From assembly GCA_902795135.1 (NCBI GenBank), contig CADBJW010000016.1, positions 18,281 through 59,011 on the forward strand: a DNA stretch of 40,731 nucleotides, written 5' to 3'. Within the stretch, counting starts at the first letter, position 1; each line of letters begins with the position of its first letter. Under the pieces are notes generated by a model that was not told where the DNA came from, ran no database searches, and saw only the letters and a list, made by a program, of their open reading frames with translations. The stretch is from an uncultured Eubacteriales bacterium (GTDB lineage Bacteria; Bacillota; Clostridia; Peptostreptococcales; Anaerovoracaceae). Position numbers and translations under genes: made by a program. Below are positions 1 through 40,731 of this stretch, piece by piece.

Positions 1-1
1 A

Positions 2-256
2 CTGACCGATGCTTTTGAAGCGGCCGAAATGGCCAGAAAAGCCGATTATGGAATCATGCCTTCGGAACGGTCCGGTGAAAGCGAGGATCCAATACTGGCC
101 GACTTGATGGTGGGTCTCAATGCGGGACAATGCAAAAGCGGAATTCCAGTCAGATCGGAAAACACAGCCAAATACAATCGGCTTTTGGAAATTGAAAAAG
201 AGCTTGCTGGGGAGGCAGAATATCTGGGACGTTCCGTGCTGAAGGGCAGCCGTTAA
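2..256 (+). CDS. Divergent enolase, C-terminal part only (cut by the window edge)
   Basis: The reading frame is open from the first bases and ends at a TAA, so only the last ~84 residues are visible. They match the end of enolase: an RSGESED segment, ADLMVGLNAGQ, KSGIPVRSE and AKYNRLLEIEKEL. Enolase interconverts 2-phosphoglycerate and phosphoenolpyruvate in the cytoplasm. One oddity is visible: where ordinary enolases read SHRSGETED, this protein reads SERSGESED, so the histidine that together with the following Arg-Ser contacts the substrate phosphate is a glutamate. The gene lies 31 bases before a glycerate 2-kinase, whose product would be the enolase substrate, so a glycerate-to-PEP role is natural. 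The substitution allows a different acid substrate. The family call is firm; exact activity is uncertain. Confidence 0.85.
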   Translation: MTDAFEAAEMARKADYGIMPSERSGESEDPILADLMVGLNAGQCKSGIPVRSENTAKYNRLLEIEKELAGEAEYLGRSVLKGSR

Positions 257-287
257 ACGAAAAAACATCGCAAAGGAGAAACATCAA

Positions 288-1676
288 ATGGTTCAAATTC
301 GAAATAAACAGGAACTGCTATCTCATGGGGAGAAGGAGTTGCGCGAAGACGCCATTCGCATTGCCCATTGCGCGCTGGAGGCTGCGAATCCATATAACAA
401 AGTCTATGAGCTGGTCCATCTGGATGGAGACATTCTCCAGGTCGGAGCAGACCGGTTTGACTTAAGTGCGTGCGGACGGATTTACGTGCTCGGCGCCGGC
501 AAGGCGACCTTTCCTATGGCAAAAGCACTGGACGAAATCCTGGGAGAGCGGATCACGGATGGTGTGATTATCGTAAAAGAACCCCAGGACGGGGAGCTGC
601 ATCACATGAAACTTCGCTACGGCGGGCATCCGGTTCCCAATGAATCAGGCCATGCAGCGACGATCGAGACGATGGAAATCGTTCGCCAGACCAGAGAAAA
701 CGACATTGTTTTTTCCATTACGACTGGCGGCTCCACGGCTCTCATGGCCTATCCCGTCGAAGGGGTCAGCCTGGAGGATAAAATCAAAACCGGCCAGCTG
801 CTTCTGCGCAGCGGGGCCTCTATGTGGGAAATGAATTATGTGCGCAGTCACCTGACGCAGATCAAAGCCGGGTTGATGGGCAGACTCATCCATCCAAAGG
901 CGCACATTATCAACCTCGGCGTTGCCGATGGCATCGGGCAGGCCGAAGAAGATTGTGTCGACACGACGACGGCTTGCTTTTGTTCCTTCGATGACGCGCG
1001 AAATGTGTTAACGAAATACGATTTGTGGGATAAAGTACCGGAATCCGTTGCACAGTACATAAGAAATGGCGATGAATCCAAAGAAATCCCGCGGGATCTC
1101 GACGACCACTTGCTCTACAATCACCTTCTGGTAGGTGTCAACGACGCGGTGGAAGCGGCTTATGCAAAAGCCGTGGAAATGGGCTACAACACCATGGTTC
1201 TGTCTACCTTTATCGAAGGAGACAGCCGCCAGCTGGGAGAGTTCCTCGGGTCCATGGCATTGGAAGTCAATCATTATGACCGGCCTTTGAAAAAACCGGC
1301 CTGCCTGATTGTCGGCGGCGAAAGTATGCAGCTGATCAACATCGACAATCCGGGAAAGGGAGGCCCTAGCCAGCAGCTCGCCCTGTCCTTTGCAACCAAA
1401 GTCAAAGGCGAGAAAAACATGGTCTGCATGGCTTTGGATACCGACGGGACAGACGGGCCGACCGACGCAGCAGGAGGTTTGACCGACGGCGAGACCATGC
1501 TGCGTGCCAAAGAAAAGAACATCGATGTGTATGGCGCCATGGATCTCTTTGACGATTACCATGCGCTCAGCGAATTAAAAGATTTGGTTATCACAGGGGC
1601 TACAGGGACGAATGTCAACGATCTCCGACTGGTTTTGATTGGCAGGCCAAAAGAAACCATGGAAGGCAGGGAGTAA
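288..1676 (+). CDS. Glycerate 2-kinase, DUF4147/MOFRL family
   Basis: This 462-residue protein has the two-part layout of class II glycerate kinases (GckA/TtuD-like): an N-terminal DUF4147 domain (GAGKATFPMAKAL near residue 70, GGHPVPNESG near 110, TTGGSTAL near 145) and a C-terminal MOFRL domain (ALDTDGTDGPTDAAGG near 385, GTNVNDLRLVLIG near 440). The family phosphorylates D-glycerate to 2-phosphoglycerate with ATP; members are often misnamed hydroxypyruvate reductases. The start is set by GGAG nine to ten bases upstream. Several positions differ from the usual pattern: GGPSQQLAL replaces the common GGRNQE-type stretch and TGATGTNVND replaces TGPTGTNVND, so the protein is a divergent member. 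It sits between the enolase-like gene and an EtfA-type gene. Confidence 0.85.
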   Translation: MVQIRNKQELLSHGEKELREDAIRIAHCALEAANPYNKVYELVHLDGDILQVGADRFDLSACGRIYVLGAGKATFPMAKALDEILGERITDGVIIVKEPQDGELHHMKLRYGGHPVPNESGHAATIETMEIVRQTRENDIVFSITTGGSTALMAYPVEGVSLEDKIKTGQLLLRSGASMWEMNYVRSHLTQIKAGLMGRLIHPKAHIINLGVADGIGQAEEDCVDTTTACFCSFDDARNVLTKYDLWDKVPESVAQYIRNGDESKEIPRDLDDHLLYNHLLVGVNDAVEAAYAKAVEMGYNTMVLSTFIEGDSRQLGEFLGSMALEVNHYDRPLKKPACLIVGGESMQLINIDNPGKGGPSQQLALSFATKVKGEKNMVCMALDTDGTDGPTDAAGGLTDGETMLRAKEKNIDVYGAMDLFDDYHALSELKDLVITGATGTNVNDLRLVLIGRPKETMEGRE

Positions 1677-1680
1677 AGGC

Positions 1681-2220
1681 ATGAAGAAAGAATTTCGGCG
1701 TATCTGTGCAGATCGGATGCGCATCAGAATACAGGGCGATGATGGGGAAGCCATCAAACTGCTGATGAAAAAGCTGGAAGAAAGAGGTGCCTTTGACGGG
1801 CTTGGAAACAGCACGGACCCGGATGGAAATATCCGGACGGCGACCATTCTGGTTTCCGGAGGACGGGGAATCGGTTCCAAAGAATTTATTCCAACGCTGC
1901 GGGAACTGGCCTCTTTGCTTGGAGGAACGTTTTCTTCTTCCCGTGCGAATGTGGCTGCCGGATGGGCAGACCGCTCCAGACAGGTGGGGCAGACGGGGAA
2001 GTATGTCACTCCGAAAATATATATCGCCTGTGGGATTTCCGGCATGGACCAGCATCTGGCGGGGATGATCCAATCAGAGTACATCATCGCAATCAACAAA
2101 AGCAGCACAGCACCGATTTTTCGGGTCGCGGATTTTGGAATTGTCGGCGACGTAAAAGTGATCATACCCGGATTGATCAAGGCAATCGAAGAAACAATCG
2201 GTAAGGAAATAAAGAGGTGA
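1681..2220 (+). CDS. Free-standing FAD-binding domain of electron transfer flavoprotein alpha (EtfA C-terminal domain)
   Basis: This 179-residue protein corresponds to only the C-terminal FAD domain of EtfA. Family landmarks are present in order: VSGGRGIGSKE, SSSRANVAAGW (the FAD-contacting Arg), QVGQTGK, YIACGISG, QHLAGM, AINK and FGIVGD. The ~190-residue N-terminal Rossmann-like half of a normal EtfA (about 320 residues) is missing and is replaced by ~57 residues I do not recognise. The ATG at 1681 follows a purine-rich GCAGGGAG five bases after the kinase stop; an in-frame ATG at 1639 would overlap the kinase. AINKS replaces the usual AINKD. No EtfB is visible in the window. It may bind FAD in an electron-transfer complex encoded upstream, or act alone; the function is not known. 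Confidence 0.8.
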   Translation: MKKEFRRICADRMRIRIQGDDGEAIKLLMKKLEERGAFDGLGNSTDPDGNIRTATILVSGGRGIGSKEFIPTLRELASLLGGTFSSSRANVAAGWADRSRQVGQTGKYVTPKIYIACGISGMDQHLAGMIQSEYIIAINKSSTAPIFRVADFGIVGDVKVIIPGLIKAIEETIGKEIKR

Positions 2221-2226
2221 TGGCAG

Positions 2227-3600
2227 GTGGACAAAAAGTTTATTCTAGATCACTACGATGAATTAATGACGCTTATGAATCAGGTCAAGGTCGGCATTTT
2301 TATCACCGACGGGAGTGGAGAAACCATTTTCGTCAATGATGTTTCCTGCAGTTCCGGAGGATTGACCCGGGAAGACATGATCGGGAAAACGGTCTACGAA
2401 CTGGTGGCGGCCGGTCATATCAAGTCCTCGTCAACCATACGCGTGTTAAATTCCGGAAAACAGGAAGAAATGATACAAGACCTGGGAAATGGAGAGCAGA
2501 TCTACGTAACCGGAGCGCCAATCAAATCAGAGGACGAAAACATCGGTCTTGTGATTACGACCGAACGGGATATTACAGAAGTCATTGAACTGGAAAAGCT
2601 TTTGGGACAGCAGGAGAACAAATACAAAACCGAACTGGAATACCTGAAGCGGCAGAACATAGTCATGTGGGGAAATCTGGTCGCAGAGGACGATATCTCG
2701 AAACAGTTGGTGGCCTACGCCCTGCGAATCGCGAAGCTGGATAGTACGGTTTTGATTACCGGCGAATCAGGAACCGGTAAGGAAGTGTACGCGAATTTCT
2801 TGTACGAAAATGGAAGCCGTGTCGGGAAGCCGTTTATAAAAATCAACTGCTCTACGATTCCTGAAAACCTGTTGGAATCCGAAATGTTTGGCTACGAAGA
2901 AGGCGCCTTTACAGGTGCCAACAAAGGCGGGAAAGCCGGTATCTTTGAAATGGCAAACCACGGCACTCTGTTTTTGGACGAGATTGGGGATTTGCCGATC
3001 CACCTTCAGCCAAAACTTTTACGTGTGCTGCAGGAAAAAGAAATCATCCGGCTTGGCGGGACGAAAACGATTCCGTTGGATATCCGCGTAATCGCCGCCA
3101 CCAACCGGGATCTGAAGAAGCAAATAGAAAAGGGAGAATTCCGCGAAGATCTATACTACCGGCTCAATGTGATGCCGATCAAGATTCCACCTTTGGCAGG
3201 ACGGAAAAAAGATATCAAAAAACTGGCAGAATACTTCCTCGACGTATTTAACACGACCTATAATCAACACAAAACCATTAGCGATGAGGCCATGGAAGTG
3301 TTGCAGAACGCCGCCTGGAGAGGCAACGTCCGAGAACTGGAGAATCTGCTGGAGCGGCTTGTAATTACCATGGAAGAGGATGAAATCACCGAGCGTGATC
3401 TCAGGGTTTTGGATGTGGATTACAATGAGATGCTTCCGTCCATCGAGGGAGGAACCTATAAAGAAATCATGGAGCGATACGAGAAGTCCCTGCTTAAGAA
3501 AATGCTGAAGAAGTATGGGAAAGCAAGCGCCATATCCAGAGAATATAAAATCGACAAGTCAACCCTGCACAGAAGGCTCAAACGCTACGGGCTCGTATAG
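2227..3600 (+). CDS. PAS-domain sigma-54-dependent transcriptional activator
   Basis: This 457-residue protein has a PAS sensor domain (about 10-120), a short coiled linker, a sigma-54 AAA+ domain (about 150-375) and a Fis-type helix-turn-helix at the C-terminus (about 425-457). Visible motifs are Walker A GESGTGKE at ~179, the sigma-54 contact loop GAFTGA at ~225, Walker B LFLDEIGDLP at ~248, an R-finger region, and ASAISREYKIDKSTLHRRL in the HTH. Such proteins open sigma-54 promoters in response to a small-molecule or redox signal felt by the PAS domain. The start is GTG, seven bases after the AGAGGTGA that ends the EtfA-like gene, so the genes are co-transcribed and the regulator probably controls this catabolic operon. 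The target promoter must lie left of the window. Confidence 0.92.
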   Translation: MDKKFILDHYDELMTLMNQVKVGIFITDGSGETIFVNDVSCSSGGLTREDMIGKTVYELVAAGHIKSSSTIRVLNSGKQEEMIQDLGNGEQIYVTGAPIKSEDENIGLVITTERDITEVIELEKLLGQQENKYKTELEYLKRQNIVMWGNLVAEDDISKQLVAYALRIAKLDSTVLITGESGTGKEVYANFLYENGSRVGKPFIKINCSTIPENLLESEMFGYEEGAFTGANKGGKAGIFEMANHGTLFLDEIGDLPIHLQPKLLRVLQEKEIIRLGGTKTIPLDIRVIAATNRDLKKQIEKGEFREDLYYRLNVMPIKIPPLAGRKKDIKKLAEYFLDVFNTTYNQHKTISDEAMEVLQNAAWRGNVRELENLLERLVITMEEDEITERDLRVLDVDYNEMLPSIEGGTYKEIMERYEKSLLKKMLKKYGKASAISREYKIDKSTLHRRLKRYGLV

Positions 3601-3617
3601 ATTTACCACACAGATTC

Positions 3618-3659
3618 AGGACGGCTGCATCATGCAAAAGCATGGGGCCGTCCTTTTTT
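3618..3659 (+). terminator. Intrinsic terminator of the glycerate/EtfA operon
   Basis: AGGACGGC pairs with GCCGTCCT across a ~21-base loop, followed by six T. It closes the operon 17 bases after the activator stop codon. Confidence 0.88.
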
Positions 3660-3677
3660 GATTCCTTAATAAACAGG

Positions 3678-3706
3678 TGGAAAAGAATCGCAATTTCATA
3701 TATACT
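3678..3706 (+). promoter_or_regulatory. Possible sigma-A promoter for the CNNM-secA transcript
   Basis: TGGAAA and TATACT are separated by 17 bases, and the -10 lies ~54 bases before the next start codon, downstream of the terminator. The -35 is a weak match, so this is tentative. Confidence 0.4.
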
Positions 3707-3759
3707 TAACTATGTATGGACACTTTTGGTAAAACCTTCAAGAGGAGGGGTTTTGTTTC

Positions 3760-5043
3760 ATGGATACTTCTTTAGCCGAGCAAATCGTTGCGATTATAAT
3801 TCTGATATTATTCTCCGCATATTTCAGTGCGACTGAGACGGCGTTTACTTCGGCAAACAGGATCAGAATCAAAAACATGGCAAACGAAGGAAATAAGAAG
3901 GCACAAAGGGTTTTTGATCTATCCGAAAAGTACGATAAACTGCTAACAACGATTCTGGTAGGCAACAATATCGTTAATATAACCATGACGGCTGTTGCGA
4001 CAGTCATGTTCGTTTCACTGTATAAGGAGCATGGCGCAACGATCGCGACGATCGTAATGACCGTTGCCGTTCTGATCTTTGGAGAGATCACACCAAAGAA
4101 TATTGCAAAAGAAAAGGCCGAAAGTTTCAGCATGTGGTCGGCTCCGATCATAAGCTTTTTTATGACGATTCTTACGCCGATCAATTTCATCTTCACGAAG
4201 TGGAAACATTTCGTCGTGAAGATGTTTAAGCTGAACGAAGAGGAAACGATTACCGACGATGAAATCCTGACCATGGTCGAAGAGGCAGAGACCGGCGGCA
4301 GCATTGATGAGAAACGAAGCGAGCTCATACAAAATGCAATCGAATTTGACGAACTGACTGCTGAAGACGTTATGACGCCGCGGCCTGAGATGGAAGCCAT
4401 CGACAGCGAATGTTCCAAAGAAGAACTGGCAGCTATTTTTGAGGAAACCGGTTATTCGAGACTTCCTGTTTACGAGGAAGAAATCGACAAAATCATCGGC
4501 GTTATCAACCAAAAGGATTTTCACAATTACGTTGTGGGAAAGAATATGAAAATTGCCGATTTCATCAATCCGGTGGTCTTCGTCGCAGAAACCATGAAAA
4601 TATTTGATTTACTGCGGAAGATGCAGCAGCTCAAGACCCACATGGCCATTGTCATAGACGAGTATGGCGGCACATCGGGGCTTGTTACGATGGAAGATAT
4701 CATCGAAGAGCTGGTCGGTGAGATCTATGATGAACACGATGCAATTGTAAATAAAGAAATTATGCCGCTCCAGAACGGAAGCTACCGCGTTCAGTGCAGC
4801 GCGAATATTTCTAAAATACTGGACTATTTTGAAATCACAGAAGAAATACAGGAAGTCAATACGGTCAATGGATGGGTTTCCATGCAGCTTGACCGGCTTC
4901 CGAAAAAAGACGATCGATTCGAAACGGTGATTGACAATAAGAAACTCAAAGTTCGCGTCACCAAGGCGGATGATCGTAAAGCAATCGAAATCAATTTGGT
5001 AGTAGAGGATATCAACGAAGAAGAGAAAGGGGATATAGAATGA
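3760..5043 (+). CDS. CNNM/CorC (HlyC) family membrane protein with CBS pair
   Basis: This 427-residue protein is of the hemolysin C/CorC type. An N-terminal DUF21/CNNM membrane domain (about 1-180; hydrophobic segments near 5-25, 65-85, 90-105 and 125-145) includes [16 protein letters not shown] domain pair (about 195-325; [41 protein letters not shown]) and a C-terminal CorC_HlyC transporter-associated domain (about 340-415) follow. Family members act in Mg2+/divalent ion export or homeostasis at the plasma membrane; the hemolysin name is historical. The start is supported by AGGAGGGG about ten bases upstream. The stop overlaps the secA start in ATGA, so the two are translationally coupled. 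Confidence 0.9.
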
Positions 5044-7868
5044 GTTTCATGGAAAAGATCTTCGGAGATCTGAATGAAAAAGAAGTCCGAAAGGTCGAAA
5101 AAATAGCGGACAAGGTAATGGCCTACGACGAGGAAATGCAAAAGCTTTCCGACGAGGAACTCAGAGAAAAAACCAACGAGTTCAGAGAGAGGATTGCAGG
5201 CGGCGAAAGTCTGGACGACTTGCTGCCGGAAGCCTTTGCAGTCTGCAGAGAAGGCGCATGGAGAGCGCTTGGGATGAAGCACTTCCGCGTGCAGGTCATC
5301 GGTGGAATCGTCCTGCACCAGGGAAGAATTTCCGAGATGAAGACTGGTGAAGGTAAGACATTGGTTGCGACCCTTCCGGCTTATCTCAACGCGTTGGAGG
5401 GCAAAGGCGTCCACGTTGTTACGGTCAACGATTACCTGGCAAAGCGTGACATGGAGTGGATGGGAAAACTCTATACATTTCTTGGTCTTTCTGTTGGCTG
5501 CATTATCCACGGCATTACAGAAGAAGAACGAAGAGCCGCTTACCTTGCAGATATTACCTATGGAACAAACAATGAATATGGGTTCGATTATCTGAGAGAT
5601 AATATGGTAACTTACCGTGAGCAGATGATGCAGCGGGAACTGAATTATGCTATCATCGACGAAGTCGACTCCATCCTCATCGATGAAGCCAGAACACCGC
5701 TGATCATTTCCGGCCGTGGAGACAAATCCACAGACATGTATAAGAGAGCGGACAGCTTTGTCAGAACATTGGTAAAGGGAACCAAAGACGAGGAAACAAA
5801 AGTGGAAACCGGCGACTTTACCGTGGATGAGAAAGACAATCAGATTGCACTGACCGAAGCCGGCGTTGCAAAGTGCGAAGCCTTCTTTAAAATCGAAAAC
5901 TTTTCCGATCCGGAGAATATGGAAATCAACCACCACGTTATGCAGGCCTTAAAGGCGCGCAATATGATGAAGCGGGATGTAGACTACGTGGTTCGTGATG
6001 GAGAAATCATCATCGTCGACGAATTTACGGGACGTATGATGTTCGGAAGACGTTACAGCGATGGACTTCACCAGGCCATCGAAGCGAAAGAAGGAGTTCT
6101 GGTCCGGTCCGAATCAAAGACACTGGCCACGATCACACTGCAGAACTACTTTCGAATGTATCAGAAGTTGGCAGGCATGACGGGTACTGCCAAAACGGAA
6201 GAAAGCGAATTTACAGATATCTACAATATGGACGTTGTCGTAATACCGACCAACAAGCCGGTTGTAAGACAGGACCTGCAGGATGCCGTTTATTCGACGG
6301 AACGGGGCAAGTACAAGGCAATTGTGGATCGTGTGATCGAAGCCCATGAAACGGGTCAGCCGGTACTGGTAGGTACGATTTCCATTGAAAAATCCGAAAT
6401 CATTGCAGACGCCCTTCGCAAGCGCGGCATCAAGAAATTCAACGTGCTCAATGCGAAGCATCATGAGAAGGAAGCGCAGATCATTGCGGAGGCAGGACGT
6501 GAAGGTGCCATTACCATCGCAACCAACATGGCAGGTCGTGGTACCGACATCATTCTGGGCGGCAACCCGGAATTTGAAGCCCGCAGAGAGATGGCAGAAC
6601 TGGAATACGATGACGATCAGATTGCTTTTGCGACGAGTTTTGTTCAGAGTAATGATCCGGAACTGTTGGCAGCCAGAGCCAAGTTCCAGGAACTGCTGGA
6701 AAAATATAAAGCAGAACGTGCACCGGAGCAGCAGCGGGTAAAAGAATTGGGAGGCCTTTGCATTATTGGTACAGAGCGACATGAATCCAGACGTATCGAT
6801 AACCAGCTCCGAGGTCGTTCCGGTCGTCAGGGAGACCCGGGCAAGACGCAGTTCTGTGTCTCCATGGAAGACGAGCTCATGCGGCTCTTTGGCGGTGAAA
6901 GAATGCAGAGCGTCGTCCAAAAGCTGGGCGTCGAGGAAGATGAAGCCATCGAATCCGGCATGATCACCAAGCAGATTGAGAATGCGCAGAAAAAGGTTGA
7001 AGGCAGAAACTTCGGCATCCGAAAGTACGTCCTCCAGTACGACAATGTTATGAACAAACAGCGTGAGATCATCTACGGAGAGCGTAAGAAGGTACTGTTT
7101 GGAGAAGACCTGCGGGAAGATCTGGACATGATGGTACGCAAGCTGATCGACGAGGTCGTTGACCCGATTGTCATTGCATCCAAATATCCGGAGGAATGGG
7201 ATTTCGATACGATGAACAAAGGCCTGCAGAACATCGTGGGTCGCTTCGAGCCTTTGGAATTTGATGCGGAAGATCTGGCAAATATGGATGAAGAGTCCCT
7301 CAAGCACGGTCTCTATGAAGAATTTAGCGAAATGTACGACGAGAAGGAACGGGAAATCGGTCTTGACCGAATTCGTGATGTTGAGAGAATGATCCTTCTC
7401 CGTGTTGTCGATAATAAGTGGATGGATCACATCGATGCTATGGATCAGATGAAGAGCGGTATTGGCCTCAGAGGACTTGGCGGACAAGATCCGGCAGCGG
7501 CTTATGCCCACGAAGGCTTTGCCATGTTCGAATTGATGATTGCGGCCATTCAGGAAGAATTTGTAAAATTCTGCTACAACGTGACCGTGACCACTTCCAC
7601 AGAAAGAAAAGACGTTATTGGTGTTGGCGTATCCCGCAAAGACGAATTTGATGATTCGGAGATGCGCGAGGAAGCAGCCAGACGGAAAGCTGCAGGCGGC
7701 AGTGTAGATATGAGCGCGGCACCGGCAGAAGCAGCCGTACCAAAACGCGAACGCAAACAGGAAACCGTCCGCCGCGAAACCCCAAAGGTTGGCCGAAACG
7801 ACCCATGCCCATGCGGCAGCGGCAAGAAGTATAAACACTGTTGTGGACGTAACACGCCGACAAACTAG
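5040..7868 (+). CDS. secA: Protein translocase ATPase SecA
   Basis: This full-length SecA has 942 residues. It is the motor that binds SecYEG at the membrane and drives preproteins across it with ATP. Visible features are Walker A MKTGEGKT (~100), the [15 protein letters not shown] Walker B region (~210), [38 protein letters not shown] and [13 protein letters not shown] of the second nucleotide fold, the helical scaffold and wing regions, and a C-terminal zinc motif ([13 protein letters not shown]) for SecB-type or lipid contacts. A low-complexity Ala/Arg/Glu linker precedes the zinc motif. Translation starts in the ATGA overlap with the upstream membrane protein gene. The next gene is prfB, as in many Firmicutes. 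Confidence 0.98.
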
Positions 7869-7904
7869 CGAAGCGAAGGTTGAGGCGATGTACGTCCCAT
7901 GCTG

Positions 7905-7935
7905 ATTGCGCAGGCGCGGGGCGCCGTGGCGCAAT
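7905..7935 (+). other. Strong hairpin in the secA-prfB gap
   Basis: ATTGCGC pairs with GCGCAAT, and inside it GGCGC pairs with GCGCC around a short G-rich loop. No T run follows, so it is not a standard intrinsic terminator. It could protect mRNA ends, mark a processing site between secA and prfB, or modulate readthrough. Confidence 0.55.
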
Positions 7936-7975
7936 GTCGTATGTGGAAGGAACCAATAGAAAAAAGGACTGATAG

Positions 7976-9097
7976 ATGATACTCTTAGATGAACTGAACG
8001 CAGAGATCCCGGCTCTCGAAAGCATGCTGAAAGAGGCGGACGAATCTCTCAAACCAGAAGACTTAAAAACACAACTTGCGAAGTTAGACGAGAAAACGGC
8101 CGAACCGGGCTTTTGGAATGACCAGGAAGAAGCGCAGAAAATCATGAAGCAGAAGAAATCCATCGAAAACAGGCTTCATGAAGTTGAAGACTTAAGCACG
8201 CGCCTCGAAGACATGATGGTCATGCTTGAAATGGCCGAAGAAGCTGAGAAGAGCGGCGATGGGGACGAGGCAGCGCTCATGGCGGAGGAAGCAAAGGCTT
8301 CTAAGGAGACTTTGGAAAAAGACCTGGAAGATCTGAAACTCAAGACTTTGCTGGATGATAAGTATGATCAAAACAATGCGATTATTTCGGTGCACGCAGG
8401 AAGCGGTGGCACGGAAGCCATGGACTGGGCAGCCATGCTTTTGCGTATGTACACCAGGTGGTGTGAAAAGCGCGGATTCAAAGCGAAAATCATTGATATG
8501 AACGATGATACGGAAGCAGGCATTAAGAGTGCAACACTGCTGGTCGAAGGGGATTATGCTTACGGTTACCTGAAAAATGAAAAGGGCGTCCACAGACTCG
8601 TGAGAATTTCGCCTTTCGATTCATCCGGCCGGAGACATACATCCTTTGCGTCTCTTGATGTAACGCCGGAAATCGATTTCGACACAACGGTGGAAATCAA
8701 TCCGGAAGACCTGCGAATTGACACCTACCGGTCCAGCGGAGCGGGAGGTCAGCACGTCAATATGACCGATTCTGCCGTTCGAATCACACACCTTCCGACC
8801 CATATCGTTGTAACTTGTCAAAACGAACGATCCCAGATCCAGAACCGGGAATTTGCCATGAAGATGCTCATGTCAAAACTGGTAGAGTTAAAAGAACAGG
8901 AGGAAAAAGAGTCACTGAATGAACTGAAGGGCGACTACAGCCAGATTACCTGGGGCAGTCAGATCCGTTCCTATGTTTTTCAACCATACACGATGGTCAA
9001 GGACCATCGAACTGGCGCTGAAGTCGGCAACGTGCAGTCGGTTATGGATGGTGACATCGATTACTTTATTAACGAAAAGCTGAAACAGCGTGACTAA
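7976..9097 (+). CDS. prfB: Peptide chain release factor 2
   Basis: This 373-residue RF2 ends translation at UGA and UAA codons. It carries the stop-codon recognition motif SPF (in VRISPFDSSGRRHTSF) and the catalytic GGQ (in SSGAGGQHVNMTDSAVR), with the usual N-terminal helical domain and PCRF region. The reading frame is continuous from the ATG at 7976. The in-frame UGA near codon 25 that most bacterial prfB genes use for programmed +1 frameshift autoregulation is absent; residues around 20-35 read KEADESLKPEDLKTQ instead. The ribosome site is modest (AAAAGGAC). It lies downstream of secA, probably on the same transcript. Confidence 0.97.
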   Translation: MILLDELNAEIPALESMLKEADESLKPEDLKTQLAKLDEKTAEPGFWNDQEEAQKIMKQKKSIENRLHEVEDLSTRLEDMMVMLEMAEEAEKSGDGDEAALMAEEAKASKETLEKDLEDLKLKTLLDDKYDQNNAIISVHAGSGGTEAMDWAAMLLRMYTRWCEKRGFKAKIIDMNDDTEAGIKSATLLVEGDYAYGYLKNEKGVHRLVRISPFDSSGRRHTSFASLDVTPEIDFDTTVEINPEDLRIDTYRSSGAGGQHVNMTDSAVRITHLPTHIVVTCQNERSQIQNREFAMKMLMSKLVELKEQEEKESLNELKGDYSQITWGSQIRSYVFQPYTMVKDHRTGAEVGNVQSVMDGDIDYFINEKLKQRD

Positions 9098-9113
9098 CAA
9101 GTGTAGACGTAAC

Positions 9114-10487
9114 ATGAAAAACAATAAAATTGATATGCTGAATGGGCCTTTGCTCAGTAAAATCATCCTGTTCGCTTTGCCGCTGATGATTACGAGTACA
9201 CTGCAGCAACTGTTTAACGCCACGGATATCGCGGTCGTTGGACGATTTGCAGGAAATCAGGCACTGGCTGCAGTAGGAAGCAATGGCCCGATCATCAACT
9301 TAATTATTAATCTCTTGATTGGCCTTTCGATGGGTGCCAATGTAGTAATTGCTAACTACATTGGGCAGGGCAGAAAGGACAGAGTCAAAGATGCAGTACA
9401 CACCGCTTTCTTGATTTCCATCATTGGCGGTGCTTTCTTTGGTGCTTTGGGCGTTGCGGTTGCCAGGCCGATCCTTACCGCCATGGATTCACCAGAGGAT
9501 GTCATCGATTTGGCGACTCTGTATTTGCGTATTTATTTTGCCGGGCTGCCGATGCTGTCCGTCTACAATTTCTGCTCTTCGATTCTGAGGAGCAAAGGCG
9601 ATACGATGCGTCCGCTGATTGCTCTTGCCATATCCGGGGTGATCAATGTTGGGTTGAACCTCTTGCTGGTGGCGGTCTTTCATATGAGCGTTGCGGGAGT
9701 GGCCATCGCCACAGTGGTTTCCAATACGATCAGTGCCGTTATGCTGGTCGTCATGCTCGTCAAGGAAACCGACGAGTTCCATCTGGAGTTTCGAAAGCTT
9801 CGGTTCTATAGAGAGCATCTGAAGAGAATCATCCAGATCGGATTGCCAACGGGTGTGCAGAGCATGGTGTTCTCCTTGTCCAACATATTTATTCAAGCCG
9901 CTGTCAACAGTTTTGGATCCAATGCGATCGCGGGATCTGCGGCAGCCTTGAATTTTGAGTATTTCTCGTATTTTGCGCTGAATGCCTTTGTGCAAACGGC
10001 CATGACATTTACGAGTCAGAATTATGGCGCTTTGAATATGAAACGCTGCAGGACGATCTATTGGCGATGTATGATCTGCGGCGTCCTGGCAGCTATGATC
10101 TGCAATTTCGGTTTCTATCTGGGCAGAGTGTTCTTCATCGGCTTGTTTACCGAGTCACCAGAGGTTGCAGAATGGGCCTTTGTGAGGATGGAATGCGTGC
10201 TTCTGTTCCAGTGGATCGCTCTGTCTTATGAAGTGAGCGGCGCGGCCATGCGAGGCATGGGACACTCGACACTGCCGGCCATCATCACCGTCATCGGAAC
10301 GTGTGTTTTAAGAATCGCGTGGATTTTTACTGTATTTGCCCAGAGCCATGACTTCGAAGTGTTGCTTAATATTTACCCGATTTCCTGGTGTGTCACAGGA
10401 GCAGCCATGCTGGTCACATATTTCCTGATCCGGCGCCGGGAAGAAAAGCGTGTAAACGTATATGCCAACGTGCAGGTCGACCTGTAA
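9114..10487 (+). CDS. MATE family multidrug/metabolite efflux transporter
   Basis: This ~457-residue protein has about twelve membrane segments in two halves and the MATE-type opening LSKIILFALPLMITSTLQQLFNATD-like pattern, plus AAVGSNGPIINLI and GLSMGANVVIA. Such proteins export cationic drugs or metabolites in exchange for Na+ or H+. The ATG at 9114 is preferred because the sequence from MKNNKIDMLNGPLL matches the family N-terminus; a GTG at 9090 inside prfB is possible. No clear ribosome site precedes either start, so translation is probably coupled to prfB, whose stop is 16 bases upstream. Substrate unknown. Confidence 0.9.
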   Translation: MKNNKIDMLNGPLLSKIILFALPLMITSTLQQLFNATDIAVVGRFAGNQALAAVGSNGPIINLIINLLIGLSMGANVVIANYIGQGRKDRVKDAVHTAFLISIIGGAFFGALGVAVARPILTAMDSPEDVIDLATLYLRIYFAGLPMLSVYNFCSSILRSKGDTMRPLIALAISGVINVGLNLLLVAVFHMSVAGVAIATVVSNTISAVMLVVMLVKETDEFHLEFRKLRFYREHLKRIIQIGLPTGVQSMVFSLSNIFIQAAVNSFGSNAIAGSAAALNFEYFSYFALNAFVQTAMTFTSQNYGALNMKRCRTIYWRCMICGVLAAMICNFGFYLGRVFFIGLFTESPEVAEWAFVRMECVLLFQWIALSYEVSGAAMRGMGHSTLPAIITVIGTCVLRIAWIFTVFAQSHDFEVLLNIYPISWCVTGAAMLVTYFLIRRREEKRVNVYANVQVDL

Positions 10488-10536
10488 TGTGTCAATAGAC
10501 ACAGTACCTTGTATACAGTATTTAATAAAATACAAC

Positions 10537-10565
10537 TTGTATAGATTTGGGTGATATGTTAATAT
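10537..10565 (+). promoter_or_regulatory. Probable sigma-A promoter for the decarboxylase beta-subunit gene
   Basis: TTGTAT and TAATAT are spaced by 17 bases, about 60 bases before the start codon. The -35 sequence TTGTATA is one of two copies (10509 and 10537) flanking the inverted repeat GTATTT/AAATAC, which may be an operator. Confidence 0.55.
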
Positions 10566-10571
10566 TTTATC

Positions 10572-10591
10572 AGTGATGCAAAGGCATCGCT
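10572..10591 (+). other. Stem-loop at the predicted 5' end of the beta-subunit mRNA
   Basis: AGTGATGC pairs with GCATCGCT (one G-U pair) around AAAG, starting where the promoter at 10537-10565 would place the first transcribed base. It may be a message-stabilising 5' hairpin. Confidence 0.45.
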
Positions 10592-10624
10592 GTGTCATTA
10601 TGCAAAAAAGGAGATGCAAAATTT

Positions 10625-11791
10625 ATGGGCGCAATAGGTGAAACTTTATTGAAATTCTGGGAATCAACTGGAATTGCGAATTTCGGTTACCAGAGCGGAA
10701 TTATGATCGTGGTAGCGCTGTTCTTCCTTTATCTGGCTATCAGACATGGATTTGAACCGCTGTTGCTCGTTCCGATCGCATTCGGTATGTTGCTTTCAAA
10801 CCTGCCGATGACAGGAATCTTCCTGAATGACGTCGTACATGAGGGGATTACCAATTCCAACCAACTTTCTGATGCCGGTATATTCTCGATATTCTACTTG
10901 CTAAAACCTGTCTTGCCATCACTGATATTCCTTGGTGTTGGTGCCATGACAGACTTTGGACCGCTTATTGCAAATCCTAAGTCTCTGCTGATGGGCGCAG
11001 CAGCTCAGCTTGGAATCTTCTTCGCATTCTTCTCAGCGATTTTCCTGGGATTCAATGCACAGGAAGCCGGTTCCATCGGTATCATCGGAGGAGCAGACGG
11101 CCCTACAGCTATCTATCTGACGACGAAACTGGCAGACCACTTAGTTGGCCCGATTGCCGTTGCGGCATATTCGTATATGGCTCTCGTTCCGATCATTCAG
11201 CCGCCAATCATGAAGCTGTTAACGACAGAACATGAACGGAAGATCAAGATGGAACAGTTGAGAACCGTATCCCAGAGAGAAAAGATTCTCTTCCCAATTG
11301 CTGTAACCGTTGTAATCGCACTGTTGCTTCCGTCCGTAGCACCGCTGATCGGTATGCTGATGATGGGTAACCTGTTCAAAGAAAGCGGCAGAACAGCAAG
11401 ACTTTCGGATACTTCATCCAACGCCCTTTCCAATGTCCTGGTTATCCTGCTGGGAACTTGTGTAGGAGCTTCTGCTACAGGTACGACATTCCTTACCTGG
11501 GCAACGATCAAGATCGTTATTCTCGGTGTACTGGCATTCTGCTTCGGTACTGCAGGCGGCGTACTGATTGCGAAACTGATGAACGTACTATCAAAGACAC
11601 CAATCAATCCATTGATTGGATCGGCCGGTGTATCAGCCGTACCAATGGCAGCGCGTGTATCGCAGGTTGAAGGGCAAAAGGCAAATCCTACGAACTTCTT
11701 ATTGATGCACGCAATGGGACCAAACGTAGCAGGCGTTATCGGATCTGGCGTAGCTGCCGGTGTAATGCTCTGCATGTATGGTGGATATTAA
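10625..11791 (+). CDS. Sodium ion-translocating decarboxylase beta subunit (GcdB/OadB/MmdB family)
   Basis: This 388-residue integral membrane protein has about ten membrane segments. It carries the family signatures GSIGIIGGADGPTAIY (the Asp of this motif is part of the Na+ path) and VGASATGTTFL, and the C-terminal GSAGVSAVPMAARV and LMHAMGPNVAGVIGSGVAAG. In glutaconyl-CoA, oxaloacetate or methylmalonyl-CoA decarboxylase the beta subunit removes CO2 from carboxybiotin and pumps 1-2 Na+ out. The ATG at 10625 lies 11 bases after AAAGGAG. No alpha, gamma or biotin-carrier subunit is adjacent; the gene has its own promoter and terminator, so partners must be elsewhere. The substrate class cannot be told from the beta subunit alone. 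Confidence 0.93.
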   Translation: MGAIGETLLKFWESTGIANFGYQSGIMIVVALFFLYLAIRHGFEPLLLVPIAFGMLLSNLPMTGIFLNDVVHEGITNSNQLSDAGIFSIFYLLKPVLPSLIFLGVGAMTDFGPLIANPKSLLMGAAAQLGIFFAFFSAIFLGFNAQEAGSIGIIGGADGPTAIYLTTKLADHLVGPIAVAAYSYMALVPIIQPPIMKLLTTEHERKIKMEQLRTVSQREKILFPIAVTVVIALLLPSVAPLIGMLMMGNLFKESGRTARLSDTSSNALSNVLVILLGTCVGASATGTTFLTWATIKIVILGVLAFCFGTAGGVLIAKLMNVLSKTPINPLIGSAGVSAVPMAARVSQVEGQKANPTNFLLMHAMGPNVAGVIGSGVAAGVMLCMYGGY

Positions 11792-11837
11792 TCTTAAATC
11801 GGAAAATCTCTAAAATCATTTTTATACACTTTGAGAG

Positions 11838-11865
11838 CCCCGTAACCGAAAGGTTTCGGGGTTTT
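11838..11865 (+). terminator. Intrinsic terminator after the decarboxylase beta subunit
   Basis: CCCCGTAACC pairs with GGTTTCGGGG (one mismatch) around GAAA, followed by TTTT. Confidence 0.85.
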
Positions 11866-11911
11866 CAACAAAAGACACAGTTTACGGATTATTACACAAA
11901 GAGAAAAGAGT

Positions 11912-12565
11912 ATGAAGAACATCGATACAGTAGTTTTTGACTTCGACGGGACCGTTATGGATACGAACAATATCATCATAATGTCCTGGCAACACACCTT
12001 CAAAACCATTACCGGCAAGGAAGCGGATAAAGCGATGCTCCATGCCTCCTTTGGAGAGCCGCTGGAGTACAGCATGAAAAAGTTTTTCCCGGACCTTCCC
12101 GTAGAAGAATCCATCAAGGTCTATCGAGATTATCACAGAGAGAAGTTTGTAGATATGATCGAACTGTTTCCGGGAATCGAGGCGCTGCTTGCCGGACTAA
12201 AGGACAAAGGCTACAAAACAGGTCTGGCCACATCGAGATTGAAAGTGACCACTTATCAGGGTTTGGAAAAGTACGATTTATTCAGATATTTGGATACCGT
12301 CATTACCGTTGAGGATGTCACAAAAGCAAAGCCGGACCCGGAGATCCTTTTGACTACATTGGGAAAACTCGGATCCAAACCGGAAAACAGTGTGATGGTT
12401 GGCGATACGAGACTGGATATCGCCTGTGCGAACCATGCGGGTGCAACCAGCGTATTGGTTGGATGGAGTCAGGCCCTTGCAGGCAAAACAAAAGAGGACT
12501 TCACAGGAAGCGAAGTCCCCGATCATATCATAAAAGCGCCGGAAGAATTGTTTGCGATTATTTGA
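11912..12565 (+). CDS. HAD superfamily phosphatase (PpaX/phosphoglycolate phosphatase type)
   Basis: This 217-residue HAD hydrolase has the catalytic DFDGTVMDT at the N-terminus, motif II TSR near 110, the KPDPEI motif III region near 145, and motif IV VGDTRLDIACANHAGA near 170. An alpha-helical cap lies between about 16 and 85. Close family members hydrolyse phosphoglycolate, pyrophosphate (PpaX) or nucleotide monophosphates; the substrate cannot be assigned here. The gene converges with a phosphoribosyltransferase gene: the two coding ends overlap by eight bases with no terminator between them. A link to purine salvage is plausible from position only. Confidence 0.87.
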   Translation: MKNIDTVVFDFDGTVMDTNNIIIMSWQHTFKTITGKEADKAMLHASFGEPLEYSMKKFFPDLPVEESIKVYRDYHREKFVDMIELFPGIEALLAGLKDKGYKTGLATSRLKVTTYQGLEKYDLFRYLDTVITVEDVTKAKPDPEILLTTLGKLGSKPENSVMVGDTRLDIACANHAGATSVLVGWSQALAGKTKEDFTGSEVPDHIIKAPEELFAII

Positions 12566-13112
12566 TTACTTCACCGGCACCGTTAAACAACGGAAGTTTG
12601 CCGAGCACGGTAATGTCCGTCCGGTCGTAGGAATCGCCTTCGGCGAGAACGGCCATTTTGGCAACGATATTTCCGCCGGCTTTTTCGACCAGTTTTTCCA
12701 TGGCGCGCAAAGACTCTCCGGTACTGATTACATCATCCACGATCAGGACACGTTTGCCTTTTAACTTGGCAGCGTCATCTTCACCGATAAACAGCTTTTG
12801 TTTGTCAAGGGTTGTAATCGAATTCACATCTGCGGTGAGTGGCTCACCCATGTAAACCTTCTGCGCTTTCAGAGCAACAACGTACTCGTTGACGCCTGCT
12901 TGCCGTGCCATTTCATAAATCAAAGGAATACTTTTGGATGCGGACGTCAGCATAATGTCAAATTCCGGTGCTTTTGCGAGCAACTCCTTTGCAGCATGCT
13001 GTGTAATTTCCACATCGCCGTACAGAATGAAAGCCGCGATTTGCAAGTCATCCGCTACATGGAACAGTTTCAGATTTCTTTTCATCCCAGCGATATCTAC
13101 TTCGTAAAACAT
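12558..13112 (-). CDS. Purine-type phosphoribosyltransferase family protein
   Basis: This 184-residue PRTase carries the PRPP-binding motif VLIVDDVISTGESL near residue 120, preceded by the flexible-loop region and followed by a GGNIVAKMAVLAEGD core strand. The overall pattern is nearest to adenine/xanthine phosphoribosyltransferases. It would join a free base to PRPP to form a nucleotide in the cytoplasm. The start is fixed by GGAGG seven bases before the ATG; a longer frame reaching 13295 has no such site and would be unlike the family. It diverges from the riboswitch-controlled nucleoside transporter, so a purine salvage role is likely. A TATTAT -10-like element lies at 13151-13156 on its strand. 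Base specificity is not known. Confidence 0.82.
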   Translation of the reverse strand: MFYEVDIAGMKRNLKLFHVADDLQIAAFILYGDVEITQHAAKELLAKAPEFDIMLTSASKSIPLIYEMARQAGVNEYVVALKAQKVYMGEPLTADVNSITTLDKQKLFIGEDDAAKLKGKRVLIVDDVISTGESLRAMEKLVEKAGGNIVAKMAVLAEGDSYDRTDITVLGKLPLFNGAGEVIK

Positions 13113-13214
13113 GATAAACCTCCGTTGATTCGAGTAGTAATTACGTTCTAATAATACCACAAAATGCGGTGTAAAACAGCGTAAAATTGAGCAAGATTGT
13201 AAGACACATTTACC

Positions 13215-13243
13215 TTGACACTGAAACCTCAAGTTGGTACACT
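13215..13243 (+). promoter_or_regulatory. Sigma-A promoter of the nucleoside transporter operon
   Basis: TTGACA (perfect -35) and TACACT are spaced by exactly 17 bases. The predicted start of transcription (~13250) lies ~30 bases before the riboswitch aptamer. Confidence 0.85.
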
Positions 13244-13249
13244 CAAAAC

Positions 13250-13267
13250 GTGAAAGGAACCTTTCAC
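13250..13267 (+). other. Palindrome at the transporter transcription start
   Basis: GTGAAAGG-AA-CCTTTCAC is a perfect inverted repeat lying at the predicted first transcribed bases. It is either an operator for a repressor or a 5' mRNA hairpin. Confidence 0.5.
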
Positions 13268-13282
13268 AATTGTAAATATTTG

Positions 13283-13347
13283 CCAATATAAGCACGAAGA
13301 AGTGGTACAGTGCGTCTCTACCGTAACGCCTGAGTTACGACTATTGG
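13283..13347 (+). ncRNA. Purine riboswitch aptamer, guanine type, variant
   Basis: The three-way junction of the purine riboswitch can be traced. P1 is CCAATA/TATTGG (13283-13288 with 13342-13347). J1/2 is TAA. P2 begins GCAC/GTGC and is imperfect. Loop L2 GAAGTGG resembles the usual GATATGG. J2/3 is GTCTCTACC (usual AGTTTCTACC). P3 is GTAAC/GTTAC with loop GCCTGA. J3/1 is GACTAT. The pyrimidine that pairs with the ligand (GAC) is C, indicating guanine or a guanine-like ligand rather than adenine. GG of L2 can pair with CC of L3. It lies between the promoter and a terminator ahead of a nucleoside-binding lipoprotein gene. The P2, L2 and L3 sequences depart from the consensus, so ligand (guanine, guanosine, deoxyguanosine) is open. 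Confidence 0.83.
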
Positions 13348-13443
13348 ATCATTTGAGAATACCGATCGTTTCCTTTTGTTTTGGGCTTCTTGAATCGATA
13401 GTGTGGAACGAAGAGTGTGGTTTTGTTACAGTAGTTTATTGGC

Positions 13444-13467
13444 AGACAGGTTCTAAACCTGTCTTTT
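13444..13467 (+). terminator. Riboswitch-controlled terminator ahead of the BMP gene
   Basis: AGACAGGTT pairs with AACCTGTCT around CTA, then TTTT. It stands between the aptamer and the lipoprotein gene, which fits an OFF switch: ligand bound, transcription stops. The bases just before it (TATTGG, 13438-13443) repeat the 3' strand of aptamer stem P1. Confidence 0.85.
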
Positions 13468-13500
13468 GTGTTTTCTAAAGAGTAAAACAGGAGGAACAAA

Positions 13501-14721
13501 ATGAAAAAAGCAGTAGCATTAGTGCTCGCACTCATGATGGTCTTCGCGTTCACTGCAGTATTTACAGGCTGCGGCGGATCCGGTGGAGATGAGGGCGAAT
13601 CAGACGGCGCATTAAAGGCTGGATTTATCTGCCTGCATGACGAAAACTCAACCTATGACAAGAACTTCATCGACGCTGCAAACGCTGCATGTGATGAATT
13701 GGGCGTTGAGGCTGTTATCAAGACAAACATCCCTGAAGGACAGGAATGTTATGATACAGCTGCAGAACTCGTTGACGCAGGTTGTGGTATCATCTTTGCG
13801 GACTCATTCGGACATGAAGATTTCATGATTCAGGCTGCAAAGGACTTCCCGGATGTACAGTTCTGTCACTCCACAGGAACAAAGGCTCACACAGAAGGTC
13901 TTGACAACTATCACAATGCATTCGCTTCCATCTACGAAGGTCGTTACCTGGCAGGCGTTGCTGCTGGAATGAAGCTGAACGAAATGATCGAAAGCGGCAA
14001 GATCACAGAAGATCAGGCTAAGATCGGATACGTTGGCGCATTTACTTATGCAGAAGTAATCTCCGGATATACTTCCTTCTTCCTTGGCGCACGTTCCGAA
14101 TGTCCATCCGCTACGATGGAAGTTACATTCACAGGTTCATGGTATGATGAAGCTGCAGAAAAAGAAGCTGCTAACAAGCTGATCAGCCGTGACTGCGTTC
14201 TGATTTCACAGCATGCTGACTCCATGGGTGCTCCTACTGCTTGTGAAGAAGCTGGTGTTCCTAACGTATCATACAACGGCAGCACTGCAGAAGCTTGTCC
14301 GAACACATTCATCGTTTCATCCAGAATCGACTGGACTCCTTACTACAAGGATGCAATGCAGAAGCTGATGGATGGTGAAGCAATCGATGTTGACTATGTT
14401 GGTACTTTAGCTACTGGTTCCGTTCAGCTGACAGAAGTAAATGAAAAGGCTGCAGCAGAAGGAACACAGGCGAAGCTGGATGAAGTAAAGGCCGCTCTCG
14501 AAAACGGTGAACTCCACGTATTCGATACTTCCACATTCACGGTTGACGGCAAGACTTTAGATTCCTACAAGGCCGACGTTGATACAGATGACAAGTTCAC
14601 TCCTGATACAGAAGCTATTCAGGACGGATACTTCAATGAATCATCCCCTGAGTTGAGATCAGCTCCTTACTTTGATATCAAGGCAATCGACGGAATCAAG
14701 ACTCTCGACGAGAAAATGTAA
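13501..14721 (+). CDS. BMP family nucleoside-binding lipoprotein of ABC importer
   Basis: This 406-residue lipoprotein has a signal peptide with lipobox FTGC (Cys ~25), a Gly/Glu/Asp-rich linker, then a periplasmic-binding fold of the BMP (basic membrane protein, PnrA-like) family: AGFICLHDENSTYDKNFIDAA, YEGRYLAGVAAGMK, KIGYVGAFTYAEVISGYTSFFLGA and VSYNGS. Such proteins capture purine nucleosides outside the membrane for the downstream permeases. AGGAGG precedes the ATG. The gene follows a guanine-type riboswitch and terminator and precedes the ATPase and two permeases of one importer, so nucleoside uptake is well supported; the exact nucleoside is not. Codon choice is noticeably uniform, as in highly expressed genes. 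Confidence 0.92.
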   Translation: MKKAVALVLALMMVFAFTAVFTGCGGSGGDEGESDGALKAGFICLHDENSTYDKNFIDAANAACDELGVEAVIKTNIPEGQECYDTAAELVDAGCGIIFADSFGHEDFMIQAAKDFPDVQFCHSTGTKAHTEGLDNYHNAFASIYEGRYLAGVAAGMKLNEMIESGKITEDQAKIGYVGAFTYAEVISGYTSFFLGARSECPSATMEVTFTGSWYDEAAEKEAANKLISRDCVLISQHADSMGAPTACEEAGVPNVSYNGSTAEACPNTFIVSSRIDWTPYYKDAMQKLMDGEAIDVDYVGTLATGSVQLTEVNEKAAAEGTQAKLDEVKAALENGELHVFDTSTFTVDGKTLDSYKADVDTDDKFTPDTEAIQDGYFNESSPELRSAPYFDIKAIDGIKTLDEKM

Positions 14722-14741
14722 GACGTGCAGATAAATATACG

Positions 14742-14767
14742 GAAAGCCCCGGATATTCCGGGGTTTT
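14742..14767 (+). terminator. Attenuator between binding protein and ATPase genes
   Basis: CCCCGGA pairs with TCCGGGG around TAT and is followed by TTTT, 30 bases after the lipoprotein stop and 31 before the ATPase start. Partial readthrough would give more binding protein than transporter, a common arrangement. Confidence 0.75.
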
Positions 14768-14798
14768 CCTTGTTTCATAACCGGAAAGGCAGATTGTT

Positions 14799-16337
14799 TT
14801 GGAAAATAGACCGATTGCAGTATCGATGCGCAACATCACAAAAGTTTTCGGCGATACCGTTGCGAATGATGGTGTTACGTTGGATATATACCGCGGAGAA
14901 ATATTATCACTTCTCGGTGAAAACGGAAGCGGTAAAACAACATTAATGAATATGCTGTCCGGAATATACTTTCCTGACGGCGGAGAAATACTGATAAACA
15001 ACGAACCGGTCATGATCAGCTCTCCAAGAGAAGCCTTTGATCACGGCATTGGTATGATCCATCAGCATTTCAAACTGGTAGATGTATTTACTGCGGCAGA
15101 AAATATCGTGCTTGGCCTGGAAGAAAAGGGCAAGCTTGATATGGAACAAGCAGAAAACAAAATACGTGAGATCTGTAATACCTACGGATTTGACGTGGAC
15201 CCGAAACAGAAAATTTACAACATGTCCGTTTCCCAAAAGCAGACGGTGGAGATCGTAAAGGTTCTTTACAGAGGTGCAGACATCCTCATCCTGGACGAAC
15301 CGACGGCAGTACTGACACCGCAGGAAACAGACAAGCTTTTTGCTGTTCTCAGAAATATGAAAAAAGATGGCAAGACCGTTGTCATCATCACCCATAAACT
15401 TCACGAAGTACTGGCTATTTCGGATCGTGTTGCCGTGCTGAGAAAAGGCCAGTTTGTTGGCGAAATGATTACAGCACAGACCAACGAACAGGAAATGACC
15501 AACATGATGGTCGGCCGGGCAGTCGAGCTCAATATCGACCGGCCGGAGCCTGTCGACCCGAAACCAAGAGTAAAGGTGGAACACCTGACGGTCAAAGGCC
15601 CGGATGGGGTCATGAAGCTGGACGATGTTTCTTTCACGGCGAACACAGGAGAAATTCTGGGAATCGCCGGAATTTCAGGATGTGGACAGAAAGAACTTCT
15701 GGAATCGATCGCTGGCCTGCAGCGTGTCGAAAAAGGTTCCATTCAGTACATTCATGAAAGCGGTGAAAGCGAAGAACTTTTGGGCAAGGATCCCCTGAGG
15801 ATTGCGGAAATGGGTGTTTCCCTTTCCTTCGTCCCTGAGGACAGACTCGGCATGGGCCTTGTCGGGAGCATGGATTTGACGGATAATATGATGCTCCGTT
15901 CCTTTAGAAGAGGCAAGTCCCTGTTTACAGACAGAAAAACCCCACGTGCGTTAGCAGAGAGAGTTGTGGACGAACTGGAAGTCAATACGCCAAGCGTATC
16001 CACACAAGTTAGAAAACTGAGCGGTGGAAACGTACAGAAAGTTCTCGTCGGCAGAGAAATTGCGTCGGCGCCAACGGTTCTGCTTTCTGCCTATGCAGTA
16101 CGTGGATTAGATATTAACTCCTCCTACACGATTTATGACCTCCTGAACCAGCAAAAGGAAAAGGGCGTTGCCGTAATCTATGTAGGGGAAGACCTGGATG
16201 TTCTGCTGGAGCTTTGCGACAGAATCCTGGTACTTTGCGGAGGCAAAGTCAGCGGACTCGTTGAGGGAAGAAAAGCGGATAAGAGACAGGTTGGAATGAT
16301 GATGACAAAATTGGGAGGAGGTAGTGCAGATGAGTAA
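14799..16337 (+). CDS. Nucleoside ABC importer, double ATP-binding protein
   Basis: This 512-residue tandem ATPase is of the type found with BMP importers (YufO/NupO-like). The first half has Walker A GENGSGKTT, Q-loop IHQHFKLV, signature MSVSQKQTVEIVK and Walker B ILILDEPTAVLTP. The second half has the usual degenerate Walker A (GISGCGQKE), signature KLSGGNVQKVLVGREI and a Walker B region altered to VLLSAYAVRGLD, so only the first half is likely to hydrolyse ATP well. The start is TTG at 14799, since the family N-terminus begins before the next in-frame ATG (14826), which also lacks a ribosome site; GGAAAGG lies about ten bases before the TTG. It overlaps the first permease gene by eight bases. 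Confidence 0.92.
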   Translation: MENRPIAVSMRNITKVFGDTVANDGVTLDIYRGEILSLLGENGSGKTTLMNMLSGIYFPDGGEILINNEPVMISSPREAFDHGIGMIHQHFKLVDVFTAAENIVLGLEEKGKLDMEQAENKIREICNTYGFDVDPKQKIYNMSVSQKQTVEIVKVLYRGADILILDEPTAVLTPQETDKLFAVLRNMKKDGKTVVIITHKLHEVLAISDRVAVLRKGQFVGEMITAQTNEQEMTNMMVGRAVELNIDRPEPVDPKPRVKVEHLTVKGPDGVMKLDDVSFTANTGEILGIAGISGCGQKELLESIAGLQRVEKGSIQYIHESGESEELLGKDPLRIAEMGVSLSFVPEDRLGMGLVGSMDLTDNMMLRSFRRGKSLFTDRKTPRALAERVVDELEVNTPSVSTQVRKLSGGNVQKVLVGREIASAPTVLLSAYAVRGLDINSSYTIYDLLNQQKEKGVAVIYVGEDLDVLLELCDRILVLCGGKVSGLVEGRKADKRQVGMMMTKLGGGSADE

Positions 16338-17433
16338 GCAAATCAAAGAACCGTTCCTCCATATTACAAAAAGAAAAGAAATGCCGGCGAGAAGGGCATG
16401 GGCCATCCGAATCAGTGCAATCGTTGCAGCTTTGATTGTATGCGCGATTGTAACGACGCTCACGACTGGACTGGATCCAATCGCAGTCTACAGCGCCATG
16501 ATCGATGGTGCAGTCGGATCCTCCAGAAAAGTCCTGGTCCTGTTTAAGGAGCTGGCGTTCCTGCTTTGCATTTCACTGGCATTGACACCGGCATTCAAGA
16601 TGAAGTTCTGGAATCTGGGCGGAGAAGGTCAGGTACTGATTGGCGCCTGGGCCACGTCCGTAGTTATGATTTATCTTGGCGGTGTGCTCCCGAATGGACT
16701 GCTCATTCTGGTCATGCTCATTGCAGCGATCGGTGCCGGTGCGGTCTGGGCAATGATTCCGGCGTTTTTCAAAGCGAAGTGGGGAACCAATGAAACCTTA
16801 TTTACCCTGATGATGAACTACGTTGCCATTCAGCTGGTTGCCTATTTCATCATTCTGTGGGAAAATCCAAAAGGTTCCGGTCACGTTGGTATTATAAATC
16901 AGTCCGGCAGGGAAGGGTGGCTTCCGTATATCGGAACGAACAGCTATCTGTTCATCATTATTTTCGTAGCGATCATTACCATAGGAATGCATGTCTATCT
17001 GAAGTACAGCAAGCATGGATATGAAATCTCCGTTGTTGGAGAAAGTCAGCGGACAGCAAACTATGTCGGCATTAAAGTAGACAGAGTTATTATACGTACT
17101 CTGCTGCTCTCCGGTGCGATCTGCGGATTCACGGGTTGGATGATGGTTTCCGGAACGGACCACACAATCACTACATCCCTGGCAGGCGGCCGAGGATTTT
17201 TGGGCATCATGGTATCCTGGCTTGCCCAGTTCAACTCCATCGCAATGGTCTTTGCGGCGTTGCTGTTGGTGTTCCTTGAACAGGGGGCAGGAGAAATATC
17301 CACAAGCTGTGGATTGAACCAGTCCTTTGGAGATATCCTGACAGGAATCATCCTGTTTTTCATCATCGGATGTGAATTCTTCATCAACTATATCGTTCAC
17401 GTCCGCAAAAGCTCAGGAAAGGAGGAAGCATAA
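16330..17433 (+). CDS. Nucleoside ABC importer permease, first subunit
   Basis: This ~367-residue permease of the BPD_transp_2 family (YufP/NupP-like) has about nine to ten membrane segments. Landmarks are FWNLGGEGQVLIGAW, the ETLFTLMMNYVA segment, and the cytosolic loop VVGESQRTANYVGIKVDR that touches the ATPase. The ATG at 16330 sits eight bases after GGGAGGAGG; a GTG two codons earlier is less likely. It forms the membrane channel with the next permease. Its stop TAA shares one base with the next start. Confidence 0.92.
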   Translation: MSKQIKEPFLHITKRKEMPARRAWAIRISAIVAALIVCAIVTTLTTGLDPIAVYSAMIDGAVGSSRKVLVLFKELAFLLCISLALTPAFKMKFWNLGGEGQVLIGAWATSVVMIYLGGVLPNGLLILVMLIAAIGAGAVWAMIPAFFKAKWGTNETLFTLMMNYVAIQLVAYFIILWENPKGSGHVGIINQSGREGWLPYIGTNSYLFIIIFVAIITIGMHVYLKYSKHGYEISVVGESQRTANYVGIKVDRVIIRTLLLSGAICGFTGWMMVSGTDHTITTSLAGGRGFLGIMVSWLAQFNSIAMVFAALLLVFLEQGAGEISTSCGLNQSFGDILTGIILFFIIGCEFFINYIVHVRKSSGKEEA

Positions 17434-18422
17434 TGTTTGATCTTGTTTCTTTTATCCCGAGAGCGATCATACAGGGCATGCCGCTGTTGTTTGGCTGTAC
17501 CGGTGAAACGATTTCGGAAAAAGCAGGAAGCCTGAACCTGGGAATTCCAGGTGTCATGTACGTGGGCGCCATGTGCGGCGTAATCGGCGCGTTCTTTTAC
17601 GAACACAGCCATCAGGGAACCGATTTGAATCCGTTCCTTGCCATTATGATTCCGTTCCTTTCGTGTTTGATTGGTTCGCTGCTGATGGGATTGCTGTTTG
17701 CAGTACTGACCGTAACGCTACGGGCCAACCAAAACGTAGTCGGTCTTGCTATGACCACATTTGGCGTAGGATTCGGAAACTTCTTCGGCGGATCTCTCAT
17801 GAAGCTGACAGGAAGCTCCGTTCCATCCATTGCACTGAGTAAGACAAGCATCATCTTCAGTAAGTCCCTTCCGTTTGCCAATGATATGGGATGGTTCGGT
17901 AAGATCTTCTTATCCTACGGGTTTATGACGTATCTGGCAATCGTGATTGCCATCATCACCGCCTATATCCTGAAACGGACCAGAGTGGGACTGCATCTGA
18001 GAGCGGTCGGTGAAAATCCGGCGACTGCAGATGCGGCAGGAATCGATGTCAATAAGTACAAATACTTTGCGATTTGCATCGGCTGTATGATCGCAGGCCT
18101 TGGCGGACTCTTCTACGTGATGGACTATGCCAGCGGCGTTTGGTCCAACGATGCATTCGGAGACAGAGGATGGCTGGCGATCGCATTGGTTATCTTCACT
18201 CTGTGGAAGCCTAACATTGCGATCTTCGGGTCCATTCTGTTTGGTGGCCTTTACATTCTCCATCTGTTCATCCCGGGTGCGGGCATGGCAGTAAAAGAAC
18301 TGTATAAGATGCTTCCATACGTTGTAACGATTCTGGTACTGATCATCACCAGCATGCGCAGAAAGCGTGAGCATCAGCCGCCGGAAAGTCTGGGACTACC
18401 GTATTTCCGAGAGGACCGGTGA
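17433..18422 (+). CDS. Nucleoside ABC importer permease, second subunit
   Basis: This 329-residue permease of the same family (YufQ/NupQ-like) has about nine membrane segments. Diagnostic stretches are GCTGETISEKAGSLNLGI near the N-terminus and LHLRAVGENPATADAAGIDV in the ATPase-coupling loop. AAAGGAGG precedes the ATG, which overlaps the preceding stop. It is the last gene of the importer operon, closed by a terminator. Confidence 0.93.
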   Translation: MFDLVSFIPRAIIQGMPLLFGCTGETISEKAGSLNLGIPGVMYVGAMCGVIGAFFYEHSHQGTDLNPFLAIMIPFLSCLIGSLLMGLLFAVLTVTLRANQNVVGLAMTTFGVGFGNFFGGSLMKLTGSSVPSIALSKTSIIFSKSLPFANDMGWFGKIFLSYGFMTYLAIVIAIITAYILKRTRVGLHLRAVGENPATADAAGIDVNKYKYFAICIGCMIAGLGGLFYVMDYASGVWSNDAFGDRGWLAIALVIFTLWKPNIAIFGSILFGGLYILHLFIPGAGMAVKELYKMLPYVVTILVLIITSMRRKREHQPPESLGLPYFREDR

Positions 18423-18449
18423 CGCAAATACAATTTCGTAAATCAACAA

Positions 18450-18478
18450 GGGCGTGGCACGGATTGCCACGTCCTTTT
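18450..18478 (+). terminator. Intrinsic terminator of the nucleoside importer operon
   Basis: GGGCGTGGCA pairs with TGCCACGTCC (one G-U pair) and is followed by TTTT. Confidence 0.87.
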
Positions 18479-18505
18479 GTGTCCATTTTTTTAGCCTTTG
18501 TTTTA

Positions 18506-18514
18506 TGATACAAT
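18506..18514 (+). promoter_or_regulatory. Extended -10 promoter of addB, giving a leaderless mRNA
   Basis: TGATACAAT is an extended -10 (TGn plus TACAAT). It ends seven bases before the addB ATG, which places transcription start at or within a few bases of the start codon. Only a T run stands where a -35 would be. Confidence 0.55.
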
Positions 18515-18520
18515 GTAGCC

Positions 18521-21500
18521 ATGTTAAGGATTTATTACGGCAACGAAGCCACAAACAAAGAAACATTCATTTTGAATCATATCGACCCAAGAAAAAAAAC
18601 CATCCTGATCGTTCCGGATCAGTATTCTCTGCAGATGGAGCGCGACGCACTGGCCCATTTCAGGGATACAGGCCCGGCATTGATCAATTTTATGGTGACG
18701 GACTTTTCCAGCTTGGGATATAAAGTCGTGCAGGCATCCAGGAGCAAAAATCCGGAGCTCATCGATAAGTATGGACGGCATATGCTGCTTGCCCTGATCA
18801 TCGACAAGGTCTCCGAGGAGCTGAGTGTTTACCGCAAGATGAATGGGCGAAACTCTTTCATCAGCCTGATGAACAGCCTGATTTCTGAGATGAAACGGTA
18901 CGGAACAACGCCGGAAGATCTGGCGGAGGTGACGGAGGCAGGAGAGGGCGTAGCCAACTCCTACCTGGAATTTAAGCTTCAGGACATCGAGAAAATCTAC
19001 CAGGAATACGAAGCAGCCGTGGAAGATAAATTCCTGGATTCGGAGGACTACATCCGGTTTTATGGGGAGTTGATTCTCGATGCAGAGCTCGTTTCCGGAG
19101 CGGACATTTGGGTGTACGGTTTTGATACCTTTACTCCACTAAACCTTTTGATCATGCAAAGGCTTCTGCAAGTCTCCGATGATTTGAACGTGGTCATGAC
19201 CTGCGAATACGACGGAGATGGCATGCCACAGCCTCCGATGGACGCAAGGCGACTGACCATCGGCGAAGGCGAAGGGCTTTTTGATTTGTCAAAATACGTG
19301 ATCAAGCAGCTTTCGGACATGGCGGATGAAATCGGAGAAGCGGTATCGATCAGTCCGGTAACCGAAATCAGAACCAGTGCCTTTGCGAAACAAGTCGCGT
19401 TGGCAGAAACATCCAACATATACGCGGAAGCAGAGAAAGCAGCTTCGTACATCCTGACACTGGTACGGGATGAAGGCTATCAATTTGGCGATATTGCGCT
19501 GATTTGTAATGATATAGAGGTTCGGGGCAAGATTTTAGAGCGGACCTTCCATCGATGGGGGATTCCGTGTTTCGCGGACCAGAAGCGACGGGTATTGCAT
19601 CAGCCGGTCGTGAAATTTTTGCTGTCTTTGATGGATGTCATGGTCAAAGGCTTCGTCAACGAATATATCATGAGTATGATCAAGACCGGTCTTCTCGGAT
19701 GGAACGGCGAAGACGAGGAGCTTTTGCAGAATTATGTGACGGAATTCAAAATCCGTGGGGGTAAATGGAAAACCGAATTCACACGGACCGGAGGTAAGTA
19801 CAGCGAAGAGCAGATGCAAAGGCTCAATGAAATGCGCGGAGAGATCGTAGACATTGTGCAGACGTCCAGAGACGAAACCGGCCGGAGAAACACGGCAGAA
19901 GAAAAAGTCTGCGGCATTTACGAATATCTGGAGAGCCGCTTTAAGATACGCGACCGAATTGCAGAACTCATGGAACAGCAGCAGGATCTGGGGCTCCTTA
20001 CCAGCGCGGCAGAAACCGCCCAAAGCTGGAATCTAATCTGCAGTCTCTTTACCCAGATCGTACGGGTCATCGGAAACAGGAAAATCAGCAATGAGGGGCT
20101 GCGCAATCTGATCAGTGCAGGTCTGGAGGAAGCGGAAATCGGATTGGTGCCGCAAAGTTCGGACTGCGTTTTGATCGGAACCATGCAGAGAACCAGAATG
20201 AGCCGCATTAAAGTGCTGATGGTGATTGGCGCCAATGAAGGCGTGCTCCCAATGAAATCCAGCGAGTCCGGTTTGCTTACGGATAAAGAACTGGGAATCC
20301 TGGAAAACCTGAAGGTCAATATCTCCAAGCGGGAAGAAATTTCCCGGCAGGAAGAGCAGCTGGCCATTTACAGGAATCTTTCTCTGCCGACAGACATACT
20401 TTACGTTTCTTACAGCCTTTCGGATGCAGATGGCAGAAGTTCGGCGCCATCGTTTTTGTTCAACGATTTGAAGAACCTGTTCCACATTAAACCTGCAGGA
20501 GACCTTGGCAGCGAGAACGAAATGGAACTGATCTCTTCAAAGAAGGGCACCCTCCCGTATATGGCAGGCGCCATGCGGGATTATGCAGAAAGCAGTAAAA
20601 TCAGCGACGAATGGATTCAGGCCATGAGGTGGTATGGAGAGCATGACCGACGGGATTTTGACCTTGTGGCTGGAGGACTGCTGTTCAGCAACCGGCTGGA
20701 GTCCATTGGACAGGATCTGGCTGATGCGCTGTATTGCGGTGATTCCGACAAAATGTTCGTGAGTGCGTCGCGTTTGGAACGATATAGCGAATGTCCATTT
20801 AAGCATTTTATCGATCAGGGCCTGCGGGCAGATGAGCAGAGGATCTTTGAAATCGGCGGTCGTGAAATCGGAGACATCTACCATGACTGTCTGATGAAAT
20901 TGTCCCAGGAGTTGACGCCGCAGGGAGGCACTGCCGTAACGGCCGATGAATCTCCATGGATGTGTATCACCCGGCAGGACTGTGATGAGCTGGTTCGGAA
21001 AATCATTCTGGAGGAAGCGGACCATTATCGCGAAGGCATCTTTGCGTCCGACTCCGAAGGGTGCTTCCGGAGAGACTGGATCATCAGCATTTGCAGCGAT
21101 GTCGCCTGGGCTCTTGTGCGACAGGTGCGAGGCAGCAAAATCAGAGCAATGCGCTTTGAAGAACCCTTTGGATATTCCGGTAGCATGCTCCCACCAATTC
21201 GGGTGCAGCTATCAAGCGGTAAAGAAGCCGTGCTCCGCGGGAAGATTGACCGGCTGGATGTTTTGGACACCCCGGACAATTATGCGGTGGGAATCGTAGA
21301 TTACAAAAGCGGCAATAACAAAATCGATACAGACAAAATACGAAGCGGATACAAACTGCAGCTCATGGTTTACATGAACGCCGCGAGACAGCGAAAAAAA
21401 GGTGTGCCGCAGCCGGAACCGGCAGGCGTGTTCTATTTCAAAATCAAAGACCGGATGATTGACGTTGTACGAAACAGCGAGACGGAGAAAGAAAAGCTGG

Positions 21501-21904
21501 ATGGAAAACTCAAAACTGCGTTCACCATGGAAGGCATCACTTTGCGCGATGAGAATCTCTACGATGCTTTTGATACAGAATTCTACGAGGAAGCCCAGAA
21601 CATTGCATCCTGTGAATCCAATACCATCCCGGTCAAATTCGTAAAATCCAAGAAAGAGTACGCCGCTAAGGGCGGGAGCGAGCTCTTGAGCGAAGGGGAT
21701 TTCGAAGAACTGTGTGATGAAGCGGGCAAACAGGTGGAGCGCATTTGCCAGGAAATCTATTCCGGAAACATTGCCATCGCACCAAAGAGGGAAAAAGACA
21801 AAGGCAGCGACAACAAGCGCATCACAGCGTGCAGGTATTGTGGATACAAAAGCATCTGCATGTTTGACACCAGTTTTGACGGTTGCAGGTATACGGAAGT
21901 ATAG
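18521..21904 (+). CDS. addB: ATP-dependent helicase/nuclease subunit B (AddB)
   Basis: This 1127-residue AddB is the partner of AddA in the double-strand-break end-resection enzyme. The C-terminal nuclease domain shows LRGKIDRLDVLD and the catalytic GIVDYKSG. The iron-sulfur cluster cysteines are one in SECPFKHF (~765) and three in CRYCGYKSIC near the end. The helicase-like N-terminal half is inactive-looking: the usual GRxGSGKT Walker A at the very N-terminus reads GNEATNKET. The ATG has no Shine-Dalgarno sequence and no in-frame alternative upstream, because a TGA lies five codons before it. addA normally follows addB but is not present downstream here. Confidence 0.93.
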   Translation: MLRIYYGNEATNKETFILNHIDPRKKTILIVPDQYSLQMERDALAHFRDTGPALINFMVTDFSSLGYKVVQASRSKNPELIDKYGRHMLLALIIDKVSEELSVYRKMNGRNSFISLMNSLISEMKRYGTTPEDLAEVTEAGEGVANSYLEFKLQDIEKIYQEYEAAVEDKFLDSEDYIRFYGELILDAELVSGADIWVYGFDTFTPLNLLIMQRLLQVSDDLNVVMTCEYDGDGMPQPPMDARRLTIGEGEGLFDLSKYVIKQLSDMADEIGEAVSISPVTEIRTSAFAKQVALAETSNIYAEAEKAASYILTLVRDEGYQFGDIALICNDIEVRGKILERTFHRWGIPCFADQKRRVLHQPVVKFLLSLMDVMVKGFVNEYIMSMIKTGLLGWNGEDEELLQNYVTEFKIRGGKWKTEFTRTGGKYSEEQMQRLNEMRGEIVDIVQTSRDETGRRNTAEEKVCGIYEYLESRFKIRDRIAELMEQQQDLGLLTSAAETAQSWNLICSLFTQIVRVIGNRKISNEGLRNLISAGLEEAEIGLVPQSSDCVLIGTMQRTRMSRIKVLMVIGANEGVLPMKSSESGLLTDKELGILENLKVNISKREEISRQEEQLAIYRNLSLPTDILYVSYSLSDADGRSSAPSFLFNDLKNLFHIKPAGDLGSENEMELISSKKGTLPYMAGAMRDYAESSKISDEWIQAMRWYGEHDRRDFDLVAGGLLFSNRLESIGQDLADALYCGDSDKMFVSASRLERYSECPFKHFIDQGLRADEQRIFEIGGREIGDIYHDCLMKLSQELTPQGGTAVTADESPWMCITRQDCDELVRKIILEEADHYREGIFASDSEGCFRRDWIISICSDVAWALVRQVRGSKIRAMRFEEPFGYSGSMLPPIRVQLSSGKEAVLRGKIDRLDVLDTPDNYAVGIVDYKSGNNKIDTDKIRSGYKLQLMVYMNAARQRKKGVPQPEPAGVFYFKIKDRMIDVVRNSETEKEKLDGKLKTAFTMEGITLRDENLYDAFDTEFYEEAQNIASCESNTIPVKFVKSKKEYAAKGGSELLSEGDFEELCDEAGKQVERICQEIYSGNIAIAPKREKDKGSDNKRITACRYCGYKSICMFDTSFDGCRYTEV

Positions 21905-21934
21905 ATGAAAAAACTGCGACTTTACTGAAATGAA

Positions 21935-21963
21935 TTGTTAATACAGTAGAACGTTGGTATAAT
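21935..21963 (+). promoter_or_regulatory. Sigma-A promoter of the repeat lipoprotein gene
   Basis: TTGTTA and a perfect TATAAT are spaced by 17 bases, 36 bases before the start codon. Confidence 0.8.
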
Positions 21964-21998
21964 TGTGAATAATAGAAAGAGTAAAAAAGGAGGCCATC

Positions 21999-23513
21999 AT
22001 GAAATTATTAACGAAATTACTTGTGTTAAGTGCTTTTGTTTTAGCAATGATGATACCGCTTGCCGGATGCTCCTCCGATAGTGGAACCATCGAGGGAACT
22101 CTTGTCGGTGCTACCAATGAAACCATTGTTGTAGATACCGGCTCGGGTGTGGAGGAATTCACAACCATAGAGGAAACCGTTTACAACCTTGGGGACGAGA
22201 CAGAAATCACTGCCGGGGATAAGCTTAGCGTAGATTACCATAAAGATGGAGATTCTATGGTAGCGGACACAGTCACTGTTTTAGAAGCTGTGAAGCACGA
22301 ATTGACCATGGAAGGTGAATTGAGCGATCTGGAGGATGACACGTTTGTTGTTTCTTCGGATGGACTCAGTGCAGTATTTACCTACGACAGTGAAACACAG
22401 GTCACTGGTGAACTGAATGAAGGGGATGAAGTGAAGGTTACCTACGAGGGAGACCTGAGTGAAGATCCTCATGCAATTGCCGTCGAAGTACTCAAAGAGG
22501 AAGAGGATGATCCACACTATGAGGCCCATGGAAACGTTGCGGACGTATCCGACACTTCCGTACTTTTGAGCATCGATTCCGCAGATGCATACCGCTTCGT
22601 AATCAATGGGGATACAGAAATCAATTCTCCGGATAACAAGATTGAAGTCGGTGACAGAGCGGAAATCACATTTACCGGCGATATCGATCAGGATCCTGTT
22701 GCGACAAAAATCATCGTTCACCACCAGGCAAAGAAGGACCAGAGTGTCATCAATGGAACCCTTAACAAGGCAGAAGGGACGTTCATGGAGCTCAATACAG
22801 GCAAGAATACCTATAAGATTCTGGTGGATGACAAGACGAAGTTTACCGGACACAAATACAAAGCCGGCGTTAAGGCAACGGTAGCTTATACCGGTAAGCT
22901 CGGCGAGGATCCTTTGGCGGTCAAGGTCTATTGCGATAAGGAAAAGGCAAAGCCAACAGAGCCGACAACGCCATCCACAGCAACCCCTACGGAGCCTACA
23001 ACAAGTTCTAAAGAGACATCAACCAAAGCCACAGAAACAACCGCAACCCAAACGGAAACAAAAACCACCGAATCTCCAACACCGACCCCTGTAATTATTA
23101 CAGCACAAGGCACTCTGGAAACTTGGGATGGTGAGAAGTTTACTTGTTCCGTTACGATCGAAGGAGAAGAAGAACCGATTGAGTTAACAACAGAAAATGC
23201 AACCATTGCATGCGGCTACTTCCCACAGGTTGGCGATGTGGTTCAGGTTATGTACGATAAGGACAAGATGGAGTTGGTGGATCTGCAGCTGATCAGCAGA
23301 CCAGACCCGGATCCGGAGACACCTCCAAATAGAAATGAAGGTGGCGGCGGCGGTGACTCTACGCCGGTAACAGAAGCAACGACGCAGTCGACAACGCAGG
23401 AAACCACGACCGAGGCAACGACAACAAAAGAAACGACAACCGCCCCGACTACTACTGAGGCAACTACAACCACGCAGGCAGCCGAGGATAATGACAGCGA
23501 AGGTGAGGATTAG
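21999..23513 (+). CDS. Surface lipoprotein with five DUF5666-like repeats and Thr/Pro-rich linkers
   Basis: This 504-residue protein starts with a signal peptide and lipobox LAGC (Cys24). Five beta-rich repeats of ~65 residues follow: about 30-96, 101-165, 172-240, 246-308 and 368-437. Each opens with a GTL/GEL-type strand and ends in a (G)D(L/I)xxDPxAxxVxV-type strand, e.g. GDLSEDPHAIAVEVL, GDIDQDPVATKIIV and GKLGEDPLAVKVYC. The layout resembles DUF5666 OB-like repeats. A Thr/Pro/Ser/Glu linker separates repeats 4 and 5, and an acidic Thr-rich tail ends the protein without an LPXTG motif. The composition fits an extended, possibly glycosylated surface protein. Function unknown. AAAGGAGG precedes the ATG. 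Confidence 0.75.
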   Translation: MKLLTKLLVLSAFVLAMMIPLAGCSSDSGTIEGTLVGATNETIVVDTGSGVEEFTTIEETVYNLGDETEITAGDKLSVDYHKDGDSMVADTVTVLEAVKHELTMEGELSDLEDDTFVVSSDGLSAVFTYDSETQVTGELNEGDEVKVTYEGDLSEDPHAIAVEVLKEEEDDPHYEAHGNVADVSDTSVLLSIDSADAYRFVINGDTEINSPDNKIEVGDRAEITFTGDIDQDPVATKIIVHHQAKKDQSVINGTLNKAEGTFMELNTGKNTYKILVDDKTKFTGHKYKAGVKATVAYTGKLGEDPLAVKVYCDKEKAKPTEPTTPSTATPTEPTTSSKETSTKATETTATQTETKTTESPTPTPVIITAQGTLETWDGEKFTCSVTIEGEEEPIELTTENATIACGYFPQVGDVVQVMYDKDKMELVDLQLISRPDPDPETPPNRNEGGGGGDSTPVTEATTQSTTQETTTEATTTKETTTAPTTTEATTTTQAAEDNDSEGED

Positions 23514-23587
23514 TTGTGTAATAGATTTGCGGATTGAGGTTGAATCAATCAAAGAAGGGAGGCTGGAATGAAGAGGAGAATCGCTAT

Positions 23588-24199
23588 ATGCATGCTGCCG
23601 TTATTGCAGTAGCATTCATACCTGCAACTGCGTTTGCAGGATCAAAATTAGGGAAAGTGACTACCTATGATCAGGTAATCAAGTCAGGGAAAACTGTTTA
23701 CTGCGCAGCCCAATCAGGGATCTACAAAGTAACAGTGAAAAAGGGAAAAGCCAAAAAAGTTAAAACTCTCAGAGCCTATCCATACGGCTGCGACGTTGCT
23801 AAGATGAAGAAAAAGGGTAAATACCTCTACTTCAACGAAAGCGACAGCGGATCCGAGTGGACGCTCAAACGCATGAAAACCAATGGCAAGAAGCTAAAGA
23901 CCTATGCCTATTCCACAGATGGACAAATCGCCTACATCATTAAAGGCAAGAAAATCTACTTTGAATTGATGGAGGGCTATTTCTCCGGAGACGACTGGGA
24001 TGATAGGATGGTTGTGTATTCGATGAAGCTGACAGGCAAGACGAAAAAGCAAGTCAATAAGACCTTCCAAGCAAACACGAAACAGTCAAATGCCAAAGGT
24101 TACAAAATCATTGAAGTCACGAGCGGGAATGTTGTAAAATGTTACCTGAAGACTCCAAAATCAACGAAGTTACTCGGCACGTGTAAGTTATCGGAATAA
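23588..24199 (+). CDS. Exported protein of unknown function; signal peptide appears split by a frameshift
   Basis: The mature part (from GSKLGKVTTYDQ) is ~187 residues, Lys-rich, with repeated short strands and the words KGKYLYF, TNGKKLKTYAYS and IIKGKKIYFEL. These recall beta-propeller-like DUF5050-type surface proteins. The best ribosome site (GGGAGG) points to an ATG at 23568, but that frame reads MKRRIAICMLPLLQ and stops at 23610. The main frame supplies the rest of a signal peptide (AVIAVAFIPATAFA) from -1 relative to it. Alternatively translation begins at the ATG at 23588, nine bases after GAGGAG, giving a signal peptide with few positive charges. No function can be assigned. Confidence 0.55.
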   Translation: MHAAVIAVAFIPATAFAGSKLGKVTTYDQVIKSGKTVYCAAQSGIYKVTVKKGKAKKVKTLRAYPYGCDVAKMKKKGKYLYFNESDSGSEWTLKRMKTNGKKLKTYAYSTDGQIAYIIKGKKIYFELMEGYFSGDDWDDRMVVYSMKLTGKTKKQVNKTFQANTKQSNAKGYKIIEVTSGNVVKCYLKTPKSTKLLGTCKLSE

Positions 24200-24231
24200 G
24201 TTTGGCAGAAACATTTTGATGGAATAGAAGA

Positions 24232-25413
24232 TTGAACTTAGAAGATAATAAACGTAAATCAATGTTTCAAGGTGACAGAGATTACTCTGTCGACATAATC
24301 AGATGCATTTCCTGCATGATGGTGATTGCGACCCACATGTTCTGGTTTCTGGAACCGGACCAGGGGTATACGGCAATGGCTGAAGGATCAACAGCCCACT
24401 ACCTGACACTATTGTGCAGGAGTTCTTTTACTGCTGGAACGATTATTTTCGTAATGATCAGCGGCATCTTTTTCCTTGCACCGGAACGGCATGTTACCGC
24501 GCGTAAAGTATGGGGCAAAAATGTCCTGAAGATGGCGTGTGCCTACGTTCTGTGGAAGATTCTTTTTGCGTGGAATGAATTGTCCCTTCAATCGACAGAT
24601 GCGTTCGGTGTTCAGGATGTACTGTATGAAGCGGTTCATGGGGATGACCAGCACCTCTGGTATATTCCAATGATCATCGGGGTCTATGCCATGGTGCCGC
24701 TGCTGAGAGTCTTTACAGAACATGCAAAAGCTTTTCACTTTAAGTACTTGTTTATTGCGCTGCTCATAGCTGCTATGCTGAACATGCTGTATCTTTGGGA
24801 CCAACTGTTCCCAGGCAAAGGCGCTGAGGAAATCAATTTGATTCTGACCAAGACGCCTATGGATCTGTTTTCCCAGTATGTGATTCTTAGCGTGATCGGA
24901 TATTGGCTCTATACGTACCGAATGCCACGCAAATTTCGCATTGCGCTGTACATATTCGGGATTCTGGGAATATTAAGTTTGTTCCTGATCAGTGTCCACA
25001 GGTTTGATTTGCAGGGGAATTTTGAATCCATCGAAATTACGCGAAAGTTTCTGGCGGGTAATATTCTAAAGTGCATTGCATTGTTCGTATTCCTATCAAC
25101 GGCGCTGGAGAAGATGCGTCTGCGACGGATCTGGGAAATCATTCTGTCGAAAATGTCCAACGCAACCCTGTTCATCTATCTGTTCCACTGGATGTTTATT
25201 GAACGGTTGCTTGAGACGGGATGGCTGCTTACTGGATTTTGGGAAGACCACTTGATTCTGGTTGGGTTTATTTATGTGTTTGTCACTTACTTCGCAGGAT
25301 TCCTGTTCTCACTGATTTTCCTGCAGAGCATTCCTTGGATCCGAATCCGCAACAAGATATTTGACGCAATAGCGCCAAACAGAAGGTTTTATGTAACGAA
25401 GAAAAAAGGTTAA
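24232..25413 (+). CDS. Acyltransferase 3 family membrane protein
   Basis: This ~393-residue membrane protein has about ten membrane segments. The N-terminal YSVDIIRCISCMMVIATHM pattern is typical of the acyltransferase-3 (OafA/WecH) family, with the conserved His in the first membrane segment, and a later LWYIPMIIGVYAMVPLLR segment. Family members move acetyl or other acyl groups onto cell-surface sugars, peptidoglycan or lipids. The start is uncertain: TTG at 24232 after GGAATAGAAG, or ATG at 24262 without a ribosome site. It follows two exported surface proteins, so a cell-envelope role is plausible. The C-terminus is basic (KKKG). Confidence 0.85.
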   Translation: MNLEDNKRKSMFQGDRDYSVDIIRCISCMMVIATHMFWFLEPDQGYTAMAEGSTAHYLTLLCRSSFTAGTIIFVMISGIFFLAPERHVTARKVWGKNVLKMACAYVLWKILFAWNELSLQSTDAFGVQDVLYEAVHGDDQHLWYIPMIIGVYAMVPLLRVFTEHAKAFHFKYLFIALLIAAMLNMLYLWDQLFPGKGAEEINLILTKTPMDLFSQYVILSVIGYWLYTYRMPRKFRIALYIFGILGILSLFLISVHRFDLQGNFESIEITRKFLAGNILKCIALFVFLSTALEKMRLRRIWEIILSKMSNATLFIYLFHWMFIERLLETGWLLTGFWEDHLILVGFIYVFVTYFAGFLFSLIFLQSIPWIRIRNKIFDAIAPNRRFYVTKKKG

Positions 25414-25517
25414 CAAATCAACCATTTCCAGGCGGTTAAAAGAATATGGTGTAAAAATCAAATGACAACGTGAGGAAGTAACACATGGCTCGTGGGAGAA
25501 ATCCTGCGGGCCTGCTT

Positions 25518-26726
25518 TTATAGTCCAATCAGTGTCCCGGCAAAGATGCCGTAGTAATTGCCGAGCACGTACCCCAGGGTTCCGACTAGGATAGAAGGAA
25601 CGATGAGTGTGTTCCAACCCTTGGCAATGGCCATGGCAGCGGCAGTCGTCGGACCGCCGATGTTGGCATTGGATGAAATGATGATTTCCTCCAGGCTAAA
25701 CCGGAACAGCTTGCCAAAGACAAAGGAAAACAGCATGTTCACGAATACGATGATGGCACAGAACAGGAGCAGGAGCGGTGCTTTTGTAACGATCATGTAG
25801 ATCGATGCAGGCACCCCGATTACGGCGAAGAAAATGTGAATCAGATAAGTTCCGATTTCCTGTGCGCCCGGAATGTTTCCGACCTGTCTCGGGAAGAGGG
25901 TTGCCACCAGCATGGTCAGTGTTGTAATGATCAGGTACTGGTTGCCAAGCAGTCCGTTGATCAGGGAAAGTCCGAAATTGGTTGTCGGAATCACTTCGCC
26001 CAAAACCCCTGAAATCTTCACGGAAATTGCAACGATGACAAGGGATAAAGCGATGCAGATCGCGATGTCCTTGAGAGAAATCTGCTTTGGTTCCCAGAAG
26101 GTAGCAGCGCCGCCGATTTCCCCATCTGCAGTCTTGTGCTGATGCTCATCAATCAAAGGATGCTTGTAGTTCTTCAGGAAAAACTTCGAACCTGCTGCGG
26201 CAATCAGCGCGAAGAAATAAAGCGCCATGAGCAGATTGTCGGCGACAACAGAGGAAGAAACCAGTTCACCGCCTACATTGTATGCGTCCGACATGGCAAC
26301 CAGATTGACGCTTCCACCTGTATAAGTACCGATCATCATTGGCAGCACTTGGCCAAGGTCTGTCAGTGCTCCCTTGAGCAGGCTGTAAGCCAGGAAGCCC
26401 CCGGCCACTGTCCCGATGCCGCTGATCAGGTAAATAATGAGAAGCCGTCCGCTTTCTTTGCCGATCCGCTTGATGTCTGCATTGAACAGGAGCATCGGAA
26501 TCGCCAGCGGAATGATGTAACTCCATACGAAATCATAGGCGGGAGCATCCAAAGGAATGATCCCGACATTGGACAAAATCATGGCGCCGATGAGAGCCAT
26601 AACGCATCCGGTGAGTTTGGAACCGATTTTTGTCTTCTGTTCTAAATATACGGCAAGAGTTGCAATCGCTGCAATGATCGCAAACAATGCCCACGTGTTA
26701 TCTGCGCTGATTAGTGAATGATTCAT
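25518..26726 (-). CDS. DUF819 family integral membrane protein
   Basis: This 402-residue protein has about ten to eleven membrane segments and matches the DUF819 (YjcL) family: GCVMALIGAMILSNVGI near 40, PMMIGTYTGGSVNLVAMSDA near 130, NANIGGPTTAAAMAIAKGW near 355. The repeated inverted halves with Gly-rich turns suggest a secondary transporter, but no substrate is established. Its ATG lies one base after the hemB stop, so it is the last gene of the tetrapyrrole operon and may move an intermediate or precursor. No clear terminator was found between it and the converging acyltransferase gene (25414-25517). Confidence 0.87.
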   Translation of the reverse strand: MNHSLISADNTWALFAIIAAIATLAVYLEQKTKIGSKLTGCVMALIGAMILSNVGIIPLDAPAYDFVWSYIIPLAIPMLLFNADIKRIGKESGRLLIIYLISGIGTVAGGFLAYSLLKGALTDLGQVLPMMIGTYTGGSVNLVAMSDAYNVGGELVSSSVVADNLLMALYFFALIAAAGSKFFLKNYKHPLIDEHQHKTADGEIGGAATFWEPKQISLKDIAICIALSLVIVAISVKISGVLGEVIPTTNFGLSLINGLLGNQYLIITTLTMLVATLFPRQVGNIPGAQEIGTYLIHIFFAVIGVPASIYMIVTKAPLLLLFCAIIVFVNMLFSFVFGKLFRFSLEEIIISSNANIGGPTTAAAMAIAKGWNTLIVPSILVGTLGYVLGNYYGIFAGTLIGL

Positions 26727-26727
26727 A

Positions 26728-27711
26728 TTAGCCTATTTTCCCTTCATCAATCATTTTAGCCAATTCTTTTGCAAAATACGTAATATACATGCCTGCGCCA
26801 CTGCGGTATGCTCCGACAGCCATTTCGCCGATAATCCGTTCTTCATCGATCCAGCCATTCAGTGCGGCAGCCTTAACCATGGAATATTCACCGCTTACGC
26901 TGTAAGTGGCAACCGGGATGTTGGTCGCGCTGACCACCCGTTCCAGAAGATCATAGAAGGCCATAGCTGGTTTTACGATCAGGAAATCCGTACCTTCCTC
27001 TACGTCCAGAAGTGCTTCTTTCATAGCCTCTCTGCCGTTGTGATAGTCCATCTGATAACTCTTTCGGTCACCAAAATGCGGCGCAGAGTCCGCAGCATCA
27101 CGGAACGGTCCATAAAAGGCTGAAGCGAACTTGACGGCATAGGACATAATCGGAATGTTCTTAAAGCCATCTGCATCCAGCTTCTCACGAATCGCCATAA
27201 CGTGGCCATCCATCATATCAGAAGGAGCCACGATATCTGCACCTGCTTCCGCCTGGGAGCTTGCGATTTCTGCCAGCATCTTCAGCGTATCGTCGTTGTC
27301 AACGTATTCGCCGTGCAGGATTCCGCAGTGTCCGTGGGACGTATATTCACACATGCAGACGTCTGCGATAAACAGCATATCCGGGAAGTGCTTTTTACCC
27401 TCTCTTAAAGCTCTCTGAACGATTCCGTCATGGGCATAGGCCTGACTTCCCACTTCGTCCTTGTGCTCTGGAATCCCGAACAGCAGGATGTTATTCACGC
27501 CCAGCTTTGCGGCTTCTTCCAGTGCGTAAGGGAACTGGTCCACACTGTAGCGGTACTGTCCCGGCATGGAAGGGATCTCATCCTTGATTCCCGTTCCGTC
27601 GATGGTAAAAATCGGGTAAATCAGGGAGGATTTATCCACGCGGGTCTCCCGAACCATTTTTCTCATTGCTTCTGTTGTACGTAATCTTCTTGGTCTTCTC
27701 GTTAAATCCAT
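26728..27711 (-). CDS. hemB: Porphobilinogen synthase (delta-aminolevulinate dehydratase)
   Basis: HemB condenses two 5-aminolevulinate molecules to porphobilinogen. The zinc-site cysteines CMCEYTSHGHC and the two active-site lysines (in YAVKFASAFYGPFRD and LIVKPAMAFYD) are all present, so it is a zinc-dependent form. From the ATG at 27711 the protein is 327 residues, the normal length, beginning MDLTRRPRRLR; AAAGGA lies ten bases upstream. In-frame ATGs at 27735 and 27747 would add a short tail and are less likely. It lies between cobA-hemD and the DUF819 gene. Confidence 0.96.
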   Translation of the reverse strand: MDLTRRPRRLRTTEAMRKMVRETRVDKSSLIYPIFTIDGTGIKDEIPSMPGQYRYSVDQFPYALEEAAKLGVNNILLFGIPEHKDEVGSQAYAHDGIVQRALREGKKHFPDMLFIADVCMCEYTSHGHCGILHGEYVDNDDTLKMLAEIASSQAEAGADIVAPSDMMDGHVMAIREKLDADGFKNIPIMSYAVKFASAFYGPFRDAADSAPHFGDRKSYQMDYHNGREAMKEALLDVEEGTDFLIVKPAMAFYDLLERVVSATNIPVATYSVSGEYSMVKAAALNGWIDEERIIGEMAVGAYRSGAGMYITYFAKELAKMIDEGKIG

Positions 27712-27736
27712 TGTACTATATTCCTTTCCACTCATA

Positions 27737-29224
27737 TTATTTCCCAAGTTCTAACGCTTTTGACAGCATGCTGTCGATGGTTGCCTGATCAGAAATCGTA
27801 ACATGAAAGCCATAGGATGATGCAGCTTCAGCTGTTCGGTTGCCAATGCAAAGAGCAGGCATTCCATCAAAGTCTGTTCTATCTTGTGAACGAACGAAGC
27901 CATCCACACAGCTTCTGCTCGTAAACGTAACGAAGTCGATTTCACCAACCTGATCCACTGGCGGGTTGGCGATCAAATGGGTCTCATAGACCGGATAATC
28001 GGTATATGGAATCTGTGCATCCCCAAGGACATCGGTCACATCGTGGGAGGCCAGTGTCGTCCGAAGCAAAAGCACCCGGCTGTTTTGATCCACAAATCCA
28101 TTGTCTACCATTTCCCGGCCCAGTGCCAGTCCGCTGTATTCGGACGGGATAAAGTCACACGCGAGACCGTATTCCTTCAGAGCGTTTGCCGTGGCAATGC
28201 CGATGCAGGCGATTTTTTGCCCCGCTAGGGTCCGCATGTCTGAGCCGTTTTCCAAAAGCCAGCTGCAGTAAGAGCGCACGCCTTCTGCACTGGTAAATAC
28301 GAGAGTATCAAAGGCATCGCCCGTGACCGGTTCTTTGGTTGGCACGTCCAGAGGCCGAATCGGTTCTGTTTTGATGCTTGGATACAGCAGGACGTCGGCA
28401 CCCAGTTCTCGAAGTCCCCCGGCAAGCCGGGAGCTTCTGGCAACCGGCTGTGTCACTAAAACGCGCTTTCCGAGCAAAGGCTTTTGGTGAAACCAGCCGA
28501 ACTGTTCGGATAGACTGCATACTTTGCCGACCATGATGACAGCAGGGGAGGTGACGTGGTTTTCACGTACCGTTTTGGACAAATCGCTGATTGGCGATGT
28601 AAACGTCCTCTGCTGCGGCAGGGTTCCTTTTTCAATGACCGCCGAAGGTGTCTGAGGGTCCATACCGGCTTCCATAAGTCCCGTCGCAATCTGCTCAACA
28701 GTGGAAACGCTCATCATGAACACCAGCGTTCCGTGCAGCCGGACCAGTGCATCAAAGTCAATGGAAAGCTTGGCCCCGGCTTTTGCATGTCCTGTAATAA
28801 TGTGCAGGGAGGAACAGAAGTCGCGATGAGTCACCGGAATTCCGCCATATGCCGGAACAGCGATGGAGGAGGTGATTCCGGGAACCACTTCGAAGTCGAT
28901 GCCGCTTTGCTGCAGTAACTCCAATTCTTCTCCGCCGCGGCCAAAGAGAAACGGATCGCCGCCTTTTAGCCGGACGACCATCTTTCCAGCCTCTGCCTGT
29001 TCCAGAAGGATCTGATTGATTTCTCCCTGCGGAACCGGGTGACGACCGGCGTTCTTGCCGACGTCAATGGTCTCCGTACCTTCCGGTATCATGGCCATGA
29101 TTTCGGGACCGACCAATCTGTCATAGACGATCACGTCTGCCTTCTCGATTAATGTCTTACCTTTTAATGTCAGCAGACCACCATCTCCGGGGCCTGCACC
29201 CACGAGAAATACTTTTCCCTTCAT
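27737..29224 (-). CDS. cobA-hemD: Fused uroporphyrinogen-III methyltransferase / uroporphyrinogen-III synthase
   Basis: This 495-residue bifunctional enzyme has an N-terminal CobA (SUMT) domain, about 1-245, with VGAGPGD, VIVYDRLV, VRLKGGDPFLFGRGGEE and GIPVTHRD. It methylates uroporphyrinogen III twice with S-adenosylmethionine to precorrin-2. A C-terminal HemD domain (about 250-495; VLVTQP, LVFTSAEGV, DFVTFTSRSCVDGF) closes the macrocycle to uroporphyrinogen III. The fusion is common in Firmicutes. Start and stop abut hemC and overlap the hemB leader, so the genes are co-transcribed. Its product feeds the precorrin-2 dehydrogenase and CbiK of the same operon. Confidence 0.96.
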   Translation of the reverse strand: MKGKVFLVGAGPGDGGLLTLKGKTLIEKADVIVYDRLVGPEIMAMIPEGTETIDVGKNAGRHPVPQGEINQILLEQAEAGKMVVRLKGGDPFLFGRGGEELELLQQSGIDFEVVPGITSSIAVPAYGGIPVTHRDFCSSLHIITGHAKAGAKLSIDFDALVRLHGTLVFMMSVSTVEQIATGLMEAGMDPQTPSAVIEKGTLPQQRTFTSPISDLSKTVRENHVTSPAVIMVGKVCSLSEQFGWFHQKPLLGKRVLVTQPVARSSRLAGGLRELGADVLLYPSIKTEPIRPLDVPTKEPVTGDAFDTLVFTSAEGVRSYCSWLLENGSDMRTLAGQKIACIGIATANALKEYGLACDFIPSEYSGLALGREMVDNGFVDQNSRVLLLRTTLASHDVTDVLGDAQIPYTDYPVYETHLIANPPVDQVGEIDFVTFTSRSCVDGFVRSQDRTDFDGMPALCIGNRTAEAASSYGFHVTISDQATIDSMLSKALELGK

Positions 29225-30106
29225 TTATTCTTTCCCTTTCATTTGCAATGCCAGTTTATGTCCCAGAGCAATGCATTCTTCATTGGTGACGGCAACATCC
29301 TCCATGTGCATGACAAAAGGCTTCCCGTCTTTATCAATATCAAGACCTGTCAGTTTGATGCGATCACCGCTGATGACCGCATAGGCCGCCATCGGTGATG
29401 TGCACCCACCATCCAGGGTTCTTATAAAGCTTCGCTCGCAAAGGCTGGTTCGCCAGGCGTCCCGGTTGTCAAAATCAGCGAGGAAGGAAATGTCCTGGTC
29501 GCGTCTGCCCTGAACTGCCAGCACGCCTTGCCCCACAGCAGGAATCATCTCATCCGGCTCAAAGATCCGGCTGATTCGGTGCTCCAGTCCTGCTCGCTTG
29601 AGTCCAGCAACGGCCAGCATGGTAGCGGCGAAATGACCGCTGTCCAGCTTTTTAAGCCTGGTCTGTACGTTGCCTCGCATCGGTTCGAAGGTCGCTTCTG
29701 GATAAAGCTTCTGAAATTGGAGAATTCTTCGGTTTGAAGAACAGCCAATGGGTTTACTTAGATCCAGTTCCGTAACGCCTTCCGGTAGAATCAACGCGTC
29801 TCTCGGGTCTTCCCGCTCGGAGCAGGCCAGGATCGGGATTTCGTCCAACACATCCGTCGTCATATCTTTGACGCAGTGAACCACCAGGTCCACGCGGCCG
29901 TCTTCCAGGGCGAGTTCCAGTTCTTTGATAAAGAGTCCCTTACCGCCGATTTTATCCAGATTGCGGTCCAGGATCTTATCGCCCTTTGTTTTCATGGTGA
30001 CCAGTTCCAGCTCGATGGACGCATCGTATTTGTGGATTGCGTCCATCAGCATTTCTGACTGGATGACTGCCAGAACACTTTCTCTGCTTCCAACTCGGAT
30101 TTTCAT
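29225..30106 (-). CDS. hemC: Porphobilinogen deaminase (hydroxymethylbilane synthase)
   Basis: This 293-residue HemC polymerises four porphobilinogens. The cofactor-attaching cysteine is in LDGGCTSPMAAYA (~240). The catalytic Asp is in VHCVKDMTT, which differs from the more usual VHSLKDVPT. Substrate-binding arginines are in GSSNRRILQ and MRGNVQTRL. At about 293 residues it is slightly short of the ~310 typical of the family. The start follows a GAAAGG site. The stop abuts the cobA-hemD start. Confidence 0.96.
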   Translation of the reverse strand: MKIRVGSRESVLAVIQSEMLMDAIHKYDASIELELVTMKTKGDKILDRNLDKIGGKGLFIKELELALEDGRVDLVVHCVKDMTTDVLDEIPILACSEREDPRDALILPEGVTELDLSKPIGCSSNRRILQFQKLYPEATFEPMRGNVQTRLKKLDSGHFAATMLAVAGLKRAGLEHRISRIFEPDEMIPAVGQGVLAVQGRRDQDISFLADFDNRDAWRTSLCERSFIRTLDGGCTSPMAAYAVISGDRIKLTGLDIDKDGKPFVMHMEDVAVTNEECIALGHKLALQMKGKE

Positions 30107-30107
30107 T

Positions 30108-30596
30108 TTAGTATTGCCTTTCTTCTATGATCTGACGCAGTCTCGCGGCTGCATTTCTTACAGTTTCATGGGATTTGCCATTGCCGACGAGGCCCATGAC
30201 CAATTCATCGTTTGTTGCGATGGCAGGGAACCAAAAGGTGGACTCTTTCTGGTCATCGCACAGATTCACTTGGATTCCATGGCTTTTGCAAAGAGCTCCG
30301 ATCTGTCCGTTAACGTCGGAATCATCGGTGCAGGCAAGCACCATCAGGGCATCCTCGACCAAATGGAGGAACGGCTCCGGCTTTTGTGGATCGAACACAT
30401 CCGGCACGTGACAAATTCGTCCTGCATCCCGCAGCTTTTGGATGTCGTCCGTGATCTGCGTGGACAGGACCGTGATTTCGAAATCAAACTTCGCCAGGGT
30501 CTGTATCCGTCGCTGGGCAATTTTGCCGCCGCCAACGACGATGACTTTGCTGCCGGCCGTTTTTATAAATATAGGAAAATGTTCGTGCATTTCCAT
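30108..30596 (-). CDS. Precorrin-2 dehydrogenase (siroheme synthase N-terminal domain type)
   Basis: This 162-residue protein has the NAD-binding motif VIVVGGGKIAQRRI near the N-terminus and the Met8p/CysG-N pattern VLACTDDSDVNGQIGALCKSHGIQVNLCDD. It oxidises precorrin-2 to sirohydrochlorin with NAD+. At this length it lacks the C-terminal extension of full CysG or Met8p, so any ferrochelatase action is doubtful; CbiK encoded nearby would insert cobalt instead. AAGGAG lies eight bases before the ATG. It is followed by hemC after one base. Confidence 0.9.
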   Translation of the reverse strand: MEMHEHFPIFIKTAGSKVIVVGGGKIAQRRIQTLAKFDFEITVLSTQITDDIQKLRDAGRICHVPDVFDPQKPEPFLHLVEDALMVLACTDDSDVNGQIGALCKSHGIQVNLCDDQKESTFWFPAIATNDELVMGLVGNGKSHETVRNAAARLRQIIEERQY

Positions 30597-30626
30597 CCTT
30601 AGAGCTCCTTATTGTTTTCGTCTTTG

Positions 30627-31718
30627 CTATTGCTTTCTTCTACGTTTGATCACGATGTTCAGGATCCCTCCCAAAACGATGATGATGAGGGAAACGATCA
30701 GTACTTTGATGGCCGCTTCCTGAGGAATCTGACTCTTCGTTCCCACGGTGTCGCTGTAGAACGTAAGCTCATACTCGATTTCCACAGGGTCGCCCATTGC
30801 CGTCGTATCTGCAATGACCGGGAAGCTCTCGTCCAGTACAGGAATCGGAATGGTGAACGTGGAGTTGCCGCCGTCGGTCGTTTCGTTGGTGTATTTTTTG
30901 CCTCCAACGATCATGTAGTCATAATAGGTGCTGCTCCACATGAGCCGGGCATAGGCTTTGCCGTCTTTGACGATCAACCAGGTCGGTGAGGTAACGCTGG
31001 CACGTCCGCTCCCGCCGGTCATCTGCACCTGGATGGAATATTCGCCATCTTTTTTATCAATGGCCGCAGGATCGTGTCCGATCGCAGCAATCTTTTGCAA
31101 TGTTGCGGTTGCTTCCGTAGAATCCTTGTTTGTGGATCCATCGTAAGCCTCCATGGCCTTTTCGATTTTGTCATAGTCGGGCAGCGTGATCTTCAGCCCG
31201 GTATCCGGCAGAGACGATGCATCAAAGAGGATCGTTCTCGGATACCATTGTTTCTTTTTCTTACTGAAAGCCGCGCAGTCCAGTTCTTTGTTCAAGGCCG
31301 ACAAGCGAAATTCAAAGGTGCTTTCCCCCTCATGATCCTTCGGAGCGATATACTGCTCGAGGGGTGCAGCGGCAGCTTCTTCCGGTGTCCCCAGGTAAAT
31401 GTACTCATAGCTAGTGGAGGACAGCGTCATACGAACGGTCATCTTGCCGCCCTTTACCGCCAACTTCGCCTTGGTAATCCGGAAGAATGAGGAACTGCTT
31501 TCTGCCTCAACGTCATAGTTTCCGTCGTTGATATCGCGCCCGTAAATTGGCGTCATACCATATTTGATTACCGTTTTCGACGAAGAAACATCGGAGGACG
31601 GAGCGACAGCGTCGTATCCCTCGGCGCCCCAAACGCAGGCCGGGTATGAAAGTCCGAACAGCATGATCAGACAAATTGTAACGATTGTTTTCTTAGTCAT
31701 ATGGTTTGATTGGATCAT
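30627..31718 (-). CDS. Membrane-anchored protein with two NEAT-like domains
   Basis: This ~363-residue protein has an N-terminal signal peptide (cleavage near VWGAEG) and a C-terminal membrane helix followed by KRRRKQ, so it is held on the outer face of the membrane. Two beta-rich domains resemble heme-binding NEAT domains. The first (about 60-175) contains GGKMTVRMTLSSTSYEYIYLG. The second (about 225-330) contains KDGKAYARLMWSSTYYDYMIVGGKKY-like strands and a closing DPVEIEYELTF strand. The second domain is clearly shared with the lipoprotein at 34914-35705. Between them is an acidic helical linker. The start is chosen for the ATGA overlap with the cbiK stop; ATG at 31700 is an alternative. 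The NEAT assignment rests on pattern only. Confidence 0.65.
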   Translation of the reverse strand: MIQSNHMTKKTIVTICLIMLFGLSYPACVWGAEGYDAVAPSSDVSSSKTVIKYGMTPIYGRDINDGNYDVEAESSSSFFRITKAKLAVKGGKMTVRMTLSSTSYEYIYLGTPEEAAAAPLEQYIAPKDHEGESTFEFRLSALNKELDCAAFSKKKKQWYPRTILFDASSLPDTGLKITLPDYDKIEKAMEAYDGSTNKDSTEATATLQKIAAIGHDPAAIDKKDGEYSIQVQMTGGSGRASVTSPTWLIVKDGKAYARLMWSSTYYDYMIVGGKKYTNETTDGGNSTFTIPIPVLDESFPVIADTTAMGDPVEIEYELTFYSDTVGTKSQIPQEAAIKVLIVSLIIIVLGGILNIVIKRRRKQ

Positions 31719-32524
31719 TTTGCCGCAGTGGCGTGATCGATGAATAATTGCTGTACCGCCTTGTATTCGCCAAGTCCCTTGATGATTGGCACTGCCGAAA
31801 TGCCGATGCCTTTGATCTGATTGACCCATGAGTCTTCGTCGTCGCCGGCCATATCGTTTAGTGCGTGGTTTCCGGCAACGATCATCAGCGGCGTCACAAA
31901 GGCTTTTGTAATGGATCCGTGCTTTTGCAACGCAGCCAGAACGTCTTCCAAGGTTGGCGAGCCGTCAACGGTGCCGACAAAAACACGATGGTAGCCCTGA
32001 TCAGCCAGCCGCTTTTGGAGCATGTGGTAAACCTCGTTGGAAGCCGGATCGTGCCGATTGCCGTGTCCCATTAAGACGAGGGCAGATGCATCATCGCAGC
32101 AGCATTCCGAATAGATATCTTCTAGGACGATTCTGGAAACCGCATCGATATCCGATTCAGAGTCCAGGAGATTCGCACCAATGCGGATCGAGTCGAAAGG
32201 GTCTGCCAATTCTGCCAAAACCTGCCTCATCTTTTCGTTTTCGAATCCGTCCAAAAGGTGGGTGGGCTGCACCAAAACCTCTTTGATTCCGTCTGCAGCC
32301 ATGCGCTGCAGCGCTTCTTCTAATGTATCGCAGTGAATCCCATGGGACTCACGAAGTTTCTTAATGATAAACCGGCTTGTCCATGCGCGGTACAGCGCGT
32401 GGTCCGGGAACGCCTCTGCCAAAGCTCCTTCAATGGCACCGATGGTCTTATCACAGGTTTCCTTGTGCAAAGTCCCGAAGCTCACAGCGAGGAGGCCTTT
32501 GGTGGTTTTGTTTTGATTGCTCAT
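31715..32524 (-). CDS. cbiK: Sirohydrochlorin cobaltochelatase, cytoplasmic CbiK
   Basis: This 269-residue class II chelatase inserts Co2+ into sirohydrochlorin in the anaerobic B12 route. It starts with GLLAVSFGTLHKET, has the metal/catalytic histidines in LVLMGHGNRHDP (~145) and VAGNHALNDMAGD (~210), and QPTHLLDGFENEKM in between. There is no signal peptide, in contrast to the related lipoprotein at 35733-36950. AGGAGG lies about 11 bases before the ATG. It stands between an ABC exporter pair and a NEAT-like protein gene. Confidence 0.93.
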   Translation of the reverse strand: MSNQNKTTKGLLAVSFGTLHKETCDKTIGAIEGALAEAFPDHALYRAWTSRFIIKKLRESHGIHCDTLEEALQRMAADGIKEVLVQPTHLLDGFENEKMRQVLAELADPFDSIRIGANLLDSESDIDAVSRIVLEDIYSECCCDDASALVLMGHGNRHDPASNEVYHMLQKRLADQGYHRVFVGTVDGSPTLEDVLAALQKHGSITKAFVTPLMIVAGNHALNDMAGDDEDSWVNQIKGIGISAVPIIKGLGEYKAVQQLFIDHATAAK

Positions 32525-32539
32525 GACCGGTGTATCCTC

Positions 32540-33271
32540 CTACAGATTCTTTTTCTTATAGATGAACAGTACAGAAATCAGGGAAAACGCCGCCAGATAT
32601 GCGAACAATATGAGGTAGCCAAACCCGCTGTAATATTCACCCGCTGAGATGCTTCGAATCATGCCGCTTGTTTGTGACAAAGGCAACGCGGCGATAAACT
32701 GCCGGATCCCTGCTGGCATGGATTCTGTGGAGAAGAATGTGTTGCAGAGAAATGACATCGGCGTAATGATATATGCTGTAAAACGCGGAGCGTCGGTATA
32801 GCTCTTTGCAAGGAAAGAGAGCACGAGAGCCAGTGTGGAGAACACAGCCCCGTTCAGAAACATGATAAAGAAGGATGCTCCGTTGAATATGAGCCCGGTC
32901 CGGACCGGGAAGGTGATGAGCAGGATCATGCATCCCGCATACATGCCCCGTAGAGATCCGCCAATGACCTGCCCCAGAATAAACTGCCACAGGGGAGTCG
33001 GGGAGACCATGACCTGGTCCAGAGCCTTTTCGTAAAGCCTTTGCACGCTCATATTCTGCGCGACCGCACCAAAACTGCCGGTCATCGTCGACAAGGCAAC
33101 GATTCCCGGAATCAGGAAGTTCAGGTATGGCTCACCGTGAGACGTTGTCTGTATTCCGAGCCCGAAAACGATCAGATACATGAGCGGCGTGATAACGGCA
33201 GCCAGCGTTATTTTATAGAAGTCTCTGCGAAACTCTCTCCATTTTTCCCATAATACAGCAAGTACACCCAT
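32540..33271 (-). CDS. ABC-2 type exporter permease
   Basis: This 243-residue membrane protein has six membrane segments and matches the ABC-2 (NodJ/DrrB-like) family: FLIPGIVALSTMTGSFGAVAQNM near 45-70, VSPTPLWQFILGQVIGG near 90, ITPMSFLCNTFFS near 170. It forms an exporter with the ATPase encoded one base upstream. Embedded among cbiK, cbiL and NEAT-like genes, it may export a tetrapyrrole, a metal complex or a lipid, but nothing in the sequence identifies the substrate. Confidence 0.88.
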   Translation of the reverse strand: MGVLAVLWEKWREFRRDFYKITLAAVITPLMYLIVFGLGIQTTSHGEPYLNFLIPGIVALSTMTGSFGAVAQNMSVQRLYEKALDQVMVSPTPLWQFILGQVIGGSLRGMYAGCMILLITFPVRTGLIFNGASFFIMFLNGAVFSTLALVLSFLAKSYTDAPRFTAYIITPMSFLCNTFFSTESMPAGIRQFIAALPLSQTSGMIRSISAGEYYSGFGYLILFAYLAAFSLISVLFIYKKKNL

Positions 33272-33272
33272 A

Positions 33273-34115
33273 TTATTTCTGGTCTATTCTCCTTCCGATC
33301 CGTTCCACAAAAACGTCTTCCAGGGTCGTGTTGCGCATGGTCATATCTTCGTCAGATCCGGACAGATAATCGATGGCATCCCGCTTCGTAGCGAAATACT
33401 TTGATACGAGACGTTCCTCTGTGGTAATGTCTACCGCAAAGGCACCCAGGTGGTCAATGAGCGTCTGCGGTGCGTCTACCGTATCGAGCTTGCCATGGTC
33501 GATGAGTGCCACCCGGTCGCAAAGAGACTGGGCCTCATCGATGTAGTGGGTCGTTAAAAGAATGGTTATATTTCTGCTATGGAGCTGCCGAAGCAGGTTC
33601 CACATTTGTCTTCGGGAAATCGCGTCCATTCCAGCTGTCGGTTCGTCCAGAAGCAAAATCTCCGGATCGGTCATCAGTGCCCGGCAGATCATGAGCTTTC
33701 GTTTCATACCGCCTGACAAGTGCCGCACCACACGATGGCGGTAGTCGATCAGCCCGGTAAATGCGAGGAGCTCATCGCTCTTTTCCCGGATTTCCTTTTT
33801 TTTCATATAGTAAAGACGCCCCTGATATTCCATGACTTCGTCCATGGTCATGTCCTGTCGCATGGAATATTCCTGGGTTATAACGCTGAATTTGCGTTTT
33901 TCCGCAGAGGCCTTACGATCCAGTTTGTTGCCATCGATGAGAATTTCCCCGGAAGTAGGGAGAAGAACGGTGGAAAGCATACTGATCGTAGTTGTTTTTC
34001 CGGCGCCGTTTGGTCCGAGAAGACCAAAGAATTCTCCGGTCTTGATGGTCAGATCCAAATGGTCGACGGCCGTAAAATCACCATATTTTTTTGTCAGTTG
34101 TTTGATTTCAATCAT
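33273..34115 (-). CDS. ABC-2 exporter ATP-binding protein
   Basis: This 280-residue ATPase has Walker A GPNGAGKTT, Q-loop ITQEYSMR, signature HLSGGMKRKLMICRAL, Walker B ILLLDEPTAGMD and H-loop TTHYIDEA, typical of drug- and lipid-export ATPases (CcmA/DrrA-like). It has a short C-terminal accessory domain with FAVDITTEERLVSKY. It pairs with the permease one base downstream. No good ribosome site precedes its ATG, and it starts 21 bases after the cbiL stop. Confidence 0.92.
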   Translation of the reverse strand: MIEIKQLTKKYGDFTAVDHLDLTIKTGEFFGLLGPNGAGKTTTISMLSTVLLPTSGEILIDGNKLDRKASAEKRKFSVITQEYSMRQDMTMDEVMEYQGRLYYMKKKEIREKSDELLAFTGLIDYRHRVVRHLSGGMKRKLMICRALMTDPEILLLDEPTAGMDAISRRQMWNLLRQLHSRNITILLTTHYIDEAQSLCDRVALIDHGKLDTVDAPQTLIDHLGAFAVDITTEERLVSKYFATKRDAIDYLSGSDEDMTMRNTTLEDVFVERIGRRIDQK

Positions 34116-34136
34116 ATTCGTTTGTGCGTCAAAGCA

Positions 34137-34817
34137 TCAATCTTTGGCGATGATCAGAGCGAAGTAGCCTGCATCATCTGGGATTTCATCGACGCTTCGA
34201 TAAACCTGTTCGCTATCCATGCCGCAATCCTGCACCATGTTCACGTCTTTACCGCTTGCCCGGAGCAGATCTTTCACGTCTTTCATATGGCTTCCGGATT
34301 TCATGAGAACATAGCTTCCGGAATCGTCGAGGGCTGCTCCCAGCTTATGAACCGCTGGAATTACGTGCATTGGTTCATTCCATTCCACGATTGGAATATT
34401 GAGGCGTGCGGCTGCTGCGCAGAAGGAAGGGATTCCGCTGACAAGAGCCGTTTCATAGCCGTCTTCCTCTATGATCTTCTGCAGATAGGAAAAAGTGCAG
34501 TATATAGTCGGATCGCCCAAAGTCAAGTAAACGACATTCTTTCCTTTCTCCAGATATTCCTCCATGAGTTTGGCGCCCTTTTGGTGGTTTTCTCTTTGCA
34601 CATTCAGATCCATGGTCATCGGCATATATACAGGAATGAGGGTTTTGTCTGCCAGTTCAGGGACTGCCTGGACAGCTATTTTGTAAGCAACAGTTTCTTT
34701 TGGTTCTTTACCGGGAAGTGCGATGACGTCATTTTCCTTGATCAGCTTGACAGCTTTCAGTGTCATATATTCCGGGTCTCCCGGGCCTACGCCTACTCCG
34801 TATGCAATTCCTTTCAT
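34137..34817 (-). CDS. cbiL: Cobalt-factor II / precorrin-2 C20-methyltransferase
   Basis: This 226-residue SAM-dependent methyltransferase of the CobI/CbiL family adds the C20 methyl group to cobalt-sirohydrochlorin, giving cobalt-factor III. Landmarks are GVGVGPGDPEYMTLKAV at the N-terminus, VVYLTLGDPTIYCTF near 95, VSGIPSFCAAAA near 125 and LMKSGSHMKDV near 170. AGGATCC precedes the ATG by a few bases. It follows an internal terminator and precedes the exporter genes. With CbiK in the same operon it marks the anaerobic (early cobalt) pathway. Confidence 0.94.
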   Translation of the reverse strand: MKGIAYGVGVGPGDPEYMTLKAVKLIKENDVIALPGKEPKETVAYKIAVQAVPELADKTLIPVYMPMTMDLNVQRENHQKGAKLMEEYLEKGKNVVYLTLGDPTIYCTFSYLQKIIEEDGYETALVSGIPSFCAAAARLNIPIVEWNEPMHVIPAVHKLGAALDDSGSYVLMKSGSHMKDVKDLLRASGKDVNMVQDCGMDSEQVYRSVDEIPDDAGYFALIIAKD

Positions 34818-34860
34818 GTTGGATCCTCCAATGGTTTTCTTTTATGAAATAACGATAAAA

Positions 34861-34901
34861 CGCAAAAATCTCTCTGCTGGCGCTGATGCGCCAACAGAGA
34901 G
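34861..34901 (-). terminator. Internal terminator between the NEAT-like lipoprotein gene and cbiL
   Basis: On the minus strand a 14-bp stem (CTCTCTGTTGGCGC with GCGCCAGCAGAGAG, loop ATCA) is followed by ATTTTTG. It lies 13 bases after the lipoprotein stop, so it should make the two lipoprotein genes upstream more strongly expressed than cbiL and beyond. Confidence 0.85.
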
Positions 34902-34913
34902 GTGATTGGTCAG

Positions 34914-35705
34914 TTACTCTTCAACCAGGGTAAGTGTCAACTGGTATTCGATTTCGTGAGGTTCACTCATCGCTGTCGTGTCCCCAATGACCTTGTAAGG
35001 CTCTTTGAGTTTCAGAACAGGGATCTCGAATACGGAGTTGCCATCTTCATTGATTGGTTCGTACTTTTCTCCATTAACGATCATATAGTCATAATAAGGG
35101 CTGGACCATTCCAGTTTGACAGTAGCCGCACCATCCTTGATGGTCATTTCAGCAGGACTGCTGACCGTAGCCTTTCCAGTACCGCCTTCGAGGGCCGTTT
35201 CTACCTGATAGGTTCCATCTTCCAAATCGATGGCTGTCTGCGCATGAATGTCATCTCCGGGAACCGGATTTGATACGATGACTTTGTGGTCGTACCAGTT
35301 GCCGTGTCGGCCGATCAACGCCACATCGAATTCCTCATCGAGAGCAGGAACCGGGATATCAAATCCATAGACTTCGTCCACATAGCCGTCGCCATAATCG
35401 ATTTTATCTGTGGTCGGTTCGATCAGTTCCGCGCCTTCCTTTTGGGCATCTTCTGCAGTACCGGCATAAAGATTTACGATTTTCTTGGACTGAAGGCTTA
35501 CGTGAACGGTCATTTCACCGTCTTTCACGGTCAGGATGCCTTTGTCGTTATTCGCATCGTTCACGTGGAACATCGGATGATCCGTCGTGAAGTCCACGAC
35601 ATAGGTCCCGTCTTCCAGACCGGAGTCCTGTGAGCCGCAGCCCACCAGACTGAATCCGAGAATCAAAACGATGCCGCATATGATCATTAATATTTTTCTT
35701 TTCAT
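34914..35705 (-). CDS. Lipoprotein with two NEAT-like domains, next to the surface chelatase
   Basis: This 263-residue lipoprotein has lipobox LVGC (Cys ~25) and almost nothing but two beta-rich domains. Domain 1 (about 32-150) contains MFHVNDANNDKGILTV, KDGEMTVHVSL, FDIPVPALDEEF and WYDHKVIV. Domain 2 (about 160-262) contains KDGAATVKLEWSSPYYDYMI, VFEIPVLKLKEPYKV and HEIEYQLTL. The order of strands (KDG-x-x-TV, then F-x-I/V-P, then YDH or HEIxY near the end) recalls NEAT heme-binding domains. Domain 2 is closely like that of the membrane-anchored protein at 30627-31718. The ATG at 35705 has AAGGTG six bases upstream; GTG at 35714 is less likely. The ligand is unproven: heme, a corrinoid, sirohydrochlorin or a metal are possible. 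Confidence 0.7.
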   Translation of the reverse strand: MKRKILMIICGIVLILGFSLVGCGSQDSGLEDGTYVVDFTTDHPMFHVNDANNDKGILTVKDGEMTVHVSLQSKKIVNLYAGTAEDAQKEGAELIEPTTDKIDYGDGYVDEVYGFDIPVPALDEEFDVALIGRHGNWYDHKVIVSNPVPGDDIHAQTAIDLEDGTYQVETALEGGTGKATVSSPAEMTIKDGAATVKLEWSSPYYDYMIVNGEKYEPINEDGNSVFEIPVLKLKEPYKVIGDTTAMSEPHEIEYQLTLTLVEE

Positions 35706-35732
35706 GTAATGCACCTTATTTATTGATTCGTC

Positions 35733-36950
35733 TTATTTGATTACAGCGCCAGTGTGCTCAACGTAGATCTTCTGGATGTCAGCAATTCTTCCCATGCCTT
35801 CAACCTGAGCTGTTACATTGTCTTCACCGAATCCTTCGCCGATGTCTACCGGTTCGTCAGCGCCTTCAACCTCAAATTCGCCGCCGTTCTTGAATGCATC
35901 GCCCCAGTCGCCAGCCATGTCGTTATTTGCATGGTCGCCTGCAACAACCATCATTGGACGGAGGATAATCTTGCTGTATCCAGCAGCTTCTACTGCCTTC
36001 TTGACTTCCGGAAGAGCTGTGTCAGGAGGGTTTCCTTCTACAGTACCTACGAATACGTTCTTGTATCCCAGCTGTTCCATCTGAGTCTGCATCTGGTCAT
36101 AAGTAACATTGGCTTCGTGGCCAGTACCGTGTCCCATGAATACGATTGCAGTACCATCTGCTGCCAGAGCATCCAGTGAGTCTGCGCCAGCTACTTTAAC
36201 TGCTTCCGCTACAACAGCCTTTGCAACAGCTTCCTTATCAGGGTTTACTGCGGAGGCGTCTTCGCCAACTTCACCGAGGAGCGGTTCTGCGATTTCAACG
36301 GATTCAAACTGATCTTTAACAGCATCAACGGCTTCGTTCAGTTCGTCATATTCTGCACCGTGCATCAGGTGTGTCGGCTGGATTACCAGGTTCTTAACTT
36401 CGTTTGCAATTGCTCTGTCCAGAGCCTGCTGCATGTTGTCGATCTTTTCGCCGTCACGAGCCTGTACGTGGTTGATGATGATCTGGGCAGTGAAAGCTCT
36501 GCGAACAGACCAGTCAGGATACGCTTCTGCCAGAGCCTTTTCAACGCCGCCGATGTCAGTTGCTCTGCTGTCGTTGAAGGATGTACCAAAGCTTACAACC
36601 AGCAGTTCGTTTTCGCCGATTTCATCCTGATTGAGTGGATCATCCTTGGATGCGTCGCCAGTGTCCAGTCCGAAGTAATCCGGATCTTCCAGCTGTTCTT
36701 TCTGCTCGTCAGTCAGAGCATCGTAAGCAGCTTTTGCAGCTTCACACTGTGCATCTGTGTCTTCTGTTCTTTCCTGAACCTGGATGGCTTCGATAGCCTC
36801 GTTACAAGCTGCTACCGGATCTGCAGCGGCAGCCTGTTCTTCGGTGCCTTCTTCACTGCTGGAGCCACCGCATCCTGTTGCCATCAGCATCATTCCCATA
36901 GCGAGAACAAATGCCATGGCTACGACAATGAATTTTCTAAGATTCTTCAT
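35733..36950 (-). CDS. Surface lipoprotein form of CbiK-type chelatase
   Basis: This 405-residue protein has a signal peptide with lipobox ATGC (Cys27), an acidic linker, a short helical region (AAKAAYDALTDEQKEQL, common in Gram-positive surface proteins) and then a full CbiK domain from about residue 115. That domain has LLVVSFGTSFNDSRA, RRAFTAQIIINHV, QPTHLMHGAEYDEL, and the conserved histidines in VFMGHGTGHEAN (~275) and VVAGDHANNDMAGD (~335). Exported CbiK relatives are known from Desulfovibrio (CbiKP, periplasmic, heme-associated). Here the enzyme would sit outside the membrane of a Gram-positive cell. AAGGAGG precedes the ATG. It is the first gene after the cobalamin riboswitch. Confidence 0.9.
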   Translation of the reverse strand: MKNLRKFIVVAMAFVLAMGMMLMATGCGGSSSEEGTEEQAAAADPVAACNEAIEAIQVQERTEDTDAQCEAAKAAYDALTDEQKEQLEDPDYFGLDTGDASKDDPLNQDEIGENELLVVSFGTSFNDSRATDIGGVEKALAEAYPDWSVRRAFTAQIIINHVQARDGEKIDNMQQALDRAIANEVKNLVIQPTHLMHGAEYDELNEAVDAVKDQFESVEIAEPLLGEVGEDASAVNPDKEAVAKAVVAEAVKVAGADSLDALAADGTAIVFMGHGTGHEANVTYDQMQTQMEQLGYKNVFVGTVEGNPPDTALPEVKKAVEAAGYSKIILRPMMVVAGDHANNDMAGDWGDAFKNGGEFEVEGADEPVDIGEGFGEDNVTAQVEGMGRIADIQKIYVEHTGAVIK

Positions 36951-36990
36951 AAAAAGTCCTCCTTCTTAGATTGAAAAATAACTAGTAGTG

Positions 36991-37027
36991 AAAATACAAA
37001 GGCCTTCGCTAAACGGAGCAAAGGCCT
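36991..37027 (-). terminator. Cobalamin riboswitch terminator
   Basis: On the minus strand AGGCCTTTGCT pairs with AGCGAAGGCCT (one G-U pair) around CCGTTT and is followed by TTGTATTTT. It lies between the aptamer and the surface chelatase gene, as expected for transcription-terminating B12 control. Confidence 0.85.
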
Positions 37028-37124
37028 CATGAAGAATCGTTTATATTTCTATCAATCAGTATTTACACCCGCCAGTTACTCGTGGCCAACCATACACCGA
37101 TTCTTCGGCGAAATAGTATGTGTC

Positions 37125-37312
37125 CCAAAAGGCAGGTCTCCTGACTTATGGATCTGACGCCTCGGCCGCCTTCCCGATTGCTCAGTGGCGAAATGGCTTT
37201 GGCTACCCACTTACAGTGACGAGTTCGCGCAGGATTTTCACCTGTTTCCCTATTATCTGCATAGGCACATTACGACTGTGCGTCATGCAGCACCTCTTGG
37301 TATTTGTATTCC
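37125..37312 (-). ncRNA. Cobalamin riboswitch
   Basis: On the minus strand the conserved elements occur in order: AGGTGC near the 5' end, AATAGGGAA, CAGGTGAAAATCCTG, CTCGTCACTGTAAG, a GGGAAGG-type region and the B12 box AGTCAGGAGACCTGCC (37131-37146). It binds a cobalamin and, with the terminator at 36991-37027, should turn off the lipoprotein chelatase/NEAT/cbi/hem operon when B12 is plentiful. Between aptamer and terminator a perfect 9-bp pair, GAAGAATCG with CGATTCTTC (37098-37106 and 37031-37039), forms part of the switching region. Confidence 0.93.
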
Positions 37313-37318
37313 TCGTGA

Positions 37319-37347
37319 ATTATACCATGGGAAGCAGGGTACATCAA
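37319..37347 (-). promoter_or_regulatory. Sigma-A promoter of the cobalamin-riboswitch operon
   Basis: On the minus strand TTGATG and TATAAT are spaced by 17 bases, and TGG before the TATAAT makes an extended -10. The start of transcription falls at about 37312, the first base of the riboswitch. Confidence 0.85.
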
Positions 37348-37377
37348 CCTATTTCGAGCTTTTAGGCTGGTACTCTT

Positions 37378-38514
37378 TTAGGCTTTTTCAAGGGTTCCAA
37401 GTCCTTCCGCCAATTGGATGAGTTCAGCGACTTTGGCATTGGTCTGGCCGATTGGAAAATCCGTCAGAATCACGCGTTCACAGGATTCAATCCACTTCTT
37501 CGCTTTTGCAAAAGCTTCGTCATCGATGGCCTCGAAAGGCTCAGTGGTGACGACTTCAGCGGCGAGGAGTCTGGCAAGCTGATAGTCCAGATCATTGGTC
37601 GGCAGGATCCCGGTTACGAACGGTGTGTTTTCCTTTTGCAGCTTCCGGTAGATTGGAATGCCTTTGCCGCAGGAGGAGAGCACGAATACCTTCGGGTCGG
37701 GAGCATTTGTTTCCGAATCTGTGAGCACGCCGGTTGGTGCCGGGAGCTCGGTGCTCCCAAATAGTGGGTCGAAGTATCCGTTGTCGATGCCATAAAGCTC
37801 GCGGATCGTGTCTTCGTCAAAGATCTCTTCCGGCTTACCATAGCGGTAGATCCGGTCGCCTTTAACGCAAATGATCCGATCGGACACTTTCTGGGCCAGG
37901 TCGATCTCGTGCAGGGACATGATGACGGTGATGCCTTTTTTCTTGGCCATGTTGCGAAGGATCGACAACAGCTCCAGTTTGTAGCGAATGTCGAGGAAGG
38001 AGGTCGGTTCGTCAAGGATAATGACTTCCGGATCCTGACAGATGGCCCGGGCCAGCAAGATCCGCTGCCTTTGTCCATCACTGATCGCGTTAAAATCCCG
38101 CGGCCCCAGTTCTGAGGCGTGGACCGCTGCGATGGCTTCATCCACCTTTCTTTCATCTTCTTCGGAAAGGATTCCCAGTTTTCCGGTATATGGATAACGC
38201 CCGCTCGCAACGATGTCGTAGCAGGTGAGTAGATCCGTTTTCATGCGTTCTGTGAGAACGACCGCCATCTTTTTAGAAAGATCGCGAAACGGAATTTTGT
38301 GAAGGTCCTGTTCGTTAAAAATCACTTTTCCCTGGATGAGGGAGAGCTGCCGAGTAATGCTTTTGAGTATGGTGGACTTTCCCGCGCCGTTGGGACCGAT
38401 CAGGGAAATGATGTCACCTTTTTCAATGTCCACGCAGATGTCGCGGATGATGGCTTTGCCGTTGTAGCCTACCGACAGATCGTCCAGGCGGATGTAGGAA
38501 TTTGTATTGGTCAT
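37378..38514 (-). CDS. Fec/Btu-type ABC importer ATPase with extra C-terminal domain
   Basis: This 378-residue ATPase has a normal FepC/BtuD-type domain in its first ~255 residues: Walker A GPNGAGKST, signature ISDGQRQRILLARAI, Walker B VIILDEPTSFLD and H-loop SLHEIDL. A further ~120 residues contain KVFVLSSCGKGIPIYRKL, a hydrophobic alpha/beta pattern and VILTDFPIGQTNAKV. Such extended ATPases are known among corrinoid and siderophore importers, mainly in anaerobes and archaea; the extension may sense the ligand. It abuts the permease gene, with AGGAGG inside the permease end as its ribosome site. Confidence 0.9.
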   Translation of the reverse strand: MTNTNSYIRLDDLSVGYNGKAIIRDICVDIEKGDIISLIGPNGAGKSTILKSITRQLSLIQGKVIFNEQDLHKIPFRDLSKKMAVVLTERMKTDLLTCYDIVASGRYPYTGKLGILSEEDERKVDEAIAAVHASELGPRDFNAISDGQRQRILLARAICQDPEVIILDEPTSFLDIRYKLELLSILRNMAKKKGITVIMSLHEIDLAQKVSDRIICVKGDRIYRYGKPEEIFDEDTIRELYGIDNGYFDPLFGSTELPAPTGVLTDSETNAPDPKVFVLSSCGKGIPIYRKLQKENTPFVTGILPTNDLDYQLARLLAAEVVTTEPFEAIDDEAFAKAKKWIESCERVILTDFPIGQTNAKVAELIQLAEGLGTLEKA

Positions 38515-39606
38515 TTATCTCATCCTCCTTCGGTTGATCATCATGTAAATAACAACGGGAGCGCCAAAGACCGCGGTAACCGTGCTGATGTTCAGCTCAA
38601 TCGGGGCGAAGGCCAGGCGGGCGATTAAATCGCATACCATACAGAACACGCCGCCGCCGAGCATGCAGCCGGGGATAATGACCAGCGGTTTGGAAGTGCC
38701 CATGATTCCCTTGACCAGGAACGGCACGGCGATTCCCACGAAGGAAATCGGTCCTGCAAAAGCCGTGACACAGGCGGACAGCAAACTGGACAGCAATATG
38801 AGAGCCGCCCGGAACAGCTTGATGTTGACACCCAGACTTTGGGCGTACACTTCACCCATCTGGTAAGCGCCGATCGGTTTGGAGAGGATCATGGTCAGGA
38901 TGAATCCGACACCGACTACGACCAGACAGATCGCCACGTTGGTCCATGTCATTCCGGAGAAACTCCCCTGTGACCATCCATGAAGATTGGCGATGTCCGA
39001 ATCCTCCGCAAAGGTAATCATAAATTCCGTAACCGCATTGCAAATGTATCCCACCATGATTCCGGCAACGAGCAGGGCAGCCATGTTGCGGATCCGCTGG
39101 GAAACTGCGAGTATGAACAGAGTTGCCAGAAGGGATCCCACAAAAGCAGCCGCGATGACCGTGAAGGACGATACGTGCTTGGCGTTTTGCAGGAAAAAGA
39201 TCAATACAAAGGCAACGACCATTTTGGCGCCGGATGAAATACCGAGTACATAAGGACCGGCGATCGGGTTCTCAAAGAAGGTCTGCAGCAGGAACCCAGC
39301 CATAGCGAGGGCACCGCCCAGAATCAGGGAGACAATAATACGTGGCATACGGATGGTCCACACGATGTCCATGACGTTATCGGTCCCCTGACGCAGGAAT
39401 ATGGCCCGGGCGATTTCGCCCATGCCGATGTGTACGTTACCAGAGTTGATGTTGACGACAACCATAACGGCAAAGGCAGCGAGCATGCCGGCAAACACCA
39501 GCAGGACACGGGTGCGCCGCTTGGCATTCAAGGCATGATAATCTTCCAGAACCTGATCCCGTGCCTTTGCGTTGGCTTCTTTTGTTTGTGCGTTGTAATC
39601 AGTCAT
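38515..39606 (-). CDS. FecCD/BtuC-type ABC importer permease
   Basis: This 363-residue permease has about nine to ten membrane segments of the FecCD family: RMPRIIVSLILGGALAMAGF near 100, GPYVLGISSGAKMVV near 135, GWSQGSFSGMTW near 225, and the ATPase-coupling region AQSLGVNIKLFRAALILLSS near 280. FVGIAVPFLVKGIMG follows near 310. The N-terminus has an unusual ~30-residue charged cytosolic extension. It would carry an iron-siderophore, heme or corrinoid with the neighbouring lipoprotein and ATPase. It starts five bases after the lipoprotein stop. Confidence 0.92.
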   Translation of the reverse strand: MTDYNAQTKEANAKARDQVLEDYHALNAKRRTRVLLVFAGMLAAFAVMVVVNINSGNVHIGMGEIARAIFLRQGTDNVMDIVWTIRMPRIIVSLILGGALAMAGFLLQTFFENPIAGPYVLGISSGAKMVVAFVLIFFLQNAKHVSSFTVIAAAFVGSLLATLFILAVSQRIRNMAALLVAGIMVGYICNAVTEFMITFAEDSDIANLHGWSQGSFSGMTWTNVAICLVVVGVGFILTMILSKPIGAYQMGEVYAQSLGVNIKLFRAALILLSSLLSACVTAFAGPISFVGIAVPFLVKGIMGTSKPLVIIPGCMLGGGVFCMVCDLIARLAFAPIELNISTVTAVFGAPVVIYMMINRRRMR

Positions 39607-39611
39607 AATCG

Positions 39612-40688
39612 TTAGTTGAGTTTTGTGATGTATTTTAAGTCGGAAGGGTTATCTTCCGTAATCAGCTTGTGGAAATCGAGGATCATCTCAGCGACGATAT
39701 CCGTTCGCTGGTACATGGAGCTGCCGGTGATCCAGCAGTTTCCTGTTTGGACCGCTTTCATTTTTTTCATGATCGGATCTTTGGCGATAAGGTCAGCCAT
39801 GGACTTTACCGAACCGTCGATGCTGGAGTTGTAAACGATGATATCCGCATTTTTTGCCGTATCATAGAACGTCTCGACGGACATGTCAGCCGTTGATTTG
39901 TCGCTGTCACTGTCCAGATCCTTAAAGGCGTAAACGCCGCCGGCAATATCGATCATTTTCGGAACATAGTCGGTGCTGCTGCGCACAACGACTTTGCCCT
40001 CCGTATTGAAATAGAAGAAGGCAACCGTTGTTCCCGTATTTTCGAAATCGTCCAGTTTCTTGATGGAGTCAAGCTGCTTGTCAAAAAATTCAGTAGCCTC
40101 TTTTTCATGTCCGGTCAGAACGCCGTAAAGCTTGATCCATTCCGCCCGGCCCATAGGATCGGACTCGTAGCTGGAACGGTCGACCAAAACCGGAATGTCG
40201 ATTTCTTCGATCATTTCCTGAACTTCAGGTGTGTGATCGATCATGGTAGATTCAATCGCCAGATCACAGGCTTCTTTTGGTTCGTCAAAGGTCCAGTCTT
40301 CTTCTTTGATGGAGGACATGCGGACGTTGTCCAAGGCTCCCATGGAACAAAACATCGCCATAGTCGCGGTTGCTGCCAAATAAATTCGCTTGGCCGGTTT
40401 GTGAAGGACGGTGATATCTTCCGGCAATGAGTCCGGAACTTCAGCGCCTTCCGGAACGAGCAGGAAACTCTGGTGATCCTTGATGATGATCAGGGAGTAA
40501 CCGCCTTTGTATTGGTATACGCTGAACTGGTCCGCTCGCTTCAGCTCCATGGTGGATTCATAGGTCAATCCCTTCAGTTCCGGTGGTTCGGTTGCGCTGG
40601 CGGTAGAACTGGCCGATCCGCCGCCGCAGCCAGAAAGCAGCATGGTTGCCGCTACGATGATGGTGATCAGAATGGTTGTGATTCTCAT
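39612..40688 (-). CDS. Substrate-binding lipoprotein of the Fec/Btu-type importer
   Basis: This 358-residue lipoprotein has lipobox LSGC (Cys ~21) and a helical-backbone (class III) binding fold of the FecB/BtuF/TroA type: KRIYLAATATMAMFCSMGALDNVR near 105, IPVLVDRSSYESDPMGRAEWIKLYGVL near 170, and a C-terminal AVQTGNCWITGSSMYQRTDIV. It would capture an iron complex, heme or corrinoid outside the membrane. GAGGGA lies about nine bases before the ATG. It is the first gene of the importer operon in the window. Confidence 0.88.
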   Translation of the reverse strand: MRITTILITIIVAATMLLSGCGGGSASSTASATEPPELKGLTYESTMELKRADQFSVYQYKGGYSLIIIKDHQSFLLVPEGAEVPDSLPEDITVLHKPAKRIYLAATATMAMFCSMGALDNVRMSSIKEEDWTFDEPKEACDLAIESTMIDHTPEVQEMIEEIDIPVLVDRSSYESDPMGRAEWIKLYGVLTGHEKEATEFFDKQLDSIKKLDDFENTGTTVAFFYFNTEGKVVVRSSTDYVPKMIDIAGGVYAFKDLDSDSDKSTADMSVETFYDTAKNADIIVYNSSIDGSVKSMADLIAKDPIMKKMKAVQTGNCWITGSSMYQRTDIVAEMILDFHKLITEDNPSDLKYITKLN

Positions 40689-40692
40689 GTTG

Positions 40693-40722
40693 CAATTCCC
40701 TCAGTTAAAATAAAAGCCCGTT
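40693..40722 (-). other. End of an upstream leader, possibly a terminator 3' half
   Basis: On the minus strand the bases just before the importer genes read ACGGGCTTTTATTTTAA, which looks like the 3' arm and T tract of a terminator whose 5' arm is beyond the window. This suggests a second controlled leader (perhaps another riboswitch) for the importer. Confidence 0.35.
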
Positions 40723-40731
40723 TGATGCAAT

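Follow-up and report, generated by a model that had tools for sequence, protein, structure and literature searches.

The window, by which we mean the whole 40,731-nucleotide stretch of DNA analysed here, encodes a CbiK-type chelatase that bears a lipoprotein signal and is accompanied by a cobalamin riboswitch, NEAT-like proteins and a BtuFCD-like importer. Across the family of the window's organism, this exported CbiK and the TIGR00123-type importer CbiM were never found in the same genome. We hypothesize that the exported CbiK module serves cobalt acquisition, a role that gene content and control make likely.

A B12-controlled gene cluster

The cluster occupies the minus strand and is listed here in the order in which that strand is read.

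39612..40688, minus strand: BtuF-like substrate-binding lipoprotein (PF01497)
38515..39606, minus strand: BtuC/FecCD-type permease (family scan)
37378..38514, minus strand: BtuD-like ATPase (family scan)
37347-37319, minus strand: promoter-like site (pattern match only)
37114..37312, minus strand: cobalamin riboswitch aptamer, upstream of exported CbiK (RF00174, 106 bits)
36999..37028, minus strand: terminator-like hairpin in the gap between riboswitch and CbiK (pattern match; frequency no higher than in shuffles)
35733..36950, minus strand: exported CbiK open reading frame, 405 aa, ATG start, AAGGAGG ahead of the start
34914..35714, minus strand: NEAT1, lipoprotein with two NEAT-like domains (below Pfam cut-off; predicted fold)
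34901-34870, minus strand: terminator-like hairpin after NEAT1 and before CbiL (pattern match; frequency no higher than in shuffles)
34137..34817, minus strand: CbiL, C20-methyltransferase (TIGR01467, above cut-off)
33273..34115, minus strand: ABC-2 exporter ATPase, DrrA-like (family scan)
32540..33271, minus strand: ABC-2 exporter permease (family scan)
31715..32524, minus strand: cytoplasmic CbiK, no signal peptide (PF06180, 3.1e-72)
30627..31829, minus strand: NEAT2, C-terminal membrane anchor (PF05031, 7.6e-9, passes Pfam cut-off)
30108..30596, minus strand: SirC-like precorrin-2 dehydrogenase (reading of sequence and position)
29225..30106, minus strand: HemC (reading of sequence and position)
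27737..29224, minus strand: CobA-HemD fusion (TP_methylase part by family search; remainder by reading the sequence)
26728..27747, minus strand: HemB (reading of sequence)
25518-26726, minus strand: GltS-like sodium/glutamate symporter, at the end of the tetrapyrrole gene run (reading of sequence)

The original prediction had assigned B12 control to this cluster, and the RF00174 riboswitch upstream of exported CbiK bears this out. The hairpin at 36999..37028 is probably the riboswitch expression platform, and the one at 34901-34870 may set exported CbiK and NEAT1 apart as a separate unit under riboswitch control. A separate cytoplasmic CbiK had been placed in the same operon; the second gene is indeed present (31715-32524), whereas its membership of one operon is uncertain given the intervening hairpin at 34901-34870. 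At 21/21 further loci, an Rfam scan located a cobalamin riboswitch ahead of exported CbiK, or ahead of the importer-CbiK operon, in the same orientation; these loci are a hand-picked set made up of 14 of the 19 loci first chosen (L050, L062, L091, L121 and L126 were left out) and seven others. At L115 and L107, the divergent arm that carries CbiL and the ABC-2 genes has a separate cobalamin riboswitch. Only three cobalamin riboswitches occur in the 2.08 Mb of the window genome, and for this reason the pairing of riboswitch and CbiK is not attributed to chance. Elsewhere in the window, a purine riboswitch at 13264-13363 on the plus strand is barely over threshold (38.5 bits against a cut-off of 37).

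The NEAT-like neighbours named in the original prediction are recognized by different means: NEAT2 lies above the Pfam cut-off, and NEAT1 falls below it by sequence and is NEAT-like by predicted fold, its two NEAT-like domains matching the heme-binding NEAT domains of IsdH, IsdB and IsdX. The true start of NEAT2 is probably an internal ATG. Five tetrapyrrole methylases were found in the window genome, of which only the CbiL of the cluster is of the CbiL type, and contig 29 of that genome holds cbiD, F, G, H, J, ET, A and B (cbiC was outside the search), with cbiD and the methylases identified by family search and the others by reading the sequence. Searching the window genome (G000, 91% complete) for CbiM returned zero PF01891 matches at E 0.001, and the TonB-dependent receptor IhtA was not among the ten cluster genes scanned. 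The GltS-like gene closes the run; the C5 pathway builds the tetrapyrrole ring from glutamate. GltS-like genes also adjoin exported CbiK in L098, L102 and L104.

Export signal, fold and active site

Exported CbiK consists of a lipoprotein signal peptide with Cys27, a conserved helical linker at residues ~45-112 and a CbiK domain at residues 116-404. Its N-terminus reads MKNLRKFIVVAMAFVLAMGMMLMATGC, and the lipobox-type cysteine at position 27 is aligned in 50/53 exported proteins, in agreement with the lipobox signal peptide that had been predicted. Throughout this work, "exported" denotes an N-terminal export signal by a custom pattern rule, joined in some sets by a position rule, and not a SignalP call; the same rule flagged internal starts 3' of the CbiK domain, and those were disregarded. 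From this pattern we infer that the protein would be a lipoprotein on the cell surface. A misread start is ruled out by the ribosome-binding site and by the retention of the signal in relatives. The predicted structure (mean pLDDT 88) places helices at residues 45-56 and 65-78 ahead of the chelatase domain, within the helical linker noted in the original prediction. A linker cysteine, C69, is invariant in 53/53 aligned exported CbiK.

That the lipoprotein contains a complete CbiK domain is confirmed by a full-length match of residues 116-404 to Pfam CbiK (PF06180; E = 1.4e-60, 205.3 bits versus a cut-off of 26.2). The closest solved structures by sequence are CbiK 1qgo (3.5e-28), FetB 9b86 (1.1e-27) and CbiKP 2xvx (6.2e-23). 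The comparison of a predicted structure with CbiK and CbiKP that accompanied the original prediction as a proposed check was carried out, and the fold search returned CbiK 1qgo first (TM 0.88 by target length, E 1.2e-16), followed by CbiKP 2xvz and FetB 9b86. Alignment equates F121, E200, H274 and H340 of exported CbiK with Salmonella F10, E89, H145 and H207, so that both histidines expected of the family are in place, and all four equivalents are identical in 53/53 exported proteins, namely the window protein and 52 of the 56 listed exported CbiK references (L175, L180, L185 and L197 were omitted). Both CbiK proteins of the window miss the 400-bit cut-off of the NCBIfam sirohydrochlorin cobaltochelatase model NF047852, with 153.9 bits for exported and 204 bits for cytoplasmic CbiK. 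The exported protein is read as a class II, CbiK-family chelatase that would be anchored on the membrane's outer side.

Relatives and their neighbourhoods

Exported CbiK is not rare, with at least 579 relatives confirmed in a scan of genome contigs. The best 80 of these at least 579 relatives are the best matches to the exported query, and the fractions given for them describe that set and not all CbiK. Among these best 80, the N-terminal signal is present in 78/80, the other two being cut at contig ends, and the lipobox in 73/80, with BtuF or BtuC in 61/80 loci and cbi genes in 28/80. Record titles assign the best 80 mostly to Lachnospiraceae, Clostridiales and other Firmicutes, many of them animal-gut, with one Spirochaetaceae (L194), and the module is seen there in named Faecalibacterium, Gemmiger, Blautia, Dorea and Pseudobutyrivibrio records.

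A survey for lipoprotein CbiK adjoining NEAT genes, as the original prediction had suggested, found NEAT fused to CbiK, or encoded no more than two genes further on, in 77/80 of the best of at least 579 relatives and in 53/57 loci of the window's family. The four misses in the family are L065, L114 and L131, each at the end of a contig, and L083, which is without NEAT; outside the family but within its order, 6/7 loci have no NEAT within two genes. The family loci further hold a BtuC-like gene (38/57), cbi genes (37/57) and an ABC-2 permease (14/57).

Four of the loci outside the family encode lipoproteins with two tandem CbiK domains (L060:9329-11071, L066:8828-10576, L140:9550-11304 and L141:8791-10533), where they adjoin a FecCD importer and the CbiL and ABC-2 exporter genes are divergent. 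A single-CbiK version of this lipoprotein/FecCD/CbiL/ABC-2 set is found at L064, all on one strand. At the three loci scanned (L060, L064 and L067), a BtuF-type binding protein of ~490 aa is encoded alongside and has an SLH match, which in L064 is below the Pfam SLH cut-off; in L060 its gene is the next one. An exported protein of 1595 aa at L128:6483-11270 carries a fibronectin-III-like domain at its C-terminus in addition to two CbiK domains. On the L095 contig the exported-CbiK operon forms an inverted repeat whose CbiK copies are identical; this is probably an artefact of assembly.

Distribution of exported CbiK, cbiD and CbiM

How is exported CbiK distributed relative to cbiD and to a cobalt importer? 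The family set comprises 165 draft genomes of the window's family that are at least 90% complete; genome sets were compiled by hand from search results, and the importer compared is CbiM, with NiCoT, CorA and similar transporters outside the search. Within the family, cbiD is present in 88/165 genomes and exported CbiK in 57/165, a count that excludes G328 (CbiK fragment only). Exported CbiK is accompanied by cbiD in 54/57 genomes, the three without a cbiD match being G304, G322 and G333. TIGR00123-type CbiM occurs in 28/165 genomes, all with cbiD; five of these short CbiM (G291, G229, G273, G216 and G287) were checked by sequence or family scan and the rest called by length and score. Exported CbiK and TIGR00123-type CbiM were found together in 0/165 family genomes, such that the 88 cbiD genomes divide into 54 with exported CbiK, 28 with TIGR00123-type CbiM, none with both and six with neither. 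The corresponding Fisher value is ~1e-17, where the counts are genomes and not phylogenetically independent events. Four genera (g1, g4, g8 and g29) hold both exported-CbiK and CbiM genomes, which argues that the split is more than one between distant lineages.

Strict exclusivity everywhere is ruled out by a wider set, in which 6/50 exported-CbiK genomes (G362, G398, G392, G394, G369 and G384) also have a short CbiM, called by length and score. These 50 genomes were reached via the loci of the best 80 of at least 579 relatives, and their kinship to the window is unspecified. Moreover, a long CbiM-PDGLE transporter is present in 21/57 exported-CbiK family genomes, the PDGLE-fused class being assigned by Pfam in 2/21 and by full-length similarity to those two in 19/21, as also for the long CbiM of G372. 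This transporter is probably of the nickel type and might transport cobalt; for the two scanned, the best NCBIfam models are named cobalt transporter CbiM.

Exported CbiK is the sole CbiK match in 24/57 genomes, and a PF01903 search found no separate CbiX in these 24, with four CbiX-bearing controls above 100 bits. Second copies in exported-CbiK genomes were read in sequence in 33/33 cases, none with a signal; a few of them, in G178, G265, G312 and G293, have no canonical motif and are perhaps not functional as CbiK. In G042 a second CbiK is exported too. The 18 cytoplasmic-only genomes, including 10 first classed by length, have no signal in CbiK, and reading the length-classed genes in sequence left every assignment as it was. 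The ABC-2 permease of the window (E 1e-30) was found in 29/165 family genomes, every one with exported CbiK, and divides unevenly between genomes with an added cytoplasmic CbiK (27/33) and exported-only genomes (2/24). The latter count rules out the ABC-2 pair as a universal ring exporter.

Evolution and domain fusions

A tree of 102 CbiK domains, built by a quick method, contains five changes between exported and cytoplasmic; it has no outgroup root for branch directions, and it does not include proteins that the motif rule failed to catch, the window's cytoplasmic CbiK among them. Exported CbiK of the window falls in a set of 45 exported sequences with SH-aLRT 100. Signal-less CbiK of G345, G287 and G241, which are CbiM-bearing genomes, nest among the exported sequences, as if the enzyme had moved back into the cytoplasm where an ion importer exists.

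Fusions were found on both sides of this division. In a CbiM genome (G229), L052:8226-9893, near CbiM, encodes a 555-aa protein whose N-terminal part is ABC-ATPase-like and precedes a CbiK domain, so that the ATPase of the ion importer and the chelatase appear to be fused. A clear NEAT-like match lies inside the CbiK polypeptide in 19/80 of the best of at least 579 relatives (e.g. L153 and L158), a count that excludes weak NEAT matches near the signal in CbiK genes of 400-460 aa (L148: 35 bits). NEAT-like and CbiK parts also share one polypeptide at L049:8889-10535 and L062:1187-2842, which joins ring binder and chelatase directly, the NEAT-like part of L049 being a BLAST match to the window NEAT proteins with no NEAT reported by Pfam. 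Fusion of CbiK to an ABC-ATPase in a CbiM genome, and to NEAT in exported relatives, points in the same direction as the tree.

Discussion

Exported CbiK-type chelatases are already known, and CbiKP and the surface protein FetB are precedents. Salmonella CbiK (1qgo, 2xwp) is a cytoplasmic enzyme that resembles exported CbiK in fold (TM 0.88) and active-site residues; unlike it, exported CbiK has a lipoprotein signal, a linker, and NEAT and importer neighbours. The Desulfovibrio vulgaris enzyme CbiKP (2xvx, 2xvz), a heme-bound tetramer, is an exported CbiK as well, but periplasmic in a Gram-negative; the original prediction cited this precedent correctly and did not include the second, FetB/IhtB. 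CbiMNQO shares the proposed end result, cobalt for B12 synthesis, but imports the free ion, and CbiM is unmatched in the window genome. Heme uptake by Isd/NEAT systems likewise combines NEAT proteins and a FecCD-type importer in one cluster; unlike these systems, the window module has a cobalamin riboswitch and a chelatase.

The literature, as far as its accessible text extends, describes parts of such an arrangement. A review attributes to CbiK the insertion of cobalt into sirohydrochlorin, by means of H145 and H207, during anaerobic B12 synthesis (PMC7689651). In Desulfovibrio, a B12 element is stated to control cbiK-cbiL and btuCDF, with the cbiK copy unspecified; the same account reports that delta-proteobacteria with CbiK lack any known cobalt transporter, predicts CbtX, encoded in a cluster with cbiK, to be one, and in its accessible part names neither NEAT proteins nor an exporter, unlike the window cluster (PMC545781). 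FetB/IhtB of Porphyromonas gingivalis (9b86) is a CbiK-fold lipoprotein encoded with an ABC importer, as in the window. It is presented as a CbiK homologue, a lipoprotein that putatively binds heme, and proposed to take iron out of heme (PMC10913741), and is reported, via a citing review, to insert manganese into protoporphyrin (PMC13402209). Unlike the window module, FetB/IhtB is tied to heme and manganese-protoporphyrin handling and a TonB-dependent receptor, with no B12 control named in the available passages. No account of a CbiK-NEAT-Btu module in Firmicutes was found in the accessible open-licence literature.

A fundamental question is what a chelatase would do outside the cell. The B12 control, the NEAT and mostly large-ligand importer neighbours and the lack of CbiM overlap in the family make cobalt acquisition the simplest reading. 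That the chelatase would place cobalt in a sirohydrochlorin-type ring on the outer side of the membrane, with the loaded ring then imported for anaerobic B12 synthesis, is an evenly balanced proposition; the riboswitch, the presence of cbiD in 54/57 genomes, the absence of overlap with TIGR00123-type CbiM and the exported-only genomes favour such insertion over other roles. We infer the catalysis, the substrate and the cargoes of exporter and importer. At low B12, the riboswitch would permit synthesis of the exported chelatase and NEAT1. A sirohydrochlorin-type tetrapyrrole would get outside, in the window genome perhaps via the ABC-2 exporter, a candidate route whose genes share the cluster with those for CbiL, CbiK and the early tetrapyrrole steps. 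The surface chelatase would then insert Co(II) into the ring, the NEAT proteins would hold the loaded ring and hand the product to the BtuF-like lipoprotein, and the BtuCD-like permease would import ring-bound cobalt, ready for CbiL. A more tentative proposal, leaning towards doubtful, is that the cell would make the ring itself, release it metal-free, have it cobalt-loaded at the surface and re-import it via the NEAT and BtuFCD-like proteins, an obligatory B12-synthesis step then lying outside the cell; it is rated lower because the ABC-2 permease was found in only 2/24 exported-only genomes. In the window genome a cytoplasmic CbiK is also present, and external insertion is therefore not obligatory there. 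SirC/CysG-type enzymes, too, might insert cobalt.

An alternative hypothesis is that exported CbiK is a cobalt-capture protein, which would bind Co(II) outside the cell and pass it along without putting it into a ring. CbiK-type sites are described as binding free Co(II) (PMC4063343, PMC7689651), and the missing TIGR00123-type CbiM in exported-CbiK family genomes fits any role in cobalt acquisition. However, the entire active site is kept in 53/53 exported proteins, beyond the needs of a simple metal trap, the neighbours are of NEAT and large-ligand importer types, and in 24 genomes no other CbiK or CbiX was found, all of which make capture improbable. Its corollary, that the NEAT and Btu-like proteins would import cobalt complexes or corrinoids separately, appears similarly unlikely. 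Could the module instead salvage tetrapyrroles or corrinoids from gut contents or other microbes, the chelatase inserting, swapping or removing metal before import? NEAT folds bind heme in known systems, and BtuFCD is a corrinoid importer family. The surface relative FetB, with its reported insertion of manganese into protoporphyrin (PMC13402209), would suit such a role. However, cbiD in 54/57 genomes indicates B12 makers in need of a cobalt source rather than a ring, and salvage leaves the missing TIGR00123-type CbiM of exported-CbiK family genomes unexplained, so that we judge it unlikely.

Acquisition of heme iron in the manner of Isd or Iht, in which the chelatase would strip iron from NEAT-bound heme, is raised by the NEAT proteins and FetB. 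It agrees with the match of the NEAT1 model to the heme-binding NEAT domains of IsdH, IsdB and IsdX and with the proposal that IhtB/FetB takes iron from heme (PMC10913741). It is set aside as very unlikely on riboswitch and gene-context evidence, given the cobalamin riboswitch in the window and at 21/21 loci, the cbi genes in 37/57 family loci and the co-occurrence with cbiD. Of the three roles offered in the original prediction, insertion of cobalt into exported sirohydrochlorin is thus the favoured one, whereas heme stripping is disfavoured by regulation and context; a non-catalytic role in binding cobalt keeps a lower probability.

Insertion of cobalt at the surface would mean that many gut-type Firmicutes carry a cobalt chelatase for a B12 precursor on their outside, under B12 control and often without the usual cobalt importer in the genome. 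A 2009 survey listed 13 species that synthesise B12 yet have no cobalt transporter and no transporter whose function is unassigned (PMC2667541, accessible text). The exported CbiK module bears on how some B12 makers get their cobalt and offers a concrete genetic test. A reconstruction of the gut microbiome counts a cobalt transporter among the B12 pathway parts, in the portion available (PMC6593275), and B12-pathway rules that require such a transporter might overlook exported-CbiK genomes. If the proposal is true, a cofactor pathway would have an extracellular step, and a ring intermediate would double as a cobalt-gathering chelator.
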